Part shown: one piece after another, positions 1-64,000 of the stretch
How the letters are laid out: each line of letters starts with the position of its first letter
Numbering within the stretch: the first letter of the stretch is position 1
Assembly (NCBI RefSeq): GCF_006385705.1
Contig: NZ_VFRQ01000015.1
Coordinates: 1 to 64,000 of the forward strand
Direction of reading: 5' to 3'
Source of the DNA: Pontibacter mangrovi
GTDB taxonomy: Bacteria > Bacteroidota > Bacteroidia > Cytophagales > Hymenobacteraceae
DNA length: 64,000 nucleotides
Notes under the pieces: model-generated
Databases searched by the model: none
What the model was told of the DNA's origin: nothing
The model's input: the letters and a program-made list of their open reading frames with translations, nothing else
Program-made: the position numbers and the translations under genes

Positions 1-93
1 ACTTATTAATTCTTACTTATTAATTCTTACTTATTAATTCTTACTTATTAATTCTTACTTATTAATTCTTACTTATTAATTCTTACTTATTAA
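1..93. repeat. Tandem 14-bp direct repeats at the left edge
   Basis: Six perfect copies plus a 9-base partial copy of ACTTATTAATTCTT run head to tail from the first base of the window. The array may continue to the left. It lies just past the stop codon of the MobC-like gene. Such short AT-rich arrays on plasmids can be iterons, partition sites or replication slippage products, and nothing in the window decides which. Confidence 0.9.
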
Positions 94-103
94 ATAATAA
101 ATA

Positions 104-556
104 TTATTTAAACTTCTTGAACCTTGCAGCAGCAATCCGAAGAAAAGAGCGAAGCGCCTTGACCAATTCTTTTTCTATGATACTAAACTCTATCATGTGT
201 CTGTTAAAATCGGCAAGAAACTGCATGTTTATCATATTGTTTGCCTTCAGGTAATTGACATACCTGGCTACCTGATTGATATTGTTACCGACCCTGCTGA
301 TCTCTGGGCCGAGCCTATCCAACACCGCGATTAACTCTTTAGGATTAGCAATAAAATCGTCAGGCTGCGCCAGCGCCTTCTTCCGCAGGTAAACAGACAA
401 TGATTCATGCCCTGCAGCCGTCATCTCAGCCTCCAGTCGCCTGTATTCGCTATCGGAAAAGGTCAGCTTTACTTGCCTGGCTCTCTTTAATTCAGGCGAT
501 AGTTTTGGACGCCCTCCCTTTGCTTTCTTAATATCTTCCATACATTCTTTGCTCAA
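104..556 (-). CDS. mobC: MobC-like plasmid mobilization protein
   Basis: A 150-residue relaxosome accessory protein. Residues 28-62 look like a ribbon-helix-helix DNA-binding segment (RQVKLTFSDSEY...LSVYLRKKAL). Residues 90-101 carry GNNINQVARYVN, the hallmark of the MobC/MbeC family, which helps the relaxase melt and nick oriT. A basic tail ends the protein. The start could be M1 or M6 (MEDIKKAKGGRPKL), and M1 gives the longer form. The relaxase gene usually follows mobC in the same direction, so it would lie left of the window. A hairpin that looks like part of an oriT lies 59 bases upstream, in the usual place for this gene order. Family assignment is strong; function in this host is inferred. 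Confidence 0.85.
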   Translation of the reverse strand: MSKECMEDIKKAKGGRPKLSPELKRARQVKLTFSDSEYRRLEAEMTAAGHESLSVYLRKKALAQPDDFIANPKELIAVLDRLGPEISRVGNNINQVARYVNYLKANNMINMQFLADFNRHMIEFSIIEKELVKALRSFLRIAAARFKKFK

Positions 557-965
557 TAAAAGACACGAGTTGCGAGTGGATTTCCCCCTTGCTGATAGCT
601 ACGCTGAAAGCAAGGCAAGAGGTTTTGAGGGACTCAAAACACATCTTGCAATACAAAGCCCACCACACACCAAAAGAAAGAATTCTAGGCAAATAATACA
701 AGGAGAAGGGGCTAGGAAGGGATAGGATTCCAAAGATGGAGCATTGGTTAAGCTGGAAAGAAGCAGGGGTGCATGGATGATAACTACTCACTACAAGAAA
801 AAGCACCAGGTGCTAAATTCAGCGGCAAAACACTTATTAACTATTGTATGTTATTTAAAATTTAATAAGCAATAATAATTATTATTTACGGCTATTAATA
901 TTTGTCATTTTAAGGCAAGCAGCTTAATAGCCAAGTTAATGGTTTGAGACGAAAAGCAGAAAGAG
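557..965. other. Gene-free stretch upstream of mobC
   Basis: Holds the oriT-like hairpin at 615-649 and, at 861-900, an AT-rich near-dyad built around a 16-bp palindrome AATAATAATTATTATT. A close relative of the second element occurs at 11556-11611. No coding sequence here looks real: open frames are short and lack family features. Confidence 0.6.
615..649. other. Candidate oriT hairpin upstream of mobC
   Basis: An 8-bp perfect stem GTTTTGAG/CTCAAAAC with a 3-base loop (622-640) sits inside a second 6-bp stem GCAAGA/TCTTGC (615-620 and 644-649), with only a small internal bulge. It lies in the 409-base gene-free stretch directly upstream of mobC. Nic-proximal inverted repeats in oriT regions have this form. 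No nic site can be assigned from the sequence alone. Confidence 0.5.
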
Positions 966-1220
966 TCAGAGAAGGGTAGACAGGTCAATAGGGGAGAGGT
1001 AAGGTTCCAGAAGCCTTCGGCTCTTAAAAGCCCGCACGTGGCAAATACTACTATCGCTATTACATGAACTTATCCAAACCTCTGCAAAAAAATCACCCAT
1101 GTAGTATAGGCATACCTTGTACTCTCCATCAAGGCGGTTTGAAAGAAACTGCCCCTCATCCCATACCGCCTGTGCCCTGTCATTAAGTGAAAGAATACTA
1201 TTGAACTCATATAGATTCAT
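966..1220 (-). CDS. Small conserved protein of Bacteroidota mobile elements
   Basis: An 84-residue acidic/aromatic protein with no signal peptide or membrane segment. Its core RAQAVWDEGQFL, followed by a strand-rich FFAEVWIS segment and KSRRLLEPYL near the end, matches a family of small uncharacterized proteins I associate with Bacteroidota plasmids and conjugative elements. The shared pattern is RA..LW..G.FL followed by FYVEV and LL..YL. A related W.EGEYL motif occurs in the protein at 10862-11116, so the window may hold two members. Function unknown. It is transcribed toward mobC but separated from it by the oriT-like region. Confidence 0.65.
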   Translation of the reverse strand: MNLYEFNSILSLNDRAQAVWDEGQFLSNRLDGEYKVCLYYMGDFFAEVWISSCNSDSSICHVRAFKSRRLLEPYLSPIDLSTLL

Positions 1221-1303
1221 AGGAGAACAAGCTAGAAGTTGATTAAAAGAATAGAAGGCAATGTAAAGCTTAGCATCTTGTGCTTTGTGAAGCTATCATT
1301 TAG

Positions 1304-1585
1304 TTATCCTTCAGCAGGTACCGATTTCTTGATCGTTTCGTGAAGTAAGGCAAAGAGCTTGATCGCATCTACATCCAGTAGTACCGCCAGGTCCAGCACC
1401 TCACTTACGCGGAAGGAACGGGGATCGTCAATCTTGTTTCGCAGTCGCTGGTTGTTTACACCTAGTGCTTTGGCCACGGGAGTATATGGCACGATATCAA
1501 ACAGCTCAGAAAGGGAAGTCAGCTGCTCATTCTCGAGCATACGCTTACCTAACTCAAACTTAGGGCTCTTATCTTCAATTTGCAT
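1304..1585 (-). CDS. Small helix-turn-helix-like regulator
   Basis: A 93-residue protein whose middle (about residues 35-75, VAKALGVNNQRLRNKIDDPRSFRVSEVLDLAVLL in parts) reads like a lambda-repressor-type helix-turn-helix: an A..LGV turn, a recognition helix, then a helix with L.LA.LL. It has no other domain. Its promoter carries an exact TATATTTG -7 box (1650-1657, minus strand) overlapped by a 15-bp dyad at 1656-1670. The same dyad recurs upstream of the ardC and radC-like genes, so this protein is a reasonable candidate for the factor that binds all three. That link is inference. Confidence 0.6.
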   Translation of the reverse strand: MQIEDKSPKFELGKRMLENEQLTSLSELFDIVPYTPVAKALGVNNQRLRNKIDDPRSFRVSEVLDLAVLLDVDAIKLFALLHETIKKSVPAEG

Positions 1586-1649
1586 TGTCCTATAACTAAC
1601 GAATACTAGTGGTTTATTTTAAGATAAAACATCTAAGGATAGATGCCTA

Positions 1650-1670
1650 CAAATATATACGTAACATATA
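1650..1670 (-). promoter_or_regulatory. Promoter -7 box overlapping a shared dyad (site 1 of 3)
   Basis: On the minus strand TATATTTG (1657-1650) is an exact Bacteroidota -7 element for the regulator gene starting at 1585. It is overlapped by TATACGTAACATATA at 1656-1670, an imperfect version of the dyad also found at 5924-5938 and 6635-6649. The overlap suggests repression by occlusion. The rest of the 1586-1932 gap shows nothing I can support. Confidence 0.5.
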
Positions 1671-1932
1671 CAATTTGATACTAAAAGTATTTGATAAGTT
1701 TATCGTCTATTCTTCTTGTACTTGTTCCTCAAGAGCAATAAAGACAACAGTAGTAGGAGGGAGGAAGATTTGATGTTTTTGCAAGCTACAAGTGCTTTCA
1801 GAAAGTAGCTGCAGTGTCCGTCAAGTCATTGATAAGATCGGAGCATTGGGGCACAGAAAAACAAGCATATTTAGATAGAGTAAAGGTACAGATTCTCTAA
1901 GCTGCTTTATGTTCAATAAAGATGAAAGAGTG

Positions 1933-3276
1933 CTATGCCATGTAGCTTACATCTGACGCCATGGTAGGGTAACTGAAAAGAAAGCTTTTCAGGTCTCTTG
2001 CCTTCATCCCTGCTTTCATAGCCAAAGCAAAAATATTGATCGTCTCCTCCGCGAGCGGACCCACCAAGTGCGCACCAAGTATGCTTCCGTCACTCTTACT
2101 AACCAGCACCTTATAGGCATAGGCAGGGGCGCGGTGCCTCCTCCCGTTAAACCACTTCCTGGCGTCCAGGGAGTTTACGCTGTAATCCAGCCCCTGTTCC
2201 TCCGCCTGCTTTTCAGTAAACCCCACCGATGCCAGTGACGGAATGGTGAAGACCACCGTGGGAATCTCCGGGTAGTTTACTTTTTTGCTGTTGCCCTTGA
2301 TGATGTTCGCTGCCAGAAAGTGCCCCTCGTAGACAGCCACTGGCGTTAAGGGCAAGCCTTCTGTGTCGGCCACGTCTCCAGCCGCGTACACGCGGGGATT
2401 AGAGGTGCTTTGCAAGTACTCGTTCACCTCAATGCCCTTCCTGCCGTGCACTACATTACCCTTCTCCAGGTTCAGCTGGCCCACCTCCGGCACACGGCCA
2501 ATGGTGCTTACCACCAGCCCTGTTTCAAGCGTTCCCCTGCCTGCCTCGCCTTCCAAACTGACTTCATACTCGCTGCCCTGCTGCGTGATGCGCTTTGCCT
2601 GGCAGTTAAGCCTTATGTCAATGCCTGCCTCTCTGGACACACGCACCAGCTCGTCCACCATGTCCTGCTCAAAGTGCTTCAGGGGGCGGGGGCCGTGCTC
2701 TATGATGGTGACGCTGGCCCCGGCGCGTGCGGCAAGGTGGGCAAACTCAAAAGAGATGTAGCCGCCGCCCAAAAAGGTGATGTGCTTTGGCAGTTGTGTA
2801 AGGTTGAAGAAATCGTCGCTGGTGATGGCATGCGCTGCCCCCGGCATGTCCAGCTCCCTTGGGCGTGCACCGGTAACCACCACTATCTTTTCAGCGGCAA
2901 TAGCCTGCTGGCCAACCTGCAGGGTAGCTTCATCCAAAAAGGAGACAGGGGCATGGTAGGTGTCTATGCCTGCTTTCTCAAAACCCTTCTCCATGTTCTC
3001 CGGCACAGGGTCTGTGAAAGTGTCCTTGAAGGCCATCAGCTCGCCCCAGTCTATTTTCACCTCTCCGGAGAGGCCTTTGCCAAGATGCAACTGCACCTGC
3101 TCCTGCAGGCTGGCACCGTCAATGAGGACTTTTTTAGGGTCACAGCCCCGCAGAGCGCAGGTTCCTCCATAAGGACGGAGGTCGGAGATGGCGGTCTTCA
3201 GCCCAGCTTTCGCGCACTTTTTGGCCACAGCGGCACCGGCCATCCCGGCACCGATCACAAACACATCGTATTTCAT
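1933..3276 (-). CDS. MerA-like FAD-dependent disulfide oxidoreductase
   Basis: A 447-residue class I pyridine-nucleotide disulfide oxidoreductase. It has an N-terminal FAD Rossmann motif GAGMAGAAVAKKC (10-22), the redox pair in GGTCALRGCDPKK (C40, C45), and an NAD(P)-binding GGGYISFEFA segment around 168. The C-terminal dimerization domain ends in SYPTMASDVSYMA. True mercuric reductases carry a C-terminal vicinal Cys pair and usually an N-terminal HMA domain; both are absent. The His of the usual HPT motif is Tyr (SYPT). It is divergent from an ArsR-MerTP operon, which argues for a role in mercury or thiol stress, but Hg(II) reduction is not proven by the residues seen. A glutathione-reductase-like activity is the main alternative. 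Confidence 0.75.
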   Translation of the reverse strand: MKYDVFVIGAGMAGAAVAKKCAKAGLKTAISDLRPYGGTCALRGCDPKKVLIDGASLQEQVQLHLGKGLSGEVKIDWGELMAFKDTFTDPVPENMEKGFEKAGIDTYHAPVSFLDEATLQVGQQAIAAEKIVVVTGARPRELDMPGAAHAITSDDFFNLTQLPKHITFLGGGYISFEFAHLAARAGASVTIIEHGPRPLKHFEQDMVDELVRVSREAGIDIRLNCQAKRITQQGSEYEVSLEGEAGRGTLETGLVVSTIGRVPEVGQLNLEKGNVVHGRKGIEVNEYLQSTSNPRVYAAGDVADTEGLPLTPVAVYEGHFLAANIIKGNSKKVNYPEIPTVVFTIPSLASVGFTEKQAEEQGLDYSVNSLDARKWFNGRRHRAPAYAYKVLVSKSDGSILGAHLVGPLAEETINIFALAMKAGMKARDLKSFLFSYPTMASDVSYMA

Positions 3277-3304
3277 AGCAAGTTCGTATTGTCAAGTATT
3301 ATTT

Positions 3305-3333
3305 AAGTATTTGCTTAAATACTTTTATGTTTG
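3305..3333 (+). promoter_or_regulatory. ArsR-type operator and promoter between merA-like gene and arsR
   Basis: AAGTATTT-GCTT-AAATACTT (3305-3324) is an 8-bp inverted repeat with a 4-base spacer, the size and AT-rich character of ArsR/SmtB operators. It is followed at 3326-3333 by TATGTTTG, an exact TAnnTTTG -7 box, which places the start of transcription near 3340, upstream of the ATG at 3359. The operator covers the -33 region and lies between the two divergent genes, so one dimer could control both. Confidence 0.6.
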
Positions 3334-3358
3334 TAATTTTGTTGTATAAATATTTGAA

Positions 3359-3730
3359 ATGAGAGAAGATAAAACATGTATCCGGGTATATGCCGATGAG
3401 CACCGGCTGAAGCTGTGCGCTGAGAAGCTGGATTCTGCAGGGACCATGATTCAGACGCTGAGCCAGGTGCTGAGTCTGGCTGGCAGCGAGACGAGGCTGA
3501 GGATCCTCTACCTGCTGGAGGAGGAGGGGGAGCTGTGCGTGTGCGACCTAAGCGACGTGCTGCAGATGACCATGCCCGCCGTGTCGCAGCAGCTGCGCAA
3601 GCTTAAGGACGGCGGCATCATCCAGAGCAAAAAAGTGGGGCAAACGATCTTTTACTCCCTGAAGCAGGAACACCTGGAAATCGTAAAGCCCCTTTTCAAG
3701 CATATTAGCAGTAAGTTAGAACAAGCATAA
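3359..3730 (+). CDS. ArsR/SmtB-family metalloregulator
   Basis: A 123-residue winged-helix repressor. The core TRLRILYLLEEEGELCVCDLSDVL contains the ELCVCDL metal-binding loop (C60, C62) typical of As/Cd/Hg-sensing ArsR proteins. Recognition helix PAVSQQLRKLKDGGII and wing KKVGQTIFYSL follow. Two extra N-terminal cysteines (C7, C20) could complete a thiolate site, as in three- or four-coordinate sensors. It heads the merTP operon, with an 8-base gap to the next gene. In Bacteroidota, ArsR-type proteins commonly take the place of MerR in mercury operons. Metal specificity is inferred from neighbours. Confidence 0.88.
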   Translation: MREDKTCIRVYADEHRLKLCAEKLDSAGTMIQTLSQVLSLAGSETRLRILYLLEEEGELCVCDLSDVLQMTMPAVSQQLRKLKDGGIIQSKKVGQTIFYSLKQEHLEIVKPLFKHISSKLEQA

Positions 3731-3738
3731 TCCCTATC

Positions 3739-4350
3739 ATGAGAACATCCCCGACAAGACTGTTAGGAACCGGCCTGCTGACGGCCCTTCTTGCATCGCT
3801 CTGCTGCATCGCTCCCTTACTGGCCCTGGTAGGCGGCGTCACCGGTGCCATCTCCGCCTTTGGATGGGTGGAGCCTTTCAGGCCTTACCTGGCAGGCGTT
3901 ACCGTGGCCGTGCTGGCTTTGGCCTGGTACCAGCGGCTAAAGGCAGGAAAATCAGCTGCTGCCTGTGCATGTGAGGGGGAGGCGAGCCCTACTTTTTGGA
4001 AATCAAACAAATTCCTGCTGGCCGTAAGCTGCGTGGCACTGCTCCTGCTGGCCTTCCCTGAGTATGCGGGAGCCTTCTACAGGCAACAACCCGTTGCCAA
4101 AGCTGCCAGCGTGCAGACGGACTTCACGCAGTCGGTAAAGCTGCAGGTTAAGGGCATGACCTGTACGGGCTGTGAGGCGCATGTGAACCAGGAAATAGGT
4201 AAGCTGGCAGGTGTCTTCAGCGTGAGCACCTCCTACGAGAAAGGCAATGCCATTATCAAATATGACAGCACAAAGGTAAAGCCCATGCAGATCCTGCAGG
4301 CGGCGAAGAAAACAGGCTACACTGTGGCCATAGAGGATAAGAAGCCATGA
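3739..4350 (+). CDS. merTP: MerT-MerP fusion mercuric transport protein
   Basis: A 203-residue fusion. Residues 1-118 are MerT-like with three membrane helices: helix 1 contains LLASLCCIAP (C22, C23), a cytoplasmic loop contains CAC (C76, C78), and helix 3 spans about 92-112. Residues 130-200 form a MerP/HMA domain with the GMTCTGC motif (C142, C145) that would face the periplasm. In separate-gene systems MerP captures Hg(II) and passes it to MerT for import to the reductase. Fusion of the two is known in Bacteroidota. It overlaps the next gene by four bases (ATGA), indicating translational coupling. Confidence 0.9.
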   Translation: MRTSPTRLLGTGLLTALLASLCCIAPLLALVGGVTGAISAFGWVEPFRPYLAGVTVAVLALAWYQRLKAGKSAAACACEGEASPTFWKSNKFLLAVSCVALLLLAFPEYAGAFYRQQPVAKAASVQTDFTQSVKLQVKGMTCTGCEAHVNQEIGKLAGVFSVSTSYEKGNAIIKYDSTKVKPMQILQAAKKTGYTVAIEDKKP

Positions 4351-4559
4351 TGGATAAGACGAAGACAGCCTCCGTGCTTACTTGCCCGGAGTGCGGGCAC
4401 AGGAAAGAGGAGCAGATGCCAACGGATGCCTGCCAGTATTTCTACGAGTGCGAGCAATGCCGCACCGTACTGAAACCCAAGTCAGGAGACTGCTGCGTGT
4501 ACTGCTCTTATGGCACAGTGGCGTGCCCGCCCATCCAGCAGAACAAGAGCTGCTGCTGA
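4347..4559 (+). CDS. GDCCVxC-domain small protein
   Basis: A 70-residue Cys-rich protein. An N-terminal zinc-ribbon-like part (CPECGH at 13-18, then CEQC at 35-38) precedes the signature GDCCVYCSYGTVACPPIQ (48-64) of the GDCCVxC family, whose members are sometimes selenoproteins. The protein ends in CC. Family members often sit in mercury operons and are thought to bind Hg or other soft metals; the biochemical role is not established. Here all positions are plain Cys codons. It starts inside the merTP stop codon, so the two are co-translated. Confidence 0.85.
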   Translation: MMDKTKTASVLTCPECGHRKEEQMPTDACQYFYECEQCRTVLKPKSGDCCVYCSYGTVACPPIQQNKSCC

Positions 4560-4940
4560 CCTTTGCAGCCGATAGGTTCAAATAACACACCCCGGTGAGT
4601 TGCTTTCCGGTGGAGAAGCCGTAAACCCTGGCATTCCCAAAAAAGCCATATAATTCGCTCAATTTTTAGGCCTCTGTTCTGCCCAACCAAGGCACTTTCT
4701 CTCATAACTGCTTATATGTTAAAAAAGATAACTTCTAAGAAATATTAAATGTAGCAGCTCTAGAATTAGTAGTTACCTGAACACATCATTACACTTCACC
4801 TAAAGTTAATACACCAAAAGAACCCCGCCGAAGGCGGGTCGCCATGGCAGAATTTCGACTTTCAAATCTCCCCAGTTAACCCCATCAGTATTAAAATGAA
4901 AGATCTTGCCTGATGTTACCAGACAAGATCTTTCAAAGGA
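4560..4940. other. Convergent intergenic region with two hairpins
   Basis: Lies between the 3' ends of the GDCCVxC gene and ardC. It holds a GC-rich hairpin CCCGCC-GAA-GGCGGG at 4824-4838, and a 12-bp perfect inverted repeat at 4897-4908/4924-4935 that nearly touches the ardC stop. Both fit termination of minus-strand transcription. Nothing else was recognized. Confidence 0.6.
4813..4838 (-). terminator. Probable terminator downstream of ardC
   Basis: Stem CCCGCC/GGCGGG with loop GAA (4824-4838). On the minus strand it is followed by a T-rich run (TTCTTTTGG). Placement downstream of the minus-strand ardC gene fits an intrinsic terminator. The same stem sequence is used downstream of the radC-like gene. 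Confidence 0.55.
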
Positions 4941-5882
4941 CTATGCTGCCATAGTTGTTGCTTCTGCCCCCAGGTTACTATCTGCCTGTAGGTTCAGGAT
5001 ATAGCTGGCCGCTTTAAAAGCCTTTGTGCTTGCATAGATAATCATGGTCTTGTCATCTTTGAATTTCTTCGCCCATCCCTGCAGGTAGGCCACCGAGTTC
5101 TCAAAAACCTCCGCTTTGATACCTGCAAAGGCGTTGAGGAAACTTGCTCCCATCTCGGCTATCAGCTCCTCCTTAGAGTAATTTATGTCCCCAAACCGGG
5201 CCGCCTTCGCTTCATCGGCGAAACGGTTAAGCCTGGTTTGATGGCCTGTAGAGTGAATCAGTTCGTGAAACAAAGTCGCGTGATAAGCCTGAGAGGAAAC
5301 AAAGCTGCTCAGCTCCGGCATCTGTACCGTATCATTAAAAGGCGCATAGTAGGCCTGGGAGCCGCCGTGCAGAACGTTCGGGCGTGGCATAGGGTATTGA
5401 TCCACCACCTCCTGACAAGCCTCTATTACCTGCAGATCGGTACGCTCATGAACAGAAGGGAGGGTAAACTCTATTCCTTCCACCTGATCAATGTTAAATA
5501 CAGTCCAAATAAAAGGGACAAACCTTCTCTGATACACCTCCTCTGTCTCTCCTGCAGTGCCATTACCCTCCCTAGTATCACTTTTGGCGTAAACTTTCCA
5601 GTAGATGATCTGCGTTCCTTTCTCTCCCTTCTTTACATATCCCCCCAGCTCTTTAGCCTGTTTATAGGTAAGAAAATAGGGCGTCCTAAAGCTTTTTTTA
5701 TCAGTCAGGTAGTTCAGAAAGAAAGCATTGAAGCCTTCATAATAGCGGCCAGATACATAGTTTTTAGGCAATCCGTAAGATGTCCATGGCTTTCTCCAGA
5801 ATACCTGGCCTTGTTCTAATTGCTCGATGACCTCATTTGTTACCTGATCTGCCAGTTGAATGAATTTTTGATAAGCGTTCAT
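4941..5882 (-). CDS. ardC: ArdC-like antirestriction protein
   Basis: A 313-residue protein from the ATG at 5882; upstream in-frame starts are non-ATG. The N-terminal 140 residues resemble the ssDNA-binding region shared with TraC-type primases (FWRKPW, YEGFNAF, GEKGTQIIYWK). The C-terminal half is a zincin metallopeptidase with HELIHSTGH (H206 in this numbering) and a downstream SKEELIAEMGASF helix that would supply the third ligand. ArdC proteins enter recipients or act early to protect incoming plasmid DNA from restriction. The 15-bp dyad at 5924-5938 lies 42 bases upstream of the start. A type III R-M system is encoded on the same element, so ArdC here probably targets host enzymes or cooperates in transfer. 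Confidence 0.85.
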   Translation of the reverse strand: MNAYQKFIQLADQVTNEVIEQLEQGQVFWRKPWTSYGLPKNYVSGRYYEGFNAFFLNYLTDKKSFRTPYFLTYKQAKELGGYVKKGEKGTQIIYWKVYAKSDTREGNGTAGETEEVYQRRFVPFIWTVFNIDQVEGIEFTLPSVHERTDLQVIEACQEVVDQYPMPRPNVLHGGSQAYYAPFNDTVQMPELSSFVSSQAYHATLFHELIHSTGHQTRLNRFADEAKAARFGDINYSKEELIAEMGASFLNAFAGIKAEVFENSVAYLQGWAKKFKDDKTMIIYASTKAFKAASYILNLQADSNLGAEATTMAA

Positions 5883-5923
5883 AACTTTTAGCTTTAGAAG
5901 GTTAAACAAAACTTATATCAATA

Positions 5924-5938
5924 TATACGTAATGTATA
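5924..5938 (-). promoter_or_regulatory. Shared 15-bp dyad upstream of ardC (site 2 of 3)
   Basis: TATACGTAATGTATA, an inverted repeat TATAC/GTATA with a 5-base spacer, 42 bases before the ardC start. The flank AGTTACATTTAG also resembles the flank of the site before the radC-like gene. See also 1656-1670 and 6635-6649. Confidence 0.5.
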
Positions 5939-6044
5939 CATTTAGTTACATTTAGTATATTTAATTTATCCGCAAAATAGAGCTTTTATTTCCCCTTATG
6001 TTAGCGCTAAATTGCTTGTGTGGTATTGTAGAACAGGCATTACT

Positions 6045-6080
6045 ACAGAAAGAAAAAAAGAAAACCCGCCGTCAGGCGGG
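6045..6080 (-). terminator. Intrinsic terminator downstream of radC-like gene
   Basis: Stem CCCGCC/GGCGGG with loop GTCA (6065-6080), followed on the minus strand by a long T-rich tract (the complement of AAAGAAAAAAAGAAAA). This is a classic rho-independent terminator for the minus-strand radC-like gene. Confidence 0.8.
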
Positions 6081-6126
6081 CCGCTACGGTTGGTTTACAG
6101 CCGAGATTTGAAGGAGTAAGGGACTT

Positions 6127-6597
6127 TTATAAAAGTCCCTCGTCTGCAAAAGAATAATAACCCTCATTGGTAAGGATGATGTGATCCAGAACAGCAATAT
6201 CAAGTAAGTTACCGCCCTCCTTCACCTTTTTAGTAAGGCTAATATCTGCACTGCTAGGCTTTAAGTTGCCCGATGGGTGATTATGAGCTAAAACGATCCC
6301 ACTGGCATTGGCTTTGAGCGCAGCAACAAAGATAAGTTTGGGATCTGCCACCGTACCGGCCACGCCACCGGTAGAAACCTCAAATATTCCCAGCACTTTG
6401 TTTGCCCTGCTTAATAACATAACCTTAAATTGCTCGCGGAACTGTATGCTGCCCTCATCCCATAGCTGTAGGAAGAAAGTGTAACTGTCTTTAGAACTCG
6501 TAATCTGCGGGCGCTCGGAGGGCTTCACCTGGGGATGGTAGCTGAGCTTTACCTCTGCAATCTGGCTGACGGTTGTTGAAGTCTGTTCCATACACAC
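6127..6597 (-). CDS. radC: RadC-like JAB1/MPN-domain protein
   Basis: A 156-residue protein with the RadC/JAMM signature: an upstream Glu region, then HNHPSGNLKPSSADISLTKK (starting near residue 100), giving the HxH...S..D metal-binding set, and a final LDIAVLDHIILT segment. It lacks the N-terminal UPF0758 helix-hairpin-helix part of chromosomal RadC, which is usual for plasmid and phage copies. Despite the name, a DNA repair role is not established; plasmid copies often sit beside ardC, as here. Its promoter region shares the 15-bp dyad with ardC and the small HTH gene. Confidence 0.85.
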   Translation of the reverse strand: MCMEQTSTTVSQIAEVKLSYHPQVKPSERPQITSSKDSYTFFLQLWDEGSIQFREQFKVMLLSRANKVLGIFEVSTGGVAGTVADPKLIFVAALKANASGIVLAHNHPSGNLKPSSADISLTKKVKEGGNLLDIAVLDHIILTNEGYYSFADEGLL

Positions 6598-6634
6598 AAA
6601 ATTTAAAGGGGTTAATATAAAAGATATATTGATA

Positions 6635-6649
6635 TATACGATGCGTATA
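6635..6649 (-). promoter_or_regulatory. Shared 15-bp dyad upstream of radC (site 3 of 3)
   Basis: TATACG-ATG-CGTATA, a perfect 6-bp inverted repeat with a 3-base spacer, 38 bases upstream of the gene start. It is the best-formed of the three related sites in the window. Confidence 0.55.
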
Positions 6650-6856
6650 TAAAAAGTTACATTATGTATGTATTATTTTTATGCTTTTATCTTATTTTTC
6701 CCGGCCCTGTATAGGAATCTTTAGACTTCATAGCTAGTTATTAAAGCACTGGTCATATTTTAGCTGTTTTTGTGAAGAAGTTGTGTAATTTTCGCAGCGC
6801 AAGTCTCTTTCTCTTCCCTTTTGTTAAATCTTTATTGTTCACGAACCCCTCCGACA

Positions 6857-6903
6857 TTTCAATTTACTATTTATAAGGAAGTATATAGAAGTATATATAT
6901 TTA
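6857..6903. other. AT-rich segment next to the iterons, possible unwinding element
   Basis: A strongly AT-rich stretch with two near copies of GAAGTATATA abuts the first iteron. Origins with iterons usually have such an unwinding region at one end. This is positional inference only; no clear DnaA box was found. Confidence 0.35.
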
Positions 6904-7208
6904 GTGGCAATACTTGAACGGCTGTACGGAATAGAGCCAATGGGGTGCATTGTGGGTGTGGCAATACTTGAATGACCTATTGCTACTGAGGCAATACTTG
7001 AACAGCTTTGGAGAAGCGTGGCAATACTTGAATGGCTTGAGGCAATACTTGAGTAGGTAAAACAGCTATTGTTGAGGGGAATAGCCAATTTGTGGCGATA
7101 CTTGAACGACTTGAGACAATACTTGAATGGATTGTGGCAGTACTTGAACGGCTCCGGCTACTGAGGCAATACATGAACGGCTCTGACAGAGTGAGGCAAT
7201 ACTTGAAT
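6904..7208. repeat. Ten-copy iteron array, probable replication origin
   Basis: Ten direct repeats with consensus G(T/A)GGCAATACTTGAA, all in the same orientation. The C of GGCAAT falls at 6908, 6962, 6992, 7022, 7043, 7096, 7117, 7138, 7167 and 7197. Spacings are 54, 30, 30, 21, 53, 21, 21, 29 and 30 bases, close to whole numbers of helical turns, so bound Rep molecules would face the same side. Two copies have one internal change (GGCGAT, GGCAGT) and one reads ACATGAA. The adjacent rep gene makes this the likely origin of vegetative replication. Confidence 0.88.
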
Positions 7209-7374
7209 AGCAAATATCCTCTTGGCTCAAGAAGGCATCCATAAGGGAAAATATCGATGCGATACATTAAACCTGCCGCTTCATATGGCTTGCAGTAACG
7301 CAACCTGTCAAGAGACCCTCAGAAAGAACGCTTGTGGCATGCTGGAGACATCCGCTAGGAGTTTCTAGCTTTAT

Positions 7375-7581
7375 TCAAGTGCCTTCGTTAAGTTTCTGTA
7401 CAGTAGAGACAAATCGTTCCTGCGCATAATGTCGATCCTCTCCACATTGCACGTTATAGAAGAATTGGCTGCTCAGCTTGTCATACACTATTTCGGTGAC
7501 TCTACCTTTTTGGTCACCTAATCCTGTGAACGTACCGCTTACTTCTACATCTTCTCCAAGTTTGTATTTTGCAAAAGTCAT
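7375..7581 (-). CDS. Small hypothetical protein between rep and iterons
   Basis: A 68-residue protein with a strand-rich look (KYKLGEDVEVSGTFTGLGDQKGRVTEIVYD, FFYNVQCGEDRHYAQERFVS). The pattern resembles a small KOW/SH3-like barrel such as those found in short plasmid proteins, but I cannot name a family. It lies between the single iteron at 7624 and the main array, in the same direction as rep. It may modulate replication or be unrelated. Confidence 0.5.
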   Translation of the reverse strand: MTFAKYKLGEDVEVSGTFTGLGDQKGRVTEIVYDKLSSQFFYNVQCGEDRHYAQERFVSTVQKLNEGT

Positions 7582-7623
7582 ATCTCATCCATATATTAGA
7601 TTGGCTCTTTATGTCTTGTATGC

Positions 7624-7639
7624 GTGGCAATACTTGAAT
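7624..7639. repeat. Isolated iteron copy just past the rep stop
   Basis: GTGGCAATACTTGAAT, identical to the array consensus and in the same orientation, lies 431 bases from the last array copy and 7 bases beyond the rep stop codon. It could act in Rep autoregulation or in handcuffing, or be a remnant. Confidence 0.7.
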
Positions 7640-7645
7640 AGCGTT

Positions 7646-8767
7646 CTAATTATCGTCGGAGAACAGACCTCCCCGAATAAGCTTTTTCGCCATTGCCAGT
7701 GTGATATCCTTGTTGTGCACCTTAAAGTATGCTTTACAAAGCTCATTTGCCTTGTGCGTCAGGTCTGCGTCCGAATTAGTCAGCCAACGCTGAAAAGTAT
7801 CTTTCTCTCCTGTGATCTGGACATGATTCCCATATGTATGGTGGAAAAGATCCCGCATACGCTCCAGCAGAGCAATGTAAAAGTTATGATCCTCCTTCGC
7901 CTCCATCACCTCGTGGTATACGGAGAAGTCCAGACTAACCCAGTAGAGCTCTTGGTACTTTTTCGTTGGATCCCCCTGAACAAAGGTATAGTCGAAAGGC
8001 AGCTTTCCCTTCTCCCGAATGTAGTCCAGCACCCTCTTCACACTTTTCTTCTTGAACCGAGGTTCCTCTGACTCAATATGGGCAACCGAGGCCAACAGAT
8101 CTATAGGCAACTTTGTGATGCGTTTACCCGAACTAAGCAGCTGGTGACGCGTCTTGTAAAGGAAAATGTACAGGCTCTTACGCCCGTCGCCGCCGCGCCC
8201 TTTTCCTACATGCTTGTAGCCGTTGGTGTCAATGGTATAGTACCTGCGAAAAAACCCTTCCATCAACTCATCCGATATTCGGACATCGTAAATCTTGATG
8301 GTGTTGGTATGTCTGTCGATACTAACCTTGATATCCTTGAGAATGGCAAAGTTCTTTAGCTCTATCACCTTATCCTGATGCTTATATTCGTAGGAGCGAG
8401 AGAAGATGATGTTATTGCTCAGCATGTGGAATAGGGCATAGTCAAAGGTTGTCTCAAACCTGTGACCGAAATATTCCGGCACTTCCGCTTTGGGGTTATT
8501 TTTGAACTTGGGGTGCACCTCACATAAGGTCTGCTTGTTACGCCCAGTCTCTTTGCAGAACTCTGAAAGCGTGAACCTCGTGAACCCGAAAAGATCCTTT
8601 TTCATCTTCCTCGAAATGAAGACGATGAAATCTTTCACAATACCGGCATCCTCATCAAAAGACTTCTCAATGTCTCTGATGTTATCGGCTACGCTCCTGT
8701 CAATCCTACTCAGGAAGTAGGTTGGATCGCTTAAAAAGGTCTCAGAGGGTTTGTTCTCGTGTTGCAT
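7646..8767 (-). CDS. Plasmid replication initiator protein (Rep)
   Basis: A 373-residue initiator of the two-winged-helix type. The N-terminal half (about 45-210) contains FTRFTLSEFCKETGRNKQTL, a helix-turn-helix-like stretch, and the second half contains RFKKKSVKRVLDYIREKGKLPFDYTF, a second winged-helix domain, in segments typical of RepB/Rep_3-type proteins of Bacteroidota plasmids. It would bind the iterons at 6904-7208 and open the origin. The gene is the last of a tight minus-strand run with the Fic pair and two small genes: the upstream gene ends three bases before the rep start. No typical Bacteroidota chromosomal initiator is present here. Confidence 0.85.
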   Translation of the reverse strand: MQHENKPSETFLSDPTYFLSRIDRSVADNIRDIEKSFDEDAGIVKDFIVFISRKMKKDLFGFTRFTLSEFCKETGRNKQTLCEVHPKFKNNPKAEVPEYFGHRFETTFDYALFHMLSNNIIFSRSYEYKHQDKVIELKNFAILKDIKVSIDRHTNTIKIYDVRISDELMEGFFRRYYTIDTNGYKHVGKGRGGDGRKSLYIFLYKTRHQLLSSGKRITKLPIDLLASVAHIESEEPRFKKKSVKRVLDYIREKGKLPFDYTFVQGDPTKKYQELYWVSLDFSVYHEVMEAKEDHNFYIALLERMRDLFHHTYGNHVQITGEKDTFQRWLTNSDADLTHKANELCKAYFKVHNKDITLAMAKKLIRGGLFSDDN

Positions 8768-8770
8768 AGA

Positions 8771-9055
8771 TTACATATTTAAAGGCACATGCACGGAACG
8801 GTCGGTAGCCTCCTTCACAACCGCAGCAGATCCCAAAAGCAAGGCAACCTCATGCCCATCAAAGTTAATAAGAGTGGGCCTCCCTGAGGCCAGTGCCTGC
8901 CCCAGGCTCTCCTTTGATACAGGAGTGCTTAGTCTAAAATCCTTCTCATTCAGGAAGCCTCTTAGCCATTGGTACAGCTCTCCCTCGTCTTTACAGGAAA
9001 CTGGGTTAATGATAATCCTCGGGTGACTTAGCTTTATAAAGCCTACAATGTACAT
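8771..9055 (-). CDS. Hypothetical protein directly upstream of rep
   Basis: A 94-residue soluble protein with no recognized domain. It alternates short strands (IVGFIKLSHPRIIINPV) with one amphipathic helix (GELYQWLRGFLNEKDF) and a hydrophobic segment ALLLGSAAVV. It ends three bases before the rep start codon, so the two are almost certainly co-transcribed and perhaps coupled. A copy-number or stability role would fit the position but is not shown. Confidence 0.55.
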   Translation of the reverse strand: MYIVGFIKLSHPRIIINPVSCKDEGELYQWLRGFLNEKDFRLSTPVSKESLGQALASGRPTLINFDGHEVALLLGSAAVVKEATDRSVHVPLNM

Positions 9056-9075
9056 AATATAATAGATTTATAGTG

Positions 9076-9312
9076 TCAATCTTTTTCAATGCGGACACTG
9101 TACCCAATTTTCTGGAGCGTTTCCTGAGCCTTGATAAGCCTGGCCAGGAAGGTTTGCCTATAGCTTCCCTTCCCACGGCCAACGCCTTCATCCAGCTCGG
9201 CCAACTTCTCCCAGGTTAGGTTTGTCTCCTTAAACATAGCCTTCACCTCTGCGCTGATGTGGGTCTTAGGATCACACGCTGCGCATGTCTCGCCTTGGTT
9301 GTTCTCACTCAT
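9076..9312 (-). CDS. Hypothetical protein coupled to the Fic toxin gene
   Basis: A 78-residue protein whose start overlaps the Fic stop codon by four bases (ATGA). The N-terminus has a CAAC pair (C10, C13). The C-terminal half, TWEKLAELDEGVGRGKGSYR and following, could be a degenerate helix-turn-helix (a W..LA turn followed by a basic helix). No family recognized. The operon position between the Fic pair and rep is its most informative property. Confidence 0.55.
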   Translation of the reverse strand: MSENNQGETCAACDPKTHISAEVKAMFKETNLTWEKLAELDEGVGRGKGSYRQTFLARLIKAQETLQKIGYSVRIEKD

Positions 9313-9932
9313 AGTTTGAACCTGATAAATTGCTTATTTGATAACTCAACAGGCTCAAGGGCCTCCTTAAACAGCGGGTAAAAAGGGGAGGGACCTTTGT
9401 TTCCTGCAGCAAAAGAAGCTTGCTCAGCCTGTTGGTACTGCTGCGCCGAAACCTTGAGCCAGTCTATTTCATACCCCGCCTGTCGGGACAAAAGGGAAAA
9501 GAAAACCTTTAGTGTTCTGGTGTTTCCCTCACGGAAGGGGTGAATGGCATTCAGCTCCTCAAAAAAATAAGATCCCTTCAATAGGAACTGCTCCCTGGCC
9601 AGTCCCTTTAAATACCCCGCTGCCTTCAGCTCCTGGAGTAAGTGGTTGGCATAGGGCTCAATCATACGTGGCGCGGCATGTACGGCATTGCCTTTGGAGA
9701 TCATCACACTCCGGAGCTCCCCTGCCCAAGGGTAGACGGAGCCAAATGTTTCCTTGTGGATCAGCTGCCAAAGCGTTAAATCAAACTTTAGCTGGCTGGG
9801 CAGTTCATCAGGCAAAGCCAGCACGTTATGTCTCCAGTGGGTAAGCTCTAATTTGCTTAGCTTAGCTGCGTCCCTGATGTCAAAATGATTGATCAGCACA
9901 CTGGTGCCGGGATAGCAGTACCTGTCGTTCAT
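9309..9932 (-). CDS. Fic-domain toxin (class I, FicT-like)
   Basis: A 207-residue Fic protein expected to transfer AMP (or a related nucleotide) to a target. The catalytic motif is HPFREGNTRTLK, close to HPFx(D/E)GNGRxxR but with Thr for the second Gly and Lys for the final Arg. An upstream FGSVYPWAGELRS segment forms the target-docking flap. There is no internal inhibitory helix, so it should need the partner encoded just upstream, whose stop codon it overlaps by one base (TAATG). Class I toxins such as VbhT and FicT modify GyrB and ParE. Sitting in an operon with rep, this could tie plasmid loss or replication to toxicity. Confidence 0.82.
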   Translation of the reverse strand: MNDRYCYPGTSVLINHFDIRDAAKLSKLELTHWRHNVLALPDELPSQLKFDLTLWQLIHKETFGSVYPWAGELRSVMISKGNAVHAAPRMIEPYANHLLQELKAAGYLKGLAREQFLLKGSYFFEELNAIHPFREGNTRTLKVFFSLLSRQAGYEIDWLKVSAQQYQQAEQASFAAGNKGPSPFYPLFKEALEPVELSNKQFIRFKL

Positions 9933-10342
9933 TACAGATACTTTAAGTTGAATACCTGAGTCATCTCCTCAGGCGTGATTTGCCCGTTGATATACAGTTC
10001 GTCCAGCACCTTGTTGAGCTCCTCCTCCTCGTAGCCCTCGCAGGCAGCTATGTGGTTTGTCTGCCCGAGTTGCTCTCTCCGTTCCTGGCGAACCATTTCC
10101 GATACCACAGGCCTGTCTCTGTACTGAGATAAAAGCTGCTGTACTTTCTGCTCCCTGACCTCCTGCTGCACTGTCTCCAGACTTCTGATCAGTCCGTTGA
10201 AGTACTCAGCTATAGTTCTGTGATTGCGTTGGTTCGTGGCTTCTATGGCTTTGATGAAGTACATATCGTCCACGTTGCTCTGGTCATAGTTTTCCAGTAT
10301 GATCGTGGTCCCGTTCTGTAAAATGCCTTTTACTCTGTTCAT
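9932..10342 (-). CDS. Probable Fic antitoxin (VbhA-like)
   Basis: A 136-residue protein. Its C-terminal half ends with EGYEEEELNKVLDELYINGQ and ITPEEMTQVF, matching the layout of VbhA-type antitoxins: an inhibitory helix ending in EG, then a Y..G.IT.EE motif. The usual inhibitory motif is (S/T)xxxE(G/N); here the first position is Ile (IAACEG) while the key Glu and Gly are kept. The N-terminal half is helical and could hold DNA-binding or plasmid-specific functions. It begins the Fic-rep operon, 42 bases downstream of a 36-bp palindrome. Assignment rests on position and on the short motif. Confidence 0.65.
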   Translation of the reverse strand: MNRVKGILQNGTTIILENYDQSNVDDMYFIKAIEATNQRNHRTIAEYFNGLIRSLETVQQEVREQKVQQLLSQYRDRPVVSEMVRQERREQLGQTNHIAACEGYEEEELNKVLDELYINGQITPEEMTQVFNLKYL

Positions 10343-10383
10343 GCTGTCTCAAGGTAATGCCTGTATTGGTATACGAAATAGGC

Positions 10384-10419
10384 TTAGCAAATGTAACAAT
10401 ATATCGTTACATTTGCTAA
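10384..10419 (-). promoter_or_regulatory. 36-bp palindromic operator/promoter of the Fic-rep operon
   Basis: A perfect 14-bp inverted repeat, TTAGCAAATGTAAC at 10384-10397 and its complement at 10406-10419, with an 8-base spacer. On the minus strand the promoter-proximal arm contains TACATTTG (10395-10388), an exact TAnnTTTG -7 box, 46 bases from the antitoxin start. The symmetry puts the same box on the plus strand. It is most likely an autoregulatory operator overlapping the promoter. Confidence 0.7.
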
Positions 10420-10607
10420 TAAAAACTAGCTTTTCTTCTGTTTCCTCCTATATTATCACAAAACCGTTAATCACCAACATATCTAGATCCAAAGTCATCT
10501 ATGGCAAGAAGCAGTTCATCAAAAGAGGCTCCATGGTTATGTAAAAAAGTTGATGTAAGCTAAAGATAGCGGTATATTATTCTGTTGTTAAATCTAACAG
10601 TGATACC

Positions 10608-10853
10608 ATGAACTGTAATTGCATTAGGGAAATCAAAGAGCAGGTAGAGCGGGAACTTACTATGAAAGGCAAGAAAGTTGTGAGGGTGACAGTGCCAACG
10701 GAACTTCTCATATGTGAGAATCAGAGAGGGGCACAAGAAGTCAAGGCGGTGACTTTCTCAGAGTTGCACGTTCAGCTTAAGGAGTTAGAACGACATCAGA
10801 AATCAATTTTTATACATAGCTATTGTCCGTATTGTGGCACCAAAGTTCTGTGA
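10608..10853 (+). CDS. Small putative zinc-ribbon protein
   Basis: An 81-residue protein with paired cysteines at both ends: MNCNCI at the start and CPYCGTKVL at the end, which together would form one zinc site. The middle is charged and predicted helical (IREIKEQVERELTMKGKKVV). No enzyme motif. Small proteins ending in a CPYCG knuckle are common on phages and plasmids of Bacteroidota. The next gene follows nine bases later in the same direction. Confidence 0.6.
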   Translation: MNCNCIREIKEQVERELTMKGKKVVRVTVPTELLICENQRGAQEVKAVTFSELHVQLKELERHQKSIFIHSYCPYCGTKVL

Positions 10854-10861
10854 TACGGGAT

Positions 10862-11116
10862 ATGCCAGAGATAGCGCTAGACAAAAGTACCTTACCCAAA
10901 GATGGACAGCATGTCAAGTGGCTGGTATGGATAAATGACGTAGAGGCTATCTGGAAAGAAGGGGAGTATCTTGCAAAAGAGCAGCTGTTCATCAGAGGGC
11001 CATTTAATGGAAGTTACAGTTCATTATTAACTATAAGCGATGAAGACTTCGATTCCGCTTGGCACGTGCTGAGGTGGGAGGCTGTGAACAGCAGCATCAC
11101 AGTGCAAGGGAAGTAA
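10862..11116 (+). CDS. Small hypothetical plasmid protein
   Basis: An 84-residue protein counted from the ATG at 10862; a TTG 39 bases upstream would overlap the previous gene and is less likely. It starts with KSTLPKDGQHVKWLVW, reminiscent of short proteins that begin LP.DGQ.V.W, then has DVEAIWKEGEYLAKE, which resembles the AVWDEGQFLSNR segment of the protein at 966-1220. Function unknown. It forms a two-gene unit with the zinc-ribbon gene. Confidence 0.55.
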   Translation: MPEIALDKSTLPKDGQHVKWLVWINDVEAIWKEGEYLAKEQLFIRGPFNGSYSSLLTISDEDFDSAWHVLRWEAVNSSITVQGK

Positions 11117-11696
11117 GAAATATTTCCAAGGGAGGTTTATGATCGTTAGTGTGTCCCTTAATTCAAAGCAATAAAATCTACCACTGCATAATAGCGCCCT
11201 TGCGTTTTTGCCAGGATACTATAGGGAGACACTTTTTTTCTCAAGGAACTATAAAATCACATACCCAAAGAGTTGATCAATGTTCTGTGGGTCCGCCAGA
11301 CTAACTTTAAAATAGCGTTTATTGAGTTCATACTAATAAAATTGCTTGATACAGTCATTAAAAGGCTGTCAGACTTGATAGCTAAGCCTTTTTGTCAAAC
11401 CGCACAGCTTCCAGAAATAAGGCGAAGAAAGTCTTTCTCATAACAGGAGGAAATCATTGCACCAATAAATCTTAATGTATTATTATGCCAATGGCATTAT
11501 ACATTATAGTCAAGTATCTGAATAACAGAAATAAACAATACTTATAATATAAGAGTTAACATTTAATAGCTAATACATAATAATTATTATTCATTACGTA
11601 TTAAATGTTAATTATGTGGTTAGTCTCTAATCTGGATGATAGTCACTGAACATAAGTAATTATATTATATGAGCCTTATCTAAACGAAAGAGTTCG
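11117..11696. other. 580-base gene-free stretch with a long dyad
   Basis: No convincing coding frame. The right third is very AT-rich and contains the 56-bp interrupted palindrome at 11556-11611. The left part (11117-11460) shows no feature I can support. Confidence 0.6.
11556..11611. repeat. 56-bp nested AT-rich dyad
   Basis: A perfect 13-bp outer inverted repeat TTAACATTTAATA (11556-11568 and 11599-11611) is centred on the same point as an inner perfect 14-bp palindrome ATAATAATTATTAT (11577-11590). A related, less regular element lies at 861-900. A recombination, replication-termination or protein-binding site is possible. It could also fold as a cruciform. Confidence 0.75.
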
Positions 11697-12881
11697 CTAA
11701 GCTTCTATCGATGAAGCATGCTTCTCCTTATCCAGTGTTTTGATCAACTCATGCAAAAGTGAATAAGCGGTGTTAGTTTGAAGCAGGTCCACCTCCTGCA
11801 CACTGTTCACCATCAACTTGCGGTTACAGATATTGATGCGGTTAAGCATCGGAACAATGCTGTTGAGGTAGCGGTTATAGAAGCCAGCAATATCTTCCAC
11901 GCCGTCAGGAAGCTTATAGCCTGACTTACCTTGGATACTTGCGATTAGCACCCCGTTGTCGCGCAGGTGTTGGACACAAACCCGCAGCTGCTGCTCCGAA
12001 AAGGCCGGAAATCTCTTTTTCATCTTTTCGATGATTTCCCGTTTCTCGATGAGGCGGTCAGGAGCGGTGCGGAACATCAGGTACAGGTACTGCAACACGG
12101 CAAGCGCCTCCTCCGAAAGGCTGTTTCTGCCAGAGAGTGCCTCTTGTGCGGACTCCGAGGCTATTCTTCGTATAAGGTGGTTCTTCTGCCGGTCTTCGGG
12201 TGTAGGGGAGAGGAGATAGTCTGTTCTTTCAAAAGGGAAAAAATCAATGAACGTACGGTCGTGCAGCAGATCGAACAGGGCGGATGCCTTTTCGTGGCTG
12301 TGACTGGTGCAGTAAATCTTGCCCAGGCAGCCAGAAAGAAAATCTGCCAGCTGCACCAGGGGCTCCTCTGCCTTATCCTCCACCAGGCGGTAAGAGCGCT
12401 CCGGCGTAAACAGATCCCGCTGGATAACCTTAGTTTCAATGTAATGGTGCAGGCTGCGCCGAAACTCTGGCCAGCCAAGCTGATCGGCATGAATCGAGAA
12501 AGCAGTGAAGTTTTTGGGAAACTGCTTGAGAAAGATTCTGTTGAAGTATTTATAGAACACATCATTATGATCAAAACCTGCTCCCTCCAGCTTGCTCTTG
12601 TTGATGACCATCCCCAGCACCACGAAGTCCAACTGGCGCAGCTCCCTTAATACCTCCAATCTTTTCCGGAAGCCCTTCTCATCATTGGGGATACGGCTGG
12701 ACTTGATGGGTTGGCCTTGGAAGAAGCGTTGGCTGATCGTATCCCTTAGCAACTGGGCCTGCTCCAGCTTTTTCTCATCCAGGAGAACAGCTGTCAGAAC
12801 AAAATGGGAGAAGGTACCGGCTTTATCCAGGTTTAGGCTGGCGTTTCCGAATTCATCCAGAAAAATATGTACATGTTGCAT
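11697..12881 (-). CDS. DUF3800-domain protein with C-terminal winged-helix-like region
   Basis: A 394-residue protein. It begins HIFLDEFGN, the DUF3800 signature (an RNase H-like fold with an N-terminal Asp-Glu), and has QLADFLSGCLGKIY near residue 185, supplying the second conserved Asp. Residues 250-340 (LSEEALAVLQYLYLMFRTAPDRLIEKREII and following) look like a winged-helix domain. DUF3800 proteins are predicted nucleases or nucleotide-processing enzymes and are frequent on mobile DNA and in defence contexts, but their activity is not established. The resolvase gene lies 78 bases upstream in the same direction. No partner gene for a defence system is adjacent. Confidence 0.75.
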   Translation of the reverse strand: MQHVHIFLDEFGNASLNLDKAGTFSHFVLTAVLLDEKKLEQAQLLRDTISQRFFQGQPIKSSRIPNDEKGFRKRLEVLRELRQLDFVVLGMVINKSKLEGAGFDHNDVFYKYFNRIFLKQFPKNFTAFSIHADQLGWPEFRRSLHHYIETKVIQRDLFTPERSYRLVEDKAEEPLVQLADFLSGCLGKIYCTSHSHEKASALFDLLHDRTFIDFFPFERTDYLLSPTPEDRQKNHLIRRIASESAQEALSGRNSLSEEALAVLQYLYLMFRTAPDRLIEKREIIEKMKKRFPAFSEQQLRVCVQHLRDNGVLIASIQGKSGYKLPDGVEDIAGFYNRYLNSIVPMLNRINICNRKLMVNSVQEVDLLQTNTAYSLLHELIKTLDKEKHASSIEA

Positions 12882-12959
12882 AGGAGGAGTATAGAGTGAT
12901 AACTCTTATGCCACATAAGATACAAAAGATGAAGCACTTTCAATATAAATATAGTAAGC

Positions 12960-13649
12960 CTAAACTACGCTGGTGAGGGCATCCGTTTGAAGCTGCCCTT
13001 GTCGGATGTGAAGCCGCTGAACGGTGATGGCAAAGAATTTCTTCCCCCTGCGGGTGGTGAAGCCATGGCTGTTAAGCCGGTCAGCAATTTGCTGATAGGT
13101 CATATCCTTTTCCCGATACATCTGGATCAGTTCCGTGGCCTGTCGGTTGGCTTTGTGCGATGCTGCGTTCTCCTGCCGTATCTGAAGTCCTTTTGTCCTG
13201 GCTCCCTGGGTCAGGTTCTCAGGCGTACCCAAGGCAAAACCCTGTAGTTTCTTTTGCTGGAGCGCGGCTCTGGTCCTGGAGCTGATTAACTCCCGCTCAT
13301 GCTGGGCCAATACGGCGAAGATTCCGATGGTCAGGGTATTGGCATCGGGCATGTCCACGGCAAGAAAGTCCACGTGGCTGTCACGCAGCTTAAAGATAAA
13401 CCCGGCGTTACGACTGAGACGATCCAGTTTGGCAATCAGCAATTGGGCCTGCTCCCGCTTGGCCAGGGCGATGGCCGCCTCCAGTTCCGGACGGTCGTTG
13501 CGCTTGCCGCTCTCCACCTCAATGTGCTCGGCAAGTAGTGTGTCGCCGGGCTTGAGGAAACCCTTCACCATCTCGCGCTGTGACTCCAGACCCAGCCCAC
13601 TCTGGCCTTGCTTCTTTGTGGAGACCCGGTAGTAAGCCACGTACTTCAT
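12960..13649 (-). CDS. Serine recombinase (resolvase/invertase family)
   Basis: A 229-residue small serine recombinase. The N-terminal catalytic domain has YYRVSTKKQGQSGLGLE with the nucleophile in YRVS (S10), then KLDRLSRNAGF and the AVLAQHERELISSRTRAAL helix leading to the DNA-binding region. A C-terminal helix-turn-helix is visible in MTYQQIADRLNSHGFTTRRGKKF. Such enzymes resolve plasmid multimers or cointegrates. A 38-bp dyad suited to be the crossover site lies 47 bases upstream of its start. No transposase is nearby, so a replicon-maintenance role is more likely than Tn3-type transposition. Confidence 0.88.
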   Translation of the reverse strand: MKYVAYYRVSTKKQGQSGLGLESQREMVKGFLKPGDTLLAEHIEVESGKRNDRPELEAAIALAKREQAQLLIAKLDRLSRNAGFIFKLRDSHVDFLAVDMPDANTLTIGIFAVLAQHERELISSRTRAALQQKKLQGFALGTPENLTQGARTKGLQIRQENAASHKANRQATELIQMYREKDMTYQQIADRLNSHGFTTRRGKKFFAITVQRLHIRQGQLQTDALTSVV

Positions 13650-13695
13650 CTTCGCTACTCCTTATTATATAGGTGAAACTCGGGTCAAAGTTAGT

Positions 13696-13733
13696 TATAA
13701 CATTTTACAAACGGACGTTTATAAAATGTTATA
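13696..13733. promoter_or_regulatory. 38-bp res-like crossover site upstream of the resolvase gene
   Basis: Arms TATAACATTTTA (13696-13707) and its exact complement (13722-13733) surround CAAACG-GA-CGTTTA, in which five of six further pairs match. Only one pair and the central GA dinucleotide (13714-13715) break symmetry. A dyad with an asymmetric 2-base centre is what a serine recombinase subsite I looks like. A further half-arm-like TGTAAAATGT follows at about 13746-13755. Confidence 0.65.
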
Positions 13734-14042
13734 GATACACAAATATGTAAAATGTCTTTGCTTTGCTATAAATTTTAGAGAACCAACAGGTCAAAAGGGG
13801 ATGTGTAATCTAAGGACCGTCCATCCATTAAAGACAGGGGAAGAGGTGCTTGCCTGTCGGGGCAGCAGTAAGATAGGGGAAAGTTTGAGAAAGGTGCCGT
13901 AGCATTTTGGATACCACAGTTTACCCTTGTGTACTTATACGAGGTCTTCTTGGTACACATTGACTTTATATGTACCAGAAATTAACATTCTTGGTACACA
14001 CCTTCCGCTATATGTCCCTAAAATCAGCATTCCTGGTACATA
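13734..14042. repeat. Gene-free stretch ending in 41-bp direct repeats
   Basis: Three copies of TTC(T/C)TGGTACA start at 13947, 13988 and 14030, giving a spacing of 41-42 bases, and the first two units share further similarity (TATATGT(A/C)CC about 18 bases on). Each unit pairs GGTACA with a downstream TGTACC-like arm. The last copy runs into the stop codon of the Fic gene at 14043. Function unknown; binding sites or a transcript 3' structure are possible. No gene seen between 13734 and 14042. Confidence 0.6.
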
Positions 14043-15158
14043 TTAAGAATCTTGCGTGCCTATAACAGGCGTGGTGGAGGTGTACTGCTCTTTGGCATTC
14101 ACAAAGACCTCGATCAGGGGGAGGTTCAGGTAATAATTGCTCGTGCCTACCTTTTCTTTTTGTAGCAGTCCTAAATCAGCAAGTGCATTTAAATATCTGG
14201 CAGCGGCTTTTCGCTCCAGCATGAGGTCCTTCATCACAAACTCAATCTTGGTGTAGGGGTGCTTGAACAGGTTGTTGAGCAGATCCTGACTGTATATTTT
14301 TGGCAGGTCCGTACGAATTCTTTTTTTGTACTGCTGCATGAGGAGGTTTATGCTTTTCACCATCTCGATGGTCTGCTTGGCAGTTTCTTCCACTCCCTTC
14401 AACATGAACAGGAGCCATGCCTCCCAGTCACCTGAGTCGCGTACCTGCTGCAGTAGGCGGTAATAGTCTGCCTTATTTTCCACCACATAGCGACTGAGGT
14501 ATAGCACAGGTAGTTGCAGCAGGTCTTTGCACACCAGGTACAGGATGTTGATGATACGTCCTGTGCGGCCATTCCCGTCATAGAAAGGATGTATACTCTC
14601 AAATTGGTGGTGGATGATGGCCATCTTGATCAGCGGGTCGACATCCGATACCTCGTCATCATTAATATATTGGACGAGGTTATGCATGAGGTGTTCTATC
14701 TGGTCAGGGTGCTGCGGCGGTGTGTAAACCGTTTCACCCGTTTTGGCATTTTTCAATGCCGTGCCTGGCAGCTTACGCAGGCCAGCGTTGTTCTGCTCAA
14801 GTTCCTGTTGAATCCTAAGAATATGGCTTAAGCTCAGAATCTTATTCTTACGCACCGCTTCAAATCCTTCTCGTAAGGCAGTGGCATAGTTCTGCACCTC
14901 CTTAGTGGCAGTGCTTAGGGCGTAACCTGCCTGCAGTTCGGCTTTGAACAACTCATCCTGGGTGGTGATGATGTTCTCAATGGCCGAACTGTCCCGCGCT
15001 TCCTGCAGCGTAAGCGTGCTGATCAATATCTGTTCATTGGGAATAGTTGCGGCCACTCCTTTCAGCTCGGCCAGATAGCGGTGGGCTGTCGTCGCCTGTT
15101 TTAAAACGGCTTTTGTCTCTACTTCAACAGGAACAGGTAAATCAGTTGGCTGCCACAT
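14043..15158 (-). CDS. Self-inhibited Fic protein (class II AMP transferase)
   Basis: A 371-residue Fic protein. The inhibitory motif (S/T)xxxEN is present inside the N-terminal helical domain as SSAIENI (about residues 57-63), which defines class II. The catalytic loop is HPFYDGNGRTGR, the full canonical form, with a flap upstream around TVYTPPQHPDQIEHLM. The C-terminal 90 residues contain a winged-helix-like segment (YTKIEFVMKDLMLERKAAARYL) often seen in this SoFic-like architecture. It adenylylates itself or unknown targets when inhibition is relieved. It has no antitoxin gene and needs none. It sits beside the type III R-M genes, 130 bases from res. Confidence 0.88.
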   Translation of the reverse strand: MWQPTDLPVPVEVETKAVLKQATTAHRYLAELKGVAATIPNEQILISTLTLQEARDSSAIENIITTQDELFKAELQAGYALSTATKEVQNYATALREGFEAVRKNKILSLSHILRIQQELEQNNAGLRKLPGTALKNAKTGETVYTPPQHPDQIEHLMHNLVQYINDDEVSDVDPLIKMAIIHHQFESIHPFYDGNGRTGRIINILYLVCKDLLQLPVLYLSRYVVENKADYYRLLQQVRDSGDWEAWLLFMLKGVEETAKQTIEMVKSINLLMQQYKKRIRTDLPKIYSQDLLNNLFKHPYTKIEFVMKDLMLERKAAARYLNALADLGLLQKEKVGTSNYYLNLPLIEVFVNAKEQYTSTTPVIGTQDS

Positions 15159-15288
15159 GGCTAAAATTGTATTAGATTAGTGAAAAGCTATTGGGGGTTC
15201 CCCAACAGCAAATGGTGTATAACTATGTAAGTTGTCTTTCTAAGATAACAGCAGTCGATGAGAAGGCCAGCTCTTGGTTGAGCTATAA

Positions 15289-17934
15289 TTACAGCTGCCC
15301 TATCAGCTCCTTAGCCTTATTCAGGTTGTAAGCTCCCTCTATAGCTTTACTCTCAAAAACCATAAAATAGTTATAGCCAGAACCAGCCAGTTGTGCCCAC
15401 TGATTGCCTAAACGGCATTTTGCTTCGCTGTCTGAATTATCCCGATCATCTCCCTTCGTTTCCAAAAGTATTACCCTTCCAGACTTCGTGTAAAGTATGA
15501 AATCAGGGTAATGGTTAGACTTGAACCCGTTTATGGCAAAGCCCTTGCCACGGCCCAGGTTACGATGCCAGAACAGTACATTTGGCAGGCCTGAAAGCTC
15601 CATAATGCTGCTCTGTTCAAAATTGTTCATACTTCCCTCGCGCTCATAAAGTGAGCTGGCAACCGGCGCACCCAGTGCACCGGGCACCAAAGTCACAGGA
15701 AACTTCCAGTTTGCAGCTGCTGTAATTTTTCCAATCTTCAGCTGCTCATTAAAGCGCTGTTCTGCATAGGCGTCAGCCAGTGATCGGATCTTCTTCTTTA
15801 TCTTATCGGTGTAGCTATACTTGCGCGACAGGAAATCCCGAAGCTGTTCGGTTGTTAGCTTGGAAAGAATCCGCTCCACGTAGATTTTTACCTCCTGTTC
15901 AGCGATAGGGTACATGTTGCCGATAAGCTGCATGATCTGGTGACCAATGTCTTTTACCTGGCTCTCCTTAGGCTTTGCCAGAATGTACTCGGCAATGGGA
16001 TCCTTTACCTGTTGCTGCTCAATCTTCGCGAAAGACGGTGTGAAGTCATCCTTCTTGGCCTCATGCAGATCCACCTTGTACATATCCGATGAGATGCTGT
16101 CAAACGCTACTTTAGTATCCTCATCGGAAAGCCGGAAACCTTTTAACAGCACCTCCTGATTAAGTAGGGCAGCACCTGTTTCCATATCGAAAATAGAGCT
16201 GGTGGGTACTTCCAGGAAAAACTGCGGCAAGACTATCTGCTGTGCCGTTTCTGCAAAGGCATCCCGCATCTGGTAACGCTGTACTTTTTCACCCATTTCA
16301 GAAAAGATGTTGTCAGTATTCGATTTCTCTTGTTCCTTTATCCGCTGCTCTGTTTCAGCAACCTGCTGCACAGCCATTTGCTCGATCTGTGAAATGACGG
16401 AAGAGGAGGCAGTAGGAGGTAAAGGAGTATCAAGGCTATAGCTAATGCGACCGGTGTCGATCTCGTCCTCATTGGGTGTCTCCGGGTACTCCTCTGGGAA
16501 GAATGCCTTGTTCAGCGATTGCTGAGGCGTTTCCTCTGGCTTTGGTGCCTCCGGCAGTGCATCCTTATGGCGGTAGTCTTTGCTGCTGAAACCGGATGCC
16601 TGCAGCCCTTTTACAATATTCTGCAGCGTTTCATTAAACTTGGCTGAGGCTGTGAGCACGTAGGACACGTTCAGCAAGGGGTGGCTGTGTTTCATCACAT
16701 AGGGCTGGCGCAGCACCCGACCCAGTATCTGCTCCACATCCACGGCCGAGGACTTGTCGGCCAGGGATGCCAGTATGTAGGCAAAGGGGCAGTCCCAGCC
16801 TTCTTTCAGGGCGTTTATCGTAATGATGAAGCGGACCGGGCATTTCTCCGACATTAGATCCACGCCCTTCAGCTCGTCTTTGTTTGCTGTTTTTATCTTG
16901 ATCTGCTCCTCCGGAATGCCCAGTTTAAGCAGTTGCTGCTTCAGCTTGTCGAAGGTGGTATTGTCTTCGCCGGTGCGTGGCTGCGCCTGAAACAGCACGA
17001 TCGGGCGTATATAGCGGCCTCCGTTTTTGTGTTGGGCCTTGGCCAGCTGCTCCAGGTTCTGTTGCAGGTGCAGAGCGCTGTTCACCACCTCCGTTTTGTC
17101 GTGGTGGTTATACACGATTACAGGCAGCTTTACCATGTGCTCTTTCTTCAGCTCAATGGCAGGCACCAGGCTGATGATATTGCTGTTCTCCTTTGGCGTG
17201 GCGGTAAGGTCCAGCAGGAAAGACGGATTCAGGGCCTGCAGCATGTCCACACTCAGGTCGCTTTCGGCATTGTGGCTTTCATCTACCACTACCACAGGGT
17301 TCAGGCTACGGATCACGTTGATCAGCGCCGTCTCGTCTGTATTGTCCAGCAGGTGAGAGGTGTCTTTATAGTGTTGTGCGAACTGCGCCAGTTGCCCGTT
17401 TTCCTGGTATACTTTGCGGTCTTCCTTGCGGCGGGCACGCAGGCTGGCAAAGCTCATGACGATGATGGTGAGCTGCTCCTGCACCACCGTTGGGTTGAAG
17501 TTAGCCCCCTGCAGCAGATCGTCTTTCCGGTATACTTCTACGCGGTGGTTGAAGAGGGCATCCAGCTTCTGGCGGTAAGGGTGATTTGGGTCGCTCAGGT
17601 TCTTTACCGTCTGGTCCAGCAGGTTACTCCACGGCACCAGCCATACCACGGCCTTGGGCTTTTCTACCGGGAAGGCCCTGAAAATGGTGCTCAGGGCATT
17701 GCAGGCAATAAAGGTTTTGCCACCAGCGGTGGGTACTTTAATGCAGATGCTGGCTGCCCCCGGCACATTGTTTTTGTAGGGGCGCATGCCCTCGCCCGTT
17801 AGCGGGTTGTAAGGGCCTATTTTGTCCTCCCAATACTTACTGAAAGCCTCCCCAACCAGCTTGTGCTGCTGGGTATACTCCAGAAATGTTTCGAGGTCCT
17901 GTATTACCTGCTGCTGATATGTTTTTAACTCCAT
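15289..17934 (-). CDS. res: Type III restriction enzyme, Res subunit
   Basis: An 881-residue DNA translocase/endonuclease. The N-terminal SF2 helicase core has Walker A VPTAGGKTF (GGKT at 71-74), a DESH Walker B (VVVDESHNAES), and motif VI GRVLRQP. The C-terminus has PDFILYTKSGRVILLETKG, a PD...ExK nuclease motif. Length and order match EcoP15I-type Res, which cuts 25-27 bases from one of two head-to-head unmethylated sites and needs Mod for recognition. The gene lies downstream of mod in the same direction, separated by about 220 bases that hold a small gene remnant. Confidence 0.92.
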   Translation of the reverse strand: MELKTYQQQVIQDLETFLEYTQQHKLVGEAFSKYWEDKIGPYNPLTGEGMRPYKNNVPGAASICIKVPTAGGKTFIACNALSTIFRAFPVEKPKAVVWLVPWSNLLDQTVKNLSDPNHPYRQKLDALFNHRVEVYRKDDLLQGANFNPTVVQEQLTIIVMSFASLRARRKEDRKVYQENGQLAQFAQHYKDTSHLLDNTDETALINVIRSLNPVVVVDESHNAESDLSVDMLQALNPSFLLDLTATPKENSNIISLVPAIELKKEHMVKLPVIVYNHHDKTEVVNSALHLQQNLEQLAKAQHKNGGRYIRPIVLFQAQPRTGEDNTTFDKLKQQLLKLGIPEEQIKIKTANKDELKGVDLMSEKCPVRFIITINALKEGWDCPFAYILASLADKSSAVDVEQILGRVLRQPYVMKHSHPLLNVSYVLTASAKFNETLQNIVKGLQASGFSSKDYRHKDALPEAPKPEETPQQSLNKAFFPEEYPETPNEDEIDTGRISYSLDTPLPPTASSSVISQIEQMAVQQVAETEQRIKEQEKSNTDNIFSEMGEKVQRYQMRDAFAETAQQIVLPQFFLEVPTSSIFDMETGAALLNQEVLLKGFRLSDEDTKVAFDSISSDMYKVDLHEAKKDDFTPSFAKIEQQQVKDPIAEYILAKPKESQVKDIGHQIMQLIGNMYPIAEQEVKIYVERILSKLTTEQLRDFLSRKYSYTDKIKKKIRSLADAYAEQRFNEQLKIGKITAAANWKFPVTLVPGALGAPVASSLYEREGSMNNFEQSSIMELSGLPNVLFWHRNLGRGKGFAINGFKSNHYPDFILYTKSGRVILLETKGDDRDNSDSEAKCRLGNQWAQLAGSGYNYFMVFESKAIEGAYNLNKAKELIGQL

Positions 17935-17984
17935 TTAGGCTCCCGTTCGTCTGTTGGTTTTTTTAGAACTGGCGTTTAGCTTTT

Positions 17985-18153
17985 CTACTTCTTTATCGGA
18001 ATCGGCTTAACTGGCGACTTCCTCTTACTGAATTGTTCAAATTTTTCTAATAGTTGCCGGTTTATCCAGAAAGTATACACCCTCTTTTATCTGATGATCG
18101 GGGGTAGTATAGAAGAAGATAGTTGATTCCGGCGGGTTTTGCTGTGCTGGCAT
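17985..18153 (-). pseudogene. Possible RhuM-like gene remnant between mod and res
   Basis: Just after the mod stop a 38-codon frame opens with ATG at 18153. It contains STIFFYTTPDHQIKEGVYF, which recalls the N-terminal strand pair of RhuM-family proteins often found in R-M loci. It stops at 18037. A second frame then continues with LLEKFEQFSKRKSPVKPI to a stop at 17985. An internal deletion plus frameshift of a longer gene would explain both pieces. A genuine tiny gene cannot be excluded. Confidence 0.35.
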
Positions 18154-18156
18154 ATC

Positions 18157-19740
18157 TTAAAACCTTGAAATATCTCTCGGTATCTTTTTGAAAACGATGT
18201 TATACTTCTGCAACAGCTCTTTGGGAAGCAGGCAGTTGTCGGCATACATCACATACTGCTCTGCCTTGTGCGTGACGGTGGCCAGGAAATCGTAGTCAAG
18301 GTTTGTGATTTGGTCTGGCTCGTACACAAAATAGTAGGCGGTGTGGTGCAGGCTGCCCAAAAAGTAAGCATCGGAGCCAGCGACAGGGGCAGGGTAGGGG
18401 CTGCGGGTTTCGGAATACCAGATGTATTGCCGCATACGCTCCAGGCCCACTGCCTCGTTCAGGTTGTGCTCCTCATCAAACAGGCACGGGCCTAATGTAT
18501 AATAGGTAAAGTCGCCGCCTGTGCCTGCTACTGCTTTACTGCCTTCGCCATAACCCTGCATCACACGCTTCACACGCTCGGCGGTTATACTTTCGGCATA
18601 GTCTTCCATCTCTACCAGTATAAACCTGCGGTTCCCGCCATCCTCTTTGTTCAGGTTCAGCACGGCATGGGCGGTGGTGCCGGAGCCCGCGAAGCTATCT
18701 AGGATAATAGAGTCTTTCTCGGTAGCAAGTCTAAGAACTCGTTCTACTAACAGGCTAGGCTTAGGAGTGTCAAACGAAGCTGACTCAGGAAATAGAAGAT
18801 TGATTTCATTCTTTGAGGTTCTGTTGCTTCCTACCTCGTCTTTCTTCCATAAAGTACGCGGCACAAGATCCGACACCTCAGAAAGATAACGCTTTATGCT
18901 TGGTCTAGCACTTCCGTTTGGCCCCCACCATATCCTACCATCTTTATCTAAATCACGCAACTTCTCTTCCGAGATACGCCAGAACCTTCCTTGCGGAGGA
19001 GAAAAAGACCTACCAGTCGGTCCCTCAATGGTATACAAGCCCTTTGAGTAAGGCTTGTTAGCATATGGATCACCTGGCAACCAAGGCCCCCTTGGATCTT
19101 TGTCTGGATTAGAATAAATAGAATTGGATACCTCATTCCTTGGGAGTTTGTTCGGTACCCAATCAGTACTTTTAGAATAAACCATGATATAGTCATGGTC
19201 AGTAGAGAACTGTCGAGCCGAATTGCGGGGAGAGTCTGCTTTCTCCCATATGATGTTAGTAACGAAATTACCTACGCCAAATACTTCGTCCACTAGAGGT
19301 CTTAGAAATCCTTGTGCATTATCATCTATTGAGATGAAAATGGCACCATCACTTGACAGCAACTTGTGCAGCAACTTCAGGCGCGGGTACATCATGCAGA
19401 GCCATTTGTCGTGGCGGGTCAGGTCCTCGCCCTCTTTGCCCACCACTTGCTGCAGCCACCGCTGTATTTTAGGGTCGTTTACATTGTCGTTGTACACCCA
19501 GCTCTCGTTGCCGGTATTGTAAGGCGGGTCGATGTAAATGCATTTCACCTTGCCCTCATACTCCGGCAGCAGCGCCTTTAGCGCCTCCAGGTTATCACCG
19601 TGTATGATCTTGTTTGCGGCTGCGGCGGGTGCAGTATGCTGTTCGGTGGTGAAAGTATAGGCAGGCTCCAGCACCCTGAAGGGCACGTCGCGGTGGTGGT
19701 TCACTACTTTTTCTTTTCCAATCCAGTGGAGCGTAGGCAT
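18157..19740 (-). CDS. mod: Type III DNA methyltransferase, Mod subunit
   Basis: A 527-residue beta-class methyltransferase, counted from the ATG at 19740 (MPTLHWIGKEKVV); the open frame runs 72 codons further upstream, but that part is Cys/Phe-rich and unlike the family. Motif IV is DPPYNTGNES (71-80), and motif I follows later as DSFAGSGTTAHAVL, the beta-class order. The region between them is the target-recognition domain. It methylates adenine in one strand of an asymmetric site and gives Res its specificity. No simple-sequence repeat suggesting phase variation is visible in the coding region. Confidence 0.92.
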   Translation of the reverse strand: MPTLHWIGKEKVVNHHRDVPFRVLEPAYTFTTEQHTAPAAAANKIIHGDNLEALKALLPEYEGKVKCIYIDPPYNTGNESWVYNDNVNDPKIQRWLQQVVGKEGEDLTRHDKWLCMMYPRLKLLHKLLSSDGAIFISIDDNAQGFLRPLVDEVFGVGNFVTNIIWEKADSPRNSARQFSTDHDYIMVYSKSTDWVPNKLPRNEVSNSIYSNPDKDPRGPWLPGDPYANKPYSKGLYTIEGPTGRSFSPPQGRFWRISEEKLRDLDKDGRIWWGPNGSARPSIKRYLSEVSDLVPRTLWKKDEVGSNRTSKNEINLLFPESASFDTPKPSLLVERVLRLATEKDSIILDSFAGSGTTAHAVLNLNKEDGGNRRFILVEMEDYAESITAERVKRVMQGYGEGSKAVAGTGGDFTYYTLGPCLFDEEHNLNEAVGLERMRQYIWYSETRSPYPAPVAGSDAYFLGSLHHTAYYFVYEPDQITNLDYDFLATVTHKAEQYVMYADNCLLPKELLQKYNIVFKKIPRDISRF

Positions 19741-20160
19741 CAGGTAAGGGTGGTTTCTGGGTTTGCTACAAAAAGGTAAAGATAGCAAGGTTTCGGGAGA
19801 TAAGCGCACGATAAAAATAGTACTATGGCGCAAGTGCCTATCACCGCTTTTGCAGGAGCTCACCCATTTTTTTGCATAAAATATATAAAAGCAGTTCAGT
19901 AATATATAAAACCGTAATCTGAAATGACTTGTAAAACAGGAACAGCAAAGGTGCAACTGGTGCTGTGCACTCCTTGCAAGGAACTGTTGTGGCGGTACAG
20001 CTTATTAGCTCCTTTGCAATTAACTACATGTAAGATAGCACTACCAGCATGGATAACAGTCAACATAACACACATAACAACGGCAAGCATCAGGGTGGCG
20101 GGGATGCGCGGCGTAACCCGGCCCATGGCCGAAAGGCAGCTGCGCGAACATAACAAGTAA
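19741..20160. other. Intergenic stretch upstream of mod and of the SPW-like gene
   Basis: Divergent promoter region. A short frame from ATG 20049 (MDNSQHNTHNNGKHQGGGD and on to residue 34) stops at 20153, seven bases before the SPW-like ATG and in a different frame. It may be a frameshifted N-terminal part of that gene. No clear -7 box was found for either gene. Confidence 0.4.
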
Positions 20161-20541
20161 ATGCACGAAGGCGGAGGTGGTGACGGTAAAGGCAAGGACC
20201 ATGACATGGAAATGAACCCCGAGATGCGCCAAAAGATGCTGCACATGCACCACATGCAAACGCTGTGGGTTTACTGGATGATCATCATCCTGGGGGTATG
20301 GGTGCTGCTGTCTCCGCTGACCTTCGACTATGGGAGGGCGGTGACCGAGCCCAGCGGCGGAAGCGAAGTGTGGCTGAGTATGGAAGAGCGGGTCGCTTTT
20401 ATGAAATGGAGCGACATCATCAGCGGGGCACTGCTTGGTTTGGAAGTGGCTGCCCTGGCTGTACCCTTAGGGCCTAAAACAGAAGTTTATGCCGAGTGGG
20501 GACGAGTACATCAAGTAAGGCACTACCGACTGACGCGGTAA
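20161..20541 (+). CDS. SPW-repeat-like membrane protein, probably truncated
   Basis: A 126-residue protein. After a His/Met-rich soluble N-terminus (DHDMEMNPEMRQKMLHMHHM) comes one hydrophobic helix WVYWMIIILGVWVLLSPLTF with the SPW-type turn, then a loop and the start of a second helix KWSDIISGALLG. Full-length SPW proteins of Bacteroidota continue with more helices and a second repeat. Here the sequence becomes hydrophilic (PKTEVYAEWGRVHQVRHYRLTR) and stops. With the possible frameshifted extension upstream, this looks like a decaying gene at the edge of the metal island. The His/Met richness fits metal-rich neighbours. Confidence 0.5.
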   Translation: MHEGGGGDGKGKDHDMEMNPEMRQKMLHMHHMQTLWVYWMIIILGVWVLLSPLTFDYGRAVTEPSGGSEVWLSMEERVAFMKWSDIISGALLGLEVAALAVPLGPKTEVYAEWGRVHQVRHYRLTR

Positions 20542-20667
20542 AAGTGCAGGTGCGGGAGGAACATAAAAAAGAGAAGTTGAGGAGGCCCTGAAGCCTGCAC
20601 AGCATCAGCACGTACCCTAACTGACCGTTATAAATAGTTTTACAGCAAATGGAAAACTCAAACTGAT

Positions 20668-20907
20668 ATGGAAATAATAAAGTTTAAGACAAACGTCGTG
20701 GATGAGGAAGCCTTGTCCAAAGTGGCACCACTTTTAGATAAAGAAGAAAGGATAAGCAAGTGGAGCCTCGACACGGAAAGCGCAGAAAAGGTGCTGAGCG
20801 TGTCAGGCACGGGGCTGGACCCTCAGGTAGTTGAGAGCGCAGTAGAAGAGGCCGGGTATAAGGCTGAAATTATACGTGTAATGGGCATTAGTGGCGGAGA
20901 TTTGTGA
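20668..20907 (+). CDS. HMA-fold protein lacking the metal-binding cysteines
   Basis: A 79-residue protein with the length and rhythm of a CopZ-type HMA domain: strand EIIKFKTNVV, helix EEALSKVAPLLDKEE, strand SKWSLDTES, strand KVLSVSGTG, helix DPQVVESAVEEAGY, strand KAEII. It aligns along its length with the CopZ at 46745-46954 (FKTN, V.P.L, W..DT, KVL.V), but where CopZ has NCGGC this protein has VDEEA. No Cys is present at all. It cannot bind Cu(I) in the usual way. It might bind other ligands, act as a partner or decoy, or be drifting. Confidence 0.65.
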   Translation: MEIIKFKTNVVDEEALSKVAPLLDKEERISKWSLDTESAEKVLSVSGTGLDPQVVESAVEEAGYKAEIIRVMGISGGDL

Positions 20908-21041
20908 GCCTAACATAAAAAATAAAGTGTGGGCGTGGGAATAAAATAAATTGAAAACAGCCTTGATAGCAGCAGGCGCAGCATAAAAGCAACTGCACTT
21001 GATTACCGTTTATAAATGAAGACCAATCAATATCTAAAACT

Positions 21042-22400
21042 ATGAAAAAGCTGTACTTGTTTGTCTTAACACTTCCACTATTGCTGAATTACGCTTGTAC
21101 TTCAACACCCTCTTCTGACGTCGCAGATGCAACGGCTTCACAAGAAGCACAACCTGTGGACTCGGTAAGCCTCCAAATGATTGCCGCTGATCTGGTCTCC
21201 CCGGTGTTCCTGACGCAACCACCTAACGACGAGCGGCTTTTTGTGGTAGACCAGGTAGGTGTGATTAGAGTGGTGAAAGACGGCCAGCTACAACCGGAGC
21301 CATTTCTGGATCTGCAGAGCAAGATTATCAAGCTTAAAAGTAAACATGAAGAAAGGGGGCTGCTGGGCTTAGCCTTCCATCCGGAGTTTAAAAGCAACGG
21401 AAGGCTCTTTGTATACTATAGCGCCCCGCTAAGACCGGATGCCCCTAGTGGCTTTGATCATACCAGCGTGGTGGCAGAATACATGGCGACAGGAAACAAC
21501 CGCGAAAAAGCCGACCCCAACTCAGAGAAAGTGCTGATTAATGTGAACCAGCCGCAGGATAACCATAATGCCGGCACGCTCATGTTCGGCCCCGATGGAT
21601 ATCTATACATCAGTTTAGGCGACGGTGGCAACAAAAATGACATCGGGGAAGGGCACGTCACGGATTGGTATAACAAAAATGACGGTGGCAACGGCCAGGA
21701 CGTGAAACAGAACCTATTGGGCAGTATTTTGCGCATCGACGTCAACAGCGGTTCCCCTTATGGTATTCCTTCGGATAACCCCTTCGCTGGCAATCAGGAC
21801 GGCATGAAGGAAATCTATGCCCATGGTCTGCGTAACCCCTACCGCTTTTCCATCGACAACAAAACGGGTATGATCATCGCTGCTGACGCGGGGCAGGTGC
21901 TGCGCGAGGAGATCAATGTTATCCGGAAAGGAGCGAACTACGGCTGGAACGTGAAAGAAGGCACGCTGTGCTTTAATGCTGCCGACAACAAAAACCCGCT
22001 GCCTGACTGCCCTGACCAGGACAGCCTGGGGAACAAGTTTGTGAACCCTGTCATAGAATTCAAAAACAGCATGACCTACCCGGACGAAGGATTGGGTATA
22101 GTGAGTGTTGGTGGCTACGTGTACAGAGGAAACAAACGTGCAGCCCTGAATGGGGACTACCTTTTTGGAGTCTGGACCCAGCACCACGGCAAACCGGACG
22201 GGGCCGTTTTTGCAGCAAAGATGGCTGGCGAGCAGGGGCCCTGGAGCTACAGGAAGCTTTACTTTCGTGACAAGCCGGGCAGTGCATTTGGGCACTACGT
22301 GCTAGGCTTTGGACAGGACAACAGCGGGGAGGTGTACATTCTGGGGAGCGACGAGGAAGGCCCAACCGGCAAGACAGGGAAAGTATATAGGATTAATTAG
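21042..22400 (+). CDS. PQQ-type sugar dehydrogenase lipoprotein (GSDH family)
   Basis: A 452-residue exported protein. The N-terminus MKKLYLFVLTLPLLLNYAC carries a lipobox with C19, followed by a Ser/Thr-rich linker. The rest is a six-bladed propeller of the glucose/sorbosone dehydrogenase family: ERGLLGLAFHPEF, QDNHNAGTLMFGPDGYLYI, SLGDGG, AHGLRNPYRFSID, NYGWNVKEG and GGYVYRG are all family landmarks. It would oxidize aldoses with PQQ if the host makes or imports it. Its place in a metal island is not explained by function. Ca-binding and PQQ-binding residues were not checked individually. Confidence 0.85.
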   Translation: MKKLYLFVLTLPLLLNYACTSTPSSDVADATASQEAQPVDSVSLQMIAADLVSPVFLTQPPNDERLFVVDQVGVIRVVKDGQLQPEPFLDLQSKIIKLKSKHEERGLLGLAFHPEFKSNGRLFVYYSAPLRPDAPSGFDHTSVVAEYMATGNNREKADPNSEKVLINVNQPQDNHNAGTLMFGPDGYLYISLGDGGNKNDIGEGHVTDWYNKNDGGNGQDVKQNLLGSILRIDVNSGSPYGIPSDNPFAGNQDGMKEIYAHGLRNPYRFSIDNKTGMIIAADAGQVLREEINVIRKGANYGWNVKEGTLCFNAADNKNPLPDCPDQDSLGNKFVNPVIEFKNSMTYPDEGLGIVSVGGYVYRGNKRAALNGDYLFGVWTQHHGKPDGAVFAAKMAGEQGPWSYRKLYFRDKPGSAFGHYVLGFGQDNSGEVYILGSDEEGPTGKTGKVYRIN

Positions 22401-22511
22401 TTGTAAGAATGGTAACCATTATAAAAACATAAATGATAAGCTATTACATACGGCTGTGCCAAGTTGTTTAATATGTGCAGTTTTGAATCTAAAGGCGATT
22501 ATTTAATATCT

Positions 22512-23339
22512 ATGATAGAAGATAAACACTTGGAGACAAATCCACAGGAGGTTGTTTTAGACCGCTCGCCCTCTGCCAGAAATATCCACGCAATAGTTTT
22601 TGAGGAGGCTGAATCCGAACTGAAGCGGTCTTCACCAGCTTTATTATGGTCTGGTTTGGCGGCTGGGCTTTCGATGGGTTTTTCCATGATCTCGGAGGGA
22701 TTGCTGAAGGCTTATCTACCGGATGCAGAATGGAGTATTTTAGTATCTACCTTTGGGTATAGCATGGGCTTTCTGATCGTGGTTCTGGGCAAGCAGCAAC
22801 TATTCACCGAGAACACGCTCACACCAATACTGCCGCTGCTGCACCGTAAAAACATGGCTACGTTCTTGAATGTCGGGCGTCTTTGGGGGATAGTGCTTTT
22901 CGCCAACCTGCTGAGCGCTTTAATTATCGCTAGGGCAATCGCCTATACCTCTATCTTCGAGCCGCATGTGATGAAGGCTTTTGAGGCGATAGGGAAGAAG
23001 GCAATGGAGCCGGGTTTTGGCACTACCCTGTTGCGGGCGGTGTTTGCTGGCTGGCTTATCGCCCTGATGGTATGGCTCTTACCTTATGCTGATGCCGCCC
23101 GGGTTTGGGTAATTATAATTATTACATACATAGTAGGAATTGGCCATTTTAGCCATGTTGTGGCAGGTGCTGTCGAAACCTTTACGCTTGCTGCCACACA
23201 ACAGGTTTCCTGGTTCGATGTGCTGGGGAATTATATCCTGCCCACGCTTATCGGCAACATACTCGGTGGCGTGATCTTAGTAGCAGCCATCAACTATGCC
23301 CAGATTAAAGCAGGCAGGTTTAAAAAGGGTAATACTTAG
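22512..23339 (+). CDS. Formate/nitrite transporter family channel
   Basis: A 275-residue protein from ATG 22512; a TTG 48 bases upstream is in frame but less likely. A soluble N-terminus of about 45 residues precedes six membrane helices. FNT family features are visible: the GLAAGLSMGFSMISEG segment in helix 1, GKQQLFTENTLTPILPLL after helix 2, and GIGHFSHVVAGAVETF with the conserved pore region in helix 5. The architecture is like YfdC, a FocA/NirC relative with an N-terminal extension. Substrate is not predictable; small monovalent anions are usual. Confidence 0.85.
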   Translation: MIEDKHLETNPQEVVLDRSPSARNIHAIVFEEAESELKRSSPALLWSGLAAGLSMGFSMISEGLLKAYLPDAEWSILVSTFGYSMGFLIVVLGKQQLFTENTLTPILPLLHRKNMATFLNVGRLWGIVLFANLLSALIIARAIAYTSIFEPHVMKAFEAIGKKAMEPGFGTTLLRAVFAGWLIALMVWLLPYADAARVWVIIIITYIVGIGHFSHVVAGAVETFTLAATQQVSWFDVLGNYILPTLIGNILGGVILVAAINYAQIKAGRFKKGNT

Positions 23340-23566
23340 CTTTTTATACATGCCTGCTTCAGCATCTCGGTCATTTGTATGCAACACTCTTTTGTGCGTT
23401 GAGTTAGCAGGACCAACTGATTACTGCCTTCTTTCGGTGTGCCGCTTGCGGGTAAGCGGCGGAATAAAATAAAATTCCCTTCAGGTTGTAAGAGTTAAAG
23501 AAATCCAACTCTGCTTAAATATTCACGTTTCTATATACTTTACTTCAACAACTATAAAACCATAAA
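23340..23566. other. Intergenic hairpin region after the FNT gene
   Basis: GCCGCTT/AAGCGGC (23441-23460) forms a 7-bp stem and is followed by GGAAT/ATTCC around an A-rich loop. No T-tract, so termination is uncertain. Confidence 0.35.
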
Positions 23567-24046
23567 ATGGAACACGCTAACCAAAATAGTAATATGAAAG
23601 GAAGCTACACAAAGTTTGTATTGATGCTGGCCTTCTCTTTTGTTGCGATGTACATCACCATGTACATGAACACGTATCAGTTTGACCATGTGTATTTTAG
23701 CATGACACGCTTTTACATGTCCTGCCTGGGTATTTCGGCAATGGCCGTGATCATGTTTTTGTTCATGAGAAAAATGTACAAGAACAGAACAAAGAACATG
23801 GCAATTATTGCAGGAAGTATTCTCTTGTTTATAAGTGCTTTATCTCTTGTTCGCGCACAAGAACCAATCGGCGATGTGCTTTGGATGAAAGCCATGATCC
23901 CGCACCATTCTATTGCCATATTAGCCAGCGAGCGTGCTGACATTAAAGATCCTGAGGTAAAGAAACTGTCGGAAGAAATAATTAAAGCGCAGAGAAAAGA
24001 GATTAGTGAGATGAAAGCAATGTTAGAGCGCCTGGATAAAGAATAG
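23567..24046 (+). CDS. DUF305-domain membrane protein
   Basis: A 159-residue protein with three N-terminal membrane helices (about 15-35, 48-68, 78-95). The C-terminal soluble part has WMKAMIPHHSIAILASERA and KLSEEIIKAQRKEISEMKAML, the DUF305 signature with the paired His. DUF305 belongs to a four-helix, ferritin-like/copper-handling superfamily and is common in metal-resistance islands. The exact role is unknown; periplasmic Cu/Ag binding is the usual guess. A strong terminator follows at 24181. Confidence 0.8.
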   Translation: MEHANQNSNMKGSYTKFVLMLAFSFVAMYITMYMNTYQFDHVYFSMTRFYMSCLGISAMAVIMFLFMRKMYKNRTKNMAIIAGSILLFISALSLVRAQEPIGDVLWMKAMIPHHSIAILASERADIKDPEVKKLSEEIIKAQRKEISEMKAMLERLDKE

Positions 24047-24180
24047 CACCTGCTCTAAACATGCAATTATTGAAGATTGGTCGGATTAAACAGTCTTGAG
24101 GCGCTACACACATGAGGTGTAAATTGGGTTTAGCGCCAGAGGGTAAGTATCTCTAATCTCGATTAACTACACCAAAAAGT

Positions 24181-24222
24181 AACAGCCCTGCCTCTCTAAG
24201 AAAGGCAGGGCTGTTGCTTTTT
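24181..24222 (+). terminator. Intrinsic terminator after the DUF305 gene
   Basis: A 13-bp perfect stem AACAGCCCTGCCT/AGGCAGGGCTGTT (24181-24193 and 24203-24215) followed by GCTTTTT. It lies 134 bases beyond the DUF305 stop. Confidence 0.85.
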
Positions 24223-24240
24223 ACCTTATACTCAATTGTG

Positions 24241-24356
24241 TGTTGTCATTTCTACCAAAGGGAGAAATCTGTAATGCTTTGTGCAATAATTCAGATTTTC
24301 CAAAGCTATACTCGCTCTCTTAGACTCTCGCGTTAAGAGTGTTCGAAATGACAGAA
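24241..24356. repeat. MITE/REP-like intergenic repeat with GTCATTTC ends
   Basis: Ends GTCATTTC (24245-24252) and GAAATGAC (24345-24352) face each other. Inside lie GAGAAATCT and CGAGTATAGC-type segments characteristic of a dispersed intergenic repeat that I recall from Pontibacter/Hymenobacter-like genomes. It separates convergent genes. With the terminator it accounts for most of the 24047-24382 gap. That it is multicopy in the host is recall and needs a genome search. Confidence 0.5.
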
Positions 24357-24382
24357 AGTTGCTAAAATACTACAGCCAGCTA

Positions 24383-25390
24383 TCAGCCATTAGTTTTATG
24401 TACCACATCCCAGGTCCAGCCGTCCATTTCCAGTAATGCCGTAAGCAGTTTTCTGTGTTCCTGTACCTCATGGCTAAAAAGTGGCTTATGCTGGAGTGGT
24501 ATCCCTTTCTCCTCCAGCTCCGAAAGATCAGGAACTGGGGCGCCCTCTTTAGGGGAGGCACTTGTCAAGAAGCTGCCTTTTACCATATTTAGGTACGAGT
24601 CCAGCGCTTTCTGCAGCATACTCATTTTCAGCTGATCTACTCCCGCCTGTGGTGATACCGTTTGCGCCAGCATCAGGTGCGTTTCAGCCAGCAGCACAAC
24701 AGCAGGTGTGATAGCCTGTTCAGGCTTACTGTCATGAAAATAGTGAATGACAGGGTAAGACTGATGGTTAACGGTGTGCTGCAGCAGCATTTGACACAGA
24801 TCCGAAGTAGTATCGAAGAAAGAAGAGAGTTCTTGCCCGTTCCAGCTGTTGGTTAGTACCTGCTGCGGCGTTTTACCCATACTGCTGATGTAAAGGCTGA
24901 GCTTGCTTTGCACGCCCACGGCAGACAGCACCGGGATGAAATACGTGATGGAAGTAGTGATGAAAGCCAGGCCGGAGAAAGCCGCGACACTGGTTACAAT
25001 CCGCCAGAAGTCATTGGTTACCACATAGTCGCCCACACCCAGCGTGGAGAGGGTAAAACCGGCATAATACAGCTTCTCCCAGGCATCGGCAGGAGCCAGC
25101 GTACTGCTCTTCTGAACAGCGTCGGGATCTGACAGCAGCAGCAGGAACAGCCCCAGCCAAAGCCCGACTACCCACACCAGCAGGATAGAGACCAGTACAG
25201 ATGGGCCGGCATACTGTAGCAGTTTTGATTTTCCTTTTCTGCCTGCAGCAAGAAAGAACACTTTCCAGACGGACCTGGACACAAGATTGGTGATTTTTCC
25301 TCCTCCGTTGGACGAAAGCGTGGTTTTAATGATATCAAGTACGGTGATGGCAAAAAGGAAGGCTCCAAGGCAGAGGTATAGGATATTCAT
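24383..25390 (-). CDS. Two-pore-helix-type ion channel protein
   Basis: A 335-residue membrane protein. An N-terminal hydrophobic helix (4-24) is followed by helices at about 63-85 and 135-160. Between the last two is the pore loop YYAGFTLSTLGVGDYV, with TLGVGD in place of the K-channel filter TVGYGD. The last 170 residues are soluble and helical, ending in a W-rich tail. It is likely a K+ or other cation channel. This is the only minus-strand gene between 20 and 30 kb, so it is transcribed alone. Confidence 0.75.
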   Translation of the reverse strand: MNILYLCLGAFLFAITVLDIIKTTLSSNGGGKITNLVSRSVWKVFFLAAGRKGKSKLLQYAGPSVLVSILLVWVVGLWLGLFLLLLSDPDAVQKSSTLAPADAWEKLYYAGFTLSTLGVGDYVVTNDFWRIVTSVAAFSGLAFITTSITYFIPVLSAVGVQSKLSLYISSMGKTPQQVLTNSWNGQELSSFFDTTSDLCQMLLQHTVNHQSYPVIHYFHDSKPEQAITPAVVLLAETHLMLAQTVSPQAGVDQLKMSMLQKALDSYLNMVKGSFLTSASPKEGAPVPDLSELEEKGIPLQHKPLFSHEVQEHRKLLTALLEMDGWTWDVVHKTNG

Positions 25391-25643
25391 AAAATAGCAT
25401 GGTTTGCACTAAATATGCTTCTTAACGAATATATAGAAGAATGGATTTGCAGCACTTTTTGTAATTCGCTAGCCGGTGCAGTTAAACAACATGCCTACAA
25501 ATTGTTTTAACCTTTACCTCTTGCCGATTGATAATTCAAGGCGGTTTTTTTCTAAGTATATATAAAAATTGACTCAAAATATGTAAAACGGTGCTGCTAC
25601 ACGGAGAGTATAACAGAAATGTGTTGAACTAATTTGTATAACT

Positions 25644-25967
25644 ATGAACAAAGACTTAATAAAAGCCTTAGCAGCATGTGAGGTATCTTGCAACCATTGT
25701 GCTATTTCTTGCCTCCAGGAAGACGATATAAAAAAAATGGTGCCCTGCATCCGGCTGGATCTGGACTGCGCTGCTATTTGTAGAGCTACATTAGACTATG
25801 TATCGCGTGACTCCCGCTACGCGAAAGATCTTGTACAGGAGTGTATCAAAATTACCAAAGCCTGCCAAGAAGAATGCAAGAAACACGATATGCAGCATTG
25901 CCAGGAATGTGCTGACTCTTGCGCCAAGTTAGTGCAGGCCTGTGAGCAGTACATGAGTGCTTCATAA
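25644..25967 (+). CDS. csp: Csp-type four-helix copper-storage protein
   Basis: A 107-residue Cys-rich helical protein with the DUF326/Csp pattern: C12, C16, C19 and C24, then C35, C43 and C47, and a C-terminal run CQEECKKHDMQHCQECADSC. In Csp proteins these Cys line the inside of a four-helix bundle and bind many Cu(I) ions. There is no signal peptide, so this is the cytosolic Csp3-like form, which would buffer copper inside the cell. It lies upstream of the multicopper oxidase gene. Confidence 0.9.
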   Translation: MNKDLIKALAACEVSCNHCAISCLQEDDIKKMVPCIRLDLDCAAICRATLDYVSRDSRYAKDLVQECIKITKACQEECKKHDMQHCQECADSCAKLVQACEQYMSAS

Positions 25968-26345
25968 ATCAGGCTTAAGTATGGTAGCTGGTTTACTGAA
26001 AGCCAAATTGTTTGCCACACTAGTATAAAATGATGTGGCAAGTACAAAGAGCAACTACTAAGTAGCCAGTGAAACCGGTGATAATACCGTACAACTAAAC
26101 TGATGTATAGTTACTTGAGCCATAAAAAAGTACAATAGAAATATCCCCCTGCTGTCGGAGATTTTTGCAGTCGCTCCGGTGGTGGGGGTTTACTATTTAA
26201 AGCTAAAGCAGAATTACCGCCAGCTTCAAGCTTACAGAATTAACTGAAAGGCTGTGTCAGTTGAGTGGATAGGAAGCCGGAGCAGAGTTTCTCTTTGGCT
26301 GTAGGGCAAATCAGCCAGTCAAAGTATATTAAATTTCCCATACTT
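25968..26345. other. Gene-poor stretch upstream of the multicopper oxidase
   Basis: A frame without a start codon (about 26123-26246) encodes LSEIFAVAPVVGVYYLK-like hydrophobic sequence ending in a stop, which might be the 3' tail of a lost gene. CCCCCTGCTG and GGTGGTGGGGGTT segments could pair. Neither is strong. No clear promoter box was found. Confidence 0.3.
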
Positions 26346-28916
26346 ATGCAAAGTATCCTGAATAGTAGAAATTATGCAGCGTTAGTGATTTTCATGATAA
26401 TACACCTTGCGCTTACCCAAAAAGAGGCCGCTGCCCAAACCGACACTATTGTTTACAACCTGACCATTGACCAGCAGCAGGTGAAGATAGCCGGCAAAAA
26501 AAGTATGGGCATGACCATCAACGGCTCCATCCCCGGCCCGACCCTGCGGTTTAAGATCGGCGACTATGCGGTGATCCGTGTGACCAACAAGATGCCTAAG
26601 GAAACTTCTATCCATTGGCACGGCATCCTACTGCCCAACTTCTTTGACGGGGTTCCTTACCTTACCACACCGCCCGTTGAGCCGGGCACTACCTTTACCT
26701 ATGAATTTGAGCTTAAGCATACCGGCACCTACTGGTATCACTCCCACACCGGTTTGCAGGAGCAGATGGGGGTGTATGGCTCCATTGTGGTTGAGGACCG
26801 GGAACAGAAGCTGGACTATGACTCGGACCTGGTGGTGGTGCTGTCGGACTGGACCTACGAAAAACCTACAAACGTACTGAAGACGCTGAAGCGAGGCTTG
26901 GAAATCTATGACATCCAGAAGGGCACTTCCATACCGCTAAGTATGGTAATAGCCAGGGGAGCATTGGGGGCGCAGCTAAATTTTTGGAAACAGCGCATGG
27001 AGGGAGCCGACATCGCCGACATATACTACCCCGCCTTCCTGACAAACGGGCAGCCTGTGCGGGAGTACCCAGAGTATAAGCCGGGGCAAAAGGTAAGGCT
27101 GCGGGTGATCAACGCAGCCGCATCCAGCCAGTTCTGGCTCACCTTTGGCGGAGACACGCCCCTGTTGGTTGCCGCCGATGGCCCCGATGTGGTACCCGTT
27201 AAGCGTGACAAAACCTTTATCGCGGTAGCCGAGACCTACGATTTTATTGTGACCATTCCGCAGAACGGGAAGCTGGAGATGAAGGCCACCGTGCAGGACG
27301 GCTCCGGCCACACCTCTGCCTTGCTTGGCCAGGGGCCTGTTATACCCGCACCCGATGTGCCCCGACCGGATAAGATTGCGATGATGCAGCAGATGGCAGC
27401 CATGAGCATGAAAATGGGAGCTCCGGCCACCAAGTTCAACCCCAGCGAGGAGGAGCCTTACGAGATGATGAAGGAGTGGGGCATGCAGATGGATGATGAG
27501 ATGCAGATGGGGGAAGGCATGCACATGGAGCACGGCAAAAGTATGGACCAGATGGACATGAAACAGCCGGAAAAGAAGCAGAAGCCCATGCAGCACAACA
27601 TGGAGATGAAGCAGGACACAACAGGCGCTAAAAAGATAGACCACTCCAAAATGGAGCACCAGAGAATGCCAAAAGACACCACCGCTGCAAAGGGTATGGA
27701 TCACACCAAAATGAACCATACCATGCACAGCAGGGAAATGCGGCAAGACTCCGCCGTTGCCATGGAAATGGACCACGCGAAGATGAACCACCGTATGCAC
27801 GAGCAAGATGTTGACACAGCCAAAGCCAACTCCATTAAAGAGCGCAAAAGCATCGGAATGCAGCACGAGGGAATGCCCGGTATGGAGATGTTTGCTGAAT
27901 ACAACTACGACTACCTGAAGGCGCCCGAGTCAACCGACTTTGCAGAAGACAAACCTGTGCGGGAGATACTCCTCAACCTGACCGGCAACATGGTGCGCTA
28001 TATTTGGAGTATGAACGGCGTGCCACTAAAAGAAGCTGACAAAATAAAAATTAACCAGGGCGAAGTTACCCGCATCACGCTCAACAACCTGACCATGATG
28101 CACCACCCTATGCACCTGCATGGGCATTTCTTTCGGGTGATAAACGAGCACGGGGAGTACTCGCCGCTCAAGCACACCGTAAACGTGGCACCGATGCAGA
28201 AAGTGGTGATTGAGTTTGATGCCAACGAGTACGGCGACTGGTTTTTCCATTGCCACATCCTCTACCACCTCGATGCCGGTATGGCCCGCATCTTCAGTTA
28301 TGACACTCCCCGCGACCCGCGCCTGAAAGGCTACCCGCTCAACATCCTGACAAACAAAAGCAACCACTTCTTCTTCTGGGGTGCCGTGGATGCCGCCTCC
28401 CACATGAGCGAGACAAGGATGGTGCTATCGAATCTGCGCAACCAGTTTACCTTAACAGCAGAGTACGGATGGAACAAGAACCTGGAGGCAGAGCTTACCT
28501 ACGGCAGGTTCCTGTACGATTACCTGAACGTGTTTGTGGGGGTGAATGTGGAAAACGAGCAAGAGGATAGTATGGATGAGGTTGAGACCACCGCCATTAC
28601 CGGCATTAGGTGGCTGACACCTTATATGTTCAATCTGGACCTGCGCATGGATAACAAACTGCGCCCTCAGATCAGCCTGGGCCGGGAAGTTCTCATTTTT
28701 CCGCGTACGTTTCTGTTTGGCGAGTATGAGTACCAGGCGGACTTTGGTTGGGTTAACGACTTTGAGCCGGAGGAAGGCACGGGTAAAGTGGATAGTTACC
28801 GAAGCGAGACCACCTGGAATGTGGGGCTGGAGTACCTGATGTCGAAGAGTTTTTCGCTGATGGGCAGCTACGACAACCGCTTCGGAGCGGGCGGTGGCCT
28901 AACGGTGCGCTTCTGA
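26346..28916 (+). CDS. Multicopper oxidase fused to CopB-like outer-membrane region
   Basis: An 856-residue protein from ATG 26346, where a signal peptide begins (MQSILNSRNYAALVIFMIIH...AAAQ). Cupredoxin domains carry all four copper motifs: HWHGILLPNFFDGVPY, YWYHSHTGLQEQMG, HHPMHLHGHFF and GDWFFHCHILYHLDAGM. Between domains 2 and 3 a linker of about 170 residues is packed with Met and His (MQMDDEMQMGEGMHMEHGK and repeated DHSKM/DHTKM/DHAKM units), a copper-loading region as in PcoA/CopA. The last 170 residues (from SNHFFFWGAVDAASHMS) alternate strands and end in GGGLTVRF, resembling PcoB/CopB. It therefore combines CopA and CopB functions, oxidizing Cu(I) and perhaps anchoring at the outer membrane. 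Confidence 0.9.
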   Translation: MQSILNSRNYAALVIFMIIHLALTQKEAAAQTDTIVYNLTIDQQQVKIAGKKSMGMTINGSIPGPTLRFKIGDYAVIRVTNKMPKETSIHWHGILLPNFFDGVPYLTTPPVEPGTTFTYEFELKHTGTYWYHSHTGLQEQMGVYGSIVVEDREQKLDYDSDLVVVLSDWTYEKPTNVLKTLKRGLEIYDIQKGTSIPLSMVIARGALGAQLNFWKQRMEGADIADIYYPAFLTNGQPVREYPEYKPGQKVRLRVINAAASSQFWLTFGGDTPLLVAADGPDVVPVKRDKTFIAVAETYDFIVTIPQNGKLEMKATVQDGSGHTSALLGQGPVIPAPDVPRPDKIAMMQQMAAMSMKMGAPATKFNPSEEEPYEMMKEWGMQMDDEMQMGEGMHMEHGKSMDQMDMKQPEKKQKPMQHNMEMKQDTTGAKKIDHSKMEHQRMPKDTTAAKGMDHTKMNHTMHSREMRQDSAVAMEMDHAKMNHRMHEQDVDTAKANSIKERKSIGMQHEGMPGMEMFAEYNYDYLKAPESTDFAEDKPVREILLNLTGNMVRYIWSMNGVPLKEADKIKINQGEVTRITLNNLTMMHHPMHLHGHFFRVINEHGEYSPLKHTVNVAPMQKVVIEFDANEYGDWFFHCHILYHLDAGMARIFSYDTPRDPRLKGYPLNILTNKSNHFFFWGAVDAASHMSETRMVLSNLRNQFTLTAEYGWNKNLEAELTYGRFLYDYLNVFVGVNVENEQEDSMDEVETTAITGIRWLTPYMFNLDLRMDNKLRPQISLGREVLIFPRTFLFGEYEYQADFGWVNDFEPEEGTGKVDSYRSETTWNVGLEYLMSKSFSLMGSYDNRFGAGGGLTVRF

Positions 28917-29004
28917 TGTAGTTTCTGCGTTCCCTGGAGTAGGTAATTTTAGACTTTAGCGCCCAGTTTTGAACCGGTTGTGGATTTGGTGTTATATTAG
29001 CCTG

Positions 29005-29811
29005 ATGAAGTTAAAAAGTAAGCAATATTATATCCGCAAATCTCACCGCTATCTTGGCCTTGTGTTAGGCGTTCAATTCTTCTTCTGGACACTTGGTGGG
29101 TTATACTTCAGCTGGAATAATATTGATAAGGTACACGGGGACCACCTCAGGAGCGGGAAGAAATATTTCCCGGCGTCTATGCAAATGGTATCGCCACAGG
29201 TAGTGCTGGAGCAGCTAAAAGTAAATAAGGCGATAGACTCTGTGCAGTCGGTGCAGCTGATCGAAATTGCGGGTGTGCCTACTTACCAGGTGCGCTACTT
29301 TTCGGGTGCCATGGATCACGCACAGCATGAAGCTGAGGGGCACATGCCGAGCCATACTTCCAATGTAAAAGTGCAGCTGGCCAATGCCGAAACCGGTGCG
29401 TTTGTCTCACCGCTTTCTGAAGATATGGCCGTGGTAGTTGCCAAACGGCAAATGGCGGATCCGATAAAAGTGGATAAAGTGGAGTACCTGACAGAAGTTA
29501 GTTCGCACCACGAGTACCGCGAAAAACCGTTGCCAGCATGGGCCGTAACCTTTAGCAAGCCGGACAAATGTACGGTGTACGTTTCAGCAGAGTTAGGTAC
29601 ATTCCAGGCTATACGCCACGACCAATGGCGCGTATTCGATTTCCTCTGGATGCTGCACACCATGGACTACGCCGGCAGAGACAATTTCGGAAACGTGTTG
29701 TTAAAAGCGTTCTCTATCTTTGGCTTGCTTACTATACTTTCCGGCTTTGTGCTGTATTATATGTCGTCACCGTCGGTAAGAAAAGTAAAGAAGCGGGTGC
29801 AGAAAGTATAG
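29005..29811 (+). CDS. PepSY-domain membrane protein
   Basis: A 268-residue protein from ATG 29005; a TTG 36 bases upstream is also in frame. The N-terminus KSHRYLGLVLGVQFFFWTLGG is the first helix of the PepSY-associated TM family with its conserved KSH/H-R-Y-LG motif. A periplasmic loop of about 190 residues contains two PepSY-like strands (VEYLTEVSSHHEYREKPLPAW). The final helix is LLKAFSIFGLLTILSGFVLYY. Relatives bind heme or metals or assist iron and copper oxidoreduction. Next to the oxidase it may serve copper or electron transfer; this is inferred. Confidence 0.8.
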   Translation: MKLKSKQYYIRKSHRYLGLVLGVQFFFWTLGGLYFSWNNIDKVHGDHLRSGKKYFPASMQMVSPQVVLEQLKVNKAIDSVQSVQLIEIAGVPTYQVRYFSGAMDHAQHEAEGHMPSHTSNVKVQLANAETGAFVSPLSEDMAVVVAKRQMADPIKVDKVEYLTEVSSHHEYREKPLPAWAVTFSKPDKCTVYVSAELGTFQAIRHDQWRVFDFLWMLHTMDYAGRDNFGNVLLKAFSIFGLLTILSGFVLYYMSSPSVRKVKKRVQKV

Positions 29812-29853
29812 CGCATCATCTTAATAAACCCTTATCTAAAGTATAAATTCAAC

Positions 29854-30465
29854 GTGAAAAAGAAGACATTCCTTTTAGGAGCTGCGACCGTAGCGGCAGC
29901 AATCACAACAAGTTGCACCAGTACCACAGAGGAGAGCCAGCAGGAGCAGGTTTCCTCTGTAGAAATAGCAGAAACCCCAGAGCCACAGGAGTCACAGCCA
30001 GACACGATTAAAGGCAGCATCCCATCCGAAGCCACAGGAAGTATAGGCAACGCAGACATTAAAATAAACTACCATGCACCGGGCGTAAAAGGGCGAATTA
30101 TTTGGGGAGGTTTGGTGCCGTACAACCAGGTATGGGTAACAGGAGCACACATGGCCACCTCTTTTGAAACTGATAAAGCCTTGATAATTGATGGCAAGGA
30201 ATTACCTGCCGGTAAGTATGCTTTATTTACCATACCGGGAAAAAATGAGTGGACGGTGATCTTCAATAGGGACTGGCAGCAGCACCTGGCCGACAAGTAC
30301 GATCAGAAAAAGGATGTGCTGCGAGTGCAGGTGAAGCCAGAGGAACTGAAACAACACCAGGAAAGATTGAAGTATGAGATACTTGGGAAAAATAGCTCAG
30401 AAGGCGACATTCTTATTGCCTGGGATAAAGTTGGACTAACGGTGCCAGTTAGATCTAACTCGTAA
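29854..30465 (+). CDS. DUF2911 lipoprotein
   Basis: A 203-residue exported protein starting with GTG at 29854. Signal KKKTFLLGAATVAAAITTSC has a lipobox with C21. Residues 60-200 match DUF2911: IKINYHAPGVKGRIIWGGLVPYNQVW, GAHMATSFETDKAL, GKYALFTIPGKNEWTVIFN and ILIAWDKVGLTVPV. This family is common in Bacteroidota and of unknown function. It is the last plus-strand gene of the oxidase-PepSY run. Confidence 0.85.
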   Translation: MKKKTFLLGAATVAAAITTSCTSTTEESQQEQVSSVEIAETPEPQESQPDTIKGSIPSEATGSIGNADIKINYHAPGVKGRIIWGGLVPYNQVWVTGAHMATSFETDKALIIDGKELPAGKYALFTIPGKNEWTVIFNRDWQQHLADKYDQKKDVLRVQVKPEELKQHQERLKYEILGKNSSEGDILIAWDKVGLTVPVRSNS

Positions 30466-30473
30466 TCAAAGCA

Positions 30474-30508
30474 TAAGGAGGTGGCAAACGCGCTCTGACA
30501 CCTCCTTA
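30474..30508. terminator. Hairpin after the DUF2911 gene
   Basis: A 10-bp perfect stem TAAGGAGGTG/CACCTCCTTA (30474-30483 and 30499-30508) lies 8 bases past the stop codon. The tract after it is only mildly T-rich, so it is a probable but weak terminator in a convergent region. Confidence 0.55.
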
Positions 30509-30659
30509 TAGATTTAACGATAGAAGGCAATATAACTTTGGGAACAGACGCAAATATTCATCTGCACCAACTGGTAGCGCTGGCTCCCACACCCAGCACC
30601 ACACGAGGCGTAACTTGCCTTCCGACTCTGATCTCGGCAAGATCTATAACCTCCACCTG

Positions 30660-32801
30660 CTACTTTAGCTGCCTACGCAGCAGCTGCGCGTTAATAGCCA
30701 CAATCACGGTGCTCAGGCTCATGAGCGCCGCCCCAACAGCAGGAGACACCATGATACCCTGCTGATACAGCACACCGGCAGCCAGCGGTAGCGCCACCAC
30801 GTTATAGCCCGTTGCCCAGATCAGGTTCTGGATCATTTTCCGGTAAGTTGCCTTACCAAATAGTATGAGCGAGGCAATGTCCTGCGGATTGCTGTTGACC
30901 AGGATGATGTCGGCAGTCTCGGCGGCCACATCGGTGCCCGAGCCCACGGCAATGCCCACGTCGGCCTGCGCCAGGGCAGGGGCGTCGTTCACGCCGTCGC
31001 CCGTCATGGCCACAAACTCACCATTTTGCTGTAGCTCTTTTACTTTCTCCTGCTTCTGGTGCGGCAGCACATTGGCCAGGTAGCCATCCATGCCCAGTTT
31101 GTCGCTTACGCTCTTGGCTACACGCTCATTGTCACCGGTTAGCAATAAGTTCTTAATGCCGTTCTCTTTCAGTATCTTTATGGCTTCCTCTGACTCAGGT
31201 CGTATTTGGTCTTTCAACGTGATAAAGCCTGCCACCTGTTGGTCTATCATAATATAGACCACGGTTTCTACACCATCTTCGGCATCGTTTTCGGGTACTT
31301 GTATGTTGAACTCTTTAATGTAGTTTGGCCCTACTACCTTCACATCCTTTCCTTCCACGGTTCCCTCCAAGCCCTTGCCGGGCAGGTAGTGAAAGTCAGA
31401 GGAAGCGGGTATGGTAATGCCTTCTGTCTCAACCTTGCGCAACACGCCCTGCGATATGTAGTGCTCTGAGTTTTGCTCGACTCCGGCTGCCAACCTTAGC
31501 AATTCCTGCTCTGTGTAGGCCGGGTTCAGCGATACAACCCGTGCCACCTCATGCGAGCCTTGGGTTAGGGTACCTGTTTTGTCGAAGATGATGGTGGTGA
31601 TGTTGCGTGAGTTCTCAAAAGCAGTACGGTTACGGATCAGGAGCCCATTGTTTGCAGATACAGCTGTAGAAATAGCCACTACCAACGGTATAGCCAAACC
31701 CAGCGCATGCGGACAAGAAATAACCATAACGGTAACCATCCGCTCCAAGGCAAAGCCAAACTCAGCACCGGCAATTAGCCACGCGACTAAGGTTAAAGTA
31801 CCGGCAGTAAGGGCAATGTAGGTGAGCCATTTGGCAGCCTTGTCGGCAAGCCGTTGCGTATCTGATTTTGTTTTCTGAGCCTCCTGTACCAAGGTAATTA
31901 CCTTGTTCAGGTAACTGTCTTTTCCGGTGCTTTGCACACGCACCTGTAGCGAGCCGTTGCCGTTTATGGAGCCACCAATTACCTTATCGCCTGGTTTTTT
32001 CTGCACCGGTTTGCTCTCACCAGTCAGCATGCTTTCGTTCAGGTAGCTATCTCCCTGTACCACTTCGCCATCGGCAGGCACTTTCTCACCGGGCTTTATT
32101 AGAATAAGATCATCTGCTTTTAGCTCCTCTACCTTCACTTTTATGGTTTGTCCATCTTTGATAAGCGCAGCCTCGGCTGGCATCATGCTCACCAGTAACT
32201 CAAGGGCTTTGGAGGCACCTAACACAGATCGCATCTCAATCCAGTGGCCCAGCAGCATTACCACAATCAGGGTGGCAAGTTCCCAGAAAAAGTCCATGCC
32301 TTTTATCCCGAAGGCCACTGCCGTGCTGTATACATAGGCCACGGTAATGGCTACGCCAATCAGCGTCATCATGCCCGGGGCCTTTTTCTTAACCTCCTCG
32401 GCAAGGCCTGTTAGAAATGGCCAACCCCCATAAAAGTAGATGATGCTGGAAAGCACAAAGGAAATCATCATGTTGTAGGGGATATTCAAAGAGTAGCCCA
32501 GAATATCCTGGATCATAGGGCTGATGATGATAACCGGAACCGATAATGCAAGTGAAACCCAGAAGCGTTTCTTAAAGTCCTCGATCATCATGCGGTGGTG
32601 GTCGTGGTGGCCCTCATGCTCCCCGTGTTCCGCGTGGCCTATGTGCTCTTCGTGCGGTGGGGGCGTGCCTTCTCCATGCGGCATGGCCTTGTGGTGGGCG
32701 TGCAGTGTCTTTTCCTCCAGCCGCTCTGTTACCTGGTTTTTCTGATCCTTTGCCTGCTGGCGCTGACTTTTCCCCTGGTGGTGTTGATGGTCATGATTCA
32801 T
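30660..32801 (-). CDS. copB: P1B-3-type copper-translocating ATPase (CopB)
   Basis: A 713-residue P-type ATPase with a long His-rich N-terminus (HDHQHHQGK, then HEEHIGHAEHGEHEGHHDHH) instead of a Cys-based HMA domain. Helix 6 carries CPHALGLAIP, the CPH signature of group P1B-3, which exports Cu(II) or Cu(I)/Ag(I). Phosphorylation site DKTGTLTQG, nucleotide-binding TGDN, and hinge GDGVNDAPALAQADVGIAVGSGTDVA are intact. It moves metal from cytosol to periplasm. Together with the CPC-type CopA at 44353 the window has both copper ATPase classes. It lies downstream of small metal-island genes in the same direction. Confidence 0.92.
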   Translation of the reverse strand: MNHDHQHHQGKSQRQQAKDQKNQVTERLEEKTLHAHHKAMPHGEGTPPPHEEHIGHAEHGEHEGHHDHHRMMIEDFKKRFWVSLALSVPVIIISPMIQDILGYSLNIPYNMMISFVLSSIIYFYGGWPFLTGLAEEVKKKAPGMMTLIGVAITVAYVYSTAVAFGIKGMDFFWELATLIVVMLLGHWIEMRSVLGASKALELLVSMMPAEAALIKDGQTIKVKVEELKADDLILIKPGEKVPADGEVVQGDSYLNESMLTGESKPVQKKPGDKVIGGSINGNGSLQVRVQSTGKDSYLNKVITLVQEAQKTKSDTQRLADKAAKWLTYIALTAGTLTLVAWLIAGAEFGFALERMVTVMVISCPHALGLAIPLVVAISTAVSANNGLLIRNRTAFENSRNITTIIFDKTGTLTQGSHEVARVVSLNPAYTEQELLRLAAGVEQNSEHYISQGVLRKVETEGITIPASSDFHYLPGKGLEGTVEGKDVKVVGPNYIKEFNIQVPENDAEDGVETVVYIMIDQQVAGFITLKDQIRPESEEAIKILKENGIKNLLLTGDNERVAKSVSDKLGMDGYLANVLPHQKQEKVKELQQNGEFVAMTGDGVNDAPALAQADVGIAVGSGTDVAAETADIILVNSNPQDIASLILFGKATYRKMIQNLIWATGYNVVALPLAAGVLYQQGIMVSPAVGAALMSLSTVIVAINAQLLRRQLK

Positions 32802-32812
32802 GATAGTAGCTT

Positions 32813-33127
32813 CTAAGATTGATAATCAACTCTTAATTTTTGGGCCATTTCAGGCGTAACAGAATCGGCATACGTTCCATAAGCATCTATCAGTACACCT
32901 TTTACGCCCTGATCGGAGGAGATCGCGTACACAACCGAGTTATCGTCAGGGTTGCTAGCTCCTTCAAACCGATGTACCTCATTGATGTCAAACTCCCCCG
33001 CCCCTAACTCCAGTTGTAAACGGGGGCACTCCAGACAGTACGGGCGTAAGTTAAAGTCCTCCACATAGCCCCGCTTCTTTAAGTCATGGAGCGCCTCGAC
33101 TATGGTTTCGTAGTGGTACTTGTTCAT
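32813..33127 (-). CDS. Small conserved Bacteroidota protein upstream of copB
   Basis: A 104-residue protein (VEALHDLKKRGYVEDFNLRPYCLECPRLQLELGAGEF..VHRFEGASNPDDNSVVYAISSDQGVKGVLIDAYGTYAD in parts) belonging to a family widely labelled phosphoribosylpyrophosphate synthetase in databases. It is far too short for that enzyme and lacks its motifs, so the label is misleading. C31 and C34 form a CLEC pair. It ends 11 bases before copB and is probably co-transcribed. Function unknown; the CxxC and location suggest metal association. Confidence 0.75.
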   Translation of the reverse strand: MNKYHYETIVEALHDLKKRGYVEDFNLRPYCLECPRLQLELGAGEFDINEVHRFEGASNPDDNSVVYAISSDQGVKGVLIDAYGTYADSVTPEMAQKLRVDYQS

Positions 33128-33181
33128 CCTTGTCAGCTTTAAGTTTCATACATTTAGAATCTACGCGCACAGCTAAAAAGC

Positions 33182-33209
33182 AAAGGCGCAGCTATGGGGC
33201 TGCGCCTTT
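33182..33209 (-). terminator. Intrinsic terminator after the DUF2231 gene
   Basis: An 11-bp stem AAAGGCGCAGC/GCTGCGCCTTT (33182-33192 and 33199-33209) abuts the stop codon. The minus strand continues with a T-rich TTTGCTTTTTAGC. Confidence 0.75.
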
Positions 33210-33212
33210 AAA

Positions 33213-33884
33213 TTAATGATGGTGCCCTGTGTCCAGGTACTTGCCTTGGGGGCCGACTCCCTCTATGTGTACGAGCTGCGCACCATAATGTCCTGCCATG
33301 GCCACGCTGTAAGCGGCACCGGTAAGAACAAAGGCTACGACCAGCACGCTCCAGCGCTGGCCCTTAAACAGGAACTGACTCAGCAGCTGTGCCGTTAGGC
33401 CTATTCCCGCTAAGTAAATGGTCCAGTCGGCGTAGTAGTCGTGCTGGGCGAGTACAAGCTTTGCATGTTCTGTGAGTCCGCTGGTATGCGGATGCGCGAT
33501 TTTAGTAACATAGTAGGCCATGCCAAAGCTTATTAGGGTGGCTATGGTGGTGATCCAGTCCAGCTCTCTGCGCAGAAAAAGGATGTTGCAGAGCTGCACG
33601 GCGGCGGCTACCAACAGCAGCACGATGGGGAAATGCACAAGCAGAGGGTGCATGTTAGGGAAGTCATCCGGTCTGGCGTGGGCACTCTCCGGTTCTTGCT
33701 GGTGGGCGGCATGCGCTTCGGGAGCTACTGCGGGTTGCACTACGGCAGCGGTATCTACTATCTGCGGCTTCTCTTGCTTTGCGGCAGCCTTCCCGTGTTT
33801 CTCGCCTCCGTGTGCGTAAAGTGTTTGGGTACTAATTACAGATAAAAACAACATTAGGAGTAGTAAAAAACAGGTGTTTTTCAT
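33213..33884 (-). CDS. DUF2231 membrane protein with His-rich ends
   Basis: A 223-residue protein with a signal/anchor (MKNTCFLLLLMLFLSVISTQTLYAH), a His/Ala-rich periplasmic linker, and four helices. MHPLLVHFPIVLLLVAAAVQL and GHYGAQLVHIEGVGPQGKYL are DUF2231 signatures, with His pairs that may bind heme. It ends in TGHHH. Members sit in metal-resistance and cytochrome contexts. Heme or copper handling is likely, but the reaction is unknown. It stands alone between two terminator-like elements. Confidence 0.82.
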   Translation of the reverse strand: MKNTCFLLLLMLFLSVISTQTLYAHGGEKHGKAAAKQEKPQIVDTAAVVQPAVAPEAHAAHQQEPESAHARPDDFPNMHPLLVHFPIVLLLVAAAVQLCNILFLRRELDWITTIATLISFGMAYYVTKIAHPHTSGLTEHAKLVLAQHDYYADWTIYLAGIGLTAQLLSQFLFKGQRWSVLVVAFVLTGAAYSVAMAGHYGAQLVHIEGVGPQGKYLDTGHHH

Positions 33885-34103
33885 TCTTATAAAGCGTTAG
33901 TTAAGTGGGCGTATTATGATTTACACTAAACCTCCACAATACCTAACTACTCACAATAATATTAAAATTAGCAGCCACTGATTGCACACAAAAGTGCTAA
34001 GCAGGTGCGTTGCCTTTGAACACACTTAGAGTACTCGAGCGAGACGAAGGCAGTTTTATAAATTTATGGAGCAGCGTTATATATCTGTGGAGAAACCTTA
34101 GTA

Positions 34104-34691
34104 TCAATACAGGTTATCGATAGTATGACGGTCTGAGCCACCCTGCCGCTTGTATTGATTGAGGGTGGTGCCAGTAACTTCCTTAAACTGCCTGGAAAGG
34201 TGCTGCAGGCTTTTATAGCCGAGCTTGGTTGCAATAGCAGTAAGAGGAAGCTCGTCGTAAGTGAGCAGCTCTTTGCTGCGCTCTATTTTTTGTAGCACAA
34301 TGTACCTATTCAGGGCTATACCCTCAGATGCTTTGAAAGCCGTGCTGATGGTGGAGTAGTCTTTGTTTAGCTTCTCGGCCAGATAAGTAGACAGGTTCGT
34401 GGCAAGGGATGAAATCTCATCACTATAAACTAAATTAATGACGGCTACTTTGATACTCTCTACAAGCTCTTCTCGCTTATCGTGGAGCAGCTCAAACCCT
34501 TTCTGAGCCATGGCCGCTTCTATGGCCGTTTCATCCACCGCTTCGTTTTCACCGATAACGGCTGTACCCAGCTCTACCTCCAGAACAGGCAGGCCCAGCT
34601 TTTCCAGTTCTTCCCGCACAACCATAATACAGCGGGGGCACACCATATTTTTAATGCGAAGCACCCTTTGGTGCTGATTCTCTTCACTCAT
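34104..34691 (-). CDS. HMA-AraC fusion regulator
   Basis: A 195-residue regulator joining an N-terminal heavy-metal-associated domain (residues 8-75, IKNMVCPRC with C18 and C21) to a C-terminal AraC-type DNA-binding domain (about 80-190; LPLTAIATKLGYKSLQHLSRQFKEVTGTTLNQYK). It would sense Cu(I)/Ag(I) directly through the CPRC site and control the cus or cop genes. It lies downstream of the cus operon in the same direction, about 200 bases from the small His-rich protein gene. The architecture is specific to Bacteroidota copper islands. Target sites are unknown. Confidence 0.88.
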   Translation of the reverse strand: MSEENQHQRVLRIKNMVCPRCIMVVREELEKLGLPVLEVELGTAVIGENEAVDETAIEAAMAQKGFELLHDKREELVESIKVAVINLVYSDEISSLATNLSTYLAEKLNKDYSTISTAFKASEGIALNRYIVLQKIERSKELLTYDELPLTAIATKLGYKSLQHLSRQFKEVTGTTLNQYKRQGGSDRHTIDNLY

Positions 34692-34890
34692 TTAAACCAA
34701 TAGTATGTTAGCGGCTAGCTTGCTTTAAAAGCGAACTACCGCTTCATTTGATGTTACAAACACATTCAGCGCGTTACATGCCTTACTGCAAGCCAGGAAG
34801 AGCGGCGCAGGTGAAAGGCACAGAAGGTCACGCACATCAGAGACGGAAAAGCATAGCTCTTCCATGATGCGGTCAGGAGCAGCTTGTGCA

Positions 34891-35379
34891 TCAAATGACT
34901 AAAGAGTGCAGGAATATTATGATGTCAGGTATTTTAGGAACAGGGGGATCAGGGGGAGCGTGCGACACCGCTGTAACACAGTTCTTATAAAAAGCGCGTA
35001 ATACAGCCTGATAAAGGCTATCCATGAAGGTATACGATGCCTTTACAAGCGACGGCAGCTCCACGGGAGGAGCGCTCTTTAAAAAAGGGGCGTAAGCTAA
35101 ATCAGAGCAACAGCTACTATCCTCCGTTGACGACGCAGGATGCTTCTCCTCATGGTGTGCGTGCTCCTTACCGTGATGTTCCGAAGAGGTTTCATGTTTA
35201 TGGCTATGCCCACCATGCTCTGCGCTGTGGTGTTGTGCTGGAGTGGAAGCTACAGGTTGGAGCCGCTCAGCCAGGTGCGGCAGGTTGCAAACCAGCTGAA
35301 CAAGGTACAGGCTCACGAAGACTGCCAATAGAAGCAGCCCCGTAAAGTTTAAGTTCTTGTTATGTCTGGTTCTTCTCAT
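34891..35379 (-). CDS. His-rich membrane-anchored hypothetical protein
   Basis: A 162-residue protein. An N-terminal helix FTGLLLLAVFVSLYLVQLVC is followed by a strongly His-rich stretch (AEHGGHSHKHETSSEHHGKEHAHHEEKH, in two parts) and a CC pair in DSSCCSDLAYAPFLK. A second hydrophobic segment ends the protein (IIIFLHSLVI). The layout (His cluster, then CC, then a PP.P tail) is like small periplasmic metal-binding proteins of copper islands. I know no named family for it. Confidence 0.6.
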   Translation of the reverse strand: MRRTRHNKNLNFTGLLLLAVFVSLYLVQLVCNLPHLAERLQPVASTPAQHHSAEHGGHSHKHETSSEHHGKEHAHHEEKHPASSTEDSSCCSDLAYAPFLKSAPPVELPSLVKASYTFMDSLYQAVLRAFYKNCVTAVSHAPPDPPVPKIPDIIIFLHSLVI

Positions 35380-35572
35380 GAAGTAAGGCCTTTGTGCGGC
35401 AGCCCCTTAACCTTCGCACAGTGTAAATATATAGAAAAAACAATAAAATACAGGGTTGCACTGTACTTAAGCAAGATACGCCTCCACTAATACTGAATAT
35501 TCGGGGAAAAAGCTTCTCAGCCAGTCGCTCCAAGGTTCAGTAACACCTGTGGTGGGAATACAGCTATAGATG

Positions 35573-35603
35573 CATGCGTGAGTCCCTGGCAGACTCACGC
35601 ATG
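35573..35603 (-). terminator. Hairpin downstream of the DUF3347 gene
   Basis: A 12-bp perfect inverted repeat CATGCGTGAGTC/GACTCACGCATG (35573-35584 and 35592-35603) with a 7-base loop, 8 bases past the stop of the minus-strand gene. It lacks a T-tract. Confidence 0.55.
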
Positions 35604-35610
35604 GTTAGTT

Positions 35611-36255
35611 TTAGTTCAGCACTTCCTCCGTGCCGCCGCACTTGAGCATCTGCTCGCCGAAGTATGGGTTGCGGATTTCCTGGTTAGCGCTCAGCCAGTA
35701 GGCGCCTTGGTTGTTGTTTGCCATCGGGCAATGCTGGTAGTAGAGCTTCTGGTCCGTCGCGCCGAATGCCTTGGTAAGCGAGAACGTAGCCTCTGAGAGT
35801 AGCTCCAGGCTTTCACGCTGTGCGCTCACCTCACCTGCCTCAGCAATTTTGGTGGCACTTTGCTTTACTTCCTCCACCTTCTCTTCGGCAAAGGCTTTCT
35901 GCTCGCCCTCCAGCTTAGCTAGGTCTATTTTTTCGGCGGCGGCAAGTACAGATTCAGCCGCTGCCTTCGCTGTTTGCGCGTTGGAAGCAACGAGCGCGTC
36001 CTTCAACTTTAGGTAATTGTCTACCAAAGCTGCCACTTGTGCCTTTACAGGCCCGCCAACCGAAGTATAGTCAGGAGTCTCTATCACCTCCTGCGTTGTC
36101 ATTTGTCCGTGGTCCATAGTGCTATGGTCCATACCTTCGTGTTGATCCTGAGCTGCCTCCGTTGTTTCCTGCTGCTTTTCGGCACAGGCAGTAAAGGTAA
36201 AGGCACCCATTACGGCCCCGGCAAATGCGATTCTTTGAATTGGTCTTAGATTCAT
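35611..36255 (-). CDS. DUF3347 copper-associated lipoprotein
   Basis: A 214-residue exported protein with lipobox (MGAFTFTAC, C24), then HEGMDHSTMDHGQM, a Met/His metal motif, and a DUF3347 helical domain (VAALVDNYLKLKDALVASN, LELLSEATFSLTKAFG). The C-terminus is QHCPMANNNQGAYWLSANQEIRNPYFGEQMLKCG, in two parts; the CPMA...AYWLS..IRNPYFG pattern is the CusB/CusF-adjacent signature that usually ends RND copper adaptors. As a free protein it may act as a periplasmic metallochaperone delivering Cu/Ag to CusBA. It lies just downstream of the cusB-like genes. Confidence 0.85.
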   Translation of the reverse strand: MNLRPIQRIAFAGAVMGAFTFTACAEKQQETTEAAQDQHEGMDHSTMDHGQMTTQEVIETPDYTSVGGPVKAQVAALVDNYLKLKDALVASNAQTAKAAAESVLAAAEKIDLAKLEGEQKAFAEEKVEEVKQSATKIAEAGEVSAQRESLELLSEATFSLTKAFGATDQKLYYQHCPMANNNQGAYWLSANQEIRNPYFGEQMLKCGGTEEVLN

Positions 36256-36412
36256 TTTTTAATTTATTTAGTGTTAGTGATTAATTTGATTTACTAGTAC
36301 AAAGGCGACTAAAGCGCTTACGATAAGGTTAACGGCCCACATCTCAGCCATTTCTTACTGTTTGGTTCTTTCGGTTCGTCGGGCGCTATCCTGCAGCAGT
36401 CTTTCATTGGTT

Positions 36413-37627
36413 TTAATGGTTATGGCCTGCCATCGGGTCGCCGCCCTTCTTCAGCACAAACTCGCTGTAAAGCAGGTAGGCCCCTGAGGTCACGACTTTA
36501 TCATTCTCTTTTATTCCCGAGAGTATGGCTACATTGTTAAAGCTTTCCTCACCGAGCGTCACCATGCGTGCCTGAAAGGTTCCTTTTCCTGTCTGCACCC
36601 ACACATGGCTGCCACGCTCATCCCGGATAACCGCATCAGTTGGTACAGTCAGGCTCTCGCCGCTCTTGCCGGGGAGCGTCACGTTGGCCTGCATACCCGG
36701 CAAGTACTGCCCCTCATTGTTTTTTAACTCAGCACGCATGACAGCTACCTGGCTCCCGGCCCTATACTCCGGGTTCAGGAAGGTAACCTTGGCTGGAACA
36801 GCCCCTTCGGTAAAGCCTTGTACTGACACCTGAACCGGATCCCCCACCTGCACTTGGGCCACCTCCTGCGGGTAGAGCTCGGCCTCCACCCAGATGCTGC
36901 CCAGCTTGCCCAGCCTGTAGAGCACGCCGCCTTCGGCTACGTACTGCCCTTCGGCGGCGGCAACTTCTGTTATTACGCCTGCGCTTGGAGCTACAAAAGT
37001 GACTCTGGCATTCAGTTGATCCGTACTGGCCAGTCTTCTGATCTGTGCCTCCGTCAGGCCATAGAGCAGGAGTTTCTTTTTGGCAGCTTCCAGAAAAGAA
37101 GCAAAGCGCGGGTTCTCCTGTCCCAGTTCCTGGTTCTGCCTGAGGGCCAGCAGGTACTCGCGTTGCTGGGTCAGGAGCTCCTCCGAGTACAATTCGTAGA
37201 GCGGCTGCCCTTTCTGAACACGCTGTCCGGTTTCTTTGATGTAGAGCCTCTCAATGCGCCCTGCGGCACGGCTGCTAACCACATCGGTTTGTGTCTCGTC
37301 CAGCACGAGTTGCCCGGTCAGGATGGTACTGCTGCCCACGTCGCCATACTTTACCCGTTTCACAGCGATGTTCCCCAGCGCGATCTGGCTGTCGCTCAGC
37401 ATCAGCTCCCCCTCATTTTGGCCTGCCTGCGACACCGGCACCAGGTCCATGAAGCAGATAGGGCAGGTGCCGGGCTCGTTCTGCACGATCTGCGGGTGCA
37501 TCGGGCAAGTATAGGTGGTTGCGTCGCCCTCTGTATGGGCTGCCTCCTCATGGCTGCAGGCCCCCAGGGTAATTACCATCAGGAAGGCCAGCAGGTATAG
37601 GGTGTAATTTCTTGCTCTTCTCATCAT
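36413..37627 (-). CDS. cusB: RND periplasmic adaptor with heavy-metal-binding domain (CusB-like, second copy)
   Basis: A 404-residue membrane-fusion protein. Lipobox LGAC (C24), then the small heavy-metal-binding domain [20 protein letters not shown] (around 38-58), where the following Gly of the usual CGMDL is Phe (CFMDL). The hairpin and barrel domains follow (RLYIKETGQRVQKGQPLYELYSEELL; QYLPGMQANVTLP). It links CusA to CusC and feeds metal to the pump. It ends the run of four efflux genes and starts four bases after the stop of the other adaptor. Its first 60 residues are nearly identical to those of that neighbour. Confidence 0.88.
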   Translation of the reverse strand: MMRRARNYTLYLLAFLMVITLGACSHEEAAHTEGDATTYTCPMHPQIVQNEPGTCPICFMDLVPVSQAGQNEGELMLSDSQIALGNIAVKRVKYGDVGSSTILTGQLVLDETQTDVVSSRAAGRIERLYIKETGQRVQKGQPLYELYSEELLTQQREYLLALRQNQELGQENPRFASFLEAAKKKLLLYGLTEAQIRRLASTDQLNARVTFVAPSAGVITEVAAAEGQYVAEGGVLYRLGKLGSIWVEAELYPQEVAQVQVGDPVQVSVQGFTEGAVPAKVTFLNPEYRAGSQVAVMRAELKNNEGQYLPGMQANVTLPGKSGESLTVPTDAVIRDERGSHVWVQTGKGTFQARMVTLGEESFNNVAILSGIKENDKVVTSGAYLLYSEFVLKKGGDPMAGHNH

Positions 37628-37631
37628 GCGC

Positions 37632-38960
37632 TTACTTATTTACTTTGATAAAGCTCTCGCTGTCCACCAGGAACTGCGCATTAGCGGCCACCACATCGTT
37701 CTGCTGTAGCCCTTCCACGACCTGTATCTGATTTCCTTCCGTTATGCCCGCCGTAACAGGCACTGGCTCAAACACACCGTTTACTTTCTTAAAGGCCACA
37801 GACCTGGTGCCCATGTCCAACACGGCAGCTTTAGGCACCCAGAGGGCAGGATCCGTGGTATAGCTGGCGCGGGCAGTTACCAGTTGCCCCACCATCGCCA
37901 GCTTTTGCTGCCCCGGCAGGTACACCCGCACCTTGGCAAAGCTCTCCCCTTCCTCATAAAAAGGCTGGAGAAAGTCTACACTCGCCTCCAGGCGCTCGCC
38001 GGGTAGCTGCGGAAAGGTGACCTGCACCGGAGCTCCTTTGGCCAGTGCGCTCACCTGTGCGGTAGGCACATTAAACTCCGCCCACAACTGGTTGGGGTTT
38101 ACTACCCGCAAGAGCGGCTGTCCGGTGCTCACATACATGCCCTCCCTTAGCTGGATAGCTTCAGCCGCAGCGGTAGGAGTAGGCGAAGCGCTAGCTCCTG
38201 CGCCCGCGCCATTGCCGCCTCCCATGGCACCCATGCCACCGCCTGCACTTACTGCAGCGCCCGCCGCCGTACTTGGTGTAGCGGATGGGGCTGCGGTGTT
38301 CAGGCCAATTACATAGCCATCATAAGGACTGTAGAGGGCAAAAGTATAGCTCTCTTCCCCGGTTCGTAGGAGGCGGGTTATTTGTGCATCGGTGGCACCC
38401 AGCAGGCGCAGCTTCTGCTTTGCCGCCTCAATCAGTTGTTTGTCCTCGGGAGCCGACTGTGCCAGGTAGACCAGCTCTTTCTGCGCCGTAATCAGCTCCG
38501 GGCTGTAAACCTCCATCAGCTTCTGCCCTTTGCGGATGGACTGGAAGTTATACTTTACATACAGCTTCTCAATTCTTCCTCCCACGCGGGCAGGCACAGT
38601 ATAAATCCGACGAGGATCGTAGGTGATGATGCCTTCCATTTGCACCGTAGCCTGCACCGTTTTTTCCTGGGGCTTTGTAGTGGCAACCGAGGAAACGACG
38701 GTACTGTTTGTAGGCCTCAACAAGAACGCTAGATCCTCTGTGATTTCGATCTCTGTGCCATGCCCAGACTTGGGCACCAGGTCCATGCCGCAGATCGGGC
38801 AGGTGCCCGGCTCGTTCTGCACGATTTGCGGGTGCATGGGGCAGGTATATTCTGTATCACCTCCCGCATGCTCCGTTTCGTCATGGCTACAGGCTCCCAG
38901 GGTAATCACCACCAGAAGGGCCAGCAAATAAAGAATGCTATTTTTCAATTTCCTTCTCAT
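37632..38960 (-). CDS. cusB: RND periplasmic adaptor with heavy-metal-binding domain (CusB-like, first copy)
   Basis: A 442-residue membrane-fusion protein with lipobox LGAC (C24), a heavy-metal-binding domain with intact [11 protein letters not shown], then hairpin and barrel domains ([30 protein letters not shown]). A Gly/Ala-rich low-complexity insert lies near residues 225-265 ([20 protein letters not shown]), inside a barrel loop. It overlaps the cusC-like gene by 23 bases, so the two are coupled. The two adaptors differ enough after the N-terminus that they may form a mixed hexamer or serve different metals. Confidence 0.88.
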
Positions 38961-40200
38961 AATTCACAACCATTAAGTACAGCTCCTGCAGCCTGTTCAG
39001 ATATTCCATCTGCGCCATGTTCAGCGCCTCCCACGCATCAATCGCCTCGGGCAGCTGCGCGGTGTTCTGCTCGTAGGCCAGCATTGTCACATCGTAGTTT
39101 TTCTTTAGGGCGGGAATGATCTTTTTTTGATAATTCTCCGTCTGTGCCCACAGGGTGTTCAGTTCCAAAGCCATGTTCCGTATCATGCCCTGGGCCTCGT
39201 TTACAATAGATTCCCTTTCCTGCTGCATGGCCTCTATCTCCAGGTTCATGGCCTTGGTGTTGGCTTTGTACATTTTGGAAGACCACGGGGCGATCGGGAT
39301 AGAGACCATGCCCATAGCCGTGAACTGTTGCGGCATCATGCTGTTACGCGGGTACATGTGATCAAAGCGGATACGGAAGTCGGGCTTACGCTCCAGCTGC
39401 TCCAACTCCACGTTCAGCCGCATGGACTGAACCGTTTTGTCCAGCTGGCGCAAATCGCTTCGGACGTTGATAAGGCTGCTGGTATCCACGGCAAGGAGTG
39501 CTGGCTCCGGCATCATTACTGCGGTGTCGATGCGGTACCGCTGCTCTTTAGGCAGGTTCATCAGTATATTCAGCTGCACGTTTTGCTGCTCCATCTGGCT
39601 GGCCGTCATCAGCTGCATGTTCTGCACTTCATGCAGGCGCCCTTCTGCTTTGTACACGCTTCCCAAGCTTCCCTGGCTGTAAGGGTAGCGGATTTTAGCC
39701 AATTTTAGCATGTACTCCATAATGTGCTCGCTATCTTGCAGCACATCCATCTTTTTTTCGAGCACCACCCAGCTGTAGTAGGCGGCTTTCGCCTGTGCCC
39801 GCAGCTGATTGAAGGTAACATCCCTGCCTGCGGTCTCGATAGCCGCTCTGGACTTTAAATACTTCTCCTTGGCGCGCAGCTTGGCAGGGTTTGGGATAGC
39901 CTGCTCCGCTGAGAGCATGTAAGACCCTTCCCGCTCATCACGCTCTACGCTTTGGCGGGAGTAGGGCATCATAAACACGCCGCCACCCACCATGGGTGCC
40001 ATCCAGCTTCTTGCCCCTTCTGCATAGGCATCCATGGCCCTGGCCCGGTAGTCATATTCCTGAAGCATCGGGTTACTGCTGCTGATGCGCTGCAGTACGC
40101 TGTCCAGGTTCATGATCTGTTGCTGGGCCAGCGCCGGAGCGCTGGCCAGCAGCATCACAAACAACCAAACAAAACACTTGTATTTCTTAATGCTTAACAT
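38938..40200 (-). CDS. cusC: TolC-family outer-membrane factor (CusC-like)
   Basis: A 420-residue protein with a signal peptide ([18 protein letters not shown]) and the repeated helical-barrel layout of TolC proteins: paired long helices such as [22 protein letters not shown] and [21 protein letters not shown]. Unusual for the family, Met is abundant ([24 protein letters not shown]), which suits a copper/silver channel. It overlaps both neighbours (14 bases with cusA, 23 with cusB), so the whole block is one translationally coupled operon. It exports metal across the outer membrane. Confidence 0.88.
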
Positions 40201-42124
40201 CGTAAATTTCCAATTTGCCGTGTTTCTTTAACTCATACTCTTTTGTCATCTCAAACACCACCGGCGTTACCAGCAGGATGTGAACCGAAGAGGTAAATAC
40301 CCCCCCGATCAGCGGAAGCACAATCGGTAGCATGATGTCCGATCCTACTCCGGTGGCCCACAATACAGGAACTAAGCCAAACAGGGACACTGACACCGTC
40401 ATGATCTTTGGGCGAAGGCGCTTGGCCGCACCTTTAAAGACATAGTCGCGGATATCCTGCTTCGTGATCGTGTCACGGGAGTTGCCTTTCGTGGCCACCA
40501 GCTCTTTCATCGCCTCATTCAGGTACACGATCATCAGCATACTTGTCTCCATGGCCAGGCCAAACAAGGCAATAAAGCCCACGGCCACGGCCACCGACAA
40601 GTTAACGCCATAGAAGTACACAATGTACACACCCCCGATCAAGGCGAAGGGAATAGTACCCAGGTTGATGAGTGCTTCTTTCAGGGACTTAAAGGAGAAG
40701 TACAGGATGAAGAGGATAATCACCAGCACCAGCGGGATGATGATTTTGAGTGTGTTATTGGCGCGTACCTGGTTTTCCCACTGCCCGCTCCACTCCAGAT
40801 AATAGCCCTCCGGTATGCCTGTCACTTCCATGTTGATCTTTTCGATGGCCTCCTGCACGGTGCTGCCCAAGTCACGGTCCCGAACATTAAACAGCACCGC
40901 CCCGCGCAGCTGCGCGTTCTCCGAGTTGATCATGGGCGGTCCGTCAGTAAATCGGACGGTGGCCACGGAGGATAAAGGCACCGTGCCAGCCGAGGAAGTC
41001 TGGATCGGGATGCGCCGGATGCGCTCTACGCTGTTACGGTACTCCTGTGCCAGCCGCACGTTAATGGAAAAGCGCTCGCGCCCCTCAACGGTGTTTCCGA
41101 TAGGCGTGCCGCCCAAGGCCGACTCCACGATCATGTTCACATCGTCCACCGTCAGGCCATAGCGCCCCAAGGCTTCCCGGTTGATGTCAATCTCCAGGTA
41201 CTTGCCACCTGTAATGGGCTCCACGTACAAGTCCTTCACACCCGGTACTCCGTTCAGCGCCGTTCTTACCTTTTCAGACACAGCCGCTATGGAATCCAGG
41301 TTCTGGCCGTATACCTTCACGCCCACGTCGGTGCGGATACCGGTGGCCAGCATGTTGATACGGTTGATAATGGGCTGGGTCCAGCCGTTGACCACCCCTG
41401 GTATCTGCAGCTTGGCATCCAGTTCCTGGATAATGTCCTGCTTGGTAACTCCCTCGCGCCACGCTGACTCCGGTTTCAGCATGATGATTGTCTCAATCAT
41501 GCTGATAGGGGAGTTGTCGGTGGCGGTGCTGGCACGGCCGGCCTTGCCCAACACGCTCTCCACCTCGGGCACCGACTTAATGATTTTGTCCTGTACCTGC
41601 AGGATGCGCTTGGCCTCTGCGTTAGAAATGTCGGGCAGCGTGACGGGCATGAAAAGGATGGACCTTTCATCCAGCGGCGGCATGAACTCTGTGCCCAGGC
41701 TAAAGAGCATGGGAATAGAGATCACCAGCGCCAGGATGTTTATGCCTAGTGTGGTTTTGCGCCACTTCAGGCACCACCTCAGCACAGGCCCATACACTTT
41801 CTCCAGCGCTCTGTTGATTGGGTTGGCGCTCTCCTCCTTGAACTTTCCTTTTAGGAGGAAAGAGATCAGCACAGGCGTGAGGGTTATGGCTATAACAGCA
41901 TCCACTATCAGGATGAATGTCTTTGTCCAGGCGAGTGGGCCGAAGAGCTTGCCTTCCTGCCCGGTGAGCAGAAACACAGGCAAAAAGGAGGCGATGATAA
42001 TCACGGTACTCCAGAATACGCTGGGACCCACCTGCTTGCTGGCCCTTTCAATTATTCTGAATCTATCTTCTTTCGATAATTTCATGTTCTCTGTCTTTTG
42101 AAAGATTTCGGTTAGTCCTCCCAA
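40187..42124 (-). pseudogene. cusA: CusA-like RND pump, C-terminal part (frame-disrupted)
   Basis: 645 codons covering CusA from just after transmembrane helix 4: MKLSKEDRFRIIERASKQVG, helices TVIIIASFLPVFLL and onward, the second periplasmic docking domain, and the last helices ending at DVKH. The first open codon is a TTG at 42124; the first ATG is at 42085. The upstream part is the frame at 42112-43392, and the two overlap by 13 bases. Read through with a -1 shift at GAC-TAA the protein would continue WED-LTEIF, giving one full-length pump of about 1070 residues. It is either a one-base lesion, a sequencing error, or a split protein made by coupling. Confidence 0.8.
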
Positions 42125-43392
42125 GGTTTACCCTTGGTCGCGTCGGCCAGGTGCCGGTAAGCATTCTCTACCATCACGATGGCATCATCCACGATCACGC
42201 CGATGGAAAGGGCTATGCCTGTGAGGGACATGATATTGGAGGAGATGCCAAAGGCATTGAGCAGGATAAAACCGATAGCGACCGAAAGGGGTAGCTGGAT
42301 CATGATCACCAGGGCACTACGCCAATGGAAGAGAAAGAGGAGCACTACCAACGAGGCCACAATCATTTCCTCGATCAGGGTGCCTTTGATTGAGTCTATG
42401 CTTTCGTTGATGAGGCCGCTACGGTCGTAGACGATGTTGAACTTCATGCCTTCGGGCAGACCTTTGGCGACTTCCTTCATCTTCACCTTCACGTTTGCGA
42501 TCACCTCTTCCGCATTCTCCCCGTAGCGCATCACGACGATGCCGCCCACGGCCTCGCCTTCGCCGTTCAAGTCGAAGATGCCCAGGCGGCTCTCACCTGT
42601 CATCTGCACCGAGGCCACATCCCTTACCCGTACCGGGATGGTGTTGCTGGTAGTGATGGGTATATTCTCAATCTCTTCGGCAGACTCTAAATAACCGGTT
42701 GTTTTGATGATGTAGCCAATATCCGAAAGCTCAAACTTGCGACCTCCCGCCTCATTGTTGTTGGCCCGCACCGCCTGAATCACCTGCGGAACGGAGAGGT
42801 TATAATAAGTAAGCTTGTTGGGGTCAAGGGTGAGCTGGTACTGCTTCTGAAAGCCCCCGAAGGATGCCACCTCGCTCACACCCTCCACGTTCTGCAGCGC
42901 AAACTTCACATACCAGTCCTGTACGGCGCGCTGCTCACCCAGATCCATGCCAGGGGCATCCAGGGTATACCACAGGATGTGGCCGACACCGGTACCGTCA
43001 GGGCCCAGGGTAGGGGTTGCGTCTTCAGGCAACATGTTGCCAACAGAGTTCAGACGCTCCAGCACGCGGGTGCGGGCCCAGTACACGTCCGTCTCATCCT
43101 CAAAGATGATATAGATAAAGCTCATGCCGAACATGGACGTTCCCCGCACATATTTCACTTCGGGTAGGCCCTGCAGGTTCGTCACGAGCGGATAGGTAAT
43201 CTGGTCTTCCACGAGCTGCGGGCTGCGGCCCATCCATTCGGTAAAGACGATGACTTGGTTTTCAGACAAATCCGGAATGGCATCTACCTTGTTTGTCTGC
43301 ACGGAATAGACGCCCCAGCCAAACAGCGATGCAGCGATGAGCAGCACCATTACACGGTTGCGGAGCGAAAAGGAAATTAGCTTTTCGATCAT
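42112..43392 (-). pseudogene. cusA: CusA-like RND pump, N-terminal part (frame-disrupted)
   Basis: 426 codons of a heavy-metal RND permease: helix 1 (FSLRNRVMVLLIAASLFGWGVY), first periplasmic domain (PQLVEDQITYPLVTNLQGLPEV), and helices 2-4 up to GIALSIGVIVDDAIVMVENAY, containing the conserved Asp pair of the proton relay. It ends prematurely at KGKPWED followed by TAA. A full CusA continues in the frame of the next feature. The stretch before the stop, TTGGGAGGACTAA, is not a canonical slippery site. Start is the ATG at 43392. No other gene fragment lies between the parts. Confidence 0.82.
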
Positions 43393-43535
43393 GGGAATAA
43401 ATGAATAACCTTAACAGGAAATGACTGGCAGCCACAGGAAATGACAGAGACGGACATAGTGCCAACGGACAGCCAATAGTGTGGCTAGGCTACACCAGCA
43501 CACTCGTCCAGAGAGGCACATGTAAGACTGTAAGG

Positions 43536-43967
43536 TTAAATAAGAAAGGACTGCACCAGAACAGGTATGTCCCGGGCAATGGGAGGGGAGGTGTAAAGCG
43601 CGTAAGCAGGTTTAAGTTCCTCCTGAGGGGCAAAAAGCTGCAGTATCACCACTTTTACAGCGGCAATGAACTTAAGATCCAGCGTTTTAGTGGGCGTAAG
43701 CGCCTTCGCATCCGTGGTTATATCCAGGCGCTCTATGGTCAACCGGTGATCTTCGCAGCAGCTTCTCTCCTTAGGCTCTTCCTCAGGGGCGTGGCAAGGA
43801 GGCAGCTTTTCTTTCATCTGCTCCATGGGACATTCATCTGCCTGCCCGTACAAATTCAGGTCGCGTATCTCTCCGGCACATAAATGCATGCCTACCGATA
43901 TGCCTGTCGAGGAGACAAGCACTAGCAGTGCAAGCGTTAGCAGTATGATCCGGTGAAGCACTCTCAT
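43536..43967 (-). CDS. HYC_CC_PP-family small exported protein
   Basis: A 143-residue protein counted from ATG 43967 (MRVLHRIILLTLALLVLVSSTG); 14 more codons are open upstream. After the signal comes GMHLCAGEI (the HYC position reads HLC), then ERSCCEDH (the CC) and YTSPPIARDIPVLVQ (the PP motif), the hallmark set of the family. Other cysteines (C in DECPMEQM and LPPCHAP) add metal-binding potential. It sits upstream of cusA in the same direction and probably starts the cus transcript. Role unknown; periplasmic metal binding is likely. Confidence 0.8.
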   Translation of the reverse strand: MRVLHRIILLTLALLVLVSSTGISVGMHLCAGEIRDLNLYGQADECPMEQMKEKLPPCHAPEEEPKERSCCEDHRLTIERLDITTDAKALTPTKTLDLKFIAAVKVVILQLFAPQEELKPAYALYTSPPIARDIPVLVQSFLI

Positions 43968-44352
43968 AAGATGATTTTGCCACAAAGTTACAATAGAAGC
44001 AGCTGGCACTGTTACATAATTAGCATTTTATTTTACATATTTATTGGACTCTCTTGACTAGGTCATGCAGCTATATAGGCTATAAAGCACAGAGAGTAGC
44101 TTTACGCCCCACTTTAAGGGTCTAACAAACGACTTTCAGCTCCCTTTTGTTCAGCCTTAAGTTACGTATGCTCCCGTAAATAAAATAGGCACTGTGGCTG
44201 TGGGTGACAGTTAGCCAAAACCGGTCTGTTGTATTTCAACGGCTCCTACTGTCTACAGCATGCTATCAGAGTAAATCTGTAACTCTTTGCTAGAATTTTG
44301 TAATAGCAAGCGCTGGGTCAGGATGTACCTTTGTGTTATCAAGAACGACTAA
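43968..44352. other. Divergent regulatory region between cus and copA
   Basis: Holds the copA promoter -7 box TACCTTTG at 44326-44333. No convincing operator dyad for a copper regulator was seen, and no open frame. Confidence 0.45.
44326..44333 (+). promoter_or_regulatory. copA promoter -7 element
   Basis: TACCTTTG is an exact TAnnTTTG match, 20 bases before the copA ATG. A TTTG that could serve as -33 lies further away than usual, so activation by a regulator is plausible. Confidence 0.5.
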
Positions 44353-46632
44353 ATGAGTGGCAAAATGGAGAATAAAGTACTAACCCCTGATAAGGCTGTA
44401 GGTCAGCCCACTGCACAGGAGCAGAGAGTGTCTTTACCGGTTACAGGTATGAGCTGCGCCTCCTGCGCCCTCAGCGTGGAATCCATGGTAGGAGCCCAGC
44501 CTGGAGTGTCGCAGGCAGCGGTGAACTTTGCCTCCCAGACACTCCAGGTGTCTTATAGCCCTGATAAAATCACCCTTGCCGAGATACAGCGAAATGTGCA
44601 GGAGATAGGTTTTGACTTGATCGTTGATGAGGAAAACGCCCAGGAGAAGCAGGAAGAAGAGCAGCATAACCGTTACCAGACGCTGAAGAAGAGGACTATC
44701 GCAGCAGCCATTCTTACCCTGCCGGTGTTTATCATCGGGATGTTTTTTATGGATATGCCTTACGGGAACTGGATCATGATGGTGCTGAGCGCCCCGGTGC
44801 TGTTTTACTTTGGCCGAAGCTTCTTTATCAATGCCTTTAAGCAAGCCAGAAACGGAAAGGCAAATATGGACACGCTGGTGTCATTGAGTACAGGCATCGC
44901 CTTTGGCTTCAGTGTGTTTAACACCTTCTTTCCGGAGTTTTGGCTCACACGCGGGCTGCACCCGCACGTGTACTTCGAGGCCGCGGCCGTCGTGATCGTG
45001 TTCATCATGCTGGGTAAGCTGCTGGAGGAAAGGGCTAAATCGAATACCTCCACAGCCATTAAGAAGCTGATCGGCCTGCAGCCTAAAACCGTTTGGCTGG
45101 TAGAGGGGGACCACGAGCGGGAGGTGCCAATTTCACAGGTGCAGAAAGGCGACCTGCTGCTGGTGCGTGCCGGCGAAAAGATACCTGTGGACGGAGAGGT
45201 GGCGCAGGGCACTTCCTATGTAGACGAGTCGATGATTTCGGGGGAACCCGTACCGGTGGCCAAGCAGAAAGGAGACAAAGTGTATGCAGGCACCATCAAC
45301 CAGAAAGGCAGCTTCCGATTTGTGGCCGAGAAGGTAGGCAGTGAGACCATGTTGGCCCAAATTATTAAAATGGTGCAGGAAGCGCAGGGCTCCAAGGCAC
45401 CGGTACAGAAACTCGTGGACAAGATCGCGGGTATTTTCGTGCCAGTCGTGCTATTGATCGCGCTAGTAAGCTTTACGACTTGGTTGATGCTTGGCGGTGA
45501 CAATGCACTGACGCAAGGGCTGCTAGCCTTGGTCACCGTACTTGTGATTGCCTGCCCATGTGCCCTTGGCCTGGCAACCCCAACCGCTATCATGGTGGGT
45601 GTGGGCAAAGGTGCTGAGAACGGCATCTTGATTAAAGACGCCGAAAGTCTGGAGCAGGCCCATAAAGTGAATGCTGTTATTCTTGATAAGACGGGCACCA
45701 TAACGGAGGGCAAACCTGTATTAACGGATATAATTTGGGCTGGTGGAGCGGAAGCCCGAAAACAAACCCTGCAAACCATACTGCTGTCATTGGAACTGCA
45801 GTCAGAGCACCCGTTGGCTGAAGCAGTGGTCCGCTACCTGAAAGACCAGGAGGTAAGGTCACTTGAGCTGGACACGTTTGATAGTGTAACCGGGCGCGGG
45901 GTGAAAGCTTCCTTGCACGGAAACCGGTATTTAGCAGGTAATCATAGATTATTAGAAGAGGAAGGCGTACATGTTGATCCGAAGCTGACACAGCTAGCCA
46001 GCTCTTTAAGAGATGAGACCAAAACTGTTATCTTCTTTACAGAGAATAGTAGTGCTGTAGCTTTAGTAGCCATTGCAGACCAAATCAAGCAAAGTTCGGC
46101 GGCAGCCATCCGAACATTGCAAGAGCAGGATATTGAGGTGTACATGCTTACTGGCGATAATCAACAAACCGCTGCCAGTGTGGCAGCACAGGTAGGCATA
46201 AGGAATCATAAAGCAGAGGTTTTGCCTTCGGATAAAGCCGCTTTTGTAAAAGAGTTGCAAGCTCAAGGCAAGGTAGTAGCCATGGTGGGGGATGGCATCA
46301 ACGATTCGCACGCCCTGGCACAGGCTGATGTCAGTGTAGCCATGGGCAAGGGCTCTGACATAGCCATTGATGTCGCCAAAATGACCCTCATTTCCTCGGA
46401 TCTGCAGCAGGTTCCTAAGGCACTGAAGCTATCGAAGCAAACGGTGCGGGCCATTAAGCAAAACCTGTTCTGGGCCTTTATCTATAACCTGATAGGTATT
46501 CCTATTGCTGCAGGTGTGCTTTACCCGCTGTACGGCTTCCTGCTGGATCCCATGATTGCAGGTGCGGCCATGGCTCTGAGCTCTGTGTCTGTAGTTACGA
46601 ACAGTTTAAGGCTGAAGGCGCAGAAACTGTAA
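44353..46632 (+). CDS. copA: CopA Cu(I)-exporting P1B-1 ATPase
   Basis: A 759-residue P-type ATPase with one N-terminal HMA domain (GMSCASC, C35 and C38), helix-6 CPCALGLATP, phosphorylation site DKTGTITEG, TGDN and GDGINDSHALAQADVSVAMG. Eight membrane helices are evident. The class exports Cu(I) and Ag(I) from the cytosol to the periplasm, using copper handed over by CopZ, whose gene follows. It is transcribed divergently from the cus operon. All catalytic motifs are intact. An alternative start at M5 is possible. Confidence 0.95.
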   Translation: MSGKMENKVLTPDKAVGQPTAQEQRVSLPVTGMSCASCALSVESMVGAQPGVSQAAVNFASQTLQVSYSPDKITLAEIQRNVQEIGFDLIVDEENAQEKQEEEQHNRYQTLKKRTIAAAILTLPVFIIGMFFMDMPYGNWIMMVLSAPVLFYFGRSFFINAFKQARNGKANMDTLVSLSTGIAFGFSVFNTFFPEFWLTRGLHPHVYFEAAAVVIVFIMLGKLLEERAKSNTSTAIKKLIGLQPKTVWLVEGDHEREVPISQVQKGDLLLVRAGEKIPVDGEVAQGTSYVDESMISGEPVPVAKQKGDKVYAGTINQKGSFRFVAEKVGSETMLAQIIKMVQEAQGSKAPVQKLVDKIAGIFVPVVLLIALVSFTTWLMLGGDNALTQGLLALVTVLVIACPCALGLATPTAIMVGVGKGAENGILIKDAESLEQAHKVNAVILDKTGTITEGKPVLTDIIWAGGAEARKQTLQTILLSLELQSEHPLAEAVVRYLKDQEVRSLELDTFDSVTGRGVKASLHGNRYLAGNHRLLEEEGVHVDPKLTQLASSLRDETKTVIFFTENSSAVALVAIADQIKQSSAAAIRTLQEQDIEVYMLTGDNQQTAASVAAQVGIRNHKAEVLPSDKAAFVKELQAQGKVVAMVGDGINDSHALAQADVSVAMGKGSDIAIDVAKMTLISSDLQQVPKALKLSKQTVRAIKQNLFWAFIYNLIGIPIAAGVLYPLYGFLLDPMIAGAAMALSSVSVVTNSLRLKAQKL

Positions 46633-46696
46633 CCGTGGTGAATAATTATATAATAAATAATAAATATTGTGTAATAAGAAAGGTCTTGATGGGATC

Positions 46697-46704
46697 TATC
46701 TTTG
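46697..46704 (+). promoter_or_regulatory. copZ promoter -7 element
   Basis: TATCTTTG is an exact TAnnTTTG match, 41 bases before the copZ ATG. CopZ therefore probably has its own promoter besides read-through from copA. Confidence 0.5.
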
Positions 46705-46744
46705 TAAAATCCAAACTAAGTATAACTTCTAAAAGCATAAAAAC

Positions 46745-46954
46745 ATGAAAGACTTAAAGTTTAAAACCAACATAAACTGCGGCGGCTGTGTTTCTAAAGT
46801 AACCCCAGTACTCAACGCCGCCGAAGGTGTTTGCGAATGGACTGTGGATACAGCCAACAAAGACAAAGTGCTTACCGTGAAAACAGACTCTCTCTCTGCC
46901 AGTGAGGTCATCGCCACTGTAGAGAAGGCTGGCTTTAAGGCACAACCTATTTAA
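46745..46954 (+). CDS. copZ: CopZ-like copper chaperone
   Basis: A 69-residue single HMA domain. The metal loop is NINCGGCVSKV (C12, C15), followed by the usual helix-strand-strand-helix-strand order. It carries Cu(I) in the cytosol to CopA, whose gene lies 112 bases upstream in the same direction. Compared with the Cys-less relative at 20668-20907 it has the same framework with the metal site kept. Confidence 0.88.
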   Translation: MKDLKFKTNINCGGCVSKVTPVLNAAEGVCEWTVDTANKDKVLTVKTDSLSASEVIATVEKAGFKAQPI

Positions 46955-46991
46955 ATCAGTAATAGCCGGAATGGTTCGTTATAAACAAGGG

Positions 46992-47024
46992 AAGGCTCCT
47001 CATTCCGAAGAGCCTTTTCTTTTA
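46992..47024 (+). terminator. Intrinsic terminator after copZ
   Basis: Stem AAGGCTC/GAGCCTT (46992-46998 and 47010-47016) followed by TTCTTTT. It also separates the copper island from the convergent AbiE genes. Confidence 0.75.
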
Positions 47025-47046
47025 TCGTAATATCCCTTCTTATGTA

Positions 47047-48018
47047 CTAAAGGTTAATCTTTTGCGCTTTGATACGTGCGGAGATTATTTCTAAAATAGT
47101 AATCACCTCTTCCGGGTCAGGCAGCGTACCATACACGAGGGAGCGGAATTCCTGCTGGTAGGCCGTCTCTAAAGAATTCCAGACTCCTCTCACGTCGGCG
47201 AACAGCAGGCAGGCATCCAGCGGCTGCATGGCCCAGTCGCCCTGAAACTCGCTGTTGCGGGCATCATCAGCCTGCACGGCCTGAATCATCTCAAAGAAGT
47301 CCTCGCTGTGCAGAAATGCGGTCACTGCAGGTGCTTTCAGCATGGCGTGCAGGTCATATATGTGGCGGATCTTGCTACCTAATTCATCTACCGGGTTTTC
47401 GGCATAAGAAGCCCGCACCAGGGCGAGCACTTTCTCTGTGAAGGTGCGCTCCAGACTTACCACATTTACCTCAAAAGGCTCTAGTGCGTACTGGCGGATC
47501 ATGTCCAGCAACCCACGTTGAGCCATAAACTGGCTGATGTAGGTCTTGATTGGCATCAGCTGGTGCGGGTTGGGGCTGGCAAAGGAGTTGATTTCCACCA
47601 GAATCTTGTCGGTTGCCTGGCCATAGTCCCCCTGCACGGAGGCTCCATAGTCGTGCAGCGTTTTGCGGAAGCGGGAACCCTTGCTGGTCCGGAGCGGATC
47701 ATCTACCTCCACCATGTCCTTTGTGATCTCTTTTGAGATTTTGCGGATCAGCTGCATGACCTGGTTGTTAGTCATGCCCTCGTCAGCGTTGATGGCCAGG
47801 TCGATGTCCTCTGAAAAGCGCTCGATCAGGTTGTAGGCTTTGGACAGGGAGGTGCCGCCTTTGAAAATGGCCTGCTCCACGTAGGGGGAGTGGGCCAGGC
47901 GGTAAAGCACCAGTGTCACCCAGTAGTCCTTCTCCACGTACACATCCCTGATCTGCAGGGCCTCTGCCGTAGCCGTAATGGCATCCCGAAACACCTCCGG
48001 GTTTTGGTGCAGGTTCAT
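47047..48018 (-). CDS. abiEii: AbiEii-family nucleotidyltransferase toxin
   Basis: A 323-residue protein with the DUF1814 nucleotidyltransferase core: KDYWVTLVLYRL, then FKGGTSLSKAYNLIERFSED followed by IDLAI, giving the GGTSL and SEDIDL motifs of the minimal nucleotidyltransferase fold. AbiEii toxins modify tRNA or other RNA with nucleotides and halt growth until phage infection aborts. The paired antitoxin gene is immediately upstream and overlaps by four bases (ATGA). Together they form a type IV toxin-antitoxin system. The C-terminal part has an unrecognized helical domain. Confidence 0.88.
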   Translation of the reverse strand: MNLHQNPEVFRDAITATAEALQIRDVYVEKDYWVTLVLYRLAHSPYVEQAIFKGGTSLSKAYNLIERFSEDIDLAINADEGMTNNQVMQLIRKISKEITKDMVEVDDPLRTSKGSRFRKTLHDYGASVQGDYGQATDKILVEINSFASPNPHQLMPIKTYISQFMAQRGLLDMIRQYALEPFEVNVVSLERTFTEKVLALVRASYAENPVDELGSKIRHIYDLHAMLKAPAVTAFLHSEDFFEMIQAVQADDARNSEFQGDWAMQPLDACLLFADVRGVWNSLETAYQQEFRSLVYGTLPDPEEVITILEIISARIKAQKINL

Positions 48019-48740
48019 ATAATATTCCAGTCCTTTCTGTTAGGCAGTATGCTCTCGCTAATGCCCAGTTTGTATTTTGTCAGCGGGTTCAATGACTGCC
48101 TTAGTCTGTCTGCCTCCTCTGTAAAGCCCAGACGCTCCAGCAGGGCTCCCAGCAGGGCGCGGGTAGCGGGGTTATAGTCCAGCGCCAGCTCCATGAGCCG
48201 ATCCTTGTCGCGTTCAGCTAGCTCTTTGATATACTTAAGCAGAATAAGGATCGTCTTTTCGCTGTTGCGGTCCGGAATCTTCTTGTAACCGCGCAGAGCG
48301 TCCAGGATCTGAAGCTTGTCAATGTCAGACTCCTTGAAGTTGGTGGGGCTTTGAACATAACGGACTTTGGTTTTCCCTACATTCGCTACCCGGCGCTGCT
48401 TGCGTGTCATTAGCGTCACCTCCTGGGGAACCTGCGTGGTCAGACCTAGCTGGTTGTAAAGCCCCAAACCGCTCTCGTACCCTTTGACTTCGCCTTTGGA
48501 GGTGCTCAGGCTCTTGATGATCTCTTTTTCGGATGGTTTTACTTTTCCGAAAACAGTTTCCTTTTGCTTATAGTAGCGGCCTTTTGCCAGCCGGTTAATT
48601 ACCCCTTGCTTGGCCAGGCGGCTGAGCGCCGCCGCCAGGGCCTCCAGCTGGCTGTCGTTTACCTGAAAATCAGCGTAAGTTAGTAGCTGACCGGGCTGGG
48701 CCTGATCAATTCTTTCCCGGACTTGCTGCATGATGCTCAT
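48015..48740 (-). CDS. abiEi: AbiEi-type antitoxin
   Basis: A 241-residue protein with an N-terminal winged helix (LTYADFQVNDSQLEALAAAL, then LAKQGVINRLAKGRYY), followed by a longer C-terminal domain like DUF6088 (GYESGLGLYNQLGLTTQVP and QRRVANVGKTKVRYVQSP). AbiEi antitoxins repress their own promoter through the winged helix and counteract AbiEii indirectly. A 15-bp inverted repeat that overlaps the predicted promoter lies 65-104 bases upstream, exactly what autoregulation would need. Translationally coupled to the toxin. Confidence 0.82.
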   Translation of the reverse strand: MSIMQQVRERIDQAQPGQLLTYADFQVNDSQLEALAAALSRLAKQGVINRLAKGRYYKQKETVFGKVKPSEKEIIKSLSTSKGEVKGYESGLGLYNQLGLTTQVPQEVTLMTRKQRRVANVGKTKVRYVQSPTNFKESDIDKLQILDALRGYKKIPDRNSEKTILILLKYIKELAERDKDRLMELALDYNPATRALLGALLERLGFTEEADRLRQSLNPLTKYKLGISESILPNRKDWNII

Positions 48741-48784
48741 TGTTTCCTTTCTAAGTTGTGCACTAGTTTAGCCTAATGGTTCTA

Positions 48785-48844
48785 TAAAGGTAGTAGCTTG
48801 CCTATCATTTGTCAAGTTTTTTTGTTATTAAACTTGACAAATGA
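48785..48844 (-). promoter_or_regulatory. abiE promoter with overlapping 15-bp inverted repeat
   Basis: TCATTTGTCAAGTTT (48805-48819) and its perfect complement (48830-48844) are separated by 10 bases. On the minus strand the proximal arm contains TTGACA (48815-48810), 17 bases before TACCTTTA (48792-48785), a good -35/-7 pair. Start of transcription would be near 48778. A repressor dimer on the repeat would block the promoter. Confidence 0.7.
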
Positions 48845-49093
48845 CAAAAAAAACTTTAAAAGGAGCTTCTTAAATCCTCCAAGCGTTTTTCTCCTTTTAT
48901 GCTGCATCATACTTGGCAATGTTTTGGACTACAGCCTCAGGCATTATATAACGTGTAGCAGATTCGCCTATCAGGACCAAGCTTGATTCTACTTTATAGG
49001 TTATTACGGCTTACTTGATTGTATTAAAACAAGAAGGTGTATTAATTAGTAAACAAAATACTCTATATAGAGATATTTTTTTGAAAAATGCAC

Positions 49094-49128
49094 CGTATAC
49101 AAAAATTAAAAACATACATTTGTATACG
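49094..49128 (+). promoter_or_regulatory. Operator/promoter of the XRE-ImmA gene
   Basis: A 10-bp perfect inverted repeat CGTATACAAA/TTTGTATACG (49094-49103 and 49119-49128) with a 15-base spacer. TACATTTG (49115-49122), an exact -7 box, overlaps the right arm, placing transcription start near 49129 and leaving a leader of about 13 bases. It is likely bound by the XRE domain it controls. The rest of the 48741-49141 gap shows nothing else convincing. Confidence 0.65.
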
Positions 49129-49141
49129 AAAGGTCGGAAAA

Positions 49142-50203
49142 ATGGAAAACATAGTTGCAATCAATCTTACACGAGCCAGGCAATTCAGAGGTTTAACGAT
49201 GGATCAATTAGCTGGCAAGATTAATTGTTCGAAGCAAGCTATAAGTCATTATGAGAATGGTGTGAGGTATCCTGATAGCAAAACCTTACTAGCTATAGGT
49301 GATGCTTTAGATTTAGAGTTAGATTATTTTTATAGTGATAGTAGTGTAAAATTTAGCTTACATAACATTAGTTACAGACAAGGCTTCGGCCTTGATTCTA
49401 AACAAAAGCAGGATGTAGAAGACGAAACAAGCTCATTATTAAGTGACTATTTAGAACTAGAAGCCATTGCAAAAGAACTCGTTGTTTTTCAGAACCCCCT
49501 TGAAGATCTTGTGATTAGCAGTACTTCAGATGCTGAGAAAGCTGCAAAGCAACTTAGAAAGAGGTGGAAATTAGGAGAGGGTCCTATATCTAATATTACT
49601 GGTCTTCTGGAGAGAAAGGGTGTGAGAATCATTAAGTGTGACTTTGACTTTTTTTACACTCACGAAGGCTTGTCCGGTTGGGCTGAAGATAAGAAAGTTC
49701 CAGTAATTGTCCTTAATTCTAGACAGCAAGACTTGTCCCGAATGAGGTTTACAATTCTTCATGAGCTGGGTCATCTCTTATTGGTAATGGCTGAGAATGT
49801 GGACGAGATCGCTATTGAAAGAATTTGTGACGCTTTTGCAGGGGCTGTGCTGCTTCCAGTTGAAATATTAATCCAAGAGTTCGGGAAGAACAGAACAGCT
49901 ATTACGATGCCTGAACTCAAGAGGATTAAAGAGCTATACGGAATATCTGTTGCTGCAATCATGGTCCGAGCTTCTGTAACCAAGCTGATATCATGGGATG
50001 CCTATAACAAGTGGAAGCAATCTGACTTCTCTGATTTTGACTATGGGCAGTTTAGTGGTACAGAGGAGCCACAAAGGTTTGAACAGATGCTGTACCGTTG
50101 TTTAAGTGAACGAAAAATTGGTTTTGACAAAGCTGCAAGATTGGCCAGAAGAGATGAGGCCGAGCTAAGAAAAATTTATAGCCAGCAACAATTAGAGTTT
50201 TGA
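49142..50203 (+). CDS. XRE-ImmA/IrrE metallopeptidase regulator
   Basis: A 353-residue protein from ATG 49142; 18 further codons are open upstream but run through the operator. Residues 5-60 form an XRE helix-turn-helix (LTMDQLAGKINCSKQAISHY). Residues 150-260 form an ImmA/IrrE zinc peptidase with HELGH (207-211). The class cleaves or inactivates a repressor or antitoxin on stress, or serves as the antitoxin of an associated toxin. The next gene, one base downstream, encodes a PIN-like protein, an arrangement seen in toxin-antitoxin-like pairs. It is AT-richer than the metal genes, a sign of different origin. Confidence 0.87.
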   Translation: MENIVAINLTRARQFRGLTMDQLAGKINCSKQAISHYENGVRYPDSKTLLAIGDALDLELDYFYSDSSVKFSLHNISYRQGFGLDSKQKQDVEDETSSLLSDYLELEAIAKELVVFQNPLEDLVISSTSDAEKAAKQLRKRWKLGEGPISNITGLLERKGVRIIKCDFDFFYTHEGLSGWAEDKKVPVIVLNSRQQDLSRMRFTILHELGHLLLVMAENVDEIAIERICDAFAGAVLLPVEILIQEFGKNRTAITMPELKRIKELYGISVAAIMVRASVTKLISWDAYNKWKQSDFSDFDYGQFSGTEEPQRFEQMLYRCLSERKIGFDKAARLARRDEAELRKIYSQQQLEF

Positions 50204-50204
50204 G

Positions 50205-50684
50205 ATGGGCCCGATAGTTATAACAGAGATCAACACAGCAGCAACGCTGTACAGGTTGGGCCTGTTGAAATACTTTAACAGCAACAACCTGAGCATACAT
50301 ATAACAGACATCTGTTATAACCATAAAGGTAGCCATGATGTGTTAACTTTATACAATAACAAAATGCTTGCTAAACGGATGGAAGAACAAGGCTTTCTAA
50401 AAGTTGTAGAACTAACTGAGATCCAGATGAAGCAAGTAGCAAAACTGTACAGTGAATATAAGCCCAAGTTTGTTGTTAAGACTATATCAGCACTTGTTTA
50501 TGCGCACGAGGGAAACATGAAGGTGATCAGCGAAGATGAGCTATTAGGAGATGTTGCTAGAGGCGAATTGAACCTGAAGGTCTACAATCAAGAATGGTTT
50601 GTTGACAGCCTGCTACAGGAACTTGTAGCAATGGGAGTTAAAATTGATTCTTCACAATTAAAAGAGATGATTCAGTATTTCTAG
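50205..50684 (+). CDS. PIN-like protein paired with XRE-ImmA
   Basis: A 159-residue protein starting one base after the previous stop. Its layout follows PIN-domain proteins: strand VITEINTAATLYRLGLLKYF (position of the first catalytic acid, here Glu), central helices, then ALVYAHEGNMKVISEDELLGDVA (position of the late acidic cluster) and WFVDSLLQELVAMGVKID. First Asp to Glu and general divergence make ribonuclease activity uncertain. The tight coupling to an XRE-ImmA gene supports a toxin-like or effector role. Confidence in the fold is moderate. Confidence 0.6.
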   Translation: MGPIVITEINTAATLYRLGLLKYFNSNNLSIHITDICYNHKGSHDVLTLYNNKMLAKRMEEQGFLKVVELTEIQMKQVAKLYSEYKPKFVVKTISALVYAHEGNMKVISEDELLGDVARGELNLKVYNQEWFVDSLLQELVAMGVKIDSSQLKEMIQYF

Positions 50685-51006
50685 AGAAATATATTATAGA
50701 AGAATAATAAAGAAAAAAGCCAGGCATTGATACCTGGCTTGTAGATTCCGGTTAAGGAAGACAAAAGCCTGCTAAGCTTTTGGGGTTCTATTGATTTCGC
50801 ACTTCAAAGTTACCTCCTTTAACTGAAATCCGCAAGCTTACTGGTGATTATAAACTACCTATGACAAAACATAGGTGGGCCTGCATGTTCAATTTTAAGA
50901 TTTTATAAAAGCACGTGCTTGTAATCGCATACTGGGTAGAGCCCCAGCTGCTGCAGAAATGATATGTGGCAAACAGTATTATTTGTTGAATATCAAAGTT
51001 AAAGAA
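50685..51006. other. Intergenic region before the ubiquitin-like operon
   Basis: An 8-bp stem AAGCCAGG/CCTGGCTT (50717-50724 and 50733-50740) lies after the PIN-like gene. Its A-rich run is on the upstream side, so it would terminate minus-strand better than plus-strand transcription. The remaining bases hold no recognizable promoter box or operator. Confidence 0.4.
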
Positions 51007-51699
51007 ATGACTTTAGCCAACGGGGCGCCGCAAACGCAAAAAAACAAAAAGGCTCTGAAATTTATGATCGAAGGGGAGCCTTTTGAAACATTAGATCAGT
51101 ATAAAACGGGAGCCGAGTTAAAACAACTCAGAGGTATTCCCCAAGGAGTAGAGCTTTTTCTGTCAATTAAAGAGCCTTACGAAGACGAGTTGATAGGTAA
51201 TGACACCAAGGTTAACTTGGCAAGGCCTGAAATAGAGCGCTTCTTTGTAAAACAAAAGCTGAAGCTCACCATAAATAAAGAGCCTTTTGTGTGGTTTAGC
51301 CAGTTTATCTCTGGCAAACAGATCAGAGAGTTGGGTAATATTCCAGCTGAACATGAGATTTATCTTGACATCAAGGAGCCCTATGTGAATACCCTTATTC
51401 AGGATGATACCGTGATTGATCTAGCCAGACCTGGTAAAGAACACTTCTTCTCTAAGGAGCAATCTGTTAAGGTTATTATCATCAATGGCAGACCAAAGGA
51501 TTGGGCCGATAAAACAGTCACCTTTGAACAAGTCGTTATATTGGCCTTCGGATCTTTTGATAATAGCCCGAATAAGGTGTACACCGTTACCTTTAGTGAA
51601 GGGCCAGTATCAAAGCCTGAAGGTACTATGGTGAAGGGCTCAGTTGTTGAAGTTAAAAACAAAATGGTTTTCAATGTCTCAGCAACTGATAAATCATAG
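51007..51699 (+). CDS. Multiubiquitin protein with three ubiquitin-like domains
   Basis: A 230-residue protein from ATG 51007; an in-frame ATG 48 bases upstream is less likely. It contains three beta-grasp-like units in tandem. Units 1 (15-82) and 2 (83-150) align closely: I..EPF, SGK/TGAELKQLR..GIP, LFLSIKEPYEDEL / IYLDIKEPYVNTL, DD/DT..LARP, FF. Unit 3 (153-230) begins VIINGRPKDW and ends GTMVKGSVVEVKNKMVFNVS-ATDKS. This matches the multiubiquitin (Multi_ubiq) family of bacterial ubiquitin-like systems. None of the units ends in Gly-Gly. It overlaps the E1 gene by 26 bases, so it is translated together with it. Probable substrate or modifier of the neighbouring ThiF enzyme. Confidence 0.88.
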   Translation: MTLANGAPQTQKNKKALKFMIEGEPFETLDQYKTGAELKQLRGIPQGVELFLSIKEPYEDELIGNDTKVNLARPEIERFFVKQKLKLTINKEPFVWFSQFISGKQIRELGNIPAEHEIYLDIKEPYVNTLIQDDTVIDLARPGKEHFFSKEQSVKVIIINGRPKDWADKTVTFEQVVILAFGSFDNSPNKVYTVTFSEGPVSKPEGTMVKGSVVEVKNKMVFNVSATDKS

Positions 51700-52852
51700 T
51701 CCTGACCTAAAGCGTCTTAGAGACGAAGGCTATGAAGTAGAAGTACTTGGTGGATATTTACTTATCCACCAAGTACCCTATCTTAATGATATTGGTGAGG
51801 TTAAGCGCGGGACATTGGTGAGCGACCTAGTATTGATAAACAATACTACAGTTGACAAACCCAAAGATCATGTGATTCACTTCATAGGTGAAAACCCCTG
51901 CAACGTTGGTGGAACGGTTATTTCAGCGATACAATATGTAAGTACTACTAGAGCACTTAGGGAAGGCATTACTGTTAATTATTCGTTTTCCAACAAGCCT
52001 CAAGGCGGTTACCCGAACTACTACGAGAAATTTAAGAGGTATGCTGAGGTGATCTCTGCTCCTGCGAAGTACTTGCATCCTGATCTTACGGAGAAAACTT
52101 TCAAGGTAATACCCTCCAGGAATGAGGAGTCAGTGTTTAAATACATTGACACAAACTCTAGTAGGGCAAACATTGACATAATTAACTCAAAGTTTAAGGG
52201 GCAAAAGGTTGCCATCATAGGTATTGGAGGTACTGGAGCTTATGTTTTAGACTTGGTTGCTAAAACGCCAGTGCAGGAAGTACATATATTCGATGGAGAT
52301 CACTTCTTACAACATAATTCATTTCGCTCACCTGGTGCAGCATCCGTTGAAGATTTAGATGAAAAGTGGATGAAAGCTAAATATTTTGCAGATATCTACT
52401 CTAAAATGCACAATGGTATAACTCCTCATCCCTACTATGTGGATGGCTCCAATTATCACGAACTTGATCAAATGGACTATGTTTTCCTATGCGTTGATAA
52501 AAATAGAGTTAGGAAAGGCATTATGGATTATTTACTGCACAAAGGCATCCCTTTTATAGATGTGGGCTTGGGCGTTAATGTCGTTGATGACAAGTTGATC
52601 GGGACCACTAGGGTAACTGCGGGTACACCTTCCAAGAATGATCATCTCAAGGACAGAGTTTCTGAGGTGGATGATGAGAATAATGAGTACTCGACAAATA
52701 TTCAGATTGCTGACCTAAATTCGCTTAATGCGTCTTTGGCGGTCATCAAATGGAAGAAGATGTGCGGCTTTTATCAAGACTTGATCGAGGAGCACCACAG
52801 TGCATATTCAATTAACGTCTCTAAAATTTTCAATGAAGACCGTACAGCATAA
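51674..52852 (+). CDS. ThiF/E1-like enzyme with N-terminal DUF6791-like domain
   Basis: A 392-residue protein from ATG 51674. Residues 175-392 are an E1/ThiF adenylating domain: VAIIGIGGTGAYVLD (nucleotide loop, 183-188), then HIFDGDHFLQHNSFRSPGA (Asp, Asn, Arg for ATP and Mg), and DYVFLCVDKNRVRKGI. The Cys expected for thioester formation in the E1 half is not obvious. The N-terminal 145 residues match a domain I know as DUF6791 (HFIGENPC, C76; SFSNKPQGGYPNYYEKFKRY). The Cys in GExPC could be an E2-like acceptor; that is inference. It would adenylate the multiubiquitin protein and pass it on. Overlaps both neighbours. Confidence 0.87.
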   Translation: MSQQLINHSPDLKRLRDEGYEVEVLGGYLLIHQVPYLNDIGEVKRGTLVSDLVLINNTTVDKPKDHVIHFIGENPCNVGGTVISAIQYVSTTRALREGITVNYSFSNKPQGGYPNYYEKFKRYAEVISAPAKYLHPDLTEKTFKVIPSRNEESVFKYIDTNSSRANIDIINSKFKGQKVAIIGIGGTGAYVLDLVAKTPVQEVHIFDGDHFLQHNSFRSPGAASVEDLDEKWMKAKYFADIYSKMHNGITPHPYYVDGSNYHELDQMDYVFLCVDKNRVRKGIMDYLLHKGIPFIDVGLGVNVVDDKLIGTTRVTAGTPSKNDHLKDRVSEVDDENNEYSTNIQIADLNSLNASLAVIKWKKMCGFYQDLIEEHHSAYSINVSKIFNEDRTA

Positions 52853-53294
52853 TTTTGTTGAGTTCATACCTGATCATTTAGACGAGGGGGTGCTGTACAT
52901 TTCCTTAAATTATTGCACAGCCATACACAAATGTGTGTGTGGCTGTGGCAATGAGGTTGTTACGCCATTCTCCCCAACGGATTGGTCACTAACATTCAAT
53001 GGGAAAAGTGTCACCTTGAGGCCTTCCATAGGTAATTGGAACTTTGAGTGCAGATCCCACTACTTTATTACTCAAAACAAAATAGAGCGGTGTAGGGATT
53101 GGACCAACAAAGAGATTGCTGTTGGGAGAAACGTTGATAGGGAGAATAAAGCTGATTTCTATTCAGAGGATAAGTTAGAAGCTGATGTAGACATATTTGA
53201 AAACAGGATTGATCAGAGTGAAGGAGCTTCGAAGAGGTGGAGCCTAAAGTCTATATTTACAAAAATAAAACTGAGTTGGACTCGGCGGCAATAG
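52833..53294 (+). CDS. DUF6527 protein of the ubiquitin-like operon
   Basis: A 153-residue protein starting at ATG 52833 inside the 3' end of the E1 gene (20-base overlap). It carries the DUF6527 core: HKCVCGCGNEVVTPFSPTDW (C34, C36, C38), then LRPSIGNWNFECRSHYFI (C73, H76), a likely zinc site. The C-terminal 60 residues are charged and low in conserved motifs. DUF6527 regularly accompanies multiubiquitin and ThiF genes and its activity is not known to me. Possible roles include E3-like, protease-like or substrate adaptor. A JAB peptidase gene is absent from the cluster. Confidence 0.82.
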   Translation: MKTVQHNFVEFIPDHLDEGVLYISLNYCTAIHKCVCGCGNEVVTPFSPTDWSLTFNGKSVTLRPSIGNWNFECRSHYFITQNKIERCRDWTNKEIAVGRNVDRENKADFYSEDKLEADVDIFENRIDQSEGASKRWSLKSIFTKIKLSWTRRQ

Positions 53295-53690
53295 TGCTGC
53301 CGAGGATTATAATTAAAAATATGACTATTGCACAACTGTTCAAATACCGCTGTAGGCATATAAGAGCAGGCATTGTTAAGCGGGCAAGGAAGACTTTTAA
53401 GGATGAGAACGAACTGCTGCCCTCATCTTTGAGATTACTTTGGCTACCTAAATCACACCTGTTTAACATAAGGTAAATTATAAGACTATGTATATATAAC
53501 TATCATCTATTATAAAACAATCCTTAATTATGGCAATATATTGGTTGACAATCCTATACAATAGGAACACTTGAAGATTGAGAAATAATAAGGCGTTATA
53601 AATACTAAATATTTTAGCTTTCATATTTTATAAAGTTAAAATATTTCTCTAAAGTTGCGTAATAGCTAATATTTTTAGCACACATGCAAC
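53295..53690. other. AT-rich stretch between the ubiquitin-like operon and umuDC
   Basis: A 79-codon frame (53237-53476) overlaps the end of the DUF6527 gene but is not convincing as a gene. The right end contains the umuDC dyad (53654-53690). Otherwise the segment is AT-rich with no recognized element. Confidence 0.5.
53654..53690 (+). promoter_or_regulatory. 37-bp nested dyad abutting the umuD start
   Basis: Outer arms GTTGCGT and ATGCAAC (53654-53660 and 53684-53690) and inner arms GCTAA/TTAGC (53665-53669 and 53675-53679) share one centre, 53672. TATTTTTA (53670-53677), one base off TAnnTTTG, lies inside. The dyad ends exactly one base before the umuD ATG at 53691. A LexA- or UmuD-type repressor bound here would block transcription and the start codon. 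Confidence 0.6.
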
Positions 53691-54146
53691 ATGAATACAA
53701 AGATATTATTACCCTCAGAAACAGTAAGCTTTATTCTGCTAGGTCGTGACACAGAAACAAAGCACCCGCTCTTCGCGGCACGTGTCCCTGCTGGCTTTCC
53801 CAGTCCGGCAGAAGAGCACATTGAGGACAGAATTAGTCTATCATCTTATTTAAATGGACATCCCGACGCTACTTTTTACGTGCAGCTAGAGGGGGATTCT
53901 ATGATAGACTACAACCTGCTGGAGGGCGACCTGCTCGTCGTAGACCGTTCACTGCACGTGCGCAGCGGCGACATCGTGCTGGCCAATGTCAACAGCGAAT
54001 ATACAGTAAAGAAGCTGGAGATAACAGAAACTGGAGTCCGGCTTCTCCCCGGCAATAAAAAGTACAACCCTGTAGAGATCACGGAGGATTTGGAGTTTTT
54101 GGTCTGGGGCGTAGTGCGGGGTGTAGCCAGGAGGATACGCCAATGA
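53691..54146 (+). CDS. umuD: UmuD-like S24 peptidase
   Basis: A 151-residue S24 protein. The self-cleavage site is in RVPAGFPSPA (A34-G35), the nucleophile in LEGDSMID (S70), and the general base in EYTVKKLE (K107). LLEGDLLVVDRSLHVRSGDIV is the usual strand-rich core. RecA filaments would trigger cleavage, giving UmuD' that partners UmuC. It overlaps umuC by four bases (ATGA). An adjacent dyad suggests damage-controlled expression. Confidence 0.9.
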   Translation: MNTKILLPSETVSFILLGRDTETKHPLFAARVPAGFPSPAEEHIEDRISLSSYLNGHPDATFYVQLEGDSMIDYNLLEGDLLVVDRSLHVRSGDIVLANVNSEYTVKKLEITETGVRLLPGNKKYNPVEITEDLEFLVWGVVRGVARRIRQ

Positions 54147-55411
54147 CTAATTTGTTTGCCCTTGTAGACTGCAATAACTTTTACTGCTCTGTGATGCGCG
54201 TCTTTCACCCCGAGCTAAACAATGTGCCTGTGGTAGTGCTTTCTAACAACGACGGCTCGATCATCGCTAGAAGCAATGAGGCCAAAGCACTGGGCCTGCA
54301 GATGGGGCAGCCCTTTTTCGAAGCCAAGTCAACTATAGACAAATATAATGTAGTCTACTTTAGCTCTAACTATACGCTTATAGGTGATATGTCTGCCAGG
54401 GTGCACAGTACCTTGGCCCGCTTCACTCCCAATATGGAGATTTACTCCATTGACGAGGCTTTTTTGGACCTAGGTGGCTTTAAAGGAATAGATATACCGG
54501 ATTATGCACGCACCATCCGAAACACCGTCAAAAAGTGGATAGGCATACCCGTCAGTATAGGTGTCGCGCCCACGAAAACCCTGGCGAAGCTTGCGAACCG
54601 GATTGCCAAAAAGTCTGAGAAGGCCAACGGTGTGCTGGTGCTGACGGAAGCTAAGCATTTGGAGGTAGCACTAAAAAGAACCGACGTCGGTGACGTATGG
54701 GGCATTGGCTCCCGCTATGCCACAAAACTCCACAGCTTCGGCATAAACAATGCCTGGCAGCTAGCCAATGTCACGGATGCTTTTGCTAAAAAACATTTAA
54801 CGGTGGTGGGGCTGCGGCTGGTGAAAGAGTTGCGTGGGGAGCCATGCACTGACTTAGAGATCGAGCCTCCGGCAAAAAAAGGGATCTGCTCCTCTCGCTC
54901 ATTCGGGCAACCAGTAACCTCGCTCAACGACCTAAAGGAAGCAGTGGCTATCTACGCCTCCCGATGCGCCTACAAGCTACGGCAGCAAAAAAGCGCTTGC
55001 CGCGTGGTAACCGTGTTCATTCATACCAATCCATTCCGGGAACAGGAGCCGCAATACTACAACACCAAAACCATCTACCTGCCCGTTTCTTCCTCCTCCA
55101 CTATAGAATTAGTTCAGTACGCTACCATGGCACTGGAACACATCTACCGGGACGGGTTTGTCTACAAGAAAGCCGGCGTGTACATCACGGAGATTGGACC
55201 GGCAGACGGCGCACAGATGAATATCTTTGACAGGGTGGATCGGAGTAAGCATGCAAGCCTCATGCTCACGTTGGATCAACTTAACAGGTCTATGGGAAAG
55301 GGCACGGTAAAGGTAGCTGCTGAGGGGGTGAGCCATATTTGGGAGCCTAAAGCTGAATTCTCTCCTCCATGCTACACCACAAGAATAGAAGATGTCCTGA
55401 AAGTGCGATAA
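54143..55411 (+). CDS. umuC: UmuC-like Y-family DNA polymerase
   Basis: A 422-residue translesion polymerase. The N-terminus FALVDCNNFYCSV carries the first catalytic Asp and steric-gate Phe-Tyr context. IYSIDEAFLDL gives the DE pair of the second catalytic motif. KLANRIAKKS and helix-hairpin-helix DVGDVWGIGSRYATKLHSFG follow, then the little-finger region. Mutagenic DNA polymerase V is formed with UmuD'. Plasmid copies of umuDC raise survival after DNA damage and can promote mutation. All recognized motifs are intact and the length is normal for UmuC. Confidence 0.93.
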   Translation: MTNLFALVDCNNFYCSVMRVFHPELNNVPVVVLSNNDGSIIARSNEAKALGLQMGQPFFEAKSTIDKYNVVYFSSNYTLIGDMSARVHSTLARFTPNMEIYSIDEAFLDLGGFKGIDIPDYARTIRNTVKKWIGIPVSIGVAPTKTLAKLANRIAKKSEKANGVLVLTEAKHLEVALKRTDVGDVWGIGSRYATKLHSFGINNAWQLANVTDAFAKKHLTVVGLRLVKELRGEPCTDLEIEPPAKKGICSSRSFGQPVTSLNDLKEAVAIYASRCAYKLRQQKSACRVVTVFIHTNPFREQEPQYYNTKTIYLPVSSSSTIELVQYATMALEHIYRDGFVYKKAGVYITEIGPADGAQMNIFDRVDRSKHASLMLTLDQLNRSMGKGTVKVAAEGVSHIWEPKAEFSPPCYTTRIEDVLKVR

Positions 55412-55467
55412 CGCTCCAGCAAAGGATAGCTATCTTGTATATCAAATTAGATGTGCTAAATTCGATA

Positions 55468-55821
55468 ATGGTTAAACTTAAAATGTACATGAAATTTAAA
55501 GAGGCAATAAAATTTATAGAATGGAATAAAGACAAAGCAGCAGTCGCAGTGAATAAAGAACAGATGGAAATTTTCATTCTTGATGTCTTTGTAGATGATC
55601 TTGAGTCTGATACTAGTGTTGAGGATATACCTGTGTCTGTTTCTTATGAGCAAGATTTAGGGCCTGGTGCTGGTTCAGAAGACTTCTATGAAATCTCAGA
55701 ATGCCTGGAGGAGCATCCTCATGTAGAAGCCTTAAAATTCTTTATCGTTGACAAAGAGCTTGCCGATAGTATCCGAGGGCATGAGTTTTGGTATCAGCTT
55801 GAGGCGCTGGGGCTTCAATAG
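55468..55821 (+). CDS. Hypothetical acidic protein
   Basis: A 117-residue protein if started at ATG 55468 (MVKLKMYMKFKEAIKFIEW); further starts at 55483 and 55489 are possible. It is acidic, with alternating strands (KAAVAVNKEQMEIFILDVFVDD) and a C-terminal helix (ELADSIRGHEFWYQLEALGL). No family recognized. It sits alone after umuC in the same direction. Confidence 0.45.
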   Translation: MVKLKMYMKFKEAIKFIEWNKDKAAVAVNKEQMEIFILDVFVDDLESDTSVEDIPVSVSYEQDLGPGAGSEDFYEISECLEEHPHVEALKFFIVDKELADSIRGHEFWYQLEALGLQ

Positions 55822-55865
55822 AAACTTGAAATGGGTGGATTTAATTAACAAAGGAAGGAAACCAA

Positions 55866-56228
55866 ATGATAAAGATAAAACATCCCGTAGAGGAGTGTAA
55901 TGCAAGTCAGGAAAAATTTATGGCCACCTGTCCTAGCGAGGAGCGCCGCTTTCACGAGCTGACATTTACGGTAGGTAATATTTCTTATCGTTACCACCAC
56001 GAAGCTAAGGACTATTCTCCTAATATGATTGATTATCAGGAATGGCTTGAGGGTCTGCCCGATAATGTGCGCAAAGGAATGGAAGAACAAGGTTTCGAGA
56101 ATTGTAAAAGCATACTATCATTCACACGCTATGTAATGGAAAAAAATGATGTGGGAATGGAGGAGTATATTCGCCTTAATATGGACCCGCAGGACTACGA
56201 AGAGTACCTAAAAATAGCGAAAGGCTAG
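55866..56228 (+). CDS. Hypothetical protein
   Basis: A 120-residue soluble protein. HELTFTVGNISYRYHHEAKDY, then IDYQEWLEGLPDNVRKGMEEQG, and a C-terminal EYIRLNMDPQDYEEYLKIAKG. No catalytic motif known to me. Its acidic helical C-terminus and small size resemble plasmid accessory proteins. It lies 44 bases after the previous small gene, possibly co-transcribed. Confidence 0.5.
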   Translation: MIKIKHPVEECNASQEKFMATCPSEERRFHELTFTVGNISYRYHHEAKDYSPNMIDYQEWLEGLPDNVRKGMEEQGFENCKSILSFTRYVMEKNDVGMEEYIRLNMDPQDYEEYLKIAKG

Positions 56229-56335
56229 GTGTAATAAGTTAAATACTTTCCTTATTTGATGTTGGCGCTGAAGTTCGCTTCATGCTTAACATCTTTTATC
56301 TGCTAGAGTATTAAAGGGATACCTAAAATCTTACC

Positions 56336-56779
56336 TTAGTCATTGGCCTTATAATTCAGGTATTCATTTTTCTCTCCTGAAGCCTCATTGTAATTAAAAG
56401 TCTTCTCATCAATCTGCTTACCGTTCTTGTAAATAACAAAGCGCATCTGCATGGAAGCAGGACCATCCTCTACGGCACTAAACTCATTGGCAGCATGAAT
56501 GGTAAGTTCCCTTACATTATCCGCTTCAAAAGAATAGGACGTCTCCGAAAGGTTGCCGTCAAATAACACGGGCGGCATAGCTTCGCCAGTACCCCTCACT
56601 TTGAAATCGCCACCTCCAATAGTAATAATCTTAATGAATTTCTCATAATCCCCAGACTGGCTGTAATCGACCCGATAGGTAGCAGTATCAGGCAGGACCG
56701 GGCCCTCGCCTTGGTCATCACAACCAGCAAAAAATAGAACCATGCATAACAGAAGGGAGAAGATAGATAGCTTTTTCAT
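56336..56779 (-). CDS. Hypothetical lipoprotein
   Basis: A 147-residue protein with lipobox MKKLSIFSLLLCMVLFFAGC (C20), followed by an Asp/Gly linker. The rest alternates strands (ATYRVDYSQSGDYEKFIKI, ELTIHAANEF, MQMRFVIYKNGKQIDEKTF), compatible with a small beta-sandwich of the kind common in Bacteroidota surface lipoproteins. No ligand or enzyme can be assigned. It lies 134 bases downstream of the primase-like gene, in the same direction. Confidence 0.65.
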   Translation of the reverse strand: MKKLSIFSLLLCMVLFFAGCDDQGEGPVLPDTATYRVDYSQSGDYEKFIKIITIGGGDFKVRGTGEAMPPVLFDGNLSETSYSFEADNVRELTIHAANEFSAVEDGPASMQMRFVIYKNGKQIDEKTFNYNEASGEKNEYLNYKAND

Positions 56780-56912
56780 AGCCTAAAAATTAAATGGTTT
56801 ATAGTTAGGTGAAAAATGTTTTCTACAGAGACGTAATTAACCGCAACAGCCAGGCGAGACACAGAAACTGCATTTCATCTCCTAAAGTCTGACTCCTATA
56901 CTAGATTCCAGA

Positions 56913-58013
56913 TCATAACTTCACTTTCATAGGGATACGATTTTCCTGGTCGTTTTTGGGATGTATGATGTCGTTATAGTCTTTATGGCCAAGGGGCTTA
57001 TGCACCTGAAGTCCGGAACGAATACCGGAGTTCTTCTCAAAGGCAAAAAGGCTCAGCTTGTCTACAGGAATATCAAATTTCTTTTCATCCAAGCTGAAGG
57101 TAATACTGTCGGCATTCTTTGTAAAGGTGTAGGGCTTACCTGCTATCGCCGTGGCCAGATAGATATCATAGATCTTTCCCTGGTAATCGTTATCGAAAAT
57201 GGTATGCTTTTGAGCATGCGGCCACGCCTGCAGGGAAAGCTCCACCTGCATTCTCGACATTCCCCCGCCAAACGAGACGAACACTGAGTTGCTGAAGTCC
57301 CGCTTATCCTTCTCCAGCTGATAGAAGCTCATGGCATCTATAGGGTTCTCCGCAAAGTAGACATGGCGTGTAAGAACCGGATTCTGCGCAAAGTCGGCTA
57401 CCCAGACACCGTGCTTGCGGTCGCTGCCCGCTGCCACGCCCTTAAAGCCATAATTTCTAAGGTCGTAGCCTATCGTTTCGCCGCTAGCTGGCCTTTGCAG
57501 CGGGAAGGCGATATTGGTGTAGGCGTTATCCTTCTCTGCGTCCCGTACCAGCCTAATATAAGGCAGGAACAGCTGCACCGTCTCGTTAGAGAGACCACGT
57601 TCCTTGATCAGGTAATGCAGCTTAAAAACAGAGGCCTCGGATTCGACAAACCTGCTTTGATCAAAAGGCTTTGCTTCCGTAACGGCGTAGGCAGAAGCTT
57701 TGGGTTGAGAGGCATAAGCATATTTAGACAGCACCTTATTGATTCCGTCGATCTCATTGCGAAAACTTCCCTGGAAGCGGTGCAGCCGGTTGGCCACAAA
57801 ATCTATCACCGACCCCTTGTCGTTGCTTCCATCCCGGTTGAAGTACATCTGCCGGGAGCTGTCGCCTGGGTTGTTGATAATGATTCTGTCTCCGTCAGGG
57901 TGCTTGAACTCAGGGCTCTTTCTCCCCTTCAAGGGATCGAATACATAGCCTAGCGATTCGGCGACCTGAATGATCGACACCTGCTCTCTGTATTCCTGAA
58001 AGGTCATAGGCAA
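56913..58013 (-). CDS. Plasmid primase-like Toprim protein (DUF3991-type)
   Basis: A 366-residue protein. The N-terminal 100 residues resemble a degenerate primase zinc-binding domain (FDPLKGRKSPEFKHPDGDRI, NRDGSNDKGSVIDFVANRL) without Cys ligands. A DUF3991-like middle follows. The C-terminal part has a Toprim-like core: HVYFAENPIDAMSFYQLEK (Glu motif) and HTIFDNDYQGKIYDIYLA (DxD-like motif). Such proteins occur on Bacteroidota plasmids and conjugative elements, possibly for DNA processing or priming after transfer. The next gene upstream encodes a DUF4099 protein and ends two bases before this start, an operon. Confidence 0.75.
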   Translation of the reverse strand: MPMTFQEYREQVSIIQVAESLGYVFDPLKGRKSPEFKHPDGDRIIINNPGDSSRQMYFNRDGSNDKGSVIDFVANRLHRFQGSFRNEIDGINKVLSKYAYASQPKASAYAVTEAKPFDQSRFVESEASVFKLHYLIKERGLSNETVQLFLPYIRLVRDAEKDNAYTNIAFPLQRPASGETIGYDLRNYGFKGVAAGSDRKHGVWVADFAQNPVLTRHVYFAENPIDAMSFYQLEKDKRDFSNSVFVSFGGGMSRMQVELSLQAWPHAQKHTIFDNDYQGKIYDIYLATAIAGKPYTFTKNADSITFSLDEKKFDIPVDKLSLFAFEKNSGIRSGLQVHKPLGHKDYNDIIHPKNDQENRIPMKVKL

Positions 58014-58014
58014 G

Positions 58015-58647
58015 TTAACGTTTGATAGACATAACAGGGGTTTCCTTCACTGCCAAGGTGTGGCTTTCTTTAACTGAGACCTGTCCCTCCACTATCTTTA
58101 GTCCTTTAGGATCATTCAGATCCAGGCGGGCCGAGATCAGCTGATCCTTTGCTTTGGAATAAAGCTCCAGAGTACCTCCTTGCCGCAGGTGCTCTTTCTG
58201 ATCAGTACTCAAAACTATATCCTTGATAGCACTGGGCACTTGGATATCCCGCACCCTCACCCTTAGAATCTCGTTGGTCTCCTTATCCAGCTGGAAAACA
58301 TACAGCTCTTTCTCCCCATTAAGCGATTTAAATGGCTTTACCAGTAACTCCCCGTTTTGCAGTTTCTCCAACTCCTGCTTACTGGCGCCAATCTCATTCT
58401 GTATCTCCCTCCGTATGGGGTGGATCAGCAGTGATAGAGTGCTGTCTGGATTCATCTTCAGGCTCAATTTTGCATCCACGGTAAGGGGTTCCAGACTGGC
58501 GTCCTTGATAGTAAAGGTATTCAGGCTCGTGCGCCTGCCCGTCAACAGGCTAACCAAATCCTCAGACTTCATGGAGAGTACGTCTTTCTTATTCATTCCA
58601 AGACGCTCAAACTGACCATAAGGCAGATCTTTAATATCGAAGTTCAT
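58015..58647 (-). CDS. DUF4099/DUF3945-type plasmid protein
   Basis: A 210-residue protein beginning NFDIKDLPYGQFERLGMNKK and continuing LVSLLTGRRTSLNTF, the DUF4099 signature found on Bacteroidota plasmids. The second half has strand-rich DUF3945-like repeats (ELYVFQLDKETNEILRVRV). It is in an operon with the primase-like gene. Function unknown; it appears next to conjugation or DNA-processing genes in other elements. Confidence 0.72.
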   Translation of the reverse strand: MNFDIKDLPYGQFERLGMNKKDVLSMKSEDLVSLLTGRRTSLNTFTIKDASLEPLTVDAKLSLKMNPDSTLSLLIHPIRREIQNEIGASKQELEKLQNGELLVKPFKSLNGEKELYVFQLDKETNEILRVRVRDIQVPSAIKDIVLSTDQKEHLRQGGTLELYSKAKDQLISARLDLNDPKGLKIVEGQVSVKESHTLAVKETPVMSIKR

Positions 58648-58936
58648 AATTTATTCAGATCATGGATATGCTTTTTTAAAAATACGTTAAAACAATGTAC
58701 AGGTATATAAAATATAGCAATTTAAAATTATTCTATGCAAATTTTGTATAAAATATGTATTTTTATAAAAAATTTATATAATTATATAAAATTCATGTTA
58801 TTTCAAAGTGTAGATGTTTTTACACGAATTTATACTTTTAACCTAACGAGTACTTGAGCAAGACGCTCTGGGAGTTCGAAACGAATGGTTTAATAAGTGC
58901 GGAAGCTCCAAAAATATGACTTAGATATGAAGTTGA

Positions 58937-59350
58937 TTAAATTATAATCACAATAGCACCTGCCGTGATAAATGTGGCCCCCAATATGACCTTTGGCTCA
59001 ATAGGTTCGTTCAGAAATAGGAAAGCCATACCAATGGCAATGGCTACACTTAGCTTATCGATGGGCGCTACTTTGGATACGTCACCGGTTTCGAGCGCTT
59101 TAAAGTAGAATATCCACGACAGGCCGGTGGCAATTCCCGAGAGTATAAGGAAAAGAAGGTTTGTCCGGTTCAGTTCTTTTATAGCTTTCAGATCTCCCGT
59201 TGCCGCTACTATCCCCCAGGCTACGATCAGAACAACTACCGTGCGGATAGCTGTGGCAGCGTTTCCGTCAATTCCTTTCACGCCGACTTTGGCAAGTATG
59301 GCAGTAAGGGCTGCAAAAAAGGCCGATAGCAAGGCATAGTATTTCCACAT
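58937..59350 (-). CDS. EamA-family half transporter
   Basis: A 137-residue membrane protein with one EamA domain of about five helices (KYYALLSAFFAALTAILAKVG; TVVVLIVAWGIVAA; LLFLILSGIATGLSWIFYFK; PIDKLSVAIAIGMAFLFLNEP; ILGATFITAGAIVIII). A half-size drug/metabolite-type protein of this kind works as a dimer. Substrate unknown. It is short because the family has single-domain members, not because of truncation. Confidence 0.85.
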   Translation of the reverse strand: MWKYYALLSAFFAALTAILAKVGVKGIDGNAATAIRTVVVLIVAWGIVAATGDLKAIKELNRTNLLFLILSGIATGLSWIFYFKALETGDVSKVAPIDKLSVAIAIGMAFLFLNEPIEPKVILGATFITAGAIVIII

Positions 59351-59397
59351 GGCGATTTAGTTAGTACAGGTACGCAAACAACTTATAATTGAGGCCG

Positions 59398-62300
59398 CTA
59401 TTTCCGGCCCCAATGGAAGTATAACGCAGGCATAAACAGCAGGTTAAGGATGGCGGAGGTCAGGATCCCACCCACAATCACCACGGCCATCGGGAACTCG
59501 ATCTCCTGCCCGGAACGGTTACCGGTAAGTATAATCGGCATCAATGCCAGTACCGAAGTCAGCGCGGTCATGATGATGGGCATGATGCGCTCCTGTGCTC
59601 CCTGCAAAATCAGTTCCTCGCCAAACGGCATGTCTTCTTTCAGCTCCAGGTGGCGGTAATGGCTGATGAGCATAATGGTGTTTCGGGCCGCAATGCCTAG
59701 CACCGTTACAAAGCCCACAATCGAGCCCAGCGACAAAACGGCTCCGCTCAGCAGAACCGAGATAACGCAACCGGTAAGCGCAAACAATAAACTGCCCATC
59801 ACCAGCCCGGCCAACCTGAATGATTTAAAATCGGCATACAGCACCAGGAAGACACCGATCAGGGAAATAAGCGAAATGCTGAGAATGGTGTTCGAGGATT
59901 CGCGCTGCTCGGCGTACTCGCCCAGCAGCTCGGGGTGGTAGCCCTGCTCAAAATCCATTGTTGCAATCTTCGCTTCAATGTCGCGGGCCACGCTGCCTAG
60001 GTCGCGGCCTTTCACGTTGCAGGTCACGTCTATTTTGCGGGAGGAGTTCTCGCGGGTAATCTCGTTGGGCGCCGGCACTATTTGGATGTCTGCCAAATCG
60101 CGCAGCGGCAGCTTTGCCCCGTTCGGCACATCCACCAGTAAATTTCTAAAGGCGTTTATATCGTTGCGGATAGCGGCTTCGCCCCATACTACCACATCAA
60201 ATACCTTTTGCTCCTGGTATACTTCACCCACCTTGGTTCCCCGCATCAGGGTAGACACCGCACGGGTTACATCGCCCGGCGACATGCCAAACTGCAGCGC
60301 GGCGGCAGGCTTGAATCTCACCTGTATCTGGGGCACCAGCGTTTGCTGCTGCACTTTCAGGTCCACTACGCCATCAATGCCCTGTACCTCGTTGCCTATC
60401 TCGGTGGCTTTGGCATACAATTTATCCAGGTCCGGGCCGTAGAGGCGCACCACGATGGAAGCGCTGGTGCCCGTGAGCACCTCTTTGATGCGCTCACGAA
60501 GGTAGGTAAGCACATCCCGGAACAAACCGGGGTAGCCATCGATGGTATGCTGAATCTCGGCCACGGTGGCATCATAGTCCGGCACGTTCGGGTCCACACT
60601 GATCCAGAGTTCCGTGAAGTTAGGCCCCACTACCTCGTCGGCTACCTCGGCGCGGCCAATATGCGCCCCAAAGTTCCGTACGCCCTCTATCGCCCTGAGG
60701 TCCTTGCTCACCTTCACGGTAATGCGCTTCATGGCCTCCAGCGAGGTACCCGGCTTTTCTACCCAGTGCATCAGGAAATCATACTCTTTGAAATGCGGCA
60801 GAAACTCCTCTCCCAGAAATGGCACCACCATCGCAGAGGCACCTAACGTAATGGCCAGCGTAGCGACAATACGCTTCGGATGCGCCAGCACGGCCGGTAG
60901 GAAGTTTCTATACTTTGTCTTGAGCCATTTGGCGGCAGGCGGCTCTTTTTCTCGCAGCGGTGCATTAGGCAGCAGCAGCAAAGAAAGCGCTGGGGTAAGG
61001 GTCAGGGCGATCAGCAGCGACACAAGTATCGCCACGATGTAGGACAGTGCCAGCGGCTGAAAGAAGGAGCCTGCCAGTCCCGGCAGCATAAACACCGGCA
61101 GCAGCACCAGCGCCACAATCATACTTCCGTAGATCACCGCACTCCGCACCTCCAATGAGGCATCCAACACTACTTTAAAAGCCGACTCCGGTGCGGCAGA
61201 CATCCTGTTCAGGCGCAACCTGCGGGCAATATTCTCTACATCGATGATGGCATCGTCCACGACCTCACCCAGCGCAATGATGAGCCCAGCCAGCACCATG
61301 GTATCCAGTGTTTTGCCGGTATAATGCAGCACCAATGCAGCACCTACCAAGGAACAGGGCAGCGCCGTTACGCTGATAAGGGCCGTGCGCCAGTCGTAGA
61401 GGAAAAAGGCCAACACCAACACCACCAGCAGGCAGCCGAGCAGTAACGCGGCATTCAAATGCGCTAGAGACATTTCGATAAAGCTGGCAGGTCGGAAAAT
61501 AGTGGAGTCCAGTTCCATATCAGGCAGGCCGGGCTTCATGGCTTCCAGCGCAGCCTCTACGCTGTGGGTAACTTCCAGCGTGTTGGCACCCGGCTGTTTC
61601 TCCACGATTAGCAGCAGGCCAGGCCCGTCGTTGATGATGGCATCGCCAATGGGCGGCTGGTTGCCGATGGTAATATCCGCCACATCGCCTAGACGGATGA
61701 TGTTTCCGCCTTTAGTAGAGACAGGCACGCGCGCCAGTTCCGACACCTCGTTTATACTTTGGGTATTGGCGATGGCCAGGCGCTGGTTAGGCGTATCCAT
61801 GAAGCCGCCGCCGGCCAGTTGCAGCGCCCCCGATGCCGCCTGCTGCACTTCGGCCATCGTAATATTATGAAGCCGCAGCCGCTCTGGATTTATCAGAATC
61901 TGGTATTGCTTGTCGCGCTGGCCCCAGATGGCCACGTTGGCCACACCGGGAATGGCCATCAGGCGCGGCCGCACATTCCAGCGGATAAGGGTGGTCATCT
62001 CCATCTGCGAGAGCTTCTCCGAGGAAACGCCCACTTTCAGAATGCGGCTGGTAGAAGACAAAGGCGAGAGCATCACGGGTGGGCGGGCCACTGCCGGAAG
62101 GGTAACCGCTACACGAGAAAGGCGCTCCTGCACATGTTGCCGCGCCTCCATCACATCAACCCCCTTCTCAAAGTACAGTACTACAGACGAGAGCCCCAGC
62201 ACCGATTTGGAGCGCAGTTTCTGCATTTGCGGCGTGCCGTTCAGGGCATTTTCCAGGGGTATGGTTACCAGCGCTTCCACCTCCGGCGTAGACAAGCCGG

Positions 62301-62460
62301 GCGCTTCGGTCTGCACCTCCACATAGGGCGGCGCAAACTCCGGGAATACATCCATGGGCGTATTGCTGAGCCTGTTATACCCTACATACAGCAGCACAAA
62401 CATCAGCGATACCACAATCACGCGGAGCTGCAGGGACGTGGAAACCAGCCAGCGCATCAT
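59398..62460 (-). CDS. Heavy-metal RND efflux permease
   Basis: A 1020-residue RND pump of the metal (HME) branch with twelve helices: N-terminal [20 protein letters not shown], porter domains with QVQERLSRV and [18 protein letters not shown] patterns, and helix 4 [21 protein letters not shown] carrying the Asp pair. It is intact, unlike the cusA at 40-43 kb. The sequence differs from that pump (for example the [10 protein letters not shown] helix), so it probably serves another metal or range; which one cannot be read from the sequence. It starts inside the stop of the adaptor gene (4-base overlap). Confidence 0.92.
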
Positions 62461-63632
62461 TTGCCACCTCCAAACTCGGTTCCGAACAGCTCAGCCGCGC
62501 CATCGGTTACCACTCTCATACCTGCCTCCACACCCTTAGAGATAACGGCCTGCTGCCTAAGTATGGATTGTACCTGTACACGCTGCCTTTGGTATACCTG
62601 CGGACCGGTTTGGACATATACCCATTCCCCTCCGTTTATATCATACACAATGGCGGCGTAGGGCACCACCATACCATCCGCTTTCCCCTTGGTTGGCAGA
62701 GATACCATCACCTTTTGACCGGGGTAAAATGATTTGTCTGTGTTTTTGATTTCGTAGAAAATATCGGTTAGGGCCGCTGTGGAACCGCTGGCCACGGGCG
62801 TGGACACGGGCATGGCCTCGCTAACCGCCTGTCTTCCAGTCGCTGCAAGGGTGCGCACCTGTGCCGGTTGGTTTAGGTTGATTCTCTCCAGGTCGCCCAT
62901 GTATACCGGTACCCGTACCCAAACCGGGTTCAGGCCCGCAATATCCAATAAGGGGGCGCCAGCGGCCACTGTTTGGGACTGCCCCGCATAGACCCGCTGT
63001 ATCACACCATCCAGCGGCGCTTTGATGACGAATACCGATTGGTTAGCGGATTGCCCGGTGCCGCCCTGCAGCAGCTCCCGCTTGCCAACGGCATCCTGGT
63101 AGGCTTTCTGTGCCATGGCCAGCTCGGCCTCAGCCTCTTGTTTCGCCCGCTCGCTTACAGCTCCGTCTTTCAGCAATTGCCGCATGCGATTGGCTTTGTT
63201 GCGGGCCGTTTCCAGCTGCACCCGGCGCATCTCAAGCTCCTGGTTATTATTGGCAAGGTCGCCTTCCGCGGGAAGTATGGTGAGGCGGTATAACACCTCG
63301 CCCTTCTTTACCGTGCGGCCGGTTTGGGGTATTGGGCTGCCTTTCTGCAAAGCCAGTATGCCTTTCATGGGGGCGGTAATAGAAGCGGCCTGCCCAGGCT
63401 CGGCTTGCACATCGCCACCCATTTCCAATGTGCCCGTCACCTCCTGACTGCCCACCGTAACCGTCCGGATGCCGAGGTTTTTCTCCGCTTCCGGGGTGAG
63501 CGTAACCGTAGTCAGTGCGGATTCTTTTACCGGTGAAGATACCGCTGCAGCCGCTTTTTTCTCTGCTTCGGGCGCTTTACTGCAAGCGAAAAGCAGGCAG
63601 GGCAGCAGTATAAATTGTGGCGTATATCTCAT
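62457..63632 (-). CDS. RND periplasmic adaptor (second system)
   Basis: A 391-residue membrane-fusion protein with lipobox PCLLFAC (C17), hairpin helices ([20 protein letters not shown] and [13 protein letters not shown]) and barrel domains ([26 protein letters not shown]). It has no heavy-metal-binding N-terminal domain, unlike the two CusB-like proteins. It works with the pump at 59398-62460 and the TolC-like protein at the edge. It starts three bases past the TolC-like stop. Confidence 0.9.
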
Positions 63633-63634
63633 AA

Positions 63635-64000
63635 TCAGAGCATTTGTCGTCCTAAAGCATAATTCAGTTGCACGGCGGCGCGGCGCAGGGCGGCGTCGGC
63701 ATCCACTATCCGCAGCTGCACGTCGGTTACCTGCAGCACCGTCTGGAGGTAGAAAAAATAGGAGATCTCCCCAGCTTCAAAAGCCTTCCGCGCCTGGTCA
63801 GCCGTGTTGAGTATGGGTTGCCTGTTCAGCTGCCACAGGTCGGCAGTTTGCCGGGCGGCCTGGTACTGGGCCAGCGCCTCCTGTACTTCCAGTTGCACCT
63901 GTCGTTTCGCCTCCACATACAGGTAGGCGGCCTGCTCCATTTCGGCGCGGGCACGCATAATGCGGCCCCGGTTGAAGTTGAACACAGGGAGGGGCATCTG
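63635..64000 (-). CDS. TolC-family outer-membrane factor (partial, cut by right edge)
   Basis: The C-terminal 120 or so residues of a TolC-like protein; its 5' end lies beyond the window. MPLPVFNFNRGRIMRARAEM and following is the usual helix start after the first repeat, and VQEALAQYQAARQTADLW and FYLQTVLQVTDVQLRIVDAD are later barrel helices. With the adaptor and pump it forms a complete tripartite efflux operon. Confidence 0.88.
   Translation of the reverse strand, partial: QMPLPVFNFNRGRIMRARAEMEQAAYLYVEAKRQVQLEVQEALAQYQAARQTADLWQLNRQPILNTADQARKAFEAGEISYFFYLQTVLQVTDVQLRIVDADAALRRAAVQLNYALGRQML

Follow-up and report, generated by a model that had tools for sequence, protein, structure and literature searches.

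A mobile three-gene ubiquitin-like operon of Pontibacter mangrovi, a candidate sister system to Bub

A compact operon in Pontibacter mangrovi encodes a ubiquitin-like protein (Ubl) that ends in serine, an E1-type enzyme in which a DUF6791 domain precedes a ThiF adenylation domain, and a Cys-rich DUF6527 protein. We propose, with a probability of roughly 0.55, that these genes form a mobile stress- or phage-responsive Ubl-activation/conjugation system, sister to Bub, for which we infer both protein conjugation and an anti-phage role. The three-gene layout was described earlier, as a variant within type 6e of the operons classified by Iyer et al. 2006, with an E1 whose N-domain is not JAB. The closest solved relatives are BubCD for the E1 and PDB 9cd2 for the Ubl.

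Results

A mobile cassette and its surroundings

The window is the whole stretch of DNA analysed, positions 1 to 64,000 (64,000 nt) of contig NZ_VFRQ01000015.1. The features discussed below are as follows.

48909-53304, no strand assigned: mobile cassette of XRE-ImmA gene, PIN-like gene and Ubl operon, its 3' limit a terminator-like hairpin
49136-50203, + strand: XRE (HTH_3)-ImmA/IrrE peptidase (M78) fusion (PF01381, E 1.8e-12; PF06114, E 4.2e-14)
50205-50684, + strand: 159-aa PIN-like protein, partner of XRE-ImmA (weak homologue match)
51007-51699, + strand: Ubl, three beta-grasp units, C-terminus T-D-K-S (PF14452 x3, PDB 9cd2)
51674-51699, + strand: 26-nt Ubl/E1 reading-frame overlap, present in 76/78 alignment rows
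51674-52852, + strand: E1, with DUF6791 (51701-52153) and ThiF adenylation domain (match 52190-52570), from Pfam
51743-51776, + strand: conserved stem-loop with a 14-bp stem within the E1 coding sequence (codon shuffles, compensatory pairs)
51869-51901, + strand: codons of invariant His66 (51869-51871) and Cys76 (51899-51901) of DUF6791, 52/52 rows
52833-53294, + strand: DUF6527 protein, candidate metal site C34-x-C36-G-C38 ... C73-x-S75-H76 (PF20137)

The overlapping three-gene layout proposed in a first-pass annotation is borne out by open frames and Pfam domains, with the E1 starting at ATG 51674 and overlapping the DUF6527 gene by 20 nt. The mobile unit is wider than the coordinates given there: positions 48909-53304 align with Adhaeribacter aquaticus DNA (locus L007) at 91.5% identity across 4.4 kb, and in a comparison of positions 40001-64000 with this 17-kb locus nothing else aligned at E 1e-10. 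These limits, which take in the XRE-ImmA/PIN-like pair, are new here. The terminator-like hairpin occupies 53281-53304, and the genome holds one copy of the cassette. The contig that carries it is plasmid-like. GC content is ~0.37-0.41 across 48.5-53.9 kb, lower than the 0.45-0.56 found at 40-48.5 kb and the 0.50 over umuC. It drops again to ~0.40 at 55.5-57 and 58-59.5 kb, however, and the operon block is therefore not distinguished by its low GC. A sigma-70 scan found fewer sites than shuffled sequences did (9 versus 12.8), and Rfam gave no match at E up to 1 across 50600-53400.

The flanking genes named earlier were recovered in part. The XRE-ImmA gene and umuDC (umuD and umuC at 53691-55411) were identified, but the PIN label lacks a significant Pfam match of its own in the 159-aa protein, and a homologue (L008) matches PF01850 at E 7.8e-4, below the cut-off. 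Among PADLOC models, the XRE-ImmA protein matches RmrA (E 1.2e-46) and capP (E 3.4e-13), and it is likely to be either a stress-responsive regulator or the antitoxin of the following gene. It has both the HTH and the ImmA domains of the CapH+CapP regulator, but in one protein that is closer to RmrA models; a Pseudomonas aeruginosa locus (L095) carries a separate capH/capP pair upstream of its operon. Within 5 kb of the operons at 61 loci, ImmA/M78 genes lie upstream at 25 and downstream at one, pairs of AAA and subtilase genes at 15 and one, and WYL genes at four and none, while 13/61 loci have none of the tested upstream classes. The upstream ImmA-type genes and IetAS-like pairs are new observations, the IetAS call for the AAA + subtilase pairs coming from PADLOC with two members scanned.

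Distribution of the three-gene form

All three genes occur together in 60/61 loci, the exception (L060) being a contig that begins inside the E1 gene. Relatives are also present on plasmids: in a set of 72,556 plasmid records, 108 have a match to 80% or more of the E1. No relative was found in 50,697 phage records. The first-pass annotation knew of no defined function for the three-gene form; the form itself is not a novelty, given these plasmid records and its presence in Iyer et al. 2006 (PMC1779556), where a subset of type 6e has an E1 with an uncharacterised N-domain replacing JAB. That subset has polyUbl proteins of one to three units, as is the case here, and shares with this operon the non-JAB E1 N-domain and a Cys/His protein; in our own reading, DUF6791 is the N-domain left uncharacterised in 2006. 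The Cys/His motif of that work, C-x3-C-x35-38-H-x2-C, is similar in spacing to the C34-x3-C38-x34-C73-x2-H76 found here, with the last pair reversed. The E1 tree does not show cross-phylum transfer, as Bacteroidota needs four changes and the deep forks are weak.

A Ubl that ends in serine

The claim of a three-unit multiubiquitin protein stands, with three stretches matching PF14452 (Multi_ubiq; E 5.4e-28) and 9cd2 aligning to residues 21-230 (E 6.5e-23). Unit number differs among relatives, and the last unit and tail are retained. There is no Gly-Gly at the end of the Ubl and no Gly near it; instead the terminal Ser is kept in 60/60 rows. Only L048 and L058 deviate from the 26-nt Ubl/E1 overlap. 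All 43 distinct overlap sequences encode Ser as the last Ubl residue, and this residue is under selection in the Ubl frame, a point that is new here. The same T-D-K-S end is found in 9cd2. The multi-ubiquitin domain proteins 9cd2 and 9d59 reportedly form Ca2+-dependent dimers and filaments, work ascribed to Gong and colleagues in 2025.

The E1 and its DUF6791 domain

The E1 proved to have the predicted combination of domains: residues 10-160 match DUF6791 (PF20590, E 4.9e-55) and residues 173-299 match ThiF (PF00899, E 3.4e-11). An AlphaFold2 model (mean pLDDT 89.9) gave structure match lists filled by the adenylation half, so that they speak for that half alone. In this model the E1 fold expected earlier is predicted to be closest to BubCD, the best match both in Foldseek and by structure alignment (Z 24.7 over 225 residues, tied within 1 with ThiF at 24.1); by sequence BubCD matches at E 0.0027. 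MccB follows in fold at Z 22.0 and matches by sequence at E 0.0046. PADLOC E1-E2 models cover only residues 148-288 (best E 1.3e-6), and a BFVD search listed 10 matches at E <=0.001; the top named entries include ThiF or ubiquitin-activating types, with unrelated enzymes further down. Invariant adenylation-domain residues are G183, G185, G186, G188, D207, D209, N215, R218, K234 and D275. No Cys is conserved in this half among the aligned rows, and we therefore do not expect the thioester of a classical E1.

The sole invariant Cys of the E1 is Cys76, within DUF6791 (His66-x9-Cys76), where S106 is also invariant; the His66-Cys76 spacing is that of His75-Cys85 in UBE2D2. As first noted, the operon has neither JAB nor a separate E2 gene, and this extends to the whole genome, which gave no match to Prok-JAB (PF14464) or Prok-E2_E (PF14462) at E 0.001 and none to Prok-E2_B (PF14461). 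An E2-like reading of DUF6791 is suggestive but does not pass the usual sequence tests. With 19 Prok-E2_E rows as query, hhalign aligned DUF6791 at a score of 23.25 (E 0.0046, probability 7.6%), which was reached by none of 200 column shuffles of DUF6791, narrowly (best 22.9). The two halves of the Prok-E2_E set scored 13.55 and 26.89; the reverse comparison, with DUF6791 as query, scored 16.96 (probability 0.9%), less than the highest-scoring of 60 shuffles (17.14), and Prok-E2_B gave a probability of 0.3%. By comparison, two known E2 families, E2_E and E2_B, reach ~17 with one another, but the unrelated pair E2_E/Ubl also reaches 17.6. We therefore treat E2-likeness only as a lead. Pfam scans of 41 DUF6791 members at E up to 10 matched no E2 family, and a PDB profile search gave no significant match and three weak ones (best E 0.081).

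A stem-loop inside the E1 gene

A short way into the coding sequence lies a stem-loop that is stronger than expected from synonymous-codon shuffles and that shows compensatory pair changes among relatives. One of five measures, further pair types, was unexceptional, with 130/500 shuffles as high. Part of the covarying pair columns 22-31 may reflect protein-level coupling (a Tyr/His codon facing an Ile/Val/Thr/Ala codon), which does not account for the synonymous bias. The element, newly recognized here, is under selection. A search of 74 sources (1.09 Mb) gave plus-strand matches at E below 0.1 at 39 loci, one site each, all at a single position within E1 genes; matches on the minus strand fall on these same sites. 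An operator at this position is not favoured, since matches are confined to one E1-gene site while the upstream genes of carriers differ.

The DUF6527 protein

The expected Cys-rich third protein matches PF20137 (E 1.5e-24), and across 48 rows C34, C36, C38 and C73 are invariant and H76 is present in at least 90%. Its structure model (mean pLDDT 85.9) found no Foldseek match at E below 0.5, and VIA-align gave nothing at Z 5 or above, which is no evidence for a new fold.

Discussion

We propose the following sequence of events. The XRE-ImmA protein would repress the operon and release it upon DNA damage or infection. Judging from its fold and invariant residues, the ThiF half could then adenylate the C-terminal carboxylate of the Ubl, that is, of the encoded serine, which would be used without prior trimming because no Prok-JAB turned up in the genome. 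Next, the Ubl might move to Cys76 of the fused DUF6791, which would take the place of Bub's separate E2, and from there to a target protein. DUF6527, an accessory common with Bub, could bind metal and help to choose, present or release targets. Finally, the stem-loop, recognized from its conservation, may hold E1 low relative to Ubl. In favour of the proposal are the invariant adenylation-domain residues, the BubCD-like fold, the homology of the Ubl to 9cd2, the near-constant three-gene set, the upstream regulators, and selection on the terminal Ser and on the stem-loop. Weighing against it are the lack of a conserved Cys in the adenylation half, the poor showing of DUF6791 in E2 comparisons, the 13/61 loci without any of the tested upstream classes, the want of a significant fold match for DUF6527, and the finding of no relative among 50,697 phage records. 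The strictest form of this scheme is a self-contained system in which a mature Ser-ending Ubl is adenylated and passed straight to Cys76 of an E2-like DUF6791, with no E1 Cys, separate E2 or JAB and with the stem-loop setting the Ubl:E1 ratio; we consider it possible, if on the doubtful side.

DUF6791 sits where Bub E1s have JAB, and with H66, C76 and S106 all invariant it could be a peptidase or hydrolase that replaces JAB and trims or removes the Ubl, the T-x-K-S tail being a conserved propeptide and conjugation falling to the E1, with or without help from a host factor. A serine protease family reportedly operates in some Bub pathways, as Ye and colleagues are said to have described in 2026. 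A JAB-analogous role was proposed by Iyer 2006 (PMC1779556). The same Pfam scan of 41 DUF6791 members matched no protease family, however, trimming would expose no Gly near the Ubl end, unlike in Bub examples, and the last Ubl residue is itself under selection; we regard this reading as rather unlikely.

The serine end also bears on what the E1 makes. MccB requires Asn at the end of MccA, and an invariant non-Gly terminus, an MccB match for the E1 and a last unit and tail kept while unit number varies would fit an enzyme that forms a small C-terminal adduct (for example a nucleotide, or an ester through the Ser side chain) on a Ubl that assembles or signals and has no protein targets. BubCD nevertheless scores higher than MccB, and the presence of DUF6791 and DUF6527 is reminiscent of conjugation systems, which leaves this alternative improbable. 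More distant still is a ThiS/MoaD-like sulfur-carrier pathway with a metal site in DUF6527: the ThiF fold match speaks for it, but the Ubl does not end in Gly-Gly and no sulfurtransferase or cofactor gene occurs among the annotated neighbours inspected, making it very improbable.

More broadly, if the Ubl-conjugation reading is right, few routes to Ubl activation or conjugation would be smaller than this operon, whose Ubl differs at its C-terminus from ubiquitin with its final Gly, and the operon would illustrate the merging of E1 and E2 functions and the loss of a processing peptidase. The embedded stem-loop offers a concrete regulatory target.

Among known systems, Bil (BilABCD) and Cap2 of type II CBASS have E1-E2-Ubl logic in common with this operon, but Bil, according to PMC11354881, has separate E2 and JAB genes, and this operon has neither. 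The likeness to Bub (for example Citrobacter BubCD) is closer in several respects: a multi-beta-grasp Ubl, a ThiF E1 with a fused N-terminal domain and an adenylation domain of BubCD type by sequence, Foldseek and Z, a plasmid location, and several loci in which HTH+ImmA or helicase genes precede the operon. A DUF6527 gene, annotated or matched, is common to this operon and 9/12 Bub-type loci; of the others, L117 and L119 have a small gene there and L118 has none annotated. Bub conjugation reportedly proceeds through oxyesters. Bub-type E1s carry a fused JAB domain where this E1 has DUF6791, and Bub operons contain a Prok-E2_E gene or fusion, which this operon lacks. The Ubl termini also differ, with Ser here and Gly at or near the end in Bub examples: of 11 Bub-type Ubl ends, three are Gly, two have Gly within two residues, five have Gly-Glu before the E2 part and one is unclear. 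PMC13373217 reports CapW or CapH+CapP, regulators that respond to DNA damage, with 219/544 Bub operons, and presents phage protection by Bub systems as not demonstrated. On a Pontibacter actiniarum plasmid, we find a Bub operon in the vicinity of the same umuDC genes, from which 2.3 kb and three genes separate it, an arrangement that is new here and makes the two types of Ubl operon look interchangeable. This swap, accompanied by similar upstream regulators, provides a natural pair for probing how the pathway functions.

Operon architecture and distribution

The first-pass annotation's three overlapping genes, encoding a ubiquitin-like protein (Ubl), a DUF6791-ThiF E1 and a DUF6527 protein, are present in the window, all on the plus strand, and the operon is apparently intact.

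51007-51699, plus strand: Ubl with three beta-grasp units (profile matches)
51674-52852, plus strand: E1, with DUF6791 at the N-terminus followed by a ThiF adenylation domain (profile matches)
52833-53294, plus strand: DUF6527 protein
53281-53304: terminator-like hairpin at the right end of the match to Adhaeribacter aquaticus DNA

The E1 scores above the cut-off in NCBIfam PRK06153.1-4, named 'hypothetical protein'. The own genome (35 contigs, 4.88 Mb) holds a single copy of the operon and, in keeping with the annotation's claim that JAB and a separate E2 are missing, gives no Prok-JAB, Prok-E2_E or Prok-E2_B match anywhere at E 0.001. When the same gene order was sought elsewhere, a check that the annotation had proposed, all three genes were found in 60 of 61 loci (L002-L064 minus L005 and L006), the remaining contig (L060) beginning within E1. 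The operon is a real, widespread minimal relative of the bacterial ubiquitination-like (Bub) operons.

By tblastn, E1 relatives occur in 115 of 72,556 plasmid records (108 covering at least 80% of the query) and in none of 50,697 phage records; four IMG/VR contigs also encode them. Within the phylum, 71 of 395 genomes (own included) gave a match, chiefly to the ThiF half alone, and 14 were counted as carrying a DUF6791-type E1, split in two of them; 3 of 59 relatives, again including the own genome, gave matches. A genome-contig scan found 55 loci, one identical to the window and many from metagenome bins, mostly in Bacteroidota, with others in Proteobacteria, Nitrospira, Actinobacteria, two Nitrososphaerota archaea and further taxa. 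DUF6791 was found at seven places in 6 of 296 sampled genomes and is not a standalone domain in that sample, because every frame is 383-405 aa. Mucilaginibacter oryzae (L034) carries two divergent DUF6791-type operons within 8 kb, at 1596-3754 (minus) and 6829-9080 (plus).

Conserved residues and predicted structures

The E1 model has a mean pLDDT of 89.9. In this predicted model, the nearest structure to the adenylation half is BubCD, the Citrobacter example of a Bub system (Foldseek E 2.7e-14; Z 24.7, rmsd 2.9 over 225 residues), with ThiF tied at Z 24.1. Across 52 rows, GxGGxG, D207, D209, N215, R218, K234 and D275 are invariant; the sole invariant Cys, C76, lies within DUF6791, where H66, G72 and P75 are likewise invariant. 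That DUF6791 might be E2-like is a suggestion only. The DUF6527 protein retains C34, C36, C38 and C73 invariantly and H76 in at least 90% of 48 rows, two Bub-type loci among them; its model is beta-rich across residues 1-86 and gave no significant PDB match in a structure search.

The Ubl C-terminus

The Ubl/E1 overlap, set by the position of the E1 ATG, is exactly 26 nt in 76 of 76 rows, 25 of which were recovered without a seed containing the E1 N-terminus. Outside this count are L048 and L058, with longer overlaps; L036, which is broken; L060, which lacks a Ubl; L116, whose N-terminus did not align; L006, identical to the window; and the second operon wherever a genome has two. In all 43 distinct overlap sequences the final Ubl codon is Ser (TCA 20, TCG 12, TCT 11), and its first base is T even though E1 reads that base as the third of a codon; the E1 residue read over it in the shifted frame varies (His 20, Arg 12, Leu 11). 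The terminal Ser is therefore under selection in the Ubl frame. A separate alignment, including L048 and L058, has the terminal Ser in 60 of 60 rows.

A stem-loop within the E1 gene

An inverted repeat at E1 nt 61-111 (14-bp stem, window 51743-51776) is common to 26 sequences, all from Bacteroidota except the unclassified bin L031. Relative to 300 synonymous shuffles that kept the codon usage of each of 52 distinct E1 genes, the site has a mean z of -2.4, with 27 of 52 genes below -2; a coarser scan of 25 draws gave -2.5 (28 of 52) here and, across the 21 remaining windows of these genes, -0.36 to +0.36 (0-6 of 52). In the stem, 83.0% of cells are paired, and the inner eight pairs are preserved almost everywhere while outer pairs are frequently broken. 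Seven pairs are changed on both sides, a count as high in 1 of 500 shuffles, and the covariation score was reached in 0 of 500, although further pair types were unexceptional (130 of 500), and none of these probabilities is strict because the rows are related. Codon choice is also skewed: His32 is CAC in 24 of 25 (108 of 348 for other His codons) and Gly26 is GGT in 24 of 26 (206 of 589 for other Gly codons).

Plus-strand matches to the stem-loop (E below 0.1) occur in 39 of 74 sources, every one at the same place in E1. The cyanobacterial L098 has z -2.09; a z of -2 was not reached by any of the seven rows examined from Proteobacteria (L042, L054, L061, L062, L095, L096, L099), by archaeal L045 or by Bacteroidota L002, L004, L063 and L064. 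The stem-loop has no Rfam match, and any regulatory role for it is putative.

Mobile setting and neighboring genes

Adhaeribacter aquaticus DNA (L007) matches window 48909-53304 at 91.5% identity over 4.4 kb, a stretch that holds the Ubl operon together with the XRE-ImmA and PIN-like genes; the 17-kb L007 locus shows no further alignment to window 40001-64000 at E 1e-10. This cassette does lie within a low-GC stretch (48.5-53.9 kb), but other parts of the window are equally low, so GC by itself does not set the block apart. Immediately to its left is an AbiEii toxin/AbiEi-like (DUF6088) pair (47047-48740, minus). By similarity to Pontibacter plasmids the contig is plasmid-like; it starts with short tandem repeats (1-90, unit ACTTATTAATTCTT-like). 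A plasmid of Pontibacter actiniarum becomes homologous to the window again at 53608, shortly before umuD, but has a Bub operon instead, whose JAB-E1 matches Citrobacter BubCD (E 4.9e-79); it lies 2.3 kb from the umuD of that plasmid, with three genes between, one ImmA-type; in a Tunicatimonas plasmid a DUF6791-type operon immediately adjoins umuDC. A record titled Amaricoccus solimangrovi, an alphaproteobacterium (L006, NZ_VFRP01000020.1, 43674-60849), equals window 43674-60849 letter-for-letter and resembles Pontibacter plasmids despite its title; we suspect a mislabelled or cross-contaminated assembly.

Neighbors within 5 kb were counted for 64 operons, at least 2.5 kb being available upstream in 61 and downstream in 56. 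With class seeds drawn from the same loci and several loci near-copies, ImmA/M78 genes lie upstream of 25 operons and downstream of 1, WYL genes 4 and 0, UvrD genes 5 and 2, and AAA and subtilase genes 15 and 1 each; 13 operons have none of the upstream classes sought. PADLOC identified one AAA and one subtilase as IetA (5e-162) and IetS (E 0), those at the remaining loci being assigned as IetAS-like by homology, and at least 8 of the 15 loci are related copies of one element (75-100% to L012 over long stretches). PMC9958689 treats IetAS as a defence system against phages whose mechanism had yet to be described. Upstream of the Pseudomonas aeruginosa operon (L095), a gene pair matches capP (2.3e-44) and capH (2e-8). 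Over 17,173 nt containing IetAS-like genes and the Ubl operon, L012 and L014, titled Pedobacter chinensis and Chryseobacterium ureilyticum, are 99.98% identical, reflecting either recent transfer or contamination.

Comparison with Bub operons

The layout is not new: section 14 of Iyer 2006 (PMC1779556) already describes this operon type as a gene neighborhood, and the Ubl has a solved relative. Among the matches listed in a literature search that lacked most subscription papers, no paper treats the DUF6791 form. Two Bub loci have further genes: in Nostoc L124 (6200-9214) genes for a nucleotidyltransferase and a SAVED protein come after the operon, a CBASS-like arrangement, and in Bradyrhizobium L125 (5244-6848) a phosphotransferase gene separates E1 from DUF6527.

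The two operon types differ at the Ubl C-terminus. Among 11 Bub-type Ubls read, three end in Gly, two carry a Gly no more than two residues from the end, five have Gly-Glu ahead of an E2 part and one (L119) is ambiguous, the cleavage sites of Bub Ubls being putative; the DUF6791-type modifier ends in Ser. DUF6527, by contrast, is common to both: of 12 Bub-type loci, nine have it by annotation or by a match, while L117 and L119 have a small gene at its position and L118 has none annotated.
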